NCBI GenBank assembly: GCA_032622095.1
Contig: CP136069.1
Span: 186,671,122-186,735,121, forward strand
Direction: 5' to 3'
Length of the DNA stretch: 64,000 nucleotides
Source of the DNA: Siphonodentalium dalli
Lineage: Eukaryota > Mollusca > Scaphopoda > Gadilida > Siphonodentaliidae
Part shown: one piece after another, positions 1 to 64,000 of the stretch
Layout of the letters: every line of letters begins with the position of its first letter
Numbering within the stretch: position 1 is the first letter of the stretch
Translations under genes and position numbers: made by a program
Notes under the pieces: model-generated
Seen by the model: the letters and a program-made list of their open reading frames with translations, nothing else
Databases searched by the model: none
What the model was told of the DNA's origin: nothing

Positions 1-888
1 CATCAATGTATTCACTGTTACATATATTTCTTGAACATGTTTGATGATCAGGCAGTGGTCAGACATTGAATGCTAGCAAACGTAATTACTATAATTGGCA
101 TGTGCTCATTCCAAATACATTCCCTTGGTACTTGAACTTGCCACCCTAGTGCACCGTTTATTTGGTCAAAATCGGTCCAAAAATACCGCACGTGCTAGAA
201 GGGTGCTGTTTTCTGGTTTTTTTTCTGACATAATTTGAGGTGGGCCATCCTGCCGCGACGTGCATCTGGTCAAGCGTGAATGTTTCCGAATAAGGAATAA
301 TGAACTGGGAATAAGTAGCCAATGTCACGGTAGTCCAGTTTGTGATATTTGGGTCAATATTCTTTATTCTAAACATTTCTGAGTTCCTTGTGGACTGTAT
401 TGTCTGTCCTCGTAGTGTTTGAACGATGTGTTCATGATTTGAAGTCAGTAATATGGAAGAAAACTATTTCAACATCAGAGTGGATCCTCACCAGCATCAG
501 TGCGGATTCTCACCAGCATCACCGTGATCCCACACCAACATAGGTGTGGACCGTAGAATACCAAATTGGTCTCGTTTCAATGGTACACTATGTATCTTTT
601 GAATGATTGTATGTCTTTGTTGTGGAAATCATAATTCCCTTCATATGGGATGAATTTAGCCATCTAATACGACAACACTTGGGGTGGAACAATAATTGCT
701 TACTACTCACAATAGAGTTCACCAGCATCGCTTTGTATTAACAGCATCATAGCAAAACAGCAGGACCCACCAGCATCATAGCAAATATGCAGGACCACTT
801 GACCAGGAGTAACATTTTCGTTTGATGTTTATGTATATATATGGAGTGGATGTATGGTCGTGGGTGCATGGTATGTACGTATACAATA
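1..888. other. Intergenic DNA without recognisable gene
   Basis: AT-rich sequence with only short unrelated open frames. Around 480-790 there are scattered copies of a short 'caccagcatca'-like phrase, which looks like a very degenerate minisatellite. Nothing codes for a recognisable protein. Confidence 0.6.
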
Positions 889-1028
889 AGTTACAGGGCG
901 AGTTGTTGCCGGATACGGTGTCATATGAGGCGAAGTGAGATTAATATCGGGCGAGGCGCTAGCCGAGCCCGATATTAATCTCGCTGAGCCTCATATGTCA
1001 CCGTAACCGGCAACAACGAGCCCTGTAA
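889..1028. repeat. Long imperfect hairpin (about 65-bp arms)
   Basis: The left arm starts GTTACAGGGC and the right arm ends GCCCTGTAAC; the arms pair at roughly nine positions in ten around a GGCGCTAGCCG-type centre. The arm contains GATACGGTGT followed by a TATG, a phrase shared with the hairpin at 17,283-17,420. The two hairpins therefore belong to one family, probably the end structure of a mobile element (Helitron-like or fold-back; inference). Confidence 0.75.
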
Positions 1029-1448
1029 CGATTTTATCATGTCACCCACATATCATGTTTTCCGTGTGAGAATTTGAATTACTTATACGAAGTTGATTAC
1101 CTGCCAGTAAGTAATTTTTTTGTCAATGGCTATTAACTTGTGTAACGTCACAGTGACGCGTCATGGGCGTTGAACGTCAACGCATTGAATCAATGGCTAA
1201 TCACCAGAAGCAGGACAACAAACTTGAGTTTGATAATTAATTTATGAGTGTTTAGAATTTCTCAAATATATCACATGGGGGTTTTGGTATATGGTAGTTT
1301 GTCTTTAAATTAACAGAACTTTTTTTCCGACAGATATCCCTTTTCTTGGTGCCAAAATACACCGAAAATATACCCGAGGCGGCAGAGTTCCATGAAAAAC
1401 AAAATGGCGGACATCGACCCCATATGGGAACCTAGCCCGTCACATATG
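1029..1448. other. Intergenic DNA
   Basis: No gene seen. The right part contains the phrase 'cctagcccgtcacatatgga', which recurs just after the first satellite block near 2,318, showing that the satellite interrupts or accompanies a local duplication. Confidence 0.5.
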
Positions 1449-1664
1449 GACCCAACCAGGTGACATGATAATAGTACATACATGTTCGGCCTGGGTTGGG
1501 GCCTGGGTTGGGGCCTGGTTGGGGCTTGCCATATATCAAATGACAGATTGTTTGTGGTATCTTTGTTTGTTTGTCAAATCAAAGAGACACTAACATAATT
1601 GTTGGTGATTCTAGTAGGATTAACCCTTTACCCAACAAACCGGCCAAAACCGGCCAAATAAAGC
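1449..1664. repeat. 216-bp direct repeat, copy 1
   Basis: Nearly identical to 2,465-2,680 (offset 1,016 bp; one difference easily seen is AAATGACA versus AAATAACA). It contains a small internal 'gcctgggttgggg' reiteration and the first ~40 bp of the TTAA MITE (TTAA at 1620-1623), which is cut off here by the start of the 29-bp satellite. Confidence 0.85.
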
Positions 1665-2318
1665 CAGATTGCAGAATACCATATCACGGGTCCACATATA
1701 TAGAATACCATATCACGGGTCCACAGATATAGAATACCATATCACGGGTCCACATATATAGAATACCATATCACGGGTCCACAGATATAGAATACCATAT
1801 CACGGGTCCACAGATATAGAATACCATATCACGGGTCCACAGATATAGAATACCATATCACGGGTCCACAGATATAGAATACCATATCACGGGTCCACAG
1901 ATATAGAATACCATATCACGGGTCCACAGATATAGAATACCATATCACGGGTCCACAGATATAGAATACCATATAACGGGTCCACAGATATAGAATACCA
2001 TATCACGGGTCCACAGATATAGAATACCATATCACGGGTCCACAGATAAAGAATACCATATCACGAGTCCACAGATATAGAATACCATATCACGGGTCCA
2101 CAGATATAGAATACCATATCACGGGTCCACAGATATAGAATACCATATCACGGGTCCACAGATATAGAATACCATATCACGGGTCCACAGATATAGAATA
2201 CCATATCACGGGTCCACAGATATAGAATACCATATCACGGGTCCACAGATATAGAATACCATATCACGGGTCCACAGATATAGAATACCATATCACGGGT
2301 CCACAGATATAGAATACC
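1665..2318. repeat. 29-bp satellite array 1 (about 22 monomers)
   Basis: Tandem copies of a 29-bp unit of the form ATAGAATACC-ATATCACGGG-TCCACAGAT. Its marker variants (CATATATAG in monomers 1 and 3, ATAACGGG about 300 bp in, CACGAGTCC about 392 bp in) occur in the same order and spacing at the left end of array 2 starting at 4,243. Array 1 is therefore a segmental copy of the array 2 edge and not an independent expansion. Confidence 0.93.
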
Positions 2319-2464
2319 TAGCCCGTCACATATGGATTCCATATGGGACGGGCTACAAAGATGACGACCCCCATGTCTCCTGATAATCCATATGGGACGG
2401 GCTACAAAGATGACGACCCCATGTCTCCTGATATGCTTCTACAAACGGAGCGTCCTCATTGGTC

Positions 2465-2680
2465 GACCCAACCAGGTGACATGATAATAGTACATACATG
2501 TTCGGCCTGGGTTGGGGCCTGGGTTGGGGCCTGGTTGGGGCTTGCCATATATCAAATAACAGATTGTTTGTGGTATCTTTGTTTGTTTGTCAAATCAAAG
2601 AGACACTAACATAATTGTTGGTGATTCTAGTAGGATTAACCCTTTACCCAACAAACCGGCCAAAACCGGCCAAATAAAGC
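2465..2680. repeat. 216-bp direct repeat, copy 2
   Basis: Second copy of the segment at 1,449-1,664; here it continues into a complete TTAA MITE. The preceding 2,319-2,464 holds a short tandem duplication of about 60 bp around 'catatgggacgggctac'. Confidence 0.85.
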
Positions 2681-3020
2681 TTCAACAGCCTAAAATATCT
2701 TCGGTCTGTCTCACAAATATGGATATCATTGGAACCGGCTCCTTGACCACATTGTGATAGTTACAGTTATGCCCTGTGCCAATGCATTCTCTTATATATG
2801 CGAGTCGACCATAGGTCGCCTCGCATATATAAGAGAATGCATTGGCCTAAAAATAATCTTTTTTCAACACTTTTTACCATTTTTTCTTACATTATTTAAC
2901 AATTTTATCATTTTTAATGTGTTAAGCCAATGCATTCTCTTATATATGCGAGGCGACCTATGGTCGACTGGAATATATAAGAGAATGCATTGGCACAGGG
3001 CCGTTCTGTTGGGTAAAGGG
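2640..3020. mobile_element. TTAA-target MITE with nested palindromes (piggyBac-like)
   Basis: A 381-bp segment bounded by TTAA at 2636-2639 and 3021-3024. Terminal inverted repeats read CCCTTTACCCAACA at the left and TGTTGGGTAAAGGG at the right. Inside are two palindromes, 2778-2846 and 2926-2994, themselves in inverted orientation, each built on GCCAATGCATTCTCTTATAT. It has no coding capacity. A TTAA duplication and CCCTTT ends are typical of piggyBac-superfamily non-autonomous elements; the assignment is by ends only. Confidence 0.75.
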
Positions 3021-3024
3021 TTAA

Positions 3025-4242
3025 ATGACGATCCGACGACTAGCGAGGAAAAAGGACACGTCAATAATATGGGTATATTGCTTGAGTTTCACTACTGTTT
3101 TAACTATATATCGGCATATCATGTTTGGTGTTGTTAATAAAGATAGTTAGTTCACTTGCATCTTGTATTATGCGGTTCAAATATGCCCTAGTGAGAAGCG
3201 GGTCCACCCCGTGGCATCGTGTTATATAAGAACATTTATGGGGTAAATATTAAAATTATGAGCCCTCTTCTCTTGATTATGCATTGTGCTCTGTATTGAT
3301 CAATTTGATGCGTATGTGCATTTAAAATCATTTCAGTAGTCATAATTTCGGTACGCGACCATTCCACATTGAGATGATAATATATACACGCAGGCTGGTG
3401 CAAGTTACACTTCTATAGATTTAGCGCCTCCATAATATGTTATACGAGGAAATATATAACTAATTTACAATTTGACTACCAATCATATATGACAACTAGT
3501 CTACCTATATATAATTATGCTATATGAATGCTCTATGGCCAATTGACACATATACTAGCATTACTCCCAGCAGTACAGTTGGTCAAATAAATCGGATTTG
3601 TTTCCTAACACATATAATAATGACAATTTGCAATAACGTATGTTATAATCAGACATTTCGCAATGTACACGATCATTTTGGTAACCATTCAATATAATTT
3701 ATTACAATTTTATTATTACTCTTTAACGATATATTATTAATAACTAACATACTCAAGATGAACGCTCTTTAAAACTAACTTGCTGCTTACACTAACTTCA
3801 GGGAATTACCACAACTCGGAACCATTCACCATATTAATTTTGAATAAATATGTAATATCCACATCCCAACTGTACAGTTGGTTGTATAAAGCGAATGTAA
3901 TTCCTGTCATAGACAACAATACCTTGTTATTAAATAAAACACATCCGATATGTATACATCTCTTTAAAGAAATCTACACGCACCTATCTGTGATGTCACG
4001 GGACAATTAAGTACATATGCACTTGTTGGCAATTACGTCATCAATCACGCGATATAATTATTATGCATGCTCACGTTTACGTCCTTGCGTAAGTCAACGG
4101 TATAGGTTGGAACCATTTTGCCAGGAGTCTGTATAAGTAAGCTGTGTCTTGTTGATTGGTCTGTGAATAAGGTTCGAATTTACATGTACCGTAGTAGACA
4201 CACAGTTTATATACATCATTCAATAAGGATAAGTGAACAACG
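3025..4242. other. Intergenic DNA
   Basis: AT-rich sequence of about 1.2 kb with no recognisable gene or repeat. The longest open frames are under 80 codons and resemble nothing known. It separates the MITE from the main satellite array. Confidence 0.5.
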
Positions 4243-7200
4243 ATTGCAGAATACCATATCACGGGTCCACATATATAGAATACCATATCACGGGTCCACA
4301 GATATAGAATACCATATCACGGGTCCACATATATAGAATACCATATCACGGGTCCACAGATATAGAATACCATATCACGGGTCCACAGATATAGAATACC
4401 ATATCACGGGTCCACAGATATAGAATACCATATCACGGGTCCACAGATATAGAATACCATATCACGGGTCCACAGATATAGAATACCATATCACGGGTCC
4501 ACAGATATAGAATACCATATCACGGGTCCACAGATATAGAATACCATATAACGGGTCCACAGATATAGAATACCATATCACGGGTCCACAGATATAGAAT
4601 ACCATATCACGGGTCCACAGATATAGAATACCATATCACGAGTCCACAGATATAGAATACCATATCACGGGTCCACAGATATAGAATACCATATCACGGG
4701 TCCACAGATATAGAATACCATATCACGGGTCCACAGATATAGAATACCATATCACGGGTCCACAGATATAGAATACCATATCACGGGTCCACAGATATAG
4801 AATACCATATCACGGGTCCACAGATATAGAATACCATATCACGGGTCCACAGATATAGAATACCATATCACGGGTCCACAGATATAGAATACCATATCAC
4901 GGGTACACAGATATAGAATACCATATCACGGGTCCACATATATAGAATACCATATCACGGGTCCACAGATATAGAATACCATATCACGGGTCCACAGATA
5001 TAGAATACCATATCACGGGTCCACAGATATAGAATACCATATCACGGGTACACAGATATAGAATACCATATCACGGGTCCACAGATATAGAATACCATAT
5101 CACGGGTCCACAGATATAGAATACCATATCACGGGTCCACAGATATAGAATACCATATCACGGGTCCACAGATATAGAATACCATATCACGGGTCCACAT
5201 ATATAGAATACCACATCACGGGACCACAGATATAGAATACCATATCACGGGTCCACAGATATAGAATACCATATCACGGGTCCACATATATAGAATACCA
5301 TATCACGGGTCCACAGATATAGAATACCATATCACGGGTCCACAGTTATAGAATACCACATCACGGGTCCACAGATATAGAATACCATATCACGGGTCCA
5401 CAGATATAGAATACCACATCACGGGTCCACAGATATAGAATACCATATCACGGGTCCACAGATATAGAATACCATATCACGGGTCCACAGATATAGAATA
5501 CCATATCACGGGTCCACATATATAGAATACCACATCACGGGTCCACATAATTAGAATACCACAGCACGGGTCCACAGATATAGAATACCACATCACGGGT
5601 CCACAGATATAGAATACCATATCACTGGTCCACAGATATAGAATACCACATCACGGGTCCACAGATATAGAATACCATATCACGGGTCCACATATATAGA
5701 ATACCATATCACTGGTCCACAGATATAGAATACCATATCACGGGTCCACATATATAGAATACCATATCACGGGTCCACAGATATAGAATACCATATCACG
5801 GGTCCACAGATATAGAATACCATATCACGGGTCCAACGATATAGAATACCATATCACGGGTCCACAGATATAGAATACCATATCACGGGTCCACATATAT
5901 AGAATACCATATCACTGGTCCACAGATATAGAATACCATATCACGGGTCCACAGATATAGAATACCATATCACGGGTCCACAGATATAGAATACCATATC
6001 ACGGGTCCACAGATATAGAATACCATATCACGGGTCCACTGATATATAATACCATATCACGGGTCCACAGATATAGAATACCATATCACGGGTCCACAGA
6101 TATAGAATACCATATCACGGGTCCACAGATATAGAATACCATATCACGGGTCCACAGATATAGAATACCATATCACGGGTCCACAGATATAGAATACCAT
6201 ATCACGGGTCCACAGATATAGACTACCATATCACGGGTCCACAGATATAGAATACCACATCACGGGTCCACAGATATAGAATACCACATCACGGGTCCAC
6301 AGATATAGAATACCACATTATATAGAATACCATATCACGGGTCCACATATATAGAATACCATATCACGGGTCCACAGATATAGAATACCATATCACGGGT
6401 CCACAGATATAGAATACCATATCATGGGTCCACAGATATAGAATACCATATCACGGGTCCACAGATATAGAATACCATATCACGGGTCCATAGATATAGA
6501 ATACCACATCTCGGGTCCACAGATATAGAATACCATACCACGGGTCCACAGATATAAAATACCACATCACGGGTCCACAGATATAGAATACCACATCACG
6601 GGTCCACAGATATGGAATACCATATCACGGGTCCACAGATATAGAATACCATATCACGGGTCCACAGATATAGAATACCATACCACGGGTCCACATATAT
6701 AGAATACCATATCGCGGGTCCACAGATATAGAATACCACATCACGGGTCCACAGATATGGAATACCATATCACGGGTCCACAGATATTGAATACCATATC
6801 ACGGGTCCACAGAATTAGAATACCACATCACGGGTCCACATATATAGAATACCATATCACGGGTCCACAGATATATAATACCATATCACGGGTCCACAGA
6901 TATGGAATACCACATCACGGGTCCACATATATAGAATACTACATCACGGGTCCACAGATATAGAATACCACATTATATAGAATACCATATCACGGGTCCA
7001 CAGATATTGAATACCATATCACGGGTCCACAGATATAGAATACCACATCACGGGTCCACATATATAGAATACCATATCACGGGTCCACAGATATAGAATA
7101 CCATATCACGGGTCCACAGATATGGAATACCACATCACGGGTCCACATATATAGAATACCATATCACGGGTCCACATATATAGAATACCATATCACGGGT

Positions 7201-10200
7201 CCACAGATATAGAATACCATATCACGGGTCCACATATATAGAATACCATATCACGGGTCCACAGATATAGAATACCATATCACGGGTCCACAGATATAGA
7301 ATACCATATCACGGGTCCACAGATATAGAATACCATATCACGGGTCCACAGATATAGACTACCATATCACGGGTCCACAGATATAGAATACCATATCACG
7401 GGTCTACAGATATAGAATACCATATCACGGGTCCACAGATATAGAATACCATATAACGGGTCCACAGATATAGAATACCATATCACGGGTCCACAGATAT
7501 AGAATACCATATCACGGGTCCACAGATATAGAATACCATATCACGAGTCCACAGATATAGAATACCATATCACGGGTCCACAGATATAGAATACCATATC
7601 ACGGGTCCACAGATATAGAATACCATATCACGGGTCCACAGATATAGAATACCATATCACGGGTCCACAGATATAGAATACCATATCACGGGTCCACAGA
7701 TATAGAATACCATATCACGGGTCCACAGATATAGAATACCATATCACGGGTCCACAGATATAGAATACCATATCACGGGTCCACAGATATAGAATACCAT
7801 ATCACGGGTACACAGATATAGAATACCATATCACGGGTCCACATATATAGAATACCATATCACGGGTCCACAGATATAGAATACCATATCACGGGTCCAC
7901 AGATATAGAATACCATATCACGGGTCCACAGATATAGAATACCATATCACGGGTACACAGATATAGAATACCATATCACGGGTCCACAGATATAGAATAC
8001 CATATCACGGGTCCACAGATATAGAATACCATATCACGGGTCCACAGATATAGAATACCATATCACGGGTCCACAGATATAGAATACCATATCACGGGTC
8101 CACATATATAGAATACCACATCACGGGACCACAGATATAGAATACCATATCACGGGTCCACAGATATAGAATACCATATCACGGGTCCACATATATAGAA
8201 TACCATATCACGGGTCCACAGATATAGAATACCATATCACGGGTCCACAGTTATAGAATACCACATCACGGGTCCACAGATATAGAATACCATATCACGG
8301 GTCCACAGATATAGAATACCACATCACGCGTCCACAGATATAGAATACCATATCACGGGTCCACAGATATAGAATACCATATCACGGGTCCACAGATATA
8401 GAATACCATACCACGGGTCCACATATATAGAATACCATATCACGGGTCCACATATATAGAATACCATATCACGGGTCCACATATATAGAATACCACATCA
8501 CGGGTCCACATAATTAGAATACCACAGCACGGGTCCACAGATATAGAATACCACATCACGGGTCCACAGATATAGAATACCATATCACTGGTCCACAGAT
8601 ATAGAATACCACATCACGGGTCCACAGATATAGAATACCATATCACGGGTCCACATATATAGAATACCATATCACTGGTCCACAGATATAGAATACCATA
8701 TCACGGGTCCACATATATAGAATACCATATCACGGGTCCACAGATATAGAATACCATATCACGGGTCCACAGATATAGAATACCATATCACGGGTCCAAC
8801 GATATAGAATACCATATCACGGGTCCACAGATATAGAATACCATATCACGGGTCCACATATATAGAATACCATATCACTGGTCCACAGATATAGAATACC
8901 ATATCACGGGTCCACAGATATAGAATACCATATCACGGGTCCACAGATATAGAATACCATATCACGGGTCCACAGATATAGAATACCATATCACGGGTCC
9001 ACTGATATATAATACCATATCACGGGTCCACAGATATAGAATACCATATCACGGGTCCACAGATATAGAATACCATATCACGGGTCCACAGATATAGAAT
9101 ACCATATCACGGGTCCACAGATATAGAATACCATATCACGGGTCCACAGATATAGAATACCATATCACGGGTCCACAGATATAGACTACCATATCACGGG
9201 TCCACAGATATAGAATACCACATCACGGGTCCACAGATATAGAATACCACATCACGGGTCCACAGATATAGAATACCACATTATATAGAATACCATATCA
9301 CGGGTCCACATATATAGAATACCATATCACGGGTCCACAGATATAGAATACCATATCACGGGTCCACAGATATAGAATACCATATCACGGGTCCACAGAT
9401 ATAGAATACCATATCACGGGTCCACAGATATAGAATACCATATCACGGGTCCATAGATATAGAATACCACATCTCGGGTCCACAGATATAGAATACCATA
9501 CCACGGGTCCACAGATATAAAATACCACATCACGGGTCCACATATATAGAATACCACATCACGCGTCCACAGATATGGAATACCATATCACGGGTCCACA
9601 GATATAGAATACCATATCACGGGTCCACAGATATAGAATACCATACCACGGGTCCACATATATAGAATACCATATCGCGGGTCCACAGATATAGAATACC
9701 ACATCACGGGTCCACAGATATGGAATACCATATCACGGGTCCACAGATATTGAATACCATATCACGGGTCCACAGAATTAGAATACCACATCACGGGTCC
9801 ACATATATAGAATACCATATCACGGGTCCACAGATATATAATACCATATCACGGGTCCACAGATATGGAATACCACATCACGGGTCCACATATATAGAAT
9901 ACTACATCACGGGTCCACAGATATAGAATACCACATTATATAGAATACCATATCACGGGTCCACAGATATTGAATACCATATCACGGGTCCACAGATATA
10001 GAATACCACATCACGGGTCCACATATATAGAATACCATATCACGGGTCCACAGATATAGAATACCATATCACGGGTCCACAGATATGGAATACCACATCA
10101 CGGGTCCACATATATAGAATACCATATCACGGGTCCACATATATAGAATACCATATCACGGGTCCACAGATATAGAATACCATATCACGAGTCCACATAT

Positions 10201-13200
10201 ATAGAATACCATATCACGGGTCCACAGATATAGAATACCATATCACGGGTCCACAGATATAGAATACCATATCACGGGTCCACAGATATAGAATACCATA
10301 TCACGGGTCCACAGATATAGACTACCATATCACGGGTCCACAGATATAGAATACCATATCACGGGTCCACAGATATAGAATACCATATCACGGGTCCACA
10401 GATATAGAATACCATATCACGGGTACACAGATATAGAATACCATATCACGGGTCCACATATATAGAATACCATATCACGGGTCCACAGATATAGAATACC
10501 ATATCACGGGTCCACAGATATAGAATACCATATCACGGGTCCACAGATATAGAATACCATATCACGGGTACACAGATATAGAATACCATATCACGGGTCC
10601 ACAGATATAGAATACCATATCACGGGTCCACAGATATAGAATACCATATCACGGGTCCACAGATATAGAATACCATATCACGGGTCCACAGATATAGAAT
10701 ACCATATCACGGGTCCACATATATAGAATACCACATCACGGGACCACAGATATAGAATACCATATCACGGGTCCACAGATATAGAATACCATATCACGGG
10801 TCCACATATATAGAATACCATATCACGGGTCCACAGATATAGAATACCATATCACGGGTCCACAGTTATAGAATACCACATCACGGGTCCACAGATATAG
10901 AATACCATATCACGGGTCCACAGATATAGAATACCACATCACGGGTCCACAGATATAGAATACCATATCACGGGTCCACAGATATAGAATACCATATCAC
11001 GGGTCCACAGATATAGAATACCATACCACGGGTCCACATATATAGAATACCATATCACGGGTCCACATATATAGAATACCATATCACGGGTCCACATATA
11101 TAGAATACCACATCACGGGTCCACATAATTAGAATACCACAGCACGGGTCCACAGATATAGAATACCACATCACGGGTCCACAGATATAGAATACCATAT
11201 CACTGGTCCACAGATATAGAATACCACATCACGGGTCCACAGATATAGAATACCATATCACGGGTCCACATATATAGAATACCATATCACTGGTCCACAG
11301 ATATAGAATACCATATCACGGGTCCACAGATATAGAATACCATATCACGGGTCCACAGATATAGAATACCATATCACGGGTCCACAGATATAGAATACCA
11401 TATCACGGGTCCAACGATATAGAATACCATATCACGGGTCCACAGATATAGAATACCATATCACGGGTCCACATATATAGAATACCATATCACTGGTCCA
11501 CAGATATAGAATACCATATCACGGGTCCACAGATATAGAATACCATATCACGGGTCCACAGATATAGAATACCATATCACGGGTCCACAGATATAGAATA
11601 CCATATCACGGGTCCACAGATATATAATACCATATCACGGGTCCACAGATATAGAATACCATATCACGGGTCCACAGATATAGAATACCATATCACGGGT
11701 CCACAGATATAGAATACCATATCACGGGTCCACAGATATAGAATACCATATCACGGGTCCACAGATATAGAATACCATATCACGGGTCCACAGATATAGA
11801 CTACCATATCACGGGTCCACAGATATAGAATACCACATCACGGGTCCACAGATATAGAATACCACATCACGGGTCCACAGATATAGAATACCACATTATA
11901 TAGAATACCATATCACGGGTCCACATATATAGAATACCATATCACGGGTCCACAGATATAGAATACCATATCACGGGTCCACAGATATAGAATGCCATAT
12001 CACGGGTCCACAGATATAGAATACCATATCACGGGTCCACAGATATAGAATACCATATCACGGGTCCACAGATATAGAATACCACATCACGGGTCCACAG
12101 ATATAGAATACCATACCACGGGTCCACAGATATAAAATACCACATCACGGGTCCACAGATATAGAATACCACATCACGGGTCCACAGATAAGGAATACCA
12201 TATCACGGGTCCACAGATATAGAATACCATATCACGGGTCCACAGATATAGAATACCATACCACGGGTCCACATATATAGAATACCATATCGCGGGTCCA
12301 CAGATATAGAATACCACATCACGGGTCCACAGATATGGAATACCATATCACGGGTCCACAGATATTGAATACCATATCACGGGTCCACAGAATTAGAATA
12401 CCACATCACGGGTCCACATATATAGAATACCATATCACGGGTCCACAGATATAGAATACCATATCACGGGTCCACAGATATGGAATACCACATAACGGGT
12501 CCACATATATAGAATACTACATCACGGGTCCACAGATATAGAATACCACATTATATAGAATACCATATCACGGGTCCACAGATATTGAATACCATATCAC
12601 GGGTCCACAGATATAGAATACCATATCACGGGTCCACAGATATAGAATACCATATCACGGGTCCACAGATATAGAATACCATATCACGGGTCCACAGATA
12701 TAGAATACCATATCACGGGTCCAACGATATAGAATACCATATCACGGGTCCACAGATATAGAATACCATATCACGGGTCCACATATATAGAATACCATAT
12801 CACTGGTCCACAGATATAGAATACCATATCACGGGTCCACAGATATAGAATACCATATCACGGGTCCACAGATATAGAATACCAAATCACGGGTCCACAG
12901 ATATAGAATACCATATCACGGGTCCACAGATATATAATACCATATCACGGGTCCACAGATATAGAATACCATATCACGGGTCCACAGATATAGAATACCA
13001 TATCACGGGTCCACAGATATAGAATACCATATCACGGGTCCACAGATATAGAATACCATATCACGGGTCCACAGATATAGAATACCATATCACGGGTCCA
13101 CAGATATAGACTACCATATCACGGGTCCACAGATATAGAATACCACATCACGGGTCCACAGATATAGAATACCACATCACGGGTCCACAGATATAGAATA

Positions 13201-15238
13201 CCACATTATATAGAATACCATATCACGGGTCCACATATATAGAATACCATATCACGGGTCCACAGATATAGAATACCATATCACGGGTCCACAGATATAG
13301 AATGCCATATCACGGGTCCACAGATATAGAATACCATATCACGGGTCCACAGATATAGAATACCATATCACGGGTCCACAGATATAGAATACCACATCAC
13401 GGGTCCACAGATATAGAATACCATACCACGGGTCCACAGATATAAAATACCACATCACGGGTCCACAGATATAGAATACCACATCACGGGTCCACAGATA
13501 AGGAATACCATATCACGGGTCCACAGATATAGAATACCATATCACGGGTCCACAGATATAGAATACCATACCACGGGTCCACATATATAGAATACCATAT
13601 CGCGGGTCCACAGATATAGAATACCACATCACGGGTCCACAGATATGGAATACCATATCACGGGTCCACAGATATTGAATACCATATCACGGGTCCACAG
13701 AATTAGAATACCACATCACGGGTCCACATATATAGAATACCATATCACGGGTCCACAGATATAGAATACCATATCACGGGTCCACAGATATGGAATACCA
13801 CATCACGGGTCCACATATATAGAATACTACATCACGGGTCCACAGATATAGAATACCACATTATATAGAATACCATATCACGGGTCCACAGATATTGAAT
13901 ACCATATCACGGGTCCACAGATATAGAATACCACATCACGGGTCCACATATATAGAATACCATATCACGGGTCCACAGATATAGAATACCATATCACGGG
14001 TCCACAGATATGGAATACCACATCACGGGTCCACATATATAGAATACCATATCACGGGTCCACATATATAGAATACCATATCACAGGTCCACAGATATAG
14101 AATACCATATCACGGGTCCACATATATAGAATACCATATCACGGGTCCACAGATATAGAATACCACATCACGGGTCCACAGATATAGAATACCATATCAC
14201 GGGTCCACAGATATAGAATACCATATCACGGGTCCACAGATATAGAATACCACATCACGGGTCCACAGATATAGAATACCATATCACGGGTCCACAGATA
14301 TAGAATACCATATCACGGGTCCACAGATATAGAATACCATATCACGGGTCCACAGATATAGAATACCATATCACGGGTCCACAGATATAGAATACCATAT
14401 CAGGGGTCCACATATATGGAATACCATATCACGGGTCCACATATATAGAATACCATATCACGGGTCCACAGATATAGAATACCATATCACGGGTCCACAT
14501 ATATAGAATACCATATCACGGGTCCACAGATATAGAATACCATATCACGGGTCCACAGATATAGAATACCATATCACGGGTCCACAGATATAGAATACCA
14601 TATCACGGGTCCGCATATATAGAATACTACATCACGGGTCCACATATATAGAATATCATATCACGGGTCCACAGATATAGAATACCATATCACGGGTCCA
14701 CAGATATAGAATACCATATCACGGGTCCACAGATATAGAATACCATATCACGGGTCCACAGATATAGAATACCATATCACGGGTCCACAGATATAGAATA
14801 CCACATCACGGGTCCACAGATATAGAATACCACATTATATAGAATACCATATCACGGGTCCACAGATATAGAATACCATATCACGGGTCCACATATATAG
14901 AATACCATATCACGGGTCCACAGATATAGAATACCATATCACGGGTCCACATATATAGAATACCATATCACGGGTCCACATATATAGAATACCATATCAC
15001 GGGTCCACAGATATAGAATACCATATCACGGGTCCACAGATATAGAATACCATATCACGGGTCCACAGATATAGAATACCATATCACGGGTCCACAGATA
15101 TATAATACCATATCACGGGTCCACAGATTTAGAATACCATATCACGGGTCCACATATATAGAATACCATATCACGGGTCCACAGATATAGAATACCATAT
15201 CACGGGTCCCCAGATATAGAATACCATATCACGGGTCT
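4243..15238. repeat. 29-bp satellite array 2 with higher-order repeats (~11 kb)
   Basis: About 375 head-to-tail 29-bp monomers with variant classes such as CAGATATAG or CATATATAG, and CATATCACG or CACATCACG. A truncated-monomer marker (CACATTATATAG) occurs at 6314, 6969, 9277, 9932, 11892, 12547, 13202, 13857 and 14831. Paired markers are always 655 bp apart, and the pairs repeat at 2,963, 2,615 and 1,310 bp. The array therefore has a second level of organisation made by unequal exchange or amplification of kilobase blocks. Short open frames here are by-products of the repeat. Confidence 0.97.
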
Positions 15239-15299
15239 AGGGCCATACCACGCCGTATCCCGGTGTTCTTGTTCGAAATATGTTAACTAAACAGGAAAC

Positions 15300-17238
15300 A
15301 CTTATTTCGTATTACCCCGAAAAAATTGTCGTCGCTATATAGAGAAGACATATTTTACACGGGTCATAACAATCTCGTATGCCCCGTGTAAAACTGATAT
15401 TATCCCGCAAAAATTGTCGTCGCTATATAGAGAAGACATATTTTACACGGGTCATAACAATCTCGTATGCCCCGTGTAAAAATTATATTATCCCGCAAAA
15501 ATTGTCGTCGCTATATAGAGAAGACAGATTTTACACGGGTCATAACAATCTCGTATGCCCCGTGTAAAACTGATATTATCCCGCAAAAATTGTCGTCGCT
15601 ATATAGAGAAGACATATTTTACACGGGTCATAACAATCTCGTATGCCCCGTGTAAAACTGATATTATCTCTCAAAAAATGTCGTCGCTATATAGAGAAGA
15701 CAGATTTTACACGGGTCATAACAATCTCGTATGCCCCGTGTAAAACTGATATTATCCCGCAAAAATTGTCGTCGCTATATAGATAAGACATATTTTACAC
15801 GGGTCATAACAATCTCGTATGCCCCGTGTAAAACTGATATTACCCCGCAAAAATTGTCGTCGCTATATAGAGAAGACAGATTTTACACGGGTCATAACAA
15901 TCTCGTATGCCCCGTGTAAAACTGATATTATCCCGCAAAAATTGTCGTCGCTATATAGAGAAGACATATTTTACACGGGTCATAACAATCTTGTATGCCC
16001 CGTGTAAAACTGATATTATCTCGCAAAAAATGTCGTCGCTATATAGAGAAGACAGATTTTACACGTGTCATAACAATCTCGTATGCCCCGTGTAAAACTG
16101 ATATTATCCCGCAAAAATTGTCGTCGCTATATAGAGAAGACATATTTTACACGGGTCATAACAATCTCGTATGCCCCGTGTAAAACTGATATTACCCCGC
16201 AAAAATTGTCGTCGCTATATAGAGAAGACAGATTTTACACGGGTCATAACAATCTCGTATCCCCGTGTAAAACTGATATTATCCCGCAAAAATTGTCGTC
16301 TCTATATAGAGAAGACATATTTTACACGGGTCATAACAATCTTGTATGCCCGGTGTAAAACTGATATTATCTCTCAAAAAATGTCGTCGCTATATAGAGA
16401 AGACAGATTTTACACGGGGCATAACAATCTCGTATGCCCCGTGTAAAACTGATATTATCCCGCAAAAATTGTCGTCGCTATATAGATAAGACATATTTTA
16501 CACGGGTCATAACAATCTCGTATGCCCCGTGTAAAACTGATATTACCCCGCAAAAATTGTGGTCGCTATATAGAGAAGACAGATTTTACACGGGTCATAA
16601 CAATCTCGTATGCCCCGTGTAAAACTGATATTATCCCGCAAAAATTGTCGTCGCTATATAGAGAAGACATATTTTACACGGGTCATAACAATCTTGTATG
16701 CCCCGTGTAAAACTGATATTATCTCGCAAAAAATGTCGTCGCTATATAGAGAAGACAGATTTTACACGTGTCATAACAATCTCGTATGCCCCGTGTAAAA
16801 CTGATATTATCCCGCAAAAATTGTCGTCGCTATATAGAGAAGACATATTTTACACGGGTCATAACAATCTCGTATGCCCCGTGTAAAACTGATATTACCC
16901 CGCAAAAATTGTCGTCGCTATATAGAGAAGACAGATTTTACACGGGTCATAACAATCTCGTATCCCCGTGTAAAACTGATATTATCCCGCAAAAATTGTC
17001 GTCTCTATATAGAGAAGACATATTTTACACGGGTCATAACAATCTTGTATGCCCGGTGTAAAACTGATATTATCTCGCAAAAAATGTCGTCGCTATATAG
17101 AGAAGACAGATTTTACACGGGTCATAACAATCTCGTATGCCCCGTGTAAAACTGATATTACCCCGCAAAAATTGTCGTCGCTATATAGAGAAGACAGATT
17201 TTACACGGGTCATAAAAATCTCGTATGTCCCGTGTAAA
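15300..17238. repeat. 88-bp tandem repeat (~22 copies) with 703-bp higher-order period
   Basis: Each unit contains TTTTACACGGG and, 20-odd bp later, CCCGTGTAAAA, so every unit can fold into a hairpin. Point variants (GACAGA or GACATA; TTATCCCGC or TTACCCCGC) recur with a 703-bp offset (seven 88-bp units and one 87-bp unit). Overlapping ~62-codon open frames follow the repeat phase and are not considered genes. Confidence 0.95.
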
Positions 17239-17282
17239 ACTGAAATCGGAACATCTTGTTAATATAGACCGGGGATAAATAC

Positions 17283-17420
17283 GTTGCACGGCTTGTTGAG
17301 GGGGGATACGGTGTGGTATGCCCCGGTTGAGTCCCGTATCCCCCTCGGCTATCGCCTCGGGGGATACGGGACTCAACCGGGGCATACCACACCGTATCCC
17401 CCCTCAACAAGCCGTGTAAC
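17283..17420. repeat. Near-perfect 138-bp hairpin
   Basis: Arms of about 64 bp pair almost perfectly: the left arm contains CACGGCTTGTTGAGG and the right arm CCTCAACAAGCCGTG, around a short CGGCTATCG centre. It is GC-rich in an AT-rich setting and shares GGATACGGTGT with the hairpin at 889-1028. It forms the right edge of the 88-bp repeat block. Confidence 0.9.
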
Positions 17421-17425
17421 TTATA

Positions 17426-19074
17426 ATATCACGGGTCCACAGATATAGAATACCATATCACGGGTCCACATATATAGAATACCACATCACGGGTCCACAG
17501 ATATAGAATACCACATCACGGGTCCACAGATATAGAATACCACATCACGTGTCCACATATATAGAATACCACATCACGGGTCCACAGATATATAATACCA
17601 CATCACGGGTCCACAGATATAGAATACCACATCACGGGTCCACAGCTATAGAATACCACATCACGGGTCCACATATATAGAATACCACATCACGGGTCCA
17701 CAGCTATAGAATACCATATCACGGGTCCACAGATATAGAATACCATATCACGGGTCCACAGATATAGAATACCATATCACGGGTCCACAGATATAGAATA
17801 CCACATCACGGGTCCACAGATATAGAATACCATATCACGGATCCACAGATATAGAATACCACATCACGGGTCCACATATATAGAATACCACATCACGGGT
17901 CCACAGATATAGAATACCATATCACGGGTCCACAGATATAGAATACCATATCACGGGTCCACAGATATAGAATACCATATCACGGGTCCACAGATATAGA
18001 ATACCACATCACGGGTCCACAGATATAGAATACCACATCACGGGTCCACAGATATAGAATACCATATCACGGGTCCACAGATATAAAATACCATATCACG
18101 GGTCCACAGATATGGAATACCACATCACGGGTCCACAGATATAGAATACCATATCACGGGTCCACATATATAGAATACCACATCACGGGTCCACAGATAT
18201 AGAATACCATATCACGGGTCCACAGATATAGAATACCATATCACGGGTCCACAGATATAGAATACTATATCACGGGTCCACATATATAGAATACCACATC
18301 ACGGGTCCACAGATATGGAATACCATATCACGGGTCCACAGATATAAAATACCACATCACGGGTCCACAGATATAGAATACCACATCACGGGTCCACAGA
18401 TATAGAATACCATATCACGGGTCCACAGATATAGAATACCATATCACGGGTCCACATATATAGAATACCATATCACGGGTCCACAGATATAGAATACCAT
18501 ATTACGGGTCCACAGATATATAATACCATATCACGGGTCCACAGATATAGAATACCATATCACGGGTCCACAGATATAGAATACCATATCACGGGTCCAC
18601 AGATATAGAATACCGTATCACGGGTCCACATATATAGAATACCATATCACGGGTCCACAGATATAGAATACCATATCACGGGTCCACAGATATAGAATAC
18701 CATATCACGGGTCCACAGATATAGAATACCATATCACGGGTCCACAGATATAGAATACCATATCACGGGTCCACAGATATAGAATACCATATCACGGGTC
18801 CACAGATATAGAATACCATATCACGGGTCCACATATATAGAATACCATATCACGGGTCCACAGATATAGAATACCATATCACGGGTCTACAGATATAGAA
18901 TACCATATCACGGGTCCACAGATATAGAATACCATATCACGGGTCCACAGATATAGAATACCATATCACGGGTCCACAGATATAGAATACCATATCACGG
19001 GTCCACAGATATAGAATACCATATCACGGGTCCACAGATATAGAATACCATATCACGGGTCCACAGATATAGAA
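17426..19074. repeat. 29-bp satellite array 3
   Basis: About 57 further monomers of the 29-bp satellite, resuming directly after the hairpin block. It ends abruptly at 'gatatagaag' in unique sequence. The left half is richer in CACATCACG variants, the right half is closer to the consensus. Confidence 0.96.
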
Positions 19075-20240
19075 GGTAATACAATTTAACTAATACAAAT
19101 ATAATCGCGTGTCACTTTAAATTTCATATACCCATCATGTACATTCAACTGCGCCAGTTATAATACACCTTAAGTGCCAGTATAAACCTTTAATAGTGTA
19201 TTTAAACAAACACCACGTCCGGCATAACATGCACGGAAATCGATACCGTCGCGATTATTTTGGCAAATTGTACGAAGTTTGGTATTGAAGAAATCTATAG
19301 GCCTTTTTTGCCATTCAGGGTATAGATCAAGGACTTGGTCTATACGGGTGGACTGGTCTGTCCAATTAGAGCCGTGCGCTTACTCCCGAAACTACACGTA
19401 TATATCATAACAGCTTGCTTTATATATGTCAGTGGACCAGAAGCGTACCCGAGGACCTGAAGCAAGCATTTTTTCATAGGACAACATTCTAATTAAACAC
19501 ACAATTTTCGGAACCGGACGTAGTAAATCTTTTCCAAACAATTGATTCCTTCTGTGTTATCAAGCTCGAACGGTAAGTCAAATACACGGTTCATAGGTAT
19601 GCATTAACAAAATGTCCGAATTTGGCCGATTAATAAGCATTGTACTAAATTTGACAGTACTAGTATATGTGACATGTTCGTATTGTCCCACGAATCAGTG
19701 TCACATTAACAACGACACCTCTGAAATCGTTCAAACAATGAAACCTTTTTGTGATAGTGTGTGGAAGCCTGACATAATAAATCTCCTATTAAAATAACAG
19801 AAACACACAACTAATGAACCCCATATAAAGAGCGTTTATATTCAACTCGCTTGGAAGTTGGAACCCAATAGCTGTTAGTGCTTGATATATCATGCATAAG
19901 TATACATATCTTATTTGCACGAAGATAACTTAATTGTTACTGTTATGGATTGGACAACACCAATGTATAACTTATCTATAAATGCGTGTACCTTTAATTC
20001 AGGTACGACATATATGGGAAACTCGGTACCTAATATATACCGGAGGACATGGGGCTTTCTTGCTTATTTTATTACAACTTTCTGACAGATTCTTGAAACT
20101 ACCTATACAGCAGGTTGCTCTGCCTATCATTAGCTTATGTCAGCTTCCGGTGGGCAAGACATGGTACCACTTATCGTGGACTGATGTGTCATTGTGTCCC
20201 CCCTTTACTCACATATTAATGTGGGTCATACAAAGCTACG
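19075..20240. other. Non-repetitive intergenic DNA
   Basis: About 1.2 kb with no recognised domain. It contains one weak candidate exon (19,612-19,797, described separately). A 100-codon open frame at 19,982-20,284 runs into the minisatellite and shows no family resemblance. Confidence 0.5.
19612..19797 (+). CDS. Weak candidate: short secreted-type peptide or first exon
   Basis: Sixty-one codons from ATG. Residues 7-22 are hydrophobic (ISIVLNLTVLVYVTCS) and could be a signal peptide, followed by a short cysteine-bearing segment (CSYCPTNQC, later FC). A possible splice donor (GGTAAGTC) lies just upstream, so it could equally be chance or part of a split gene. No family recognised. Listed only because a signal peptide followed by clustered cysteines is more than random frames nearby show. 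Confidence 0.15.
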   Translation: MSEFGRLISIVLNLTVLVYVTCSYCPTNQCHINNDTSEIVQTMKPFCDSVWKPDIINLLLK

Positions 20241-20437
20241 ATTTTGTGTGTACTACTCATCCAATGGACTACGATCATCTCTAATTACATTTGTTTGTAA
20301 CTACTCGTCCAATGGGCAACGATAAACTATAACTATATTTATGGGGAACTACTCGTCCACCGGACAATGGCAACCTGTAACTACATTTGCGTGGAACTCC
20401 TCGCCCCAGGGATAACATTAACTTTTAACTACATGTA
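20241..20437. repeat. 47-48-bp minisatellite, left flank of the Polinton
   Basis: Four or so degenerate copies of a unit containing ACTACTCGTCCAATGGACTA and a TTTAACTACAT segment. The same repeat continues in the same orientation to the right of the Polinton (37,125-37,600), which shows that the transposon landed inside it. Confidence 0.85.
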
Positions 20438-20765
20438 AGTAGTAATGGGGGCCACTATGGCCCAGTACCCCCCAGTGGGGGCCACTATGGCCCAGTACCC
20501 CCCCCCCCCAGTGGGGGCCACTATGGCCCTGTACCCCCCAGTGGGGGCCACTATGGCCCAGTACCCCCCAGTGGGGGCCACTATGGCCCAGTATCGAATA
20601 CTGGACCATCTAGGACCATATATGGTCCAGTATTCGATACTGGGCCATAGTGGCCCCCACTGAGGGGTACTGGGCCATAGTTACCTCCTGAGGATAGATG
20701 TTCCTGTCATTGATGTGACATTTCTGATCGAAAAAATTAAAATGGACTTAGACATTTTTTCATTA
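20438..20765. repeat. Polinton left terminal inverted repeat
   Basis: Inverted match to about 36,785-37,124. The outer part is five copies of a 30-bp unit (GGGGGCCACTATGGCCCAGT and then ACCCCCCAGT-type), one of them with an expanded C run near 20,500. Then comes a palindrome around TCGAATACTGGACCAT (about 20,590-20,645), one inverted unit, and a unique part with CATTGATGTGACATTT and AAAATGGACTTAGA. The two ends differ in unit number, showing the tandem units have changed since insertion or are not homogenised. Confidence 0.93.
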
Positions 20766-21126
20766 CTATTTTAAAGTTTGTATAATTCTGACCAGAGATG
20801 ACACATCGATACGAACAGAATCAATTGGTGGGGATCCTACAGTGAAAACGATTTTGTTGAAATTTATCATTTAATTTTCAAAAACAAGAACAAGAACAAT
20901 GAACAATAATATATTATTATACATCAATAATATTAACAAAGGACAATAATTTATGTACAAAACAAGGTCTCAGATTTGAATAAACTTAATTGAACATCCT
21001 ACAACATCCTACGCTGAATCAATAACAAAAGAGTCTATTTTGTGGAGTTGTTGACACATTCGTTGTTATCTGGTCGTCGTCTTCTTTGCGTTGTATGTAT
21101 ATCAGCCGTCGATGTCCTGGTGAAGT
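20766..21126. other. Non-coding segment inside the left TIR
   Basis: AT-rich spacer between the terminal repeat and the protease gene; it would form the 3' untranslated region of leftward transcripts. I see no gene. On the minus strand an ATTAAA at about 20,871-20,876 is a possible variant poly(A) signal. Confidence 0.4.
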
Positions 21127-21600
21127 TTAATTCAACAGCAAATTTGCTTTTCTGTATAATCGACCATAGTGCTTTCCAAACCATCGAACTATTGTTCTGT
21201 CATTCTTGAAGAAATCCCGAGAATTGAATAATCTTTTCATCCTCTTTCCTTTCATCATGTGGTGGAGTGCGAATATACAATATAATCCACACACATTTGT
21301 CGCACGATGTTGATATCGTGTTGTATTCATAGTCCATGCTGATGAGTTCCTTTTTATGAATGGTAACATATATCGTCTCGGTGGTGGTAGTCCAAATGAG
21401 TCGAAGTATACAGCTGATCTTCCCTTGAATAACAACAATGTCCAGTGTTCTCCTGGCTGATCCGATGAGTGCGTGTTCACAATATATGCTTGAATATGCT
21501 GCGGTTTCTTCTCTGGTAACAGATCTCTAGCACAAACATGTGTGTTAAGTTTACACAACCAGGAATTGTCCAGAATATATTGGAGTTCAGCTGTCTGCAT
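21127..21600 (-). CDS. PRO: Adenovirus-type maturation cysteine protease
   Basis: A 157-residue protein of the C5/Ulp1 fold. The catalytic set is visible in the right order: His52 in GEHWTLLLF, Asp67 in YFDSFG, oxyanion Gln97, and nucleophile Cys104 in NVCGLYC; the Gln-to-Cys spacing equals that of adenovirus protease. In Polintons and adenoviruses this enzyme is expected to cleave capsid and core precursor proteins at (M/I/L/N/Q)XGG-X sites; two such motifs occur in small proteins of this element. The first codons overlap the end of the upstream 152-residue gene by 14 bp. The reading frame is intact, length is within the family range, and it is the last gene of the leftward block. Confidence 0.93.
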   Translation of the reverse strand: MQTAELQYILDNSWLCKLNTHVCARDLLPEKKPQHIQAYIVNTHSSDQPGEHWTLLLFKGRSAVYFDSFGLPPPRRYMLPFIKRNSSAWTMNTTRYQHRATNVCGLYCIFALHHMMKGKRMKRLFNSRDFFKNDRTIVRWFGKHYGRLYRKANLLLN

Positions 21601-22045
21601 GGTTGTAATTCTCTTTGACTCGCTGTGACCACATCAGAGTCCACTCTGCGTCGAATTGTTTGCGGTTGAGCTCCAAACTGTTTCTCAGATGATCCCACAT
21701 GATGAATGCTTCGAACTTCTCCTTGCAGTGTGGGTTTAACAATATCAGCTTCGGGAACCATCTTTCCATAACATTGTATATGTCAAGTTTAATCAGTGCT
21801 AAGTCGATAAACTGGTTTGTCCAATCATCAGTTGTAGAGAACAAACACAGAACATGTTCACGTTGACTAGGATGTTCTATTTTACATCCTTCACAGTTTG
21901 CTGACACTTCCTTGCGAATAAGTTCTTGTAGTTCTTCAATCATAGCGTTGTTGAGTGTGTCCAAGATCAGGTTCCATCTCGGAGCAAAGTTTTGTGAACG
22001 TTGGTATTCTTCATAGTAGTTCCATAGCTGTGATATGAACTCCAT
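21587..22045 (-). CDS. Unnamed Polinton protein with Cys/His cluster
   Basis: A 152-residue intact frame starting 1 bp after the capsid gene stop and overlapping the protease start. Mid-protein it has a CEGCKIEHPSQREHVLC segment (about residues 50-66), a Cys/His arrangement that could bind zinc. The rest is predicted mostly helical and rich in Trp, Leu and Glu. A protein of this size with a similar Cys/His motif is often found between capsid and protease genes in Polintons, as far as I recall, but it has no established function. Position in the capsid cluster suggests a virion or assembly role (inference). Confidence 0.7.
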   Translation of the reverse strand: MEFISQLWNYYEEYQRSQNFAPRWNLILDTLNNAMIEELQELIRKEVSANCEGCKIEHPSQREHVLCLFSTTDDWTNQFIDLALIKLDIYNVMERWFPKLILLNPHCKEKFEAFIMWDHLRNSLELNRKQFDAEWTLMWSQRVKENYNHADS

Positions 22046-22046
22046 C

Positions 22047-23350
22047 CTAATAGTCAGTAAGCACTTCTCTCAAAGCTGTGATCTCTATTTCACTGTCAAA
22101 TTCAGCATACACCAAAACGTTGACGGCTGTAGTGAGAGCTGTCAAGAATTGAAGCTCCAAACGCAGGTTCCCTGTCTTTATAGGATGTAGATGCCCCTCG
22201 TCGCTTCCTTGGTCCGGTGTCAAGTCGAAACCCCACAAACAATAACCATTCATATATTCTTTTAAATTAATGCCAATTGATTTGTTAACACCAAACATTC
22301 CTAAAGATTGATACAAAGATAAATATGATCTGAGACATTGTTTTGTTGCGAAGTTTGGTTCAAATGGACGGTTATGTATTGTATGACCGTCTTGACTAAC
22401 TTCCAATTTATTCAAACTGAAATGTTTGAAGTGGAATGGATTGGTACCCAAATCTCCATTCATATCTTTATTTTCGACCAACGCAATAAAAATTCTCTTT
22501 GGTAATTGTCCTTGAAATAAGTGGTCTTCAATTTTTGATCTAAGTCCAGTACTAATTGTGAAAGTTTTTATTTCTACTCGTCTGATAGGTATTTTCATTT
22601 TTGACTGGACAATTTCTTGATTTAATTTATTTGAGACCGCTGGAAAGAGACTAACTGTTCTGACATGGAACACTGCTGATTCGAAAACAATTTGTCCATC
22701 CTCGCCGCCAATGAGGCAAAATTTTGATGGTGATCTGTTTAATCTGATACGAATTTCAATTCCATTTGGTAAATATTTTTCTTGAAGAAACAGATCAGTG
22801 TGTAAGCGTCCACATAGTTCAACAATTTTACTACCACCGATCAAACTTTCTCTAGAAGTTAATCCAGCATTAGTACCACCTTTGGTACTCTCTTCAAAAT
22901 GTTCTGCTGTATCGCCATACCACATTTCTAAATTTGCTAATTGATTATCTTTATATTCTGGAGAGTATCCCAACAGATTTTCGAAATATGCTCGGTATGG
23001 GTAAGTGTCAGAATTCGAAGTTATCAATTTGTTGTTCAAGTAAACATCGATACTGCTGAACATACTATGAAAGAAATTGTTAACAGGTGCTAATTCCGTA
23101 CCAGCATCCAAATTAGTTCCATCTTTTTTGTAATTTTGAATTTCACATAAAGATAAGATTGATTAATATCTGTCCACTTTTCGGTTTGAGATGGTATGAC
23201 AAACTCTATCGGAGCAGAATTATTCAGCGGTGCAATCGGATGATTTTCGATCCACTGCGATTCTGACATTGTAGCCACCGTTGGTGGAACATGTGTTATA
23301 TCAAGTTCCGATTTATTGCATTCGCATGATCCATTTACCATTTGTGCCAT
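22047..23350 (-). pseudogene. MCP: Major capsid protein (double jelly-roll), split by a frameshift
   Basis: The first frame (23,350 leftward, 86 residues) and the second (to 22,047, about 350 residues) are two parts of one Polinton major capsid protein. The continuity is seen at SYLYVKFKIT in the first part and APVNNFFHSMFSSIDVYLNN in the second, which are adjacent in this family. The break lies at an A run, positions 23,129-23,123 on the minus strand, where the heptamer A AAA AAG is in the correct phase for a -1 slip that would enter the second frame. So it is either a one-base loss (mutation or homopolymer error) or, less likely, a ribosomal frameshift site. Total length about 430 residues is normal. 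It follows the small basic protein gene by 2 bp. Confidence 0.88.
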
Positions 23351-23352
23351 GA

Positions 23353-23727
23353 TTAATCAAAAATATCAAGAGCTCGACTGCTAGGATGTTTTTTCGACTG
23401 ACTTTTTCGGCGTTTGACAGCTGAATGATTCATTTTTGAATTCGCTACTCTTTTTCTAGGTTTTTGTCTCGAGTTCAAAATTTGATTTTTAGCTTGTGTG
23501 CCAAAAGATTTTAAAGCTTTTTTACCTTCATACATCAACGCTTCTTTCGGACTTTTACCTTGATTAATAATTTCATCTGCAACACCAAAAGTGTGTTTTT
23601 TCGCAAGTTGTAAAGCTGTCCGACCAATCGGTTTTAGAAATGGTACAGCAGATCTCATAAGTGATTTGAAAATTGAACCAATACCGTTACCATATTGCCG
23701 TGGTACGCCTCTATACACGGGGAACAT
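23353..23727 (-). CDS. Small basic core/minor capsid-type protein
   Basis: A 124-residue intact protein. The N-terminal third has a glycine-containing amphipathic segment (YGNGIGSIFKSLMRSAVPFL). The C-terminal third is very basic (clusters PRKR, KRRK, SKK), as expected for a DNA- or capsid-interior-binding protein. Polintons commonly encode a short basic protein between penton and major capsid that has been compared with adenovirus core protein X; I rely on position and composition. It ends 2 bp before the major capsid start, and begins 6 bp after the true penton stop. Confidence 0.65.
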   Translation of the reverse strand: MFPVYRGVPRQYGNGIGSIFKSLMRSAVPFLKPIGRTALQLAKKHTFGVADEIINQGKSPKEALMYEGKKALKSFGTQAKNQILNSRQKPRKRVANSKMNHSAVKRRKSQSKKHPSSRALDIFD

Positions 23728-23732
23728 TGTTT

Positions 23733-24585
23733 TTAGAATTCCTCTCGTTTTCTGAAATGCAACTTCGCCAAAGACTTACCACCAATAAACTGAATTGATT
23801 TTCCTGTGTCGCCACTTATATTTACACCAATTTTGTCAAAGTATGACTTTGAAACTGGAACATAATGTACATTTAAAAATTTCATGTTTTACATGTAATC
23901 CGTCGATATCTCTTTTAATTCTGAAAGAAACAACTCGTAAAATTTGTACTTCAACATTTCCAACAATTGTGAAATCGGCAATATCAGAATAAACAAACAT
24001 TAGATTATGACCAACATTCATATCTACACCAAACGGAAATCTATTATTTGAATAAAAATCTTCAGAAGCGTTTTCAGTTTTGTAACCCAACTTGTGCAAA
24101 AGACATTGTGGTAATTCAATTCCTAGTTTTGTGTTACTTAAACTCTTGCGAATAATTTTCACACGTTTTGTAACTTTTGAGTACTTGATGTTAAATCCGT
24201 ATTCGTTTTGCATTGCTTCTCCAAGTGTTTCATCAATTACATCTTGCATTGTATCAAGTAAATCTGCCGCAGAGGTATACGAACCTTTTCGTATCTGTAT
24301 TTCAAGTGCATGAACGCCATCAGGTCTCGTAAATATCTTTTCTTCAAAACGATTTTTAAGAACAGACAGTATTATTGCATCAGTTGTAATCAAATTGAAT
24401 TTACACGAATCCCCTGTAACATTGTATGTTTCTGAAGGTGTTAGCAGTTCGACTAATGCAACTTCCCATTTTACTTTATCAATTTGAATTGGTTTTGGTA
24501 ATTGTACAGTAAAACAACATTGAGTATTGTTTGGATACATTACCATTGAACTGTCGCTCGGAATTGTAATGAAGAAAGAATTCAT
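23733..24585 (-). pseudogene. Minor capsid (penton-like) protein with C-terminal frameshift
   Basis: The open frame from 24,585 encodes 249 residues and ends at 23,836. Residues 1-55 (FFITIPSDSSMVMYPNN, then KWEVALVELLTPSETYNV) match the conserved start of Polinton minor capsid proteins, single jelly-roll penton counterparts. The conserved C-terminal segment of the family is found in another frame just downstream and stops at 23,733-23,735, so a +1 shift occurred near 23,870-23,885 within a T5/A3 homopolymer region. The last 17 residues of the open frame are thus spurious. The start codon overlaps the upstream membrane-protein stop (ATGA). Whether the shift is real decay or a homopolymer error cannot be decided here. 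Confidence 0.82.
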
Positions 24586-24845
24586 ACTTTCAAAATTTCT
24601 GCCGACTGATTTTTCAAATATTTCAAACGCGGTGTTGGTAAAATGTATCCCAAAGAACTACTGAGTAAAATTAACCAAAGTTCGTTATTTTCACTTTGTA
24701 AACTTAAATGAACAATTTCTGTAGCGATTATACCAACAATTATAATAATTTGTGTAAAATATGTTACTTGATTTTTTGCAATTTTTTCTCCACAGATTTG
24801 AAATTGTGATGGAGCATCCAGAACAACTGAACCATTTTGAGACAT
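24582..24845 (-). CDS. Small two-helix membrane protein of the capsid cluster
   Basis: Eighty-seven residues from the ATG at 24,845 (MSQNGSVVLDAPSQF). The upstream extension of this frame lies inside the integrase gene and is discarded. Two hydrophobic stretches are evident: TYFTQIIIIVGIIATEIVHL and ELWLILLSSSLGYILPTPRL. It lies 10 bp after integrase and its stop overlaps the penton start as ATGA. Short hydrophobic proteins at this position recur in Polintons; role unknown, perhaps membrane interaction of a virion (inference). Confidence 0.65.
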   Translation of the reverse strand: MSQNGSVVLDAPSQFQICGEKIAKNQVTYFTQIIIIVGIIATEIVHLSLQSENNELWLILLSSSLGYILPTPRLKYLKNQSAEILKV

Positions 24846-24855
24846 GTTAAAAGTT

Positions 24856-25950
24856 TTATACCAAATTTGTGGCAGGAATCCAACTGTCAAATTTTTTAGG
24901 ATAACCAGCCCAATGAACTTTAATTTCTCTAACTGATTTACCAGCAACTTTTCTTGAACGTTTACCAACAACTGATTCAATTTCGTAAACTTTATTATCT
25001 TTTATATGTTGAATTTCTTTACCATAAAATGATCCTGCGATGTTTTCACCATCTAAATCTACTAATTTGTAAGTTAATGGTGTACTTTTACAAACTCTAC
25101 TAATTTTGAAAATTTCTTTTGTCCAATTTGGAAGATATCCTTTATCAAAAGTTCTCTTTGTTTTATTTATTCTAACAAAATCTCTAACTTTCAAGATCTT
25201 ATCTTTTTTCGTTTTTAACTTTCCATAAAGATTTCTGGAAACTTCAATTTCATTTTCTCGAGTTACTAAAACTGGTGCCATCTTAATACTTCTATGAAAA
25301 CTTTTGTTGTAAGAATTCACAAAATCGTGCAAAACATCATTGTATTTCAAAGTTTGATTTTGTGTAAAATATTTCCACATCTTTGTTTTCAATGTCCGTT
25401 GAAAACGTTCAACTATACTTGCTTTTGTCTCTGGATTCTCTGTTGTGAAAAAATGAATTTTCTTAGATTTCAAAAATTGTAAAAATAATTTATTTTTGAA
25501 TTCTGAACCTTTGTCAGATTGAAATGAAACAGGTTTTCGTTTTGATGATTTGAGAATTTTCTGAAATGTTTTAACGAAAGTTTTACCAGTTTTGTCTTTA
25601 ATTTTTTCAACCCATGCAAATTTTGAGAAAACATCAATAACACAAAGTAAATATCTGTAATTGTCATTGTGCTTTTGCAAAGTTTGCAAATCTGCCAAAT
25701 CAGCTTGCCACTGAATATCAATTCCTGCAACAATAGTTTTACGTCTGCGAAATTTCCGAACAATTGGTTTGTGTAAAGTATATGTTTTTTGCCATTGTAA
25801 CCATTTTTTAACATCTGAAAGTTTAATTTTGTTATTTGTTTCATTCGCATTTAAAAAAAGTTGATTTGCTCCACTGAAACCACCAACTTCTTTTGGATTG
25901 TAGTAAATTTCAGTTAGAAGTTTGTCAAATTTTATGTAAGTGGGGACCAT
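24856..25950 (-). CDS. INT: Retroviral-type DDE integrase with C-terminal chromodomain
   Basis: An intact 364-residue protein. The rve catalytic core has Asp84 (WQADLADL), Asp146 (FQSDKGSEF) and Glu181 (ASIVERFQRTLK), with about 35 residues between the last two as in DD35E enzymes. Residues ~320-364 (YEIESVVGKRSRKV, then IKVHWAGYPKKFDSWIP) form a chromodomain, a targeting module found in many Polinton integrases and some LTR-element integrases. Function: joins the element ends to target DNA, giving the 6-bp duplication seen here. The start overlaps the upstream 240-residue gene by 19 bp. Confidence 0.96.
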   Translation of the reverse strand: MVPTYIKFDKLLTEIYYNPKEVGGFSGANQLFLNANETNNKIKLSDVKKWLQWQKTYTLHKPIVRKFRRRKTIVAGIDIQWQADLADLQTLQKHNDNYRYLLCVIDVFSKFAWVEKIKDKTGKTFVKTFQKILKSSKRKPVSFQSDKGSEFKNKLFLQFLKSKKIHFFTTENPETKASIVERFQRTLKTKMWKYFTQNQTLKYNDVLHDFVNSYNKSFHRSIKMAPVLVTRENEIEVSRNLYGKLKTKKDKILKVRDFVRINKTKRTFDKGYLPNWTKEIFKISRVCKSTPLTYKLVDLDGENIAGSFYGKEIQHIKDNKVYEIESVVGKRSRKVAGKSVREIKVHWAGYPKKFDSWIPATNLV

Positions 25951-26654
25951 CCTTTCAAAATAGATTTTCTGGTTTTAGGAAAACTTTGAGGTATGAAAAT
26001 ATCAACTGAACGTTTTCTTGACTTGCCACTGCTAGGAGTTGCATGAGGTGTATGAAACTCATCACCAGTGTGACCTTCTTTTAAATGTCTTTGTATCCAC
26101 AACCATCGATTCCTGTTACCTACATAATCTTGTGGTACATTAAGTTCCCCCAATCCACGTAGGAATGTTTCATAACCAACTGGGTCAAAACCTTTTCGGT
26201 GACGAACAACATCGTTTATCAAATCAATTATATTTGATCCAGTAACTGTTTCTGTTCCATAAATTAATTGTCCACGATCATCCCATCTAAGTTTAGGATT
26301 AGTTGACAACAATGTTAAAATTTGTTGTGCTTTACCACGAAGTTTAGATGGCACACTTTCCAATATATGTTCACTCATGTTCCCAAAGTTTTCAGATAAC
26401 TTTTGTTCAGGTAAACTGAATTTTGAATTTAAAGACTTTTGTGAAGTTTTCAATTTGTACAAATTTTCTCCATATAACTGTGACTTTTCTGATTCAGAAA
26501 TATTTTTATCATAAACTGATTTCAATTCTTTGTAAGAATCTGAAACATTTGAAATTGCAGGATCAGGAGGTAATTGAGGTTTATTCATTTCTGACATTTT
26601 CCATTGTTTGAAATCTTCCAACATTCTGAATGGTACAATAACCATTTTCTTCAT
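25932..26654 (-). CDS. Conserved Polinton protein of unknown function
   Basis: An intact 240-residue protein. The middle (about residues 100-180) contains KLRGKAQQILTLLSTNP, then LRWDDRGQLIYGTETVTGSN and GRNRW-like conserved positions around NVPQDYVGNRNRW; proteins with this layout occur repeatedly in Polintons and related elements beside integrase, without assigned function. The N-terminal 90 residues look coiled and charged, the C-terminus is basic (SGKSRKR) and proline/serine-rich. It overlaps integrase by 19 bp, which suggests translation from a shared or tightly packed transcript. Confidence 0.72.
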   Translation of the reverse strand: MKKMVIVPFRMLEDFKQWKMSEMNKPQLPPDPAISNVSDSYKELKSVYDKNISESEKSQLYGENLYKLKTSQKSLNSKFSLPEQKLSENFGNMSEHILESVPSKLRGKAQQILTLLSTNPKLRWDDRGQLIYGTETVTGSNIIDLINDVVRHRKGFDPVGYETFLRGLGELNVPQDYVGNRNRWLWIQRHLKEGHTGDEFHTPHATPSSGKSRKRSVDIFIPQSFPKTRKSILKGWSPLT

Positions 26655-26674
26655 ATTTATTTGAGATTTAGTTT

Positions 26675-27037
26675 TTACAAAATATTGTTAACAACTGCAC
26701 CTAATGTTTTGCTAATCAATGGAGCAAGAAATAATAATGGTAAAAAGCCACCTTTTTGATTCAAAATTTTCTTCTTTTGTTGCAAAGGTTTGTTCTTGTC
26801 TGCAAGATATCTGATATGTTTACGCTTCGAATGTAACTTGCGGTTCTGAGCTTCATTCAGTTTTACATTACCTTTTAAAAGATTTTGACAACATTCTGAA
26901 ATGCAATCCATCACTTGTTTCGGAGCATCGTTGATCATTTTCTTTTTATATGCAGATGGAACTTTACTCATTGCAACAATCAACTCACCATATTTTTTTA
27001 TCAGCGGTGCTTTCCTGCTCTTAGTTTTTGAAGGCAT
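26675..27037 (-). CDS. Basic protein with QKGG motif and hydrophobic tail
   Basis: One hundred twenty residues from the ATG at 27,037 (MPSKTKSRKA). Residues 40-90 are strongly basic with CISECCQNLLKGNV; residues 94-97 are QKGG, followed by a hydrophobic tail (FLPLLFLAPLISKTLGAVV). QKGG-F fits the consensus of adenovirus-type proteases, (M/I/L/N/Q)XGG-X, so the tail may be released during maturation, by analogy with adenovirus pVI (inference). Proteins with this arrangement are common in Polintons. Lies between the QRGG protein and the 240-residue gene. Confidence 0.68.
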   Translation of the reverse strand: MPSKTKSRKAPLIKKYGELIVAMSKVPSAYKKKMINDAPKQVMDCISECCQNLLKGNVKLNEAQNRKLHSKRKHIRYLADKNKPLQQKKKILNQKGGFLPLLFLAPLISKTLGAVVNNIL

Positions 27038-27093
27038 CTTCACAGTCTAAGTAGTTGTCTCAAAATGAGCAGAAAAATTATATGTTTCATCTT

Positions 27094-27681
27094 TTATCTT
27101 TTCTGATTGAACCATTCTAAAGCTTCGAATGCAGATTTCGATGCATCAGACAACGGCATAAATTTTGAAAATTCAAGATCAATAACTGGTATTTTTTGTA
27201 ACGGTTGATGTTGAGGGTTCTGCTGAGAAGGTATAGGTGTAAATTTAGAATGTTGATTTTGTTGAGTTTGCATCGGTGTAAACTTTGAATGATTTAGAGA
27301 AAGTTTTGTTTTACGTTTAGATTCTTTTTGACAACCCCTTTGTTGTGTTTGCATCAGTGTAATCTTTGAACGTTTTGGAGAAACCTTTGATTTACTTTTA
27401 GATTGTCTACCAGTTTGTTCAAATGAATTTTTCAAAAGACTTCTAATTAAAAGTCCTCCAAGGAACCCACTACCACCTCGTTGTAAAATTAATTTGCGTT
27501 TTGTTTCCATATCAGTTGATCGATCAGAGATTTTTTTAAGAACATTTTTATTTCTCTGAAAACACTTTTTTGTCTGTGATGGTAATTTCCAATCATTTTC
27601 AAGAAATAATTCAGCGGCAAAAGTGAAGAAATTTATAATTTGTGACAGTTCATCATGACTAAACATCTCGGTGGACGACAT
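27094..27681 (-). CDS. QRGG-containing protein with repeated SKFTP motif
   Basis: A protein of 195 residues from the ATG at 27,681 (MSSTEMFSHDELSQ); the longer frame upstream lies mostly in the spacer after ATPase and is not used. It has QRGG at residues 67-70 followed by a glycine-rich hydrophobic stretch (SGFLGGLLIRSLL), parallel to the QKGG protein next to it, and then four degenerate repeats of SK(F/I)(T/M)(P/L)-MQTQQ type in a basic, Gln-rich C-terminus. No named family. The paired protease-type motifs suggest a virion precursor (inference). Confidence 0.6.
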   Translation of the reverse strand: MSSTEMFSHDELSQIINFFTFAAELFLENDWKLPSQTKKCFQRNKNVLKKISDRSTDMETKRKLILQRGGSGFLGGLLIRSLLKNSFEQTGRQSKSKSKVSPKRSKITLMQTQQRGCQKESKRKTKLSLNHSKFTPMQTQQNQHSKFTPIPSQQNPQHQPLQKIPVIDLEFSKFMPLSDASKSAFEALEWFNQKR

Positions 27682-27715
27682 GGTTCTAAAATGAAAAAAG
27701 TAACAACAACTGAAT

Positions 27716-28366
27716 TTATACTTTTGAATAAATGACAGGACCTCGGTCATTAGCTGTCAACCATTTATGGAAAATATCAGTTCTAATTCGCAAATAATTT
27801 TCTGTTCTAGGATGAAAATCTACTAAAATATATCCATGATTTATTGAAGTTGCATCTTCGTATGCTTGTTTCAAATGATTGTTTTGCATTTGATGAGCCG
27901 AAACTTTTATTTGATTTTTATCTCGAACGCTTTGAAATAAAACCATGTAGTGAGCATTCAAACTTATAGTTCTGCTACTTTTTGATTTTTGGAACATGTT
28001 TTGAGTAATGTAAATTATTGAAGCATTTCGATGGTGACCTTTTCTAGTAAACCAAAGCATTATTTTGTCTTCATCGTGTTCCCCCATCATGTCATCGAAA
28101 ACAACAAGATGAGGAAATGATTTATCTGATACAATTTCCTCATCATCGTCTGGAATACCATCGATAAACTCAACGTTATCAATTTCTTTTATACGATTGT
28201 ATGTGTCTTGCCATTCTTTGTAACACCAAACTATTTTCTTTGGTGGTGTTTGGAATAAATCGTGTTTAAATTCAATAACTTTTTTAACAAATTCTGTTTT
28301 ACCTGATCCACTAGGTCCGCTGATAAAGAAATTACACGGATGTTGGAAAAGTAAAGATTCTTCCAT
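27716..28366 (-). CDS. ATP: FtsK/HerA-type genome-packaging ATPase
   Basis: An intact 216-residue protein with Walker A GPSGSGKT (residues 17-24), Walker B LVVFDD (87-92) and a downstream sensor-like Asn/Gln in IIYITQN. This is the A32-like packaging ATPase of Polintons and related double-jelly-roll viruses; it is expected to pump element DNA into capsids. Length matches the family. The gene begins 33 bp after the preceding unknown gene and ends 34 bp before the QRGG protein. No lesion seen. Confidence 0.95.
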   Translation of the reverse strand: MEESLLFQHPCNFFISGPSGSGKTEFVKKVIEFKHDLFQTPPKKIVWCYKEWQDTYNRIKEIDNVEFIDGIPDDDEEIVSDKSFPHLVVFDDMMGEHDEDKIMLWFTRKGHHRNASIIYITQNMFQKSKSSRTISLNAHYMVLFQSVRDKNQIKVSAHQMQNNHLKQAYEDATSINHGYILVDFHPRTENYLRIRTDIFHKWLTANDRGPVIYSKV

Positions 28367-28399
28367 GTTGTCACTTTGATGCCTAATCAGAGAGTGAAC

Positions 28400-28987
28400 T
28401 TAACGACGTGTGAATTTAGTTTTTAAAGAGAAATCTCCAAAGCTGTAAATATTTCCAAACATTTCAATAATCCAAGTATTATAGTCTTCTATTCTTCTGT
28501 TTGTTCTGTAAATATAAAAATCATTTCCTATAATGTTTTTAATTTTTGCATATGTTGACATTTTTTTTGTTAACAAATACCCATAGATCCTAGGAACTGA
28601 TTTAAAGGTTCCACTAGCAAAAGGATAATTATCTTCATACTTTGTATAATGAATATAATCATGTTCATCAAAAGTTTCTAAATCTAAATGGTGTTGATCA
28701 CCACCAAATAGCCAAAAATCAGATATTCTTTCAATGAGAAAAAATGTTTTGAATTTAATAAATGATTTAATATAGTTTTGAGAGAAATGAGAAAATATAC
28801 TTGTCTCGAGATAGTCCAATCTCTGTAAACATTCGTCGACATCACAGCATCGTAGTATTGCTTTCTTTTCTCTTTCAAACCAGACTTCTTGTAATTACTT
28901 CTTTATCTCTGGAATAAGTGTTGACTGTGCCACCAAATATCCATAAATCTTCTCAGCAATTTCTGGAGGTACTACTCCTGTCAACAT
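28400..28987 (-). pseudogene. Unknown protein (~195 codons) with one in-frame stop
   Basis: Reading from ATG at 28,987, just after the end of the polymerase frame, a single frame runs to 28,400 with one internal TAA at 28,895-28,897 (codon 31). Downstream of the stop the frame continues with EVWFEREKKAI and a long Tyr/Phe-rich region (DYIHYTKYEDNYPFASGTF, then NDFYIYRTNRRIEDYNTW). The phrase IYGYL occurs twice, before and after the stop (KIYGYLVAQ and RIYGYLLTK), perhaps an internal duplication. I do not recognise the family. The intact frame on both sides argues for a recent nonsense mutation or readthrough. Confidence 0.6.
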
Positions 28988-29003
28988 CTTGACATGAAAT
29001 GAC

Positions 29004-32000
29004 TCAACATCTCCATCCGTATGGATATGTGTGAATACCATTGACGAGTTTTCGTTTTGTGTACACCGATCTGAAAGTTTTGGTTTGACACTCACTAATC
29101 AGTTGATGGTTCTTTTGTCTTAATTCTGGAAGGATACTCAACAACAGTTTTGAAATTTTCACGATCATTAACACATTGTACCATTGTTTCAAAATTAACT
29201 TTTTGACTTGCGCTGTAATCAAGAGTGATACCTTTTACCTTACATTTGGTGTATCTTCTCCCATCTTTGATCTATTCATATCCGTAGTTCTTTGGCCCAA
29301 GTCCAACAAATTTGACAATCTTTGCATCTGGATGTTCGTCGCTCCATTTCCCCAATCTTCCTTCGATAGTTTTGATGTTCTTCTTTGATGGATCACTGAC
29401 ATACATACAGCTGTCTGTATCAAAATACAGCACTCTATCTCCAAGTTATTTTAAAACTTTATACAATTGTAATCTTGCATACGCTGTAACAAAAGAAGCA
29501 ACAACAACATTTGCTGAATGATGAGGTTCAATATTATCTAAAATATCAACATAATTTACCAGAATGAATTTGTCACCATCAAGAAGTGTAACATTTTGAA
29601 CAATTATATTGTTACTAGTAAGCAATTCAAAATAACGTGATGGCTTATCCACATACTCTGTTTTTGACATAAGATTTCTTTGTGCATTCTTACCCCATAT
29701 ACAATTAATCATAATTTTAGATATTTGGCGTTTTCCTGGATTCTTCTCGATGTTCTCCAATTTTATACCCTCAGCTGCATAATAATCCTGTACAAACTTT
29801 TGCTTCTGTTCTTCTGTCTCAACACCATATGGATAACCACTACATTCCTGTTTGATCTTTAGATGTTTGTCGATATAGGATTTGTATATTTCATCTGTCC
29901 AATCTGTCCAATGCCAAATTTGGTACACATCAAGTATTTTTTAGCCAACATCCATTGCTTTGAATAATTCTGGCGTGGTCCACACTCCGGTTATAGCTCG
30001 ATCTTCTTCTGAATGGTTACATGTCTCGTCCTCATTGACGGCACAAGTGTTGAACAAAGTAAAAACCATTTTCTTGTTACAATGAATCGGTAGAACTGGA
30101 ATATACAATTTCGATGGTGGTAAAATTGTACATTTAACAAGGCCCGCATAGTCTCTAATGTGTTCTTGATCGATCTGCTCTTGGCTCAAAATTTCTGGAT
30201 GTCCAACAGGGTAGAATTTATATTTGTTGCAATATGGATACAACGAACACACATCGATGAACTTGATTTCTTTTGTGGAATCTTGATCAATTTCCTCGTA
30301 CAATTTGATGGCATTTGTACGTCCACCAAACAATGCTTCTCTTGGCAAAATGGGGTCTCGATGTTTGTAGAAAGATTCCATTTGTTGTTTGAATTTCACA
30401 TCCGATTTCATTCTTTCGTCGATCTGATGCTCCCAAATTGATTCAACTCTGTAACCAAGACTTTCCAGTTCATCTTTCTTCTGTTGAGTTCTTGTATATA
30501 ATTCTTCCATGGTGAGCATCGTATAGGGATTCTTGTATTGTCTGTTGTTGTAACATTTTGGACATCCATGAAACAGACATCCATTCATCTCAAAAACTGT
30601 TCTTGTGGCTTCCTCATATCCATCGACGTAGTGTCCACCAATCTTGATTTCTCCTACATTCAAAGCATGCTTGATTGTTATCATACGAGACAATGATAGA
30701 TGTTGAAGCCAACGTATCGCTTTCATGGAATAGTTTTTAGCACATTGGTATCCACCATCTGGAATGATTCCGATTGTTTTCTCTGGCATTGAATTCTTCC
30801 TCCATGCCAAATTGCAAACTTGCACCAATGTTATTGACTCAATGAACGGGTCAATCTGTTCTGTTTCCAATATGTATTTCCTGAAATTTCCACATCCACA
30901 GCGAAGAATATCCACGTCTGATTTGCAGTACTTCTCCATCTCTTCTTGGAAGTTGAATATCACGTAATTTTCTATTTTCTCATTGTACCATTCAAAGAAT
31001 TTCTCTCGATTTTCCACGCTCATCATGTCTGGTTTGTAGTAATCAGAAGACAAGTAAGGTCCAATGTAATTTTGAAACTTTGGTGAATTCGCCCAATGTG
31101 GAAAGTGTCCTTTCGCCATCTCATTCAGCTGAAAAGTTTGTGGAAACTTTGAAAGCGGCATCATCAGAAAACTCAGAGAATCAATAACTTTCACGCTGTT
31201 GCATTTTAAACTGAGAATTTTGTTTCCATTCATGATCAGTTCTGGTTTATGAATTCCACTTTGTATGAGTGCTTGAATTAGAAACTGTGCATCGTATCCC
31301 TGAGCATTGTGTGCTATTGCAACACATCCTTTGTGATCTTGGTGGAATAACCAGTTTGTGAAGTCTGTTAAAACGTTGTCACCCTTGAATACAAATTCTC
31401 TGGAATCCGGTCCGCATGTTTCACATTTTTCTTCGATTGGTTTGCACATGCAATATCCACAAGCGGTATGTGCAACACAGAAGTTTGGAATATGAACACC
31501 TGTGTCTTGTCTGCATTAAAAGTCAAAGAATACATATGGAATCTTTACAGGTTTCTTTTCCGGTGATTCATATTTTGGAATGTAGCACCTGTGATCTGCT
31601 TCAACGATTTCTTTGCAATGTTTGCATTTCTTCAACCCCGCACATATATGTCTGTTTGATTTATTGATGAGAATTTCTTCATCACAATTGTTGCATAGTT
31701 GAACCAAATCACATATTTTTCTTTTCTGTTTTCCTTCCGTCTTCAAATGGTTGTCGAAACAAGATTTACTTCTGAATGATCGTCGACACGTTCTACACTT
31801 CACCAAATGTGTGAAATTACACTGTGTCAATGACCAGCATGCACAAACAAAACTGCATCGATGATCGCCACGACTTTTGAATCCAATGTCACAGAATTCA
31901 CAGTAGTAGTTGGTGCCTAGAAATCCTTTGATTGATGTTATGGTGTCGAAGTGATTGTTGTTGTAGTAGATGTGTACACATTTGCTCCCCGAACACATTT

Positions 32001-33075
32001 CTGCAGGTTCAAATAGAAATCCAGCGCCAGCAAATTCATTGTGAATTTTCACAACATATTCTGGATACAATATTTCTTGAATCTTGTGGAACTCATTGAT
32101 ACTGCAAACTGTATCGTGTGAAATGCCAGCACGGTTGAGTAGATTTTTTGCTGCATCTGTTTGTGCTGTGTATATTGATTGCCTTATTCTTTTCCATTTC
32201 TTTGACCAGCACGCAGATCCATCACTATCTGCCTTACACATTCCGACGACAATAGATCTTGCCATACACATAACATCATCAGCATTTTCAATCCGGACAA
32301 TACTTCTTTTTACTTTTGTCAGCTTGTTCTTGTCTGCAAATGGTCCATAATGTAGTGAGTGTCGTGTACCACCTTCCGGAATATCTGTAACGAAGATTTC
32401 GAAATTGAGTGCACCGTCATGAATTGTAAAGTCTGCATTTGATTGAACCACATTTTGAATATTATCCATGAGTGCCCCACCATTCAATTCACTGGCTTTT
32501 GTGAATGGAATGAAAATGCTCATATCAAGTCCTGGATGATTTATCGTAACTCTGATTCTTGTCTTCTCATTTGCTGAACATTTCTGTTTCAATTCTTCTG
32601 TCAAATTCTCAAATATCTCTGTAATGTTCTCGATTGGATCTGTAAATTTCTCGAATTTCACACCAAATTGTCGTGATGCTGATTTAAATTTTCTGGAAAA
32701 TTTCACCGAGTTCAGCTCCAAATTGAAATATTTTGTTGGATTGAACACAACACGCTCTCTAGCCAGACTTCTCTTTCTCTTCCCACCAATTTCTCTATTC
32801 TGTCTTCGACCGCGTCCAATCTGTCCATCACTAGAACTTTCTTCACTTTCTCCCCCATCAGTTTCCATATCGCTCTCTTCACTTTCTGCCTCATCAGTTT
32901 CCATATCGCTCTCTTCACTTTCTGCCTCATCAGTTTCCATATCGCTCTCTTCACTTTCTGCCTCATCAGTTTCCATATCGCTCTCTTCAATAACTGCAGG
33001 CCTTGGTCTTTTTCTAACAATATCTTCTTCGCTGGTGGCGTCGACTGAAACAGGTCTTTTAATTCTCTTAAACAT
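29004..33075 (-). pseudogene. POLB: Protein-primed DNA polymerase B with four in-frame stops
   Basis: Start ATG at 33,075 (MFKRIKRPVS). Codons ~34-82 are four 12-residue acidic repeats; then a family-typical N-terminal region and Cys/His clusters (YYCEFCDIGFKSRGDHRC, about 410-510). Exonuclease motif I is FFDF followed by TAA at 31,516-31,518 (codon 520) where the catalytic Glu belongs. Exo II is AHNAQGYDAQF (588), Exo III YCKSDVDIL (716). Palm motif A is DVCSLYP (941), B KIMINCIWGK (1120), C YFDTDS (1217). More stops: TAA 29,941-29,943, TAA 29,446-29,448, TAG 29,272-29,274, all in one frame. Near 29,105-29,125 a frameshift moves the conserved end (TKRKLVNG, TYPYG) into another frame ending at 29,004. 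The gene would replicate the element with a protein primer; as assembled it is inactive. Confidence 0.93.
32843..32988. repeat. 36-bp coding tandem repeat in polymerase N-terminus
   Basis: About four copies of a 36-bp unit encode the acidic 12-mer SDMETDEAESEE. The last copy changes to METDGGESEE. It starts exactly where similarity with the inverted duplicate of the polymerase 5' end stops, so the expansion postdates or is unique to the polymerase copy. Confidence 0.9.
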
Positions 33076-33384
33076 TTTTGTCTTGAGTTTTGTCAGCACA
33101 AAATATTGCGACTGGCTTCTTCGGAGTTGAAGTGTAAAGTGTAGAATTACACCTGCTTTTATAGCTTTTATAGCATTCGCGATGAAAATGCTATAAAAGC
33201 AGGTGTAATTATACACTTTACACTTCAACTCCGAAGAAGCCAGTCGCAATATTTTTTGCTGACAAAACTCAAGACAAAAATGTTTAAGAGAATTAAAAGA
33301 CCTGTTTCAGACGACGCCACCAGCGAAGAAGATATTGTTAGAAAAAGACCAAGGCCTGCAGTTATTGAAGAGAGCTATATTGAG
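32971..33384. repeat. Inverted duplication of the polymerase 5' end and promoter
   Basis: Arms of about 195 bp (32,971-33,168 and about 33,188-33,384) are inverted copies with few differences; the centre is near 33,178. Each arm contains a promoter, a 5' leader and the first ~32 codons of an open frame starting MFKRIKRPVS. The result is a head-to-head promoter feeding the polymerase to the left and the zinc-knuckle gene to the right. Confidence 0.95.
33156..33199. promoter_or_regulatory. Bidirectional TATA-box promoter
   Basis: TATAAAAG on the plus strand at 33,192-33,199 and on the minus strand at 33,163-33,156, with another minus copy at 33,172-33,165. They lie about 80-95 bp from the respective ATG codons. 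Symmetry follows from the inverted duplication and would coordinate polymerase and zinc-knuckle expression. Confidence 0.7.
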
Positions 33385-33879
33385 CTACATAAAAAAGATT
33401 CAAAAAAATCTACACAACCACAGACTAGAAAAATTCAAGATAATCTTGTCGAATTGAGACAGATCTCTACCAATTTGTTTAAACTTTGTAACAAAATGCA
33501 ATGGCAAGAGAAACAAGAGAAAAACAAAGCTGATACAAATTGGAAACCGCCATATGGTTACTGTTACAAATGCGGACAAGAATCCCATTGGTCCTTCCAT
33601 TGTAAAACAGATTTCGGCGACAAAAAAAATGTGAAAACTATACATAAGTCTACAAGTAGTAACAATACAAGAACAAATGCAGATATCAAAACTGAAGAGA
33701 TGCCTACAACATCAGATTTTTCCAAACAAGACCGACCTGTTGATCCTACGAATGATTCACGGAACAAATCTGAAGATAAACATCCAGAAATTAAAAATTC
33801 CAAGAAAACTTCCAAGAAAAAGAAGCTGAGACCATTCTACATTCCAAAAACAGATAAACGAATCGACACAAACAATTGA
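33280..33879 (+). CDS. CCHC zinc-knuckle protein sharing the polymerase N-terminus
   Basis: An intact protein of 199 residues. Residues 1-32 are almost identical to the polymerase start (one substitution, V11 to D), a consequence of the inverted duplication. Residues 95-108 (CYKCGQESHWSFHC) are a C-x2-C-x4-H-x4-C zinc knuckle, a nucleic-acid-binding fold typical of retroviral Gag. The C-terminal 90 residues are Lys/Ser/Thr-rich and end in KKKKLRPFYIPKTDKR. A conventional AATAAA follows at 33,895-33,900. The shared N-terminal peptide (KRIKRP, RKRPRP) resembles a nuclear-localisation segment. Expected role: nucleic-acid binding, perhaps with replication (inference). Not a standard Polinton gene that I recognise. 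Confidence 0.8.
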   Translation: MFKRIKRPVSDDATSEEDIVRKRPRPAVIEESYIELHKKDSKKSTQPQTRKIQDNLVELRQISTNLFKLCNKMQWQEKQEKNKADTNWKPPYGYCYKCGQESHWSFHCKTDFGDKKNVKTIHKSTSSNNTRTNADIKTEEMPTTSDFSKQDRPVDPTNDSRNKSEDKHPEIKNSKKTSKKKKLRPFYIPKTDKRIDTNN

Positions 33880-33893
33880 AAATTATGTTGTGT

Positions 33894-33988
33894 GAATAAA
33901 TTATGAATTGAACAATCGTGTTTTGTTTTTTCAGCTATGAAAGAGTAACCTTTTGGGAAATGTGGGTGGCCCTGAAAAGGGCCGTTTT
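33894..33988. repeat. 95-bp direct repeat, copy 1 (poly(A) signal plus stem-loop)
   Basis: Matches 34,989-35,084 with one extra T there. It spans the AATAAA of the plus-strand gene side, a TTTTTTCAG tract and the minus-strand histone-like hairpin. It marks the left edge of both accessory cassettes. Confidence 0.92.
33968..33983 (-). terminator. Histone-type 3' stem-loop of the 131-residue gene
   Basis: On the minus strand GGCCCTTTTCAGGGCC preceded by AAAAC and followed by ACCCACA. This has the 6-bp stem, TTTC loop and A-rich/ACCCA flanks of replication-dependent histone mRNA ends. It lies 19 nt after the stop of the gene at 34,003-34,398. Confidence 0.8.
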
Positions 33989-34002
33989 CTCTTTTCCAGG
34001 AT

Positions 34003-34398
34003 TCATATGAATTCTGACAAATCAGGATATATCCCGTTGGGATTAATTGTCACAGACCAAGTAGGATTTGATCTGTGCGCCGCACCAGCCTGGGCAAAGC
34101 TGTCAATCGCTGCATTGCACAGATCTTTCTTCTTGATCTGTGACAAGATCTCCACGAGATCAAGATTGCTTGATTCTTGATCACATACTTTAAGTAATGG
34201 TCGCCGGCGAGCCAAAAAATCTCTTAGCATCTGCTTCTGAACCATCTTTTGTTCAGGAGAATCCTGCCATTTCCTATATCTTTTTATTTCCGTCTCCTCT
34301 GACGAATCTCTCTTCCTCCACATCTTCTTGAGAAATTTCTTGATCATTGCATTTGATAACTTTACTTGGTCATCGTTTATGAACGAAGATGAATTCAT
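34003..34398 (-). CDS. Accessory gene b: unknown basic protein
   Basis: A 131-residue intact frame. Residues 15-45 are basic and helical (MIKKFLKKMWRKRD, then EIKRYRKWQDS); the remainder includes QKMVQKQMLRDFLARRRP and ends ITINPNG-like, DLSEFI. No family recognised. It reads leftward from a 215-bp intergenic region shared with the 58-residue gene at 34,613. Its first ~21 codons are duplicated at 35,933-35,995 as a remnant. It ends in a histone-type stem-loop, not in AATAAA, so its mRNA may lack a poly(A) tail (inference). Confidence 0.6.
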   Translation of the reverse strand: MNSSSFINDDQVKLSNAMIKKFLKKMWRKRDSSEETEIKRYRKWQDSPEQKMVQKQMLRDFLARRRPLLKVCDQESSNLDLVEILSQIKKKDLCNAAIDSFAQAGAAHRSNPTWSVTINPNGIYPDLSEFI

Positions 34399-34620
34399 AT
34401 GTTAAAACATCTTAATTAATTGTATATACTATCATGAATTTAATCTATAACATATCGAAATGGTGAAACTAACAGATAATGCACTGAAAAGAAACACAAT
34501 GTCAGGAAACATTTGTCATTTTTAACGTCAAAGTATTATGTGATTTCATTGTCGCCCGCGCAATCGTGATATATGTTCAAGACGGATCTTCAGACTTATT
34601 CTACATTCAAAGATGACTGC
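34336..34620. repeat. 285-bp direct repeat, copy 1 (accessory divergent promoter)
   Basis: Nearly identical to 35,933-36,217 (offset 1,597). It covers the first codons of gene b, the intergenic promoter region, and the leader and first codons (ATGACTGC) of the gene to the right. Confidence 0.95.
34501..34560 (+). promoter_or_regulatory. Shared 60-bp accessory upstream element, copy 1
   Basis: Contains GTCAGGAAAC, AACGTCAAAG, TATTATGTGATTTCATTG and TCGCCCGCG. Lies 53 bp upstream of the ATG at 34,613. Two further copies, one inverted, precede the genes at 36,210 and 35,584. Confidence 0.7.
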
Positions 34621-34789
34621 AATACCCGAACCCTTGATGGCGATACTGAGAGGAACTAGGGGGATAACACCGCAGATAATGTGGGACAGGCACGCAAGAG
34701 AAGTGACCGCCCGTTCAAAGCTGATCGTGCAAAAAAGAACAGCGGGGGAACAAAAGCAAAATTCGCACTCTGAGAAAAATGGGGAGTGA
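34613..34789 (+). CDS. Accessory gene c: 58-residue protein, possibly a truncated gene
   Basis: Starts at the same duplicated ATG context as the gene at 36,210 (first three codons the same), then diverges completely: MTAIPEPLMAILRG, ending KNGE. The composition is basic and polar; no domain is visible. It is followed 20 nt later by one imperfect and one perfect histone-type stem-loop. It may be a real small gene or the shortened remnant of a longer one between a duplicated promoter and 3' end. Confidence 0.45.
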   Translation: MTAIPEPLMAILRGTRGITPQIMWDRHAREVTARSKLIVQKRTAGEQKQNSHSEKNGE

Positions 34790-34809
34790 ATTTTGATGGC
34801 GTACAAAAC

Positions 34810-34825
34810 GGGCCTTTTCAGGGCC
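34810..34825 (+). terminator. Histone-type stem-loop, imperfect (gene c, first)
   Basis: GGGCCTTTTCAGGGCC: same loop and size as the others but with a G/G mismatch at the third stem pair. It precedes a perfect hairpin by 11 nt, so it may be a degenerate duplicate. Confidence 0.55.
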
Positions 34826-34836
34826 AAAACAAAAAC

Positions 34837-34852
34837 GGTCCTTTTCAGGACC
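34837..34852 (+). terminator. Histone-type stem-loop with compensatory pair (gene c, second)
   Basis: GGTCCTTTTCAGGACC. Compared with the other copies the third stem pair is T-A, not C-G, with both sides changed, so pairing is kept. Flanks are AAAAAC and AACCAA. About 11 nt downstream is CAAAAAGAAAAAC, a purine-rich stretch comparable to a histone downstream element. Confidence 0.7.
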
Positions 34853-34988
34853 AACCAATTTTTTCAAAAAGAAAAACTTTTAGCATTGCTTAAGAACTAA
34901 TAATGTTCCTTGTACCCTATGTTTCGTTTTGAAAAAATCACGCCACGAATAATTTAAAAACAAAATATACTTGCAAATATTTGTTGTT

Positions 34989-35084
34989 GAATAAATTATG
35001 AATTGAACAATCGTGTTTTGTTTTTTTCAGCTATGAAAGAGTAACCTTTTGGGAAATGTGTGTGGCCCTGAAAAGGGCCGTTTT
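34989..35084. repeat. 96-bp direct repeat, copy 2
   Basis: Second copy of 33,894-33,988. Here no plus-strand gene precedes it, so its AATAAA is orphaned; the minus-strand hairpin serves the gene at 35,102-35,584. Confidence 0.92.
35064..35079 (-). terminator. Histone-type 3' stem-loop of the 160-residue gene
   Basis: On the minus strand GGCCCTTTTCAGGGCC preceded by AAAAC and followed by ACACACA, 22 nt after the stop codon of the gene at 35,102. Confidence 0.8.
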
Positions 35085-35101
35085 AAAATTATCATCTGAC
35101 T

Positions 35102-35584
35102 TTAACACCGTTTTGTGTTTTTCTTATATCTTGACATATCTTTCCCATGAGAACCGAGAGCTTTTGCAAATTCATCACTTTTCTCTGTATCTCTAGATTC
35201 TTTACAAGGAAGATGAAATCTGACTTTTGTCTCAGTAGAAGCCTTCATGATACTCTTAGTTTGTTTTTCTTTCGTCGCCGATAATTTTCCTTTTTTGATC
35301 TGTTTCTGCTCTTTCGATCTCTCAACATCATGAACCCTGATTGGGATATCTATCTGTTCTGCAACGAAACGAATATTCACTTTCACTTCTTGATGCGTTA
35401 CTTGCGTTTTCACGTCAATATCCCTGCGAAGGCATCTCAGTTCATCTAAAATCGCTTTTAAAATGAGTGTATCACCACCTATAGTCGTATTAGCTTGGAC
35501 TGATGACTGTGGCGCAGCATATGTATTCTGTGCAACAGGACTACTGTATATCTCACTCTGAAGAAATTCTGTTAACGGAACCAT
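35102..35584 (-). CDS. Accessory gene d: unknown protein with helical centre and basic tail
   Basis: One hundred sixty residues from ATG at 35,584 (MVPLTEFLQSEIYSS). Residues ~35-65 (LILKAILDELRCLRRDIDV) look like a short coiled coil; after residue 90 the protein is strongly basic (SKEQKQIKKGKLSATKEKQ) and ends KKNTKRC. No family recognised. An inverted copy of the shared 60-bp upstream element sits about 60 bp before its ATG, and a histone-type hairpin follows its stop. By position it is the counterpart of gene b in the second cassette, though the sequences differ. Confidence 0.6.
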   Translation of the reverse strand: MVPLTEFLQSEIYSSPVAQNTYAAPQSSVQANTTIGGDTLILKAILDELRCLRRDIDVKTQVTHQEVKVNIRFVAEQIDIPIRVHDVERSKEQKQIKKGKLSATKEKQTKSIMKASTETKVRFHLPCKESRDTEKSDEFAKALGSHGKDMSRYKKNTKRC

Positions 35585-35643
35585 CTCTTGATAGCAATGC
35601 AATGTAAGGTTGATCAAATTCGAAAATATTTGTATACATTTGA

Positions 35644-35703
35644 CACGGGCGACAATGAAATCACATAATACTTTGGCGTTACAATTGACAAATATTTCCT
35701 GAC
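35644..35703 (-). promoter_or_regulatory. Shared 60-bp accessory upstream element, inverted copy
   Basis: Reverse complement of the elements at 34,501 and 36,098 with a few substitutions (GTCAGGAAATATTTGTCA; AACGCCAAAG; TCGCCCGTG). It is oriented toward gene d. Confidence 0.7.
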
Positions 35704-35932
35704 GTTGTGTTTTTTCAGAACTGGATCACCATGCATATTTTTCTTGATCATTATTGCATAGCGATCAAACAAATGTTTTTAATTTCGTTAGATCATTATC
35801 TATTATTTGGTACACATGATTGATATATTTATTACCTCGTTAGACAAATATGGAATGTTTTTCTAGTTTTTGGTTTTGGAATTGTACATATTTTATACAT
35901 AAAAACTGAACACAAGAAACATACCGAACATT
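35704..35932. other. Non-coding spacer in cassette 2
   Basis: AT-rich spacer between the inverted upstream element and the second promoter repeat; no gene seen. Confidence 0.4.
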
Positions 35933-36217
35933 TTTCTTGATCATTGCATTTGATAACTTTACTTGGTCATCGTTTATGAACGAAGATGAATTCATATGTT
36001 AAAACATCTTAATTAATTGTATATACTATCATGAATTTAATCTATAACATATCGAAATGGTGAAACTAACAGATAATGCACTGAAAAGAAACACAACGTC
36101 AGGAAACATTTGTCATTTTTAGCGTCAAAGTATTATGTGATTTCATTGTCGCCCGCGCAATCGTGATATATGTTCAAGACGGATCTTCAGACTTATTCTA
36201 CATTCAAAGATGACTGC
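35933..36217. repeat. 285-bp direct repeat, copy 2, with remnant of gene b start
   Basis: Copy of 34,336-34,620. The minus-strand part still encodes the first ~20 codons of gene b from ATG at 35,995, then departs from it. The plus-strand part supplies the leader and start of the OTU-like gene. Confidence 0.95.
36098..36157 (+). promoter_or_regulatory. Shared 60-bp accessory upstream element, copy 3
   Basis: Same element as at 34,501 with one or two substitutions, 53 bp before the ATG at 36,210. Confidence 0.7.
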
Positions 36218-36674
36218 TGTAAACATAACAGATCTTGACGAGATAATGGGCGGTGGGGTATACTGTAAAGCAGTGTACGGTGAAGAAATATCGCTATTTT
36301 TGAGGGCACTCAGCCTTGGGATTTACGGGACGACCGATGGATGGATGATTCTTAGAGATGCGGCAGTTGACCTGTACTACACAGAGAGTGACGAACTTGG
36401 TGCGTCGGCACAAGATTTACGGCGCACAACACTTTTGGCCGAATCAAGATTGATGGTTGAATTAGCGGCGACTGTTATACAGCGACCTATCGTCATGTTT
36501 GATGCTACCAAAGGCGGCTACAAATCAACACCAAGATTCAAGTCATCAATACCTCTAGTGTGGATCCCCCACGTTTGCCATGAGCATTATTGTGATTGCG
36601 AAATATGGATGAGGAGAGGAGCCAAATCAATTGAAGTTTTGGCGAACAAAGAAGTTCATTGTGGCGGATTCTAA
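36210..36674 (+). CDS. Accessory gene e: OTU-like protein lacking the catalytic cysteine
   Basis: An intact 154-residue protein. Residues ~24-57 (EEISLFLRALSLGIYGTTDG, then MILRDAAVDLY) follow the pattern of the OTU cysteine-protease core, and residues 82-97 (MVELAATVIQRPIVMF) match the following helix and strand. A His cluster (121, 124, 126) lies near the expected C-terminal His. Where OTU enzymes have D-G-x-C before the F-R-A-L helix, this protein has E-I-S, so the nucleophile is absent or replaced by Ser28. It could be a ubiquitin-binding pseudoenzyme or decoy (inference). The gene ends 19 nt before a histone-type hairpin, next to the right TIR. Confidence 0.55.
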   Translation: MTAVNITDLDEIMGGGVYCKAVYGEEISLFLRALSLGIYGTTDGWMILRDAAVDLYYTESDELGASAQDLRRTTLLAESRLMVELAATVIQRPIVMFDATKGGYKSTPRFKSSIPLVWIPHVCHEHYCDCEIWMRRGAKSIEVLANKEVHCGGF

Positions 36675-36693
36675 ACTATAACAAAAATAAAAC

Positions 36694-36709
36694 GGCCCTT
36701 TTCAGGGCC
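36694..36709 (+). terminator. Histone-type 3' stem-loop of the OTU-like gene
   Basis: GGCCCTTTTCAGGGCC with AAAAC before and ACCAAA after; 14 nt further is GAAAAGA, close to the purine core of the histone downstream element that pairs with U7 snRNA. An AATAAA also sits just upstream (36,685-36,690). Confidence 0.82.
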
Positions 36710-36784
36710 ACCAAATGATCGAAAAGATACTCTTGATAGCTAATTGATATTTTCCAAAGTGGGATTTTCCTTTTGAAAAAAATA

Positions 36785-37124
36785 TTTCTAAGTCCATTTT
36801 CATTTTTTCGATCACAAATGTCACATCAATGACAGGAACATCTATTCTCAGGGGGTAACTATGGCCCAGTACCCCCCAGTGGGGCCACTATGGCCCAGTA
36901 CCCCCCAGTGGGGGCCACTATGGCCCAGTACCCCCCAGTGGGGGCCACTATGGCCCAGTATCGAATACTGGACCATCTATGGTCCTAGATGGTCCAGTAT
37001 TCGATACTGGGCCATAGTGGCCCCCACTGGGGGGTACTGGGCCATAGTGGCCCCCACTGGGGGGTACTGGGCCATAGTGGCCCCCACTGGGGGGTACTGG
37101 GCCATAGTGGCCCCCATTACTACT
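36785..37124. repeat. Polinton right terminal inverted repeat
   Basis: Inverted match to 20,438-20,765. Four 30-bp units face inward of the central palindrome (around 36,955-37,010) and four outward. The terminal sequence is CCCCCATTACTACT. Confidence 0.93.
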
Positions 37125-37600
37125 CATGTATGTGTGGACTACTCGTACACCGGACTACGATAACTTTTAACTATTTTGGGTGTACTACTCATCACATGGA
37201 CTACGATAACCTTTAACTACATTTGTTTGTAACTACTCGTGCAATGGACAACGATAAACTATAACTATATTTATGGGGAACTACTCGTACAACGGAAAAT
37301 GGCAACCTGTAACTACATTTGCGTGGAACTACTCGCGCCGGGGATAACATTAACCTTTAACTACATGTATGTGTGGACTACTCGTACACCGGACTGCGAT
37401 AACTTTTAACTATTTTGTGTTGTACTACTCATCCAATGGACTACTCGTATGTGTGTACTACTCGTCCATAGGACTACGATAAATGTTAACTATTTTGTGT
37501 GTACTACTCATCCAATGGACTACGAAAACCTCTAACTACATGTGTGTAAGTATACTCGTCCAGCAGAAGACGATAACATGTATATGCCTAATACTGTTAT
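37125..37600. repeat. 47-48-bp minisatellite, right flank of the Polinton
   Basis: About nine degenerate units with ACTACTCGTxCAATGGACTA cores. It begins with the target duplication CATGTA. The unit near 37,345-37,400 reads continuously through the sequence that the Polinton split, giving an empty-site paralogue. Confidence 0.88.
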
Positions 37601-37610
37601 CGCGTGTTTA

Positions 37611-37659
37611 AACATTTACATACCATATCACGGGTCCACAGATATAGAACATTTACATA
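37611..37659. repeat. Single 29-bp satellite monomer between 12-bp direct repeats
   Basis: AACATTTACATA at 37,611-37,622 and 37,648-37,659 flank one monomer of the 29-bp satellite (CCATATCACGGGTCCACAGA and on). It lies 18.5 kb from the nearest array. The flanking repeats look like a target duplication. Confidence 0.85.
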
Positions 37660-38097
37660 ACTGATGAATAACCAGCCGTTCTACTATCCTAACTATTGGT
37701 TGACATGTTGATAGCCGTGGGTTCATTCCTTCCGGTTGTCAGTCGACCTATCACGCTGGCTTTGTATCTGACTGTTCGGTAGGTCGGTGTGGCGCTGTGT
37801 ACCTTGACCTAAGTTATCAGGTCTGACATCACCTTTGCCATATTGGCATAAACCATAAAACAAAAATCGTTTTAGTAGTCATAATTTCTTTTTAAACATG
37901 GATTTGGGAAAAAATTACACGGCATTTGAAAAATCTGCTATCGGCGCTCAGACCCACTCACACACTCGGACCTTGTATTCTGGAATTGTTTTGCTGGCAT
38001 TCGTCAAGGTCGGCGAATAGGGTCCAGAAAAAGATGCGGCGGAATTATTATTGCCAGAAAATGAGTATTCATAAATAAAATCGAGATAATTAATTAT
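37660..38097. other. Intergenic DNA
   Basis: About 440 bp with no recognisable gene; borders the LINE remnant on the right. Confidence 0.45.
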
Positions 38098-39054
38098 GAT
38101 TCGAATGTTGTCGCATGGATTAGAGTCAGATCCCTACATCAGCATTGCTAATTTGTGCAGTTTATATTCCACCCACCAGTACGAGAAACAGCAAATATGA
38201 CTGGAGTAGATACAATGAAATCGAGTTAACCCTTTCAGTGCCAGGTCCGATTTTTGTATCAACCCATATACCCTGTGCCAATGCATTCTCTTATATATGC
38301 GAGTCTACCATAGGTCGTCTCGCATATATAAGAGAATGCATTGGCCTAACAATTTTTCATCATTTGTTATTATTTTTTACAATTTTAATAATTTTTTCTT
38401 ATATTCTTTGACAGACTTATTTTGTAGGTTTAGTGCCAGGGAATCTTACGTTTTTCATGGGCATCAAAATTATTACTATGAATACTTGGTGATAGTTTTG
38501 AGTTATAACATTCCCTAAGGTTTCATCCAGTTTGTTTTTAAATTCGCTATAGCATGCTTAAGCATACCCAAAAAATTCAACCCCAAAAAATCTAAAAAAA
38601 AAAAAAAAAAATCTAAAAAAAAAAAAAATTTAGGGCCGATTTTACAGACCGTATTTTAGGGCCGATGAGATCGGCCCCTGTCACTGAAAGGGTTAAGACA
38701 ATTTAGACGGAATTAAGATATAATACTCTTATTGGGAGATAAGTGCATGGACGACTTCCTAAAACAGATCCAAATTATGTTCATCACATGATGTCCTTAT
38801 ACCACTTAGAGGCTCTTGACGAATACATTTGCGACTACGATTATCTCACTTATCCTGTTTTACCCAACACAGGACCAAGGTATAGTGCGAACATCTATGG
38901 TACTAAGTTATTATATCGTTGTCGCCTTAACGGTTTGCTCGTAATCAATGGTCGTCACCGAGAATACAAGACAGCGTGTGGGGCCAGTAACTTGTCGCGG
39001 TGTTGTAGAATATGCGATAAGTTAAACATAACCTTCGGTCACACCCTCGGTTAA
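38098..39054 (+). pseudogene. LINE endonuclease remnant, interrupted by a MITE
   Basis: Before the MITE the sequence encodes LLICAVYIPPTST, the YIPP motif of apurinic-type (EEP) retrotransposon endonucleases. After the MITE a frame continues with DIILLLGD (a family motif normally followed by FN or LN) and then, at 38,743-39,054, PRYSAN, GTKLLYRCRLNGLLVINGRH, matching the region before the catalytic SDH. Several frameshifts and stops are present, including TAA right after RQFRRN. Upstream and downstream parts of the retrotransposon are missing. Confidence 0.6.
38229..38692. mobile_element. TTAA-target MITE inserted in the LINE remnant
   Basis: Bounded by TTAA at 38,225-38,228 and 38,693-38,696; ends CCCTTTCAGTG and CACTGAAAGGG. 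Interior: a palindrome (38,278-38,345) of the same GCCAATGCATTCTCTTATAT family as in the MITE at 2,640, a long A-rich run, and GGGCCGA repeats near the right end. No coding capacity. Removing it with one TTAA joins the two LINE endonuclease parts, confirming its limits. Confidence 0.85.
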
Positions 39055-40685
39055 TATTGAGAGCATATCATTTCAGCATGTGGTGTCTGTCTTCAAGACT
39101 TCAAATAGGGTAGTGGGTCCTCAAAAGTTTGCCTTTCTTATTTTAGTAAAGTAACCTGCTCATGTTTTCTGAACCCAAACCATCTATATAAATTGTGTAC
39201 TTCCTTATACATATACCGATTGTCCATACACTCTGTTAATACTGAGAAGATACTGTTCCAGTCCGTTGTGTGTTCTAATCTTCAAATTGAGTAGAAGTTC
39301 ATAAAACAGTAAAAATCACATTTTTTTATTTGTCAGCCGCTTTTTGTAAAGTTTCCCTGGCTGTCGGGTATCAACCCATCTATAGCAACTGCGTATTTCC
39401 TGATATAATAACCATTTGTCCACACCATCGCTTGACATTGAGAGCTCATCCATTGAGTTTGTGATGTGTTCAATAGTTTACATGAGGTAGGGGTCCCACA
39501 AAATTCGCCTTTATCGTTTGCTATCTGCTATTTGTAAGCTGCCAGACGCTTTCGTGAATCAACCTATCATTAAACATTGCATTTTTTCTGATAGAGCAGC
39601 TAATAGGACACAATCGCGGGTGATATTGACAGCATATGCCTTTAGCTAGTGGTGTGTGCAAGACTTCATATAGGGATTGGGGTCCCTTAAGACAAAGGAA
39701 AATTAGCCTTTTTCGTTTGCCAGCTGTTTGTTGTAAAGTGTCTTAGACTTTCGGGAACTACCCAAACCATAACATATGTGTATTTCCGGATACCACTAAC
39801 ATTTTTTCCACACACGCAGTTAAAACTGAGAGCATATCGTTTAAGTTCGTGTCGTGTTTATGACTTCAAGTGGGATAATGGGGTCCTCATAACCGAAAAT
39901 TCGCATTTCGTATTTTCCAGCCGCTTTTTGTAAAGTGCCCCAGGATTTCTGGGCAAACAAACCACTCATGTCAATTCTGATTTCTGATAGCATTACCTTT
40001 CGTTCACATATTCAGCTAAGTTTGGAGCATATAACTTCAGTTCATGGTGTGTTCAAGATATTAAATTGGTTAGGCCCCCCCCCAAAACACTGATAATTCG
40101 CCTTTCTCATTTGCCAGCCGCCTTTTATAAAGAGTCCCAGACATTCGATAACTAACCCATCCATCAAATGTGTGTATTTATTGACATAGTGTCAATTTCT
40201 CTACACATCCTTTCAGTTTATGGTGTGTTCAAAGACAATTCACCTTTCGTATTTGCCAGCCGGATTTCGGTAACCAAACTACTCATACACATATTGTATG
40301 TTTCCTGATAGCACTACCTTTCATTCAAACACTCAGTTAATATCAAGAGCATATATCTTCAGTTCATGGTGTGTCAAAGAGTTCCAAAGGATCACGGGCA
40401 CCCAAACAGTGAGAATTCGCCTTTCTCGTTTGATAGCCACTTTTTGTAAGTGTCCCAGACATTCGGGAAACAACATATCCATTAAAGATGTGTATTTCCT
40501 GATATAACTACCCTTTGTCCACACCCTCGGGTAAATATTGAGAACATATCCTTTCAGTTCGTGGTGTGTTTAAGTCTTTAAATGGGGTAGACGGCCTCAA
40601 ACAAAGAAAATGCAACTTTCCTATTTGCACTTCGGGAACCGAACCACCCATATAAATTGTATATTTCCTGACAGCGCTATCTTTC
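39055..40685. repeat. Degenerate ~195-bp tandem repeat, part 1
   Basis: About eight diverged units. Landmarks such as TTTGCCAGCCGCTTTTTGTA recur near 39,340, 39,520, 39,720, 39,920, 40,110 and 40,440, each followed by a CATTCGGGAA-like phrase, a 'gtgtatttcctgata' phrase and a 'ttgagagcatat' phrase. No gene. Confidence 0.8.
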
Positions 40686-43151
40686 TGTAGCGTGAGAGGG
40701 TTAATTAAATATTAAAATCTTTCTAATTAAGTTCTATGTTCGCCTTATTTTACGTAATTTTACTTTAGTAATGTTCATCGCGATTTATATCGTAAATATA
40801 TTCATCGTATTCATACCATTTGATCAGTTTGATCAGTTTTATTTCACAGATCGCTTTGCTGATCTGGCACTTTCACAATTGTAAATATTACGAGAAATCC
40901 TACGTGCCGCGTGATGTGCGTTGCTATGCTATTTTGAACGGCCTTGTTTCCGGTTGGCTGGGTATAAATACCGACCAACCGCCAACGTTGCTGGCTTTCA
41001 ACTTTCTCTCTCGGCATAGCAACTTACGTCACTATGTCAACAACGGTGCAAGGACATTCCAACGGCTTTCATGACAATCGAGCTCATTTCCAAGCATAAT
41101 TCAGCCGTATTTCCATACGCATCCTGACTACAGAATAATATCATGCCAGGCTACTATTGTAGAGCACGCACAGCTCTCAATCTTGGTGATTGCACTGTCC
41201 GTTTAGGTAATTTCAACGTATATTTCATGCACTTTGCCACTTGGTCAATTTCACCGCAGTTCTGAGTTCAGACTTCAGTCGTAGTCATTCTTTATTCTTA
41301 TTCTTAGTACTCTTGTATAACATTTGTAGTATAGGTTAGTACTTGCGTTAGCCTGTGGGGAATAATGGTACTCTAGTCATGCTATCCATCCAGGAGGTAC
41401 AGTCATAATCAGAGTCAGGTTTAGATGCACGAGGACAGACAGATGCATCACAGCTCAGTCAGAATCATAGCCAGGTTTAGATGCATGAGGACAGACAGGT
41501 GCATCACAACTCAGTCAGAATCAGAGCCAGATTTAGATACACGAGTTCAGGCAGAGATGCACCACCTGGATTATGGATAGTACAGCTTCACTCACAGACC
41601 ACGTCGGTCTAATCATGACAGATGTAATTATCAGACAGTCCGAATCCAAATGAAGACCTGGTACAGTGCATATCAAGACAGGAACCAACCATACAACCAC
41701 TCATCACCACTTGGTCGATTGCTTTGCCAATGCTCGGTATTACGCCCATCCCAGGTGAACCATTTCCAGCGCTGCCTGGTGACACATAGATGTCCACACT
41801 TGGTTGAGGCCCCGGTTACAGGTCAGCCCACATGCACACTGCATCCGGTACATGTACCACGTCCATACTTTATCAGTAGATGCTGCAGTACCATTCCACG
41901 ATCAGGCAGATATACATAACAGGTTTATCCAGGTCATATTATTATTCCTCACAGGTATAGCTCAATTACTATAGTATATGCGGGTTCAGTCATATTAATA
42001 ATCGCACTAATAGAAGTAATTTACTAGTATTCCATCACTGCTTTATGCAATACTTATTCACGTAATATAGTGCATACAGATTGTTCATATTGTTGTCATA
42101 GCTTTGAATATACAATGTTATCCTGGTCATTGTAAATAAATCATAGTAATTTATACTGGTATCTACTCTTGTTAGGCTGGTCAACTCAGATGGATTTGGG
42201 TGTTGTATTTATCATGCTCACAGTGTGAGTTATAATCTACTCTTCCAGTTGGTAACACTCAGGTAATACCAGGTAAATAGACAGCCCAGTTGTACTACGT
42301 CCATCAGCTTACTCATGAATATTGATGTCGTCATCCAGCCATGCAGTGTCGAAGATCCGGTCGCTGTACCGCCCTATCCACTGCTCGTAAGGTGTCTTGG
42401 TTGACATGTTACTCGTCCATTCAGAGATGTCAGATCTGGTCGTTGTACTTCACTGTCAGTCCAGTTAATAACATGCATACGCTACCAATCCGATAGATGT
42501 ATGGGTATACAGGTACATACCAGCTAGCCTATATGCATATAGGTCAGGTCGTGAAAGATGTCAGAGGTCACAGTGTCAGCTACCGCTACCAATCCGATAC
42601 AGGCATGGGTATACAGGTACCTACCAGCTGCCTATATGTAGATAGGTCACGTCGTGAACGATGTCAAAGGTCATAGTTTCAGCTACCGCTACTAATCCGA
42701 TAGAGGTATGGTATAAAGGTACCTACCAGCTAGCCTATATGCATACAGGTCAGGTCACGAACGAGGTCAGAGATCATAGTGTCAGCTACCGCTATCAATC
42801 CTATACATAGGTATTACAGACATGGGTATACAGGTGTCTATCAGACAGTCTATATGTAGATAGGTCACGCCGTGAACGAGGTCAAAGGTCACAGTATCAG
42901 CTACCGCTACCAATCCAATACAGATGCAGGTATACTTACCAACTGGCTTATGCATATTAATGATATGGTAATTGTGCAGTGAGTTGACCAGTGGTCCATG
43001 ATGTGGCACTTCCTCAGTATAACTGTAACGCTACCACTTGTAAATTGGGAAACAGTTAGTTTCACGTGTGGCATTGGGGTATATATTATGTCAGGTCTCC
43101 GCTCGGCCTATTTAGTACATTTATATAGGTACCCCTCCCCCTCACGCCACA
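40686..43151. mobile_element. 2.47-kb TG...CA insertion, solo-LTR candidate
   Basis: Interrupts the ~195-bp array. Ends are TGTAGCGTGAGAGGG and CCCTCACGCCACA, imperfect inverted repeats starting TG and ending CA; target duplication TTTC at 40,682-40,685 and 43,152-43,155. A neighbouring array unit (CTACCTTTCATTCAAACAC near 40,312) shows the uninterrupted target. Inside are a TATA box (TATAAATA, 40,963-40,970), an AATAAA (42,135-42,140), three ~60-bp repeats (41,400-41,530) and no long open frame. These fit a large solo LTR; a non-autonomous DNA element remains possible. Confidence 0.55.
42475..42950. repeat. ~103-115-bp tandem repeat inside the TG...CA element
   Basis: Four to five copies of a unit containing AGCTACCGCTACCAATCCGA and CTATATGCATATAGGTCA; the phrase AGCTACCGCT starts at about 42,578, 42,681, 42,784 and 42,899. 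Confidence 0.85.
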
Positions 43152-43740
43152 TTTCGTTCACACTGTCAGCTAATATTAAGAGCATACATCTTCAGTGCAA
43201 TGTGTATTCAAGAGTGTAAATTGGTTTATAAAGGCGTCCCACAAAACAAAAAACATATTCGCCTTTGTCGTGTGCCATCCGCTTTTTGTAAAGCGTCAAC
43301 GACTTTCGGGAAACAACCCATCCATAAACATTGTGTATGCCCTGATATTTCTACCCTTTGTCCACATTCCCAGTCATTATTGAGAGCAATCATTTCAGCT
43401 TGAGTAAAACTTGTGCAGGGGGTCCTCGAAATAGCAAATTCGTCTTTCAAAGTTGCCAACCGCTTTTTGTAAAGCTACACAGACACAAGCCACCCATACA
43501 AATTATGTACTCCCTGATATCACAACCTTCCGTTCACACTCTCAGTTAACATAGACAGCATATAGCTTCAGTTCGTTTTGTGTTCAAGACTTTAAATCGG
43601 GTAGAGTATTCTCGAAAAATAGAATATGTAAAGTGCCACACTATTTCGGGAACCAACCATAAACATTGTGTATTTCCTTATATAACTATCCTTTGTGCCC
43701 ATCTACTTATAATAGTGTAGGGGGTCTCAAAACATAGAAC
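43152..43740. repeat. Degenerate ~195-bp tandem repeat, part 2
   Basis: Continuation of the array at 39,055-40,685 after the insertion, about three units (CCGCTTTTTGTAAAG at about 43,268 and 43,462). Confidence 0.75.
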
Positions 43741-45640
43741 ATGTTTGAACTAACGCCTTCCTTAATGGTCAGACTAGTTTGTGAGATATAACATACAATA
43801 TCCATTTTTCGATATGTTGGTCGATTTAGAGGAACACTAACAATAATATGACATCAACAATGATTTTGTTCTGAATTTGTTAGTCTATATTATAGGTCTT
43901 TATTTCTCCAAATTCGCTCTATATTGATATAAAATTACATGTCATAAATAAAAAAAATTGTTATTGTAACTGGGTGTTTGGAAGCATGATGACATCTTTA
44001 ACCATGCTCCCGGTGTGTGCATATCAGGTTTTCATCAAATGAATGATGATTTGGTCCCATTAGAATTATTTAGAAAAGTGTGTGTTGTCGTTATCATAAA
44101 TATATATTTTTTCGACAAAAAGATGTTCGGGGAGCGGAAGCTAATATCCAATTAGCAATTTGCAGAACTATTTTTCTGGAGGAAAAATCACCATAAAAGA
44201 TAATGTCTGATAAAATGAATCAGTATTGAGTGTTTATGTCTGTCAAATTATTGCAAATATTGAATACTATTTATGTCTTTTATGTTGATTTTGGTCCTTC
44301 ATATGACAAAAAATAGTTCTGCAATTAGCCACCAAAAACTAAAATATGCAATGAAAAATGTTTTATTTATTTTCTCGCAGACATTCATGATTTCAGAGTG
44401 TAGACTGAGAGCAGAACCTAATTGGGATAAGAAGCTAGATAGTGCAGTGTTTTTTATTTGCAAACACTTCCCGTCAAACTCTCTAGTAACCTACATGACA
44501 AATTGGTTGTTTATTTTTAAACCACGTTTTTTTTACAAAACTCAAACACATCTCTCATATCATGAGGGCTTGTTGCTATAATACTATAGCATACCTTGGT
44601 TATGAAAGCTACTTATTTTTACTTCAAATTGATAGTTATAATTTGATATTTGTTTTGAATTCACGAATAGGGCGCATTCTTAATAATGGCGCCCCTCGCT
44701 AAAACCCCATCCCTGACTTGGTCGGCAACGGTAGGTACATATAAACAGCAACATAAGTTTTCTATGTCCATAGACAAAAACATATCTCTCACATTTTCCA
44801 CCCCTTACTGGGACAGTGTCGTTATAGAAGTATTTACCCTGCACCATTTTCTTCCTCATAAAATGGTACCCTTGTTAGACCCCTTAGTTGCCATACAGGT
44901 CGACCTCGTTAGTGTATATAGCGAGCATACATACATTTGCATATATATATAAGATTTGAAATCAGGTACATGCACATGTATAAGATAGAATATCCTCTTT
45001 ATATTCCTCAATCCACGCAAATAATGCCACGTTGTCAGCTTTCCCGCCAAAAATGTTCCTGGTAACGGAAATGTGATAGTACAACAAATTGCCATTGGCT
45101 TGACTAACTCATCGCATGAGTATCCATGCATATATAAACATGGGACGGATTTCCACTTCACACCTTAAATCGCATGCTGAAGCAAGATTCCATATTAGCA
45201 ACCGTTGCTAAGGGTGGATCTGCCGTGAATGCCTCAATATCTGAAAATGATTAGTAGTGTATAAGGAACCCATATGCCAAGTTTCATGCTTTTATCACCC
45301 TTTGAGCAATTGTTGTGTTTTCAACACCAAGCGCCTGGACTATATTAAGGTACGGAGGTAATTGTGAACTCACGTAGATGAGAGTGTGTTTATATATGGT
45401 GTACGCGATGAATAATGGGTAATAGCAGATGGACAACCTGTTTCTTTAGGTACGCAAATGAGTTCAAAACTACAGCATATGACTGACTTCTTCTGATTTG
45501 TCTTCAATATTCGGCTATTATATATTACCATTATTTTGTAGGTGATTGCATTAAAACATTATTTACATTAACGTCTGACGCTTCATAATAATAATGGGGT
45601 CCCCCACCCATTCCGATCCCTCAAAAATTTGAGTTTGACT
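43741..45640. other. Intergenic DNA
   Basis: About 1.9 kb of AT-rich sequence. Open frames up to ~100 codons (44,273-44,581; 44,686-44,952) show no domain and no convincing coding character. Nothing else seen. Confidence 0.5.
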
Positions 45641-47060
45641 TAATACATGGTGTATTTCAAAGTGGCAGCCAGTGAGTGACTGTGTGGTGATGTGAGTGGC
45701 TACATTGGTGGGGTCCATAGTGATATGCATAGGTATATCAAGAGTGGATATGTGTGAGGTGAATATATAGACATGGAGTGGATGTATGGTCATTGAAGTG
45801 GTCTATGTATCTACAAGAGTAGATAGATAGTTATATGTGTGTTATTTATGTATATATGGAGTGACTGTATGGTCATGTGTGGGATGTACAGGTGAACCGT
45901 TGGTGGCTGTGTTGTCATGGATCGTTGTATATATACATGTGTCGTGTGTCTGTGGTTCGTGGTGGCCGAGTTGTCATGGATGAGGTGTATATGTAAGTTT
46001 GGGATGGACGGATCGTCGTGTGTGTGTGGGGTATTGGCTCAATGGTGAGGTGTATATGTTGACTTGGAGTGAATCTATGGTCAAAGTGCGGGGTGTATAT
46101 GTATATATTGATGGCTATTTGGCCATGGGTGTGGTAAATAGGTATACAGGGAGTGACCTATGTCCAATGGTGGATTGAATATGTATACACTGTGTAAATG
46201 TATGGTCACAATTGTGGTGTATGATTTGTATGGCTGAGGTGTATAATCAAGCCTGGAGTGTATGAATGATTGATCGAGTGTGTGTGGCGAATAGGTATAT
46301 TGGGAGTGACCGTATGGCCAATGGTGGAGTGAATAGGTATACAAGGAGTGACCGTGTGATCATAAATTTGGTGAAGGATTGTCATGGGTGATATGTATAT
46401 TCAAGACCGGTGTGTTTGAATAGCCGGGAGTGAAATGTATTGGTATATATCGGATTATATGGCCATTTGTGGGGTATATATGTATATATTGAGTGGTTGT
46501 ATATATATATATAGTATGGTTATATGGTCATTGATGGGGTGTATATGTATATCTTGAGTGGCTATATGGCTATGGGTGTGGCGAATATGAATACAGGAAG
46601 TGACCGTATGGCAAATGGTAGAGCGAATAGGTATACAAGGTGTGACTGTATGGTCATAAATGTGGTGTATGATTGTCATGGTTGAGGTGTATAATCAAGC
46701 CTGGAGTGTATGAATGGCCGAATGTGCAAGGTTTTGGCATATATATGGTTGTATGGCCATTGGGGCTCTATATGTATTTATTGAGTGGCTTTATTGCCAT
46801 GGGTGTGGCGAATATGTATACGGGGAGTGGTTGTATGGTCAATGATGGATTGAATAGGTATACACGGTGTGACTGTATGGTAATAAAGGTCGTGTATGAT
46901 TGTCATGGGTGAGGTGTATATTCAAATCTGGATTATGAGGGGTATTGGTATAATATAGAAGGGTTGTATCATGTATGGCCATTGGTGAGGTGTATATGTA
47001 CACCTGCAGTGAGTTAGCTTGAGTGGCTATATGGTCATGGGTGTGACTAATACGTATACA
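45641..47060. repeat. Degenerate GT-rich minisatellite (~42 bp)
   Basis: Strand-asymmetric G/T-rich sequence with loosely repeating phrases such as GAGTGACCGTATGGCCAATG, GGTATACAAGGAG and TGTATATGTATATATTGAGT. Periodicity is about 42 bp but irregular. Long minus-strand frames here are composition artefacts. Confidence 0.7.
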
Positions 47061-50000
47061 AACTCATTCTTTGGCCATATCGTGACCAAACAAGCATATA
47101 CGTAAATCTAATTCCAATCATCTTCGTTGGAGTCGAAGATAACTAAAATATTGGTAATTTTGTAAATATAACCGCAGATTGTCACTCAAATACTTACGTC
47201 ATAATATTTAACATGCAATGACTGGATTATTTTACTAGGTTGTAGTTGCCAACCAAACTTTGCTAAATAGAACATGCATATATGTGTGTTGAGAACCAGA
47301 TAACTATCGACTCCAAGTAAGTACACATGGTATTAAGTATTCCACCGGGCGTTTAGTGATTTACATTGTGTTATGACCAGTGAAGATTTATAATACATTG
47401 GAGGATGGGTCCCTAGCAATGGATACCTAGTAACTCTATATACTTATACAATATACACTACATATGTGTGGACACATGCTAAATGTCCTGTATGCTAACT
47501 CGTTGTACATCATGGTCCCGCAACGTCACCGAGATGGCCTCAAAATGTCACTGAGAAGAGTAAAAATACATTTTCTTGTTCGGGTAGCTGCACAGCAACG
47601 TTTGTTATGAACAACTTGATATAAAATGATGTCCACAAACCACTGTATGCTAAATATATGTCACAAAGAAACATCCAGTATGCAATTAGCTACTACTACA
47701 TTTCAATTAAATGATGTAAACCATACCCGTAGATACATTTTATTATTTCGGGTAGTTGCCTAGCAACTGTTGCTAAGGAGAGTCCCATTTAGATGGGGTC
47801 TATATCCGAAAATTATAAGTATGGTCCAAGGAACATATGTGCCTGGACTATTGGGTTGGGACACCCATGGCCACTTGGTGGGATGTTTGTTACACTAGTT
47901 GGATGGCTGGGACACACTTGTGGTTTCGGGTACCTGTTGGATATATATTTAAACACTAGTTGGGTAGTTTGTCAATTGGGACATCAGTTGTTTGTCATAG
48001 GACACTCGTTGTATGATTTGATACACCTGTTGGTGGATAGATTGGACATTCGTTGGCTGGTTTTTAACACTCGTTATATGGTCTGAGACTCAGTCGAAAT
48101 CGAGTATTTCATTTGGGAATAGTTTTCGTATAAATGGACACGAACTTGTGACAATTAGCATAAACTGCACTATTTTGATACCTTTGTCGCCATTTTGTAC
48201 ACTACGTTTGATAGTGGTGGCTTAGTTTCTACTCAAGCAGGCACTGTGGTACATAACTGACATACTTAGCACTATATGTGCGCTCTATTCTGGACAATAA
48301 AGTAAAGATTGATAATTTGTTTAGCAATTTAGTACACCTACTTCGAAATTCGATTTTGAGGGACACACAAAGGCCAAATCCTCGTGATATGGCACACAAT
48401 AATCGGATTTGGATTGGACATCATATCTGGTTGCGCAATTGGTCATTTAATGCTATATGTTTATATATAGGTATAATATAGGTATAAATAGAAAAGATCT
48501 GTTTAAATTTAAAGAAATTTCCCAATTTTACTGCACCAGGATTTTGACAGCCATTTTTTATTTTTACAATCGAATTTCACAAGATGTGACAGATATACAT
48601 GTCGTATATCTGTCACATTGTGTGAACTTCGAATGTGAAAAGCAGTACATTGAAACAAAATTATTAAGTTGTATTGCATGTTTTCTGTCATATTTGTAAC
48701 TTAAGGTGAGATCGAAATGAAAGGAGTATATCCCCGCGGTCGTCGGAAATAGCGGTAATTTTGGTCCATCGATATCTTGCCTGGTATCTACATATCCAGT
48801 TTTGTTAGTGTTAATATTGAACAGTTCAAACCGACATCATACAGTTTAATCAAATATGCACGATGGTCAAGTTAGTTTCCGGGCTTTAAAGGTTATGAGT
48901 GGGGCCTGGATCGAATCGTGTAGAATGAGGGCCTATATTGGTATTGGTCCAGTAATGCATTCACGAAATTCCACGTGTTAAACTCAGATATCCATAAAAC
49001 AATAATTTATATAGCACTGGAACGAATTGGAATAGCTAATTTTATATTTCTCAACGAATGTCTCAGTCTGTATATCGATAGACTAAATATCGTATGGACA
49101 GCGCCTGCCAGTTTTTCTCCTTTGGAGTTGCGGATTAGCATTCCGGCTTTTACTCGGGAACTATCCATAAATGCGCCATCGCAATATATTCTAATGATAT
49201 GTAATACTACCCGATCTATAGTATAGTGTACTTTCAAACATAGTTGAAATGGGGATATTTCTTCGAATTGTCACAAATTTGTTTTGCAGTCGTCGCGATG
49301 TCAAGACAGTAGAGAAATCGACAACTACATACAGAACATATCAACACGTGTTGTACTCGTTCATTCTAAGACGATTCACTCGACGTTTGACTATCTATGA
49401 ATGTTTGGTGTTGCATTAACCACTCCGCGGTAGTCGGCAAAAACGTCGTTAAATTTTGAGGGACGACCTTGGAAATAGGGCAGCATATCCTTATTATTTT
49501 GGTTTCCACTTTGTGCTGTGCGACACACAGGATTCGGAATCAGTGATAATGTTGCCAATATAAAACGCTAGTCCCAATGTTATTGCGACATCCCCCTCCA
49601 TCCGCGCCTTAACTATAATGCACAGTTTTTGTGGCGTATTTTATATGACGTTTGTGTCAACAGCGTGGCCGCTGTTCTTGCTCAGAAACCTCGTATAATT
49701 TTTACGTCTTTTCTGAACTGTCCTAAAAGTCCAATGAAAATACGAGGTTAGGTCACATGCCTAAAACTCTGATTTCTGATTGGATTTCGGCCCTTATGTG
49801 AATTTATCTGATGTATTTTGATACGTATATTCCGAATCCGAGAAAAACACTTCGCGCGAAAAATCGTTTTACGAGGTCTTAGAATACAGCCGACGATGTG
49901 TGATATTCTAAAGGAATGCGCTATATTGTGCAAGTTATTTCAATGTTCTATTATCGATTATACTGATATTGGACCATGTATGGTAACAGGAACAATATTA

Positions 50001-51769
50001 CAAATGAATTTAAAATCTGTGTTATTAAATGTCGATTGTACCCTGGAGAAATAGGTGGCTTAAAATTCTTTCAGTTGCTAAACAAAATCTGTAAATGGCA
50101 AAACTTTTGGCTACAAGCATATATTTGTTTTGGGCCAGCGCGACCACCGATACCACCATAAGCAAAGTTAGAAAGCACAAATTAATATCCGATTTATACT
50201 TGACATTATTATACGAGAAACCCATTGCATGTGGGTGTGACTTTTTGTGTAAACTGTTACAGCGTTCGGAAAATTGGATATATAGTTTCTTAAATTCATA
50301 TTATGCTTGAAACAATCGACTGCCAATGCCTTTCTTTACAGAGAACCGGCATCTTCACAGTAAATCTCAAAATAAAAGCAAGACTACTTTGATATTAGGG
50401 AACGTCAGATATCAAATATGAATACTGTTGCAGGTGGTTGAGAAACATTCGATATTGCGAGATATTGAGTTATATCTTATGGAGATTCGACAGATATTCG
50501 CGTTACGTTAGATAAACATTTGATAGAAATATTCTCGTCCAGCTAGATTCAAATTCTAAGTTGGAAATTTAATGGAAAATATAAATTATGTTACGTCGTG
50601 GTCGGTGACTGACAAAATTAATGAAACTGTCAAATCTTGAGTTATTGTTTGGCGGGGATTTGGCGGAGATTCGATAGATATTCATAGGATTTTTCATATA
50701 GATCGAATTTTGAAATTACAGTCGATATTCAACTGTTTTAAACGTACATGTATGGCTCATGTGAGCTTCCAGATTTTGCCTTCGTAGTTTAGGAGGTTTT
50801 CGATAGGTTGACAAATACACGAAATATTGGATACCGGCTCCACATGCTCTGTGATATACTTGCAGTGGTCACAGCCATCTTCCAGATGTTTTCAATTTTC
50901 CGCACATAAGTGAAACAAACGCTCTTTATAACTACTATTGGATAGGATATGATAATTTTATTTACAATATACACACATGGAAAGTACAATTACAAATAAA
51001 TATAATATTAATATAATATCCATGTATATTGTTACGGGTGACATAAGCATGACTGAATGTCTTCGTATCACCCCTTATATCATATCAGGACTCGACTAAC
51101 ACGAAAGGCTCTTTCCCGTGCCGTACCGTGTACAAGACTGCTGTTTGCTTGGGACCGAACACAGTGTTCAAAGTTGTATCTTGTATAGCTTCAATTCGTC
51201 TTTCTTGGACATATAATGCCCATAGAAAGCAGGTTCAAAGGCGAATCTTATTCTGCGTACTTTGGAGCGCAAACTGTCATGCTGAAAGTTATCTGGTGTA
51301 AACAGTATTTATTCCATATAATTAAAAAACAATGCATGGTACAACATATGAGGCATGAATATCGGTTGTATGGAGGGGATCCGACATCAAGTATAAAGCT
51401 TGTGGGGGTCGTTTCCGTTTACGTGTGAATAAGCCCACACTGTGAGCATGATGACACAATGTTAGGTAATTGTGTTCATAACAATTTTAGAAGATCGTTG
51501 TTGGTATATATGTTACTCAGCTACTCACAGTGTGAGCTGGATCGATAATTATATCACAATGAGATTCATATGGAGTAATATAAAGAAATTGATCGAAAAT
51601 AGACTTATTATAGCGGAACGAAGTATACATCGGTATAGACAAGAGTGTGAGATAACGTCCAACGTTTGGGCGAGTCTGATATGCAGTATAGGGAGGGGAG
51701 GAGATGATAAGCTATTGCTTTTAATTATACACTAATTTTGTGTTCTGACAAAGCATTTTATTATTTTAA
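47061..51769. other. Long region without recognised gene
   Basis: About 4.7 kb of unique-looking AT-rich sequence. The largest frames are under 100 codons. A minus-strand frame at 49,007-49,237 has a faint RNase H-like start (IYCDGAF) but no further support. One clear hairpin is listed separately. Confidence 0.5.
48583..48622. repeat. Short inverted repeat
   Basis: TGTGACAGATATAC and GTATATCTGTCACA around a 5-nt centre. It lies in a region without genes; function unknown. Confidence 0.6.
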
Positions 51770-53310
51770 GATTTTACTGATGTTATACTGCAGACTATAC
51801 AGTGATATTTGCTGAGACAATGAAAGATATGCGAGGTACAATGAAAGTATTTTCGGATTATTGTGACTCCTGGAAACTTAATATAAACACAACTAAAACA
51901 AAAATTATGATGTTAGGCGAAGGGAGAAAACCACAATCGAAAGTGGTAATAAAGGGACATAGAAATCGAATTTGCAAATGAATATACATATTTGGGATAG
52001 TCTAACAAATCTAACAACATTTCTAAGCCAATGCAACAGAATTTAGAGAAAGCCAACAAAGCTTTGTTCAGTCTTATATACAAAGCGAGGGAATTGGACA
52101 TATCAATCGAGATGCAAATAAACTTATTAAAAAAACGATTAAACCCATTCTGTTATATGGTTGTGAGGTGTGGGGCTATTAGAATGTTGAAAAACAAGAG
52201 AAGTTTCAATTGCGGTTTCTAAAATATATTCTTAGAAAGAAAAGCAGCAAATCAACGTGTATGGTGTACGGAGAAACTGGTGTGTTTCCAATTAAAACGG
52301 AAATAGACATACGAATGATGTTTTGGGGCAAAATTGGTTGCATCACGAGAAATAAAAATATCTCGAGTGTGATACCAGTATCTTCTGAAACTTTCAGTAG
52401 ACGAAGACAATATCCACGGATGGGTTAAACACTTAAGAGATGTCTTGACAAAATGCGGTCTTACATACCTATGGACTACCCAAGGTTCGGTGGATATCGA
52501 TATTAAATAGTTAAAACGAACGATTCAAATTTTACCAATACCGCACAGAATGTCGTAAAACGATTGACGAAAAAAGTAAATGCCGGAATTACAAAATATT
52601 CAAAGATCAAATTATTTAATTAAATTGCCTAAAGCAGACGCACTGACATTGTTGAGATTTAGATGTTCAAATCACCATTTACCAATCGAAACAGGGTCGT
52701 GGAATGATATACTGCTCAAAGGTAGGTTATGTAAAACGTGTAATCAAAACATAATTGGTGATGAGTACCATTATATTATGGCATGTGATGCGTTACAGTC
52801 TGAACGCCGATATTTACTTCCCAACGTTATTGCCCATTTGATAAATACTTTCACTTTCAAGAAATTAATGCAAAGTGATGAAATAATTATACTGAGTCAA
52901 TTTATACGGAAAATAGAACTAATATTGGATTCACCGCTTATCGAAACCACATCTTTTCCACAATGAGACATTTACACCAATACTACAAATCAGTTTGTTA
53001 TATACATGTAATTTATTATGTTCCCCGTATATCTCATGTGATTTAAACGAGTGCAATAAACAAATTAAAATTGCATCCGAGCCGACAACACTATCATTTG
53101 GATTTGTATGAATATTTAATAACATCAACATTAATGACACGCCCGAACGGCCTTATGTAGTTCGGAAAATTTAAGCGATCTGAGAGGACTTACAAAAAAG
53201 CCTCAATAGGCTTGTTGTCTCATCCCTTTCCAATCACCCATACTCATCCATTAGCATTTTTGTAAAATATTCATCTTGTTTTGTATTGGGAATAAATATT
53301 GTTTACACCA
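51770..53310 (+). pseudogene. 5'-truncated LINE: reverse transcriptase C-terminus and tail
   Basis: Starts near the RT active-site motif, read as TADYTVIFAE (51,787 onward), where families have Y-A-D-D; the second Asp is Tyr. It continues with FSDYCDSWKLNINTTKTKIM, ANKALFSLIYKAREL, and CEVWG-like thumb sequence over at least three frames. The frame 52,580-52,966 gives the C-terminal domain: LRFRCSNHHLPIETGSW and the CCHC-type CKTCNQNIIGDEYHYIMAC. A 3' AATAAA lies near 53,290. The element belongs to a CR1/L2- or jockey-like lineage; clade uncertain. Truncated at 5' and inactivated. Confidence 0.78.
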
Positions 53311-53329
53311 ACATTAATATTTCTATTTC

Positions 53330-54235
53330 TCACGCGATTTGTGACGATATGAGTCGATTTGGTAACTGTTAGATGATAGATGATATGCATGTGCGGTTTG
53401 TACCAACTTTGTGGTCGATATTATTTGAATCTTTTTGTTCGAATAATATATTTCTGAACTTCTCAGAAAATCGTTATGTTATCTTCCTGCGATGGTTCAT
53501 TAGAACCATTCAGAAGTATATTGGTGGTGATGTTACATAATATATCAGATACCTCGTTCATAAATACCAATCGCTGTGCACTGTATAATTGGCATTCAAT
53601 TAGATAATGTTCTGTGTCCTCTATTTCACCATAGGTTCACATGGGTTGGTCGGAAACGAAGTTAGAATATTTGTGGTAATTCAAATTGCTACAGTTTAAT
53701 CTGAGGCGGGCATGCACAATTTGCGCATCACGTGTGTTAGCGTGGTATAACAATTTAGGGGTCATCTTTCGTTTGGGTTCCAGATAATTTGAGAAAATCG
53801 TCAAGGAGTCTATGGTTACCTTGTTTGTGTCTAGGTTGTTCCACAAAATTGTTGTTGATGGGAGAAACGATTTTTTGTAATAGTCATAGTCAAAACTATG
53901 GACCATAAGCTTGCTAGACTGTCTATTTTCATGTTGTGATATCTGCCGGTGAGTAGGAGGAACTAGGTTTTGAGATAGACAAGTGATTTACCTTTTACCA
54001 TTTTATAAAATAATTTTAGTTTTTTCCGCCGTAATTTAAGGATTTACCAACTTGTTTCTCTAAGAAGAGATACATTACTGACAGAGCTATTCGCGCCTGT
54101 CACAATACGAGCTGACTCGTATTGTATATCTTCGATGTTGTCAAATTATTGCTGGCTACAACCGTCCCAGACAACACAAGAATATCCAAGTATTGACCTT
54201 ATCATTGTCGGCCGGGGAACATTGCGGATTGTTTC
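53330..54235 (-). pseudogene. 5'-truncated LINE 3' end, opposite orientation
   Basis: On the minus strand from about 54,230: YSCVVWDGCSQQ, ARIVTGANSSVSNVSLLRET, LRRKKLKLFYKMV; then the open frame 53,906-53,637 (SFLPSTTILWNNLD, IVHARLRLNCSNLNYHKYSN), and in another frame EDTEHYLIECQLYSAQRL. These are the thumb, post-RT and terminal Cys/His parts of a non-LTR retrotransposon different from the one on its left. Stops and frameshifts throughout. The two LINE 3' ends meet tail to tail near 53,320. Confidence 0.72.
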
Positions 54236-54584
54236 CCAGAGGAACCAATATCCCCAGAGTCGTTAGCCGATAAAGATATTGGTTCCAATGGAAGCCTATC
54301 TGCGATATTCCCAGCAAGCACAGTCATCATTGATTGTATTAAACCGAATAGACATGCATACATGTCCCTCGATTTGTGGTGTATCGTGTACCTGCTTCCA
54401 TGTGCTACGAGTGTGCGGAAGTCGTTGACTGCCAAATAAAACAAACGTCATCATCTTCGGATATTTCCGTGACTTCTCGGTCTGAGCGGTAAACATTGCA
54501 AAAAATGACTAATAGAATCCAATGGAAAAATTAACACAGTGTATTAGTCCAATAATCGAAGGTATACTACTCGGAAGTTCGTAT
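54236..54584. other. Intergenic DNA
   Basis: No gene seen. It holds an imperfect inverted repeat near 54,215-54,300 (GGAACCAATATCCCC against GATATTGGTTCC). Confidence 0.45.
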
Positions 54585-54790
54585 ATATACTCCGAAGACC
54601 GACAGTCCGATACTCCGCAGATCCGATACTCCGAAGGTCCGATACTCCGAAGGTCCGATAACCCGAAGGTCCGATACTCCACAGGTCCGATACTCCGAAG
54701 GTCCGATACTCCGCAAGTCCGATACTCCGAAGGTCCGTTACTCCGAAGGTCCGATACTCCGCATGTCCGATACTCCAGGTATTCTGAGGT
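54585..54790. repeat. 16-bp tandem repeat, plus orientation
   Basis: About twelve copies of TCCGATACTCCGAAGG with small changes (CCGCAGG, CCACAGG). The reading frame through it is repetitive and not a gene candidate. Confidence 0.93.
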
Positions 54791-55109
54791 TACGACCGGG
54801 TTTCACCGCATGCATACATTCATTATCGTTCTTTTAGGAATTGGTCTATATCGTGTAGTGTCAAAAACATGGAAGCTTGAATTGTGTGGGCTTACGAGAT
54901 TTCGGAATCACGTTCTTTGGAAGAAAAAGCTAATTGGATGTACTAATATCCTGACTTCGTTTGCATATAAAATGGCATAGAATCTTTAAAAGAATTATTT
55001 AACATACGCATATCTATTGTCTTGGTGTGGCACGGACGCATACTGATCACGTGCAGTGCTATATTGTTCACAATGAAACATCCTCAAGTGAGCCATCATT
55101 CAATAACCA

Positions 55110-55440
55110 CACACCTTCGGAGTATAGGAATTTCTGAGAATCGGGCCTTCGTAATATTGGGCCATCGTATTATCGGACCATAGTAGTATTGGGTGTACGT
55201 AATATATCGGACCATACGATTATCGGATCTTCGTAGTATTTGGTGTACGTCATATCAGACCATCGGAGTGTCTGACATTCGAAGTATCGGGTGTAGGTAA
55301 CATCTGGCCATCGGAGTGTCAGACCTTCGTAGAATTGGGTGTACGTAATATTAGACCATCGTATTATCGGACCTTCGTAGTATTGGGTGTACGTAATATC
55401 AGACCATCGTATTATCGGACCTTCGTAGTATTGGGCAGTT
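55110..55440. repeat. Diverged 16-bp/48-bp repeat, inverted orientation
   Basis: Repeats of 48 bp made of three 16-bp subunits (TCGGACCTTCGTAGTA, TTGGGTGTACGTAATA, TCAGACCATCGTATTA). They are the reverse complement of the 54,585 unit with further divergence. The two arrays face each other around a 320-bp spacer. Confidence 0.88.
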
Positions 55441-57392
55441 TTCGCGCTGTCGAATTTGGCTAATACAAATTTCATTTGGCTAAACTTTTGTCTAAACTTT
55501 TTTTTACCCCAAATGTAAACGGAAAGCATGGAGTCGGAAAGCTAATTAATAAAAGCGCTCAATAGATCGACATTCAAGACGAAGTTAGGTAACGAAAGTG
55601 ACGAAAGTATTTCGTACTTATGAAATATCTTTCCGTAACGGTGGCGTTGATTGAATTGAATTACGGCCGTACAAAGGGGACATTACACAACTGTTTGACA
55701 TCTGATCAGTATTTTTGTTTTGTAACATTTAACCAGCCTAATCGTCAAAACGCATAAGCTGTATCCTGGTTATGTAACTGATTAAGCCGTCTGTAAGATA
55801 AAGTACCTAAATGCTTCGTTCATTAGAGAAGAGCAGTTCTTAACTCAATGATTACGTAATGTGTGTCATAAAGTGCATCCCGTCTAATAACATCATAAAC
55901 GTTTGAATACAATAGATATTAACACCTTACTATAATAAGAAATAATTAGCGGCCGTCATGCCATGGTGTCAATAGGCTCAACGACATAGAGTTATTACAA
56001 TAAGTTTAACGGATTTATGTGATTATAATTATTATTACTGGCCCCAGCCTATGACCCCGTAGGACTTTCTTGATCTAGAGCAGACTCTATATAAGTTATG
56101 TACCTTGGGTCAAGCGCTTCCAAAAAAATTTGGGTAGACTTCGTCAACTGGTTCTCCCGTCTCCATGGCAACCGTTTTCAAAATGGCTGCAAAAATGTAT
56201 TATTATCAGAAAGTCGACAAATAGTGATTCCAGTCACAATATTTTGTCTCATTGAATTAAATTGACATGTGTATGCACTGTATTATTTAAGAACTGACTG
56301 GTCATCATCATACCTCTCATTTCGTGTTGTTTTTGGCGAATATAACTGTTGTCATGGCGACTGATATACCCCTGAATATGTAATATTCCCCGTCCATATC
56401 ATTTTCTGCATCAATTTCAGCATTATAAATTGTAAAATTGTACACAATGTCAGACATGAATTAAAAAGTAGGCATATTTTGGCTGAGAGTAGGTAATGCG
56501 ATGCTGTGGTGACAACAATCGCGAAACTCCTGACAATTAAATTTTACCTTGTCAACCAGACAATCAGTACTACGGAATCTGTTCTAGCCATTCGGCGGGC
56601 ATCTACGAATGAAAACAATTGGCCATATATTCGCAACAGTGCTACAAGATCCTAAGTAAATTTTTTAATTTTCCCATAAATTCGGGTTTGAAGTTTTGGT
56701 TGCTTAGTTTTCATATTTGCATTGTTCTGACCTTTTGTAACTATGTGAATGTTATCCATGACATCGAAGTACACCTAGATGTGACACGTCACAGTCTAGT
56801 ATGCGCTCCATCGCTATAAAACGACGTAAACGTGTTTGGAGATACGACTTTTACGCAACGTAGCGCGAGATCACTTCAGGATTATTACGCCGAAGGAGTT
56901 ACGACCTTTAATAGTGTCAAATGTAAAAGTTATAACTGGAAATCAACATGGTTTACGTGTAGAATTGGTACAAACTGTGTTACTCGGTTAATTAAAACAA
57001 AACGTAAATGTGGCATGTAATGATGCCACATGTGTCTTTTAATGTTTCGAGAATCAGACAACAGTTACTGCAAGTCTTTGCAACTATATAAGAAAAATGC
57101 ACACTATACACTCTCCAGATAATAGAGTGGTTCTGAATGTGTCGCACATACATGTACGTGAATCATGTATACACATAACAACTATGGTACATATTACAAC
57201 GGCAGTACTAGAGTGTTGCACACAATGGCAAGGTTATTGCAAATCGGGAAGATTGTGTAATTGGGACAAGAACCAGTCTAATGCGCGAAATGTTGTCAAC
57301 AATTATAGTTACTTTGTTTAGTTTCTACTTCATGGACGTAAAAGCAAATTTCAATAACAGACTCTCGTGACAGTCTCGTGGAAGAAAATTAC
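55441..57392. other. Intergenic DNA
   Basis: About 1.95 kb without recognised gene or repeat. Small frames (56,619-56,819; 56,832-57,020; 57,097-57,321) have no domain resemblance. Confidence 0.5.
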
Positions 57393-57411
57393 TATATATA
57401 TATATATATAT
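57393..57411. repeat. (TA)n tail of the minus-strand LINE
   Basis: Simple TA repeat lying immediately after AATAAAAG on the minus strand (57,420-57,413), as expected for the 3' tail of a LINE that ends in a microsatellite. Confidence 0.7.
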
Positions 57412-60309
57412 CTTTTATTCCTCCATTTCTGAAGAGTCAATATATAATAAAGTAAATACGTAGAATATAAATAAGGAATTACACAAATATTTCATGCACA
57501 AACAATTATGTACAAACACAAGACATTAATATAATTGGACACACACATATATAGTGGCCTGAATACCGTAAACATGCGCATATACACGTACACGATTACA
57601 CGATGGAAAATATCAACGCAGTGATGGTTAGAGAAGGAATGAAATATGGGGAACATTAAATGAACTAATGTCTATTATCCCCGAACATCCAAAGGTACCA
57701 GATTTGAGCGGCTTCTCTCACCGTAAAATCGACCATCTCCAGGACATCATCAACGATGCCATGGAGAGAGTTTGGGATATACCCAATGAACATGAGCATT
57801 TGTTTGTCCACCGGGAGATTATCAATGCACATATAACAGTCTACGTGGAAATGTGAGAGGAAACGATACCATGTGTCATTTCTTGAGTCTACCAGAGAAG
57901 AACAGTCGTTAAAAACATGATTCACGGTATCATTATAAATTGCCCCACATCTTATGCACACAACGTCCTCAACGAATTTCAACATGCATAGTAATTGCAC
58001 AATGAGAAAGTAAAATTTCTTGTGTCTGGGGTATTTGTGGCATGCTTTCCAAAGGTGGGACATGTGCAGGTTTGTTTGGACGGTAGCGAAACGACCGAAG
58101 TCACTCTGTGTTGATACAAGGTGTTGCCATTCGTTTCTAGAGTTGGACATCATTGAGTTGTTGACCAGGGACTTCCAATGGTGTTTATTAGCTACTTTTG
58201 CTTCTGATGAAAATTCCTCATACAATTGAGCAATCGTCAGATCCTTAAGGTCTGATTCAACTTTTCTAATGAAAGGACTCCCCTGTGCGAAGTGAGATTC
58301 AGATGTGCGATAGTAATAAAGTTGCTTGGTAGCCTTGTCACTACTAATATTGCATAATGAGCGATACAAAGACAGCCTGCGTTTGGTTATGAAGTAACTG
58401 AGTGACTGGATACCAAGCAACCCCTCTACCATAGCCGTGCGGGTCTGGGGATGCAAACCCTAAATACGTTTTAAGCAAAATCGGTGAATGCGTTCAAGTT
58501 TAAGCTTATCAGTACTAGTGATATCAGTGATGAGTTCTGTTCCATATAGACCTCTTGGTAATACAATAGACTTGTAAAGCTTTACTGTGCTCACAGGTGT
58601 TAGGCCACATGCGTACATACCTGCATTTGACAACATAACAAATGTTCCTCTTATCTTGGTGCATACCTCATCTACTAGGGATGACGCGAATTTGAATTTA
58701 TCTATAGGAATGCCTAAGTGAGTGACGGAGGTAACTTCGGTCATTTCGTTTCGATCAAGAGTCCATTTCCTGTGAGATCCAGAGTGGTCGGCTTTTGATT
58801 CATTGAAGACTATTGTGTAACTCGTTGATGCATTGTATTTGTAGCGCCAAATAGAGCTGTATGAACTGCAAATTGAGCAGAGTGATTGTAACCCAGTTGG
58901 AGTTAACGACATTAACAACATATCATCTGCATGAGTTGGTGAACATAAATTAATGCCACCTATTTTCAGAACACATGCCGCCCGCTCAAGATCCCACAGT
59001 AACTAATCAATGTAGATGGTGTTAAAAATCGGGGAGAGGGTACCCCCCTGTCGGGCTCCATGTAGTATGTTAATCCATTTTGATTGATATCCGTTGTATA
59101 TAAGTGAACATTTCATTCCAGTTAGGAGATTATGAATTATTCTAAGACGTGTTCCCTGGATATTACGTTGAATGGGTTTGAACAGTAGGCCATTTATCCA
59201 TACGGTATCGAATGCCTTCCATACATCCAAGAAACATGCAAATAATTTGCGGTGGTTCTGTGACGTATAGGAGACACATTCTTGCACCAAATATGATGTT
59301 GCCATGCAACTAATATTCTGCTGGAACCCATTTTGCAGGGGTTGAACCGCAATAGAATATGGAACGTTTTGTTTCAAGCGTGATAGTATAACCCGTTCAA
59401 ATAATTTGTAGAGAAATGGAAGTAGAGTTATTGCCCTGTAACTGTCAAATGACTCTTTAGGTTTCGGAGCGCCTTTATACAGTGAAAATATAATGCCAAG
59501 TTTTGCGTTTCGATGAACGTGACATGATTCGAGCATTTTTGAAAATAGGTGAGCGAGGGATTCGGCTAGTTTTTCGCCTCCGAAGATAAAATGTTCGTAG
59601 TTTAGAGCATCATGTCCGGAAGCTTTGTTTCTGCTGAGCGTTTTGTATTCAGACAATATTTCTGATTTGGAGACCGGATAGCACAAAAGATCATCGAATT
59701 TTGACGTGGTTGTGTCCGAAAGTTTTGCTCCAACGATTTCAGACACACTAGAATAGTGATCTTGATCAAATGAGGTATCACTTAATTGAATATATTGACT
59801 CATAGTATTGTATCCATTCTTTTGAGATTTTTTCATCATCTCTGATAACACGACCGTTTGATACAAAATATGATTGTGACTTAGTACCTAAACGCGCGCA
59901 TTTTGCATTGAGGAGTCTGAAGAATGCAGCTTGATCTATTCATGCAATCGTCAAGAAAATGTTGAGAGCATTTACGATATTCTCTTCGGAAATCACATTT
60001 GGTCCGTTTGTATACCATGTACACTGCGTTGCTGGGATCCGCGGGTCGACCATGCTGAATCCAATTTGTTCTGGCATTAGTCATTTCACGGTGCAGCGCA
60101 TCAGCGTGGCATTCCAAAAGGGTTTCAGGTGGCTTTTGGATGACTTGGATGGGATTATTTCTCTTGCTGCTCTATTTATCGCAGTGGCTATTGAATTATA
60201 TAACTTATCAATATCGGATGAGAGCAATTGGTTTGTATTCAAGGGAGGTAGATATGTTTCTAGTCACTCTACATACGATGATTTGACATCGCAGTCATCT
60301 TGGAATTTT
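57412..60309 (-). pseudogene. LINE ORF2: linker, reverse transcriptase and C-terminal domain
   Basis: Minus strand. The linker contains HLKPFWN near 60,130 and NWIQHGRPADPSNAVYMVYK. The RT frame 59,866-57,665 is one continuous frame broken only by TAG at 59,003 and TAG at 58,460. RT motifs: LSRNKASGHDALNYEHFI, PKPKESFDSYRAITLLPFLYKL, motif A DVWKAFDTVW, motif B GARQGGTLSPIF, motif C HADDM (Tyr replaced by His). After motif C: thumb and FCLKRI, then TAG, GLHPQTRTAMVEGLLG. The C-terminal CIRCGAIYNDTVNHVFNDC is a Cys/His cluster. Frameshifts occur near 59,790, 59,890, 60,100. The 3' UTR is 57,412-57,664. CR1/jockey-like lineage; clade uncertain. Confidence 0.88.
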
Positions 60310-60709
60310 TTCTAGTTGTACCTAATTGGCGAATTGTGCACATTTTTGAAATCGCGACGGGAGAACTGCATGTCGATCACGACAATGAGAGGACGGTGGT
60401 TAGATACATTGGCTGAGTCATCATACAAAACATGATAGGATACTATGTTATGCTTATCATTTCGAGGTATACTAATATGGTCAATCGTCGAGCAAGCTTG
60501 GCCCGTAGCCGGGCCAAATGTCGGAATATATATGTGGGATGCAATCTCATTGACAGAGAATAATGTATTTTTTCTCCAAGAACGATTTGAAGGCATTTGA
60601 TCTTGCATCATGCCTAGAAAGGTCAGCTTTGAAATCGCCCATCAGAATGATTTTTCCAAGACAAAAGTATTTCTCATAATTATCTGACAGTTTGTCCATA
60701 TATTCTCGA
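60310..60709 (-). pseudogene. LINE endonuclease, C-terminal part
   Basis: Minus strand continuation after the hAT insertion: YMDKLSDNYEKYF, LGKIILMGDFKADLSRH (the GD-F-N motif region), a stop near 60,612, then STIDHISIPRND and SNHRPLIVVID, the region of the catalytic S-D-H (here S-N-H). In-frame TAG at 60,312. Joins directly to the part at 61,944-62,335 when the hAT element and one target copy are removed. Confidence 0.82.
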
Positions 60710-61935
60710 CAGGGATGTGGCTAGAGGGGGGTGTGGGGGGTGTCTCACCCCCAGCAGAGAGCTATATTTTCAATAGTTGGAAATTTCATACCTGCCACAA
60801 CGAAATTTCACACCAACAATAGGTTGAAAATGTTCTTGTAGTTTGATTATAAAACAATTTATTGGGGGAATTTATTGTTTTTCGACCAATATTTGCATAT
60901 GTTCCTATTTTTTGTCAAAATATTTGACAGAAATGGACATCAGTTGGAAATTTTCCAACCTTAGGGGTGTGACAGGTTGGAAATTTCCAACACTTGGAAA
61001 GCTTGTGTCCTGGTCCCTCCCCCGTGGCCAGTCAAAAACTTCTAGTTAATTTAAGAAAACAATATTGTCATACAATTGGTCAACATTGTCATTGGAATTG
61101 TCATCAGTTGGAAATTTTCAAAACTAAGTGGGGGTAGGGGTTTGAAATTTCCAACAGTAGGAAGGCTTGAGGCTAGTCTAGATGTTAGGATTTTGCGATT
61201 TTCTTGTTCAGATTTCAAAATTTTCGCACAACGGGCCGAACCATGGTCGGCCCGGTGTGTCATTGCCCCATCCACATGGCCAATACAAAACTGCTAATTA
61301 GTTTAGCAAAACAATATTTTACTACATTTGGTCAAACTTATAGACATAAATGGTCATCAGTTGAAGAATTTTCCAACCTGAGGGGGAGCATGAGGTTTGA
61401 AATTTCCAACACTAGGAAAGCTTCAGTTGAGGTCAGTCTAGATGCTAGAATTTGCGATTTTCTTGTATATAGTTTTCAAAATTTTCTCACACCGGGCCAA
61501 ACAACCATGGTCGGCCCGGTGTTTCCTGGTCTGTTGTCGGTAGCTGTGTGCATTTGTCTGGAATTAGATCACTAGTTGTTTTTTTGAGGCAATTTTCAGG
61601 TTAAAATATCTTTTCATGTTTTCATACTGGGGAAAATAGAAGCATGGATTATGAATATATAGGAAATTAGGCCTGAGCATGAGGTACAAGGGGGGTGCAA
61701 ATGGAATTATTCAAACAAACAGTTGTTGGTGCGATTTCGACTCAAGGGGGGGGGGTGCAAGTGGAATTATGCAAAAAGTTGTGTTGGTGTGATTCCGACT
61801 TAAGGGGGGGGGGGTGCAAATGGAATTATGCAAAAAGTTGTGTTGGTGTGATTCCGACTCAAGGGGGGGGGTGCAGTTGGAAATTCCCAAGGTGGACACC
61901 CCCCCCCGAGCGGAGACCCTCTAGCCACATCCCTG
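60710..61935. mobile_element. Non-autonomous hAT element, 1,226 bp
   Basis: Ends CAGGGATGTGGCTAGAGGG and CCCTCTAGCCACATCCCTG, a hAT-type terminal repeat starting CAGGG. Target duplication of 8 bp: ATTCTCGA (60,702-60,709) and ATTCTCGG (61,936-61,943). It splits a LINE endonuclease whose two halves realign across it. Interior: three ~245-bp repeats with TCAGTTGGAAATTTTCCAAC and GGTCGGCCCGGTGT (about 60,900-61,560), and four ~58-bp repeats with G runs and GTGCAAATGGAATTATGCAA (61,690-61,890). No transposase. Confidence 0.92.
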
Positions 61936-61943
61936 ATTCTCGG

Positions 61944-62335
61944 TAATATTGAACAGAGTTATTAGTTGTCGGTAGATAAACTTGGAATACATATATAAAG
62001 CTGAGAGCAGATAATTTCAATTGAATACCAATTATACGATCGTCTTCAATAGCAAGTTTGTTGATACGTCCATTAAACTTTGACTTGTTCCAAACAAGTG
62101 CTACGCCGCCTCTGGGACGACCTCTCTGGAAAGGCAAACGCATAGTATAGTCACTTACAGCATGAGACTCGAAGTTGACATGAATATTGTCTAGCAGGAA
62201 TAAATCTTTTTCCCCAAGCCAATGTTCAGATATCCCACATATATCGACATGGTGTTGATCTAACATCAAGTGTAAATAATTAGATGACGACAATGCGCAT
62301 GTCATATTCCATGTAAGGAACGACGGCATATTCAA
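61944..62335 (-). pseudogene. LINE endonuclease, N-terminal part
   Basis: Open frame on the minus strand from 62,335: FLTWNMTCALSS (catalytic Asn region), DICGISEHWL (catalytic Glu), GRPRGGVALVWNKSKFNGRI and FQVYLPTTNNSVQYYRE (the YLPT/YIPP region). This is the start of an EEP endonuclease domain, the ORF2 N-terminus. It is cut after YYRE by the hAT element; the frame then runs into transposon sequence. Confidence 0.88.
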
Positions 62336-62397
62336 TTGAGTGAATGCAAGTACAGTAAGTTATTATAATGTAGGCAATACAATTAAGACCGCCGTGT

Positions 62398-64000
62398 TTA
62401 GGAGCGATAACTTTGGTTCGCCGTGTAAGGGCTTGGTTCCCATTCTCTGCATGTAACACCTTTCGGCCAGAAATTAGGAGCATTCACTTTGGACGAACTA
62501 TCATTTGAAATGTTTACTCTGAGAGTTGCATGACCATTTGCACTGTTCGTTATATAATTTGCTATCTTTTTCATGTCAACGTTATCAAGTACTCCTTCGA
62601 GAACATGTCGTGTGGTTATCATAGGATATTCGTTCCTGTTGTAAAAGAATCTTCTCCTGTCACGCATAGGTTCATAGTGTTTGTCTTTGGGAGTAGTAGG
62701 TGGACGCTCAGAACTCGGAGGGTTGGAGTCGGTATGTCCAGGTGTGGCGTGTACCCCGGCATCATTTAGCTGTATATCACTAACATCGTTACCTAATTCA
62801 GAAGGTGAACATGGGATACTGTTTGGAAGTGACGAGTTCTGGTCATAATCACCACGATAAGGATCTGGAAACCGATTTACGCGAAGGATTGGATAAAACT
62901 CCGGACGGCCGGAATTCCTTCATATTGTCTACGTCTGACATCACGGCTTTGAACAGTTTATCGGTGTAGCTTTCGAATTCCTTCACCATTGTTCCCATGA
63001 ATTTAGATAGAGTATTACCACACATTTCCTCACATGTATTTACACAGTCGCATTTCACATGCAGTAGATGGTTTTGTCTGTGCAACTACTTCCACTTCCC
63101 CTCTTAGACAGCTTACAGCACTGGTGATGGATTTATTCTGATGGATGGACTTAAGAAGAGACTCTGATAACTCAGCGATATCTTGCTTTACATTTTTAAA
63201 GTCGTTTTTCAGTTTGGCGGTGCCGTTGTATTTATCATCTTGTAGCCGTTCTACTGTGATTTGAGCTGATGTCGCGGACACAGAACTTTCTTTGTCATAT
63301 TTTGAATTTCCTGCACTTTCTTATCCATTATGATCAGCCTATTTTCCAGAGAATCTTGATTAGCCTTTAGTTTCGGAACTGAATCGTGTAGTATGTGTTC
63401 GGCTGCTTGAGCGCGGCCTTTCAGGTATATAATATCGGATTTGCACTGAATTGAATAGTCAATAAGAATTTTCAGGCCCCAATCTTCGTTACTAGTTTGT
63501 ACGTTTTTGGCTGTGCTTGCACCGGTTGATTTCGATTTTGAACTTTTTGTAGAAGTTGAAACAAGGCCCTGTAGACATTCTGGATGTTCTTCTACCAGAT
63601 AATAGAGCAAATTGTAGATATCATTGGAAAGTTTGTTCGATATCGTGTCACCAGACGAATTTACTCTTCGTTTAAGGGTTGAATTCTGTTCAAACGGACA
63701 CGACGACAGCTTCTTGCATTCAGAGAAAACAGCAGAACGAATCAGGTCTAGTTTGAAAGTGTTTTCTAGGCAACCTGTTTCTAACATTGCAACAAATTTG
63801 TCCTTGGTGCAACTGTGCAGACATCCCATTGCCCAGAGCACGTACAGCGAATATTCATTTGGTTTATGTTCTTCAACTTTCGAAGCGAGGAGTTCGATAA
63901 CCGATTCTGGATCAATTCCCGGTATAGGTTTGTGATTATCAAGTGATTGACTATCAGACGCCTGTGTTTGACAGTCCAGATCAATTAAGTCACCGCTTGT
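62398..64000 (-). pseudogene. LINE ORF1 (coiled-coil RNA-binding-type protein), broken, runs off window
   Basis: Minus strand, several frames. 64,000-63,251 is open through the window edge: an N-terminal helical domain with CLHSCTKDKFVAMLE and ECKKLSSCPFEQ, then a coiled coil (GRAQAAEHILHDSVPKLKANQ, LENRLIIMDKKVQEIQN). The coiled coil continues in the frame 63,281-63,030, then 63,085-62,849. The frame 62,667-62,398 has the C-terminal part (DRRRFFYNRNEYP, NFWPKGVTCREW), resembling the end of LINE ORF1 proteins. ORF1 proteins bind the retrotransposon RNA. The upstream end is outside the window. Confidence 0.7.

Follow-up and report, generated by a model that had tools for sequence, protein, structure and literature searches.

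The described systems closest to this locus are the 3' ends of histone messages, the Polintons and the accessory genes of adintoviruses. With metazoan replication-dependent histone 3' ends (stem-loop plus HDE, served by SLBP and the U7 snRNP, and modelled as Rfam family RF00032), the locus has in common a GGCCCT/AGGGCC stem, a TTTC loop, an ACCA-type flank and a purine element at +12..14, as well as small single-ORF genes and divergent gene pairs. To our knowledge, such ends are nearly private to replication-dependent histone genes. With Polinton/Maverick elements (adintovirus-like) it shares terminal inverted repeats (TIRs), a 6-bp target-site duplication (TSD), a type B DNA polymerase (PolB), a retroviral-type integrase with chromodomain, an adenovirus-type protease, a probable ATPase and a high copy number. 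Finally, adintovirus "oncoid" genes are described, in the accessible parts of PMC11071296 and PMC10812802, as defined by motif and similar to Rb-interacting proteins; the common ground here is a short linear motif in a small accessory gene (LPCKE, an LXCXE, in gene D).

The DNA analysed, a stretch of 64,000 nt referred to below as the window, comes from Siphonodentalium dalli (Scaphopoda; assembly GCA_032622095.1, contig CP136069.1, forward strand, 186,671,122-186,735,121). It holds a full-length Polinton (20438-37124) flanked by a 6-bp target duplication (Table 1). The element has the TIRs and the CATGTA TSD at either side, together with PolB, integrase and an adenovirus-type protease, the last falling just under its Pfam cut-off. 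The 22047-23350 region is presumably the capsid gene, an identity assigned by position; its ORF gave no match in the Pfam search of the element's ORFs, and its 338-aa part has 119 scored places in the host genome, mostly within a longer open frame.

Table 1. Features of the Polinton in the window (window coordinates; offsets as counted for the downstream motifs)
Feature	Position	Strand	Evidence or detail
Left TSD, CATGTA	20432..20437		read directly; identical to 37125-37130
Left TIR	20438..20760		inverted-repeat arms I2, I4, I8; inner end approximate
Adenovirus-type protease gene (core)	21127..21600	-	Peptidase_C5 E 4e-4, 20.6 bits (cut-off 21.3, 0.7 bit short)
Capsid-type gene region	22047..23350	-	two ORFs in window copy (338 aa, 86 aa)
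Integrase with chromodomain (core)	24856..25950	-	rve E 3e-12; Chromo E 2e-5, 25.0 bits (cut-off 25.1)
Packaging ATPase-type gene (core)	27716..28366	-	Walker A GPSGSGKT; weak PHROG ATPase matches, E 1e-3
Protein-primed DNA polymerase B region	29941..33075	-	in pieces in window copy; DNA_pol_B_2 E 2e-29 within 29941-31449
Zinc-knuckle ORF	33280..33879	+	AATAAA 16 nt past stop; no RF00032 site on own strand
ATAGCT, second downstream motif of A	33933..33938	-	offset 29
AAAAGG, U7-site-like element of A	33949..33954	-	offset 13
Histone-type stem-loop of A	33968..33983	-	19 nt past stop; RF00032 40.8 bits, match 33944-33988(-)
Accessory gene A	34003..34398	-	ORF, 131 aa
Accessory gene C	34613..34789	+	ORF, 58 aa
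First stem-loop of C	34810..34825	+	20 nt past stop; one non-pair, GGGCCT/AGGGCC; 3' flank AAAAC
Second stem-loop of C	34837..34852	+	47 nt past stop; GGTCCT/AGGACC; RF00032 37.1 bits, match 34832-34878(+)
AAAAGA, U7-site-like element of C	34867..34872	+	offset 14
ATTGCT, second downstream motif of C	34885..34890	+	offset 32
ATAGCT, second downstream motif of D	35029..35034	-	offset 29
AAAAGG, U7-site-like element of D	35045..35050	-	offset 13
Stem-loop of D	35064..35079	-	22 nt past stop; RF00032 40.1 bits, match 35040-35084(-)
Accessory gene D	35102..35584	-	ORF, 160 aa; LPCKE (LXCXE) at 35212-35198, motif reading
Accessory gene E	36210..36674	+	ORF, 154 aa
Stem-loop of E	36694..36709	+	19 nt past stop; RF00032 37.8 bits, match 36689-36734(+)
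AAAAGA, U7-site-like element of E	36722..36727	+	offset 12
ATAGCT, second downstream motif of E	36736..36741	+	offset 26
Right TIR	36779..37124		inverted-repeat arms; inner end approximate
Right TSD, CATGTA	37125..37130		read in sequence

The right-hand part of the element carries the accessory genes A, C, D and E. Purifying selection acts on A, D and E, with dN/dS values of 0.32 for A (bootstrap 0.17-0.64; 34003-34353, 25 rows), 0.39 for D (0.23-0.75; 25 rows) and 0.44 for E (0.24-0.78; 26 rows), and stops in the window's frame occur in 0 of 25, 1 of 25 and 4 of 26 copies, respectively; C differs in frame and length among copies. A reading of protein E as an OTU-type protease, which had begun from a motif resemblance only, was dropped because searches of Pfam (E up to 1, then up to 10) and of the PDB for OTU chains (E up to 10) brought no match, and because its single-sequence structure model was useless (mean pLDDT 34.8).

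A first-pass annotation of this DNA had placed five histone-type hairpins behind these genes, and all five were re-found, with the coordinates, strands and stop-to-hairpin distances that it gave, each in sense to the ORF before it. The check it had proposed, a covariance-model search with RF00032, was carried out by cmscan of the window against all 4227 Rfam families: four of the five hairpins exceed the RF00032 gathering score of 34 (37.1-40.8 bits, E 1e-8 to 3e-7). The window contains five occurrences, and no more, of the pattern GGNNCTTTTCAGNNCCA, for which 100 dinucleotide shuffles give an expectation of 0.00; between 15000 and 45000, RF00032 run permissively (E up to 1) yielded no further site, in line with the claim that the core genes are without such hairpins. 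The 6-bp stem, 4-nt loop, A-rich 5' flank and ACCA-type 3' flank, claimed for all, are present in four of the five, the first hairpin of C departing from them in its mismatch and its AAAAC flank. In addition, the two-sided change to GGTCCT/AGGACC, offered as evidence for selection, is real and amounts to a single pair only. The hairpins of A and D are not independent of each other, since both genes carry, as their 3' region, a copy of the same segment.

The likeness to the host's own histone genes, a comparison that had also been proposed, runs past the hairpin to the position of the U7 site and to a second downstream motif. Ten RF00032 matches in the host histone arrays score 40.8-42.4 bits, and those of the element come close (37.1-40.8). 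Element and host histone genes have in common an AAAAG-type element at +12 to +14 and AT[AT]GCT at +26 to +34; AAAAG or AAAGAG at +11..15 plus AT[AT]GCT at +26..34 is found at all four element ends and in H4, H2A and H2B of one host array, while an H4 gene on C8 (one of seven host sequences) is without the AAAAG-type motif. The two motifs occur together in 0.005-0.085% of dinucleotide shuffles, a figure to be read with the fact that the motif definitions were chosen after the sequences had been seen. When the downstream stretches were aligned to histone genes, that of C scored 56 against host H2B (null 27 +/- 4, with 0 of 500 shuffles as good), those of A and E were moderate (9 and 11 of 500) and that of D was weak (43 of 500); with the first 6 nt removed, the alignments of A, D and E are not significant (124, 114 and 60 of 500 shuffles, respectively). 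A by-eye comparison of the regions upstream of host histone and element genes for histone-like promoters revealed no evident shared motif.

Since the accessory genes carry both the hairpin and the downstream signals of host histone genes, it is suggested that their messages are made by the cell's DNA-replication-phase machinery. We put at roughly 70% the probability that A, C, D and E end in the manner of replication-dependent histone genes, with SLBP/U7-type, poly(A)-free and S-phase-coupled 3' ends, and that the core genes end otherwise; the S-phase, histone-type processing proposed for the accessory genes in the first-pass annotation is thus supported at the level of sequence. In such a scheme, the hairpin would be bound by host SLBP, and the AAAAG-type element, 12-14 nt further downstream, would serve the host U7 snRNP as its pairing site. 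Cleavage between the two by the histone cleavage complex would yield an accessory mRNA devoid of a poly(A) tail, and both the making and the stability of this mRNA would fall mainly in the time of DNA replication. The core genes would employ other kinds of 3' end. The accessory 3' ends could have been taken from host histone genes, or have converged on them. A more speculative extension, which we hold only tentatively, places the element's entire early/accessory region under histone-mRNA control and makes of it a positive loop: protein D, whose LXCXE motif we take to be of the Rb-binding type, would push the cell to S phase, where alone all accessory messages, that of D included, could be finished by SLBP/U7, tying non-polyadenylated viral expression to DNA replication.

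Poly(A) signals bear on the question of whether such ends are exclusive. Along the strands of A and D, the first 600 nt past the stop are free of AATAAA; with ATTAAA counted as well, the nearest signal lies at ~940 nt (A) and ~660 nt (D). E, in turn, has an AATAAA at 36686 that starts 8 nt ahead of its hairpin, and C has one at 34990, 138 nt past its second hairpin; these two point against exclusively histone-type ends. They fit a dual arrangement in which the hairpin is processed in cycling cells and poly(A) is added at the nearby AATAAA otherwise, for which C. elegans histone genes, bearing both a hairpin and a poly(A) signal according to the accessible part of PMC1924863, provide a precedent; the hairpin alone is therefore no proof of a poly(A)-free end. 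The lack of an AATAAA over those 600 nt in A and D argues against this arrangement, which we regard as unlikely.

The histone-type reading was also confronted with related copies, as the first-pass annotation had named copies that lack the hairpin, or carry it in places unrelated to genes, as the case against it; the copies do not bear that case out. Twenty were chosen by their capsid gene, irrespective of hairpins. The accessory cassette is reached in 17 of them, and all 17 keep the hairpin at the same gene ends, with 2-6 RF00032 matches each (63 in total), the hairpins being in sense to the preceding ORF wherever such an ORF was found; the other three have no match to A, C, D or E in the stretch examined. 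Of the gene ends anchored on 3' UTR text, 63 of 66 are perfect (6/6 paired, TTTC loop). However, the hairpins did not clearly exceed other non-coding 3' windows of these copies in conservation, for which recency is therefore part of the explanation. That observation, like the common origin of the A and D 3' regions, would suit passengers, that is, histone 3' ends captured with histone-array DNA and copied along with the cassette, with no present role and with transcripts that end by poly(A). Such an origin is rather improbable in view of the intact anchored ends, the fixed sense position of a hairpin behind all four ORFs, which are unrelated to one another, and the same architecture kept by three different 3' regions.

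Giant-virus and virophage transcripts have 3' hairpins, and the fact that a hairpin follows every accessory gene could likewise be expected of generic palindromic terminators or DNA hairpins, or of an insulation of the convergent C and D genes. This is very improbable given the SLBP-type sequence, the TTTC loop with its A-rich 5' and ACCA-type 3' flanks, the HDE position and the lack of RF00032 sites at core genes; giant-virus palindromes, as far as we know, have no such shared sequence. The notion that element RNAs act as decoys, titrating SLBP or U7 and thereby changing the histone supply of the host, in keeping with 119 scored places and five hairpins in the window copy, is the least credible, as a decoy would have no need for its hairpins to accompany coding genes on which purifying selection acts.

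A literature search with most subscription journals outside its reach turned up no description of a histone stem-loop in any Polinton. In IMG/VR, the pattern GGYCCTTTTCAGGRCCA matched six contigs, whose available stretches contain no RF00032 match, while two longer patterns gave no match and queries with the element's polymerase and ATPase found no relatives. If the histone-type reading is true, the element provides a natural test of which features suffice for a histone-type 3' end when the gene is not a histone gene, and a direct means of coupling a selfish element to S phase. It would also represent a non-polyadenylated RNA class missed by poly(A)-selected transcriptomes, and the expression of such Polinton genes could then have gone unnoticed in such data.

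The comparison with the described systems can be summarized as follows. Histone-type mRNA ends are not mentioned for adintovirus "oncoid" genes in the accessible parts of the two reports (PMC11071296, PMC10812802). In contrast to histone genes, the genes of this element are non-histone and reside in a virus-like mobile DNA element, one of them (C) has two hairpins, and the first hairpins of the window copy lie 19-22 nt past the stop, as opposed to 29-35 nt in the host histone genes read. With respect to known Polintons/Mavericks, the element adds an accessory cassette whose genes carry putative histone-type mRNA ends.

The window contains a single full-length Polinton (20438-37124), which is bounded by terminal inverted repeats and bears its core genes on the minus strand, namely those for a protease, the capsid region, an integrase with chromodomain, an ATPase and PolB (in pieces). 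A four-ORF accessory cassette lies near the right end of the element, where A/C and D/E form divergent pairs with common upstream sequence, and C and D are convergent. The first-pass annotation had claimed that histone-type hairpins point the same way as the small genes that precede them, and indeed all four genes are followed by a same-strand histone-type stem-loop, at the distances from the stop that had been reported (19 nt for A, 20 for C, 22 for D and 19 for E, with a second C hairpin at 47). Four hairpins of the element pass the gathering score (34) of RF00032, the Rfam histone 3' stem-loop family, and a permissive scan of 15000-45000 revealed no further RF00032 site, in agreement with the claim that the core genes lack them. 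The pattern GGNNCTTTTCAGNNCCA has 5 matches versus 0.00 expected. RNA folding generates a 6-bp stem of -11.4 kcal/mol for the three single-hairpin segments; of the two hairpins in the C segment, the second adopts its expected fold, and in the first the stem is shifted.

Accessory genes and target duplication of the Polinton
Feature	Position	Strand	Description
Target duplication CATGTA	20432-20437 and 37125-37130		6 bp, read from sequence
Accessory gene A	34003-34398	-	small ORF
Accessory gene C	34613-34789	+	small ORF
Accessory gene D	35102-35584	-	small ORF
Accessory gene E	36210-36674	+	small ORF

The capsid (22047-23350) and polymerase (29941-33075) regions of this copy are split into several ORFs, the accessory ORFs being open, and most other scored capsid places hold a longer open frame. 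A 97% inverted repeat (32972-33169 and 33186-33383) renders the first ~30 residues of the polymerase ORF (minus) and of a zinc-knuckle ORF (plus) nearly alike, as though a gene's 5' end had been reverse-copied next to it. The divergent A/C and D/E intergenic regions share a 70-bp stretch whose arms are 91% complementary, present in both orientations (34489-34558, 35646-35715, 36086-36155), and this stretch is a candidate core for a two-way promoter. Next to the element, repeats of 29 bp and 88 bp form arrays (15014 to about 19000).

A capsid-protein search identified at least 119 scored places, counting that of the window, which all belong to one near-identical family. From roughly alternate rows among the top 39, 20 copies were sampled on their accessory side, and these are thus close relatives of the one described here. 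The expectation that related copies keep the hairpins held in 17/20, with 63 RF00032 matches in total and 2-6 per copy; the remaining three (L037, L047, L049) displayed neither an RF00032 match nor A, C, D or E in the stretch fetched. Among the 17, C and D are missing in L032 and A in L034, and E is truncated in L033 by the end of the fetched stretch. At ends anchored on stop and 3' UTR text, and hence restricted to those with a recognisable UTR, a fully paired hairpin with TTTC loop is present in 63/66 cases (A 15/16, C first hairpin 15/17, D 17/17, E 16/16), the imperfect ones being C in L034 and both A and C in L048. The second C hairpin, which is outside this count, is damaged in L046 and L013. 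Ten more loci, a biased set in that they were found via the hairpin itself, yielded 29 RF00032 matches and 32/35 perfect anchored ends. When all windows are ranked by intactness, the hairpin windows lie within the top 14-18%, but they do not clearly exceed other non-coding 3' windows, of which a share of 0.10-0.44 is as good (a divergence filter removed L033 from the D rows and L015 from the E rows), so that conservation in such young copies is weak evidence alone. Stronger evidence comes from the recurrence of one architecture at the ends of different genes. The cassette also grows by duplication: in L030 the C-D pair is present twice, with hairpins accompanying each.

Purifying selection acts on A, D and E across copies, with dN/dS values of 0.32, 0.39 and 0.44 and upper bootstrap bounds of 0.64, 0.75 and 0.78, bounds that are rough because the rows are related and the 30 input loci included 10 that had been found via the hairpin. 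These estimates employed 25, 25 and 26 rows, window included (A restricted to 34003-34353), of which 0, 1 and 4, respectively, carry a stop in the window's frame.

Protein D carries the sequence LPCKE, an LXCXE motif of the Rb-binding type. No other LXCXE of the element lies in an open frame longer than 60 codons, the three further ones occurring in frames of 21-58 codons, and the motif is present in 25/25 D-type matches (30 loci; a locus with two D copies may count twice). Immediately ahead of HLPCKE is SIMK-x5-KVRF (the two together at 35198-35254, minus), which resembles the PP1-docking motifs SILK and RVxF; D may be a phosphatase-plus-Rb adaptor. PMC11071296 and PMC10812802 describe 'oncoid' genes of adintoviruses as being defined by motifs, and together with the LXCXE of D this makes an S-phase theme plausible for the element.

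In animals, according to PMC5706932 and PMC1924863, the hairpin is bound by SLBP and a downstream element by the U7 snRNP, and histone mRNAs are cleaved without poly(A) and are plentiful in S phase. Most likely, the accessory mRNAs of the element are completed by this route, in which SLBP and the U7 snRNP would recognize the transcripts and cleavage would occur without poly(A). A dual mode, with hairpin processing alongside poly(A) ends, is a live rival, since PMC1924863 indicates that both signals coexist in C. elegans. The nearest AATAAA/ATTAAA on the same strand lies about 940 nt past the stop for A and about 660 nt for D; C has an AATAAA at 34990, and E one at 36686, 8 nt ahead of the hairpin start. 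The zinc-knuckle ORF, without hairpin, has AATAAA 16 nt past its stop. At the level of search results, a literature search found no earlier report of histone stem-loops in Polintons.

The comparison with host histone genes rests on the sequence of one genome, whose H2A appears to be of molluscan type. Among the best-scoring 75 sites of a genome-wide RF00032 search, a lower bound, 12 lie within copies of this element (BLAST-checked) and 63 cluster at C5:111.42-111.74M and at C8:156.30-156.93M. The annotated stretches of these two blocks harbor H4, H2A and H2B genes, H3 not being found in them, and histone assignment elsewhere in the blocks is by position; one hairpin of histone locus L021 has no ORF within 200 nt. 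Ten host matches in three loci score 40.8-42.4 bits, and element matches above the cut-off 34.8-44.2.

Downstream of the hairpin, the C region aligns with host H2B at a score of 56 (null 27 +/- 4; 0/500 shuffles as good). For A, D and E, alignments to host histones are equaled by 9/500, 43/500 and 11/500 shuffles, and by 124/500, 114/500 and 60/500 once the first 6 nt are omitted. In seven host sequences (H4, H2A and H2B from two arrays), ATTGCT stands 30-34 nt downstream of the hairpin (+30..34) in 7/7, and AAAAGA or AAAGAG at +13..15 in 6/7, being absent from H4 on C8. ATTGCT, common to histone loci L019, L020 and L021, lies past the usual U7 site and is possibly a lineage-specific processing element. 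The pair AAAAG/AAAGAG at +11..15 plus AT[AT]GCT at +26..34, defined after viewing the sequences, arises in 0.005% of 20,000 dinucleotide shuffles per end for A and D (whose ends are copies of one segment), 0.085% for C and 0.015% for E. In the element, AAAAGG or AAAAGA stands at +12..14, and AT[AT]GCT at +26..32, beyond the hairpins of A, D and E and beyond the second C hairpin; the first C hairpin has the second one downstream in place of the two motifs.
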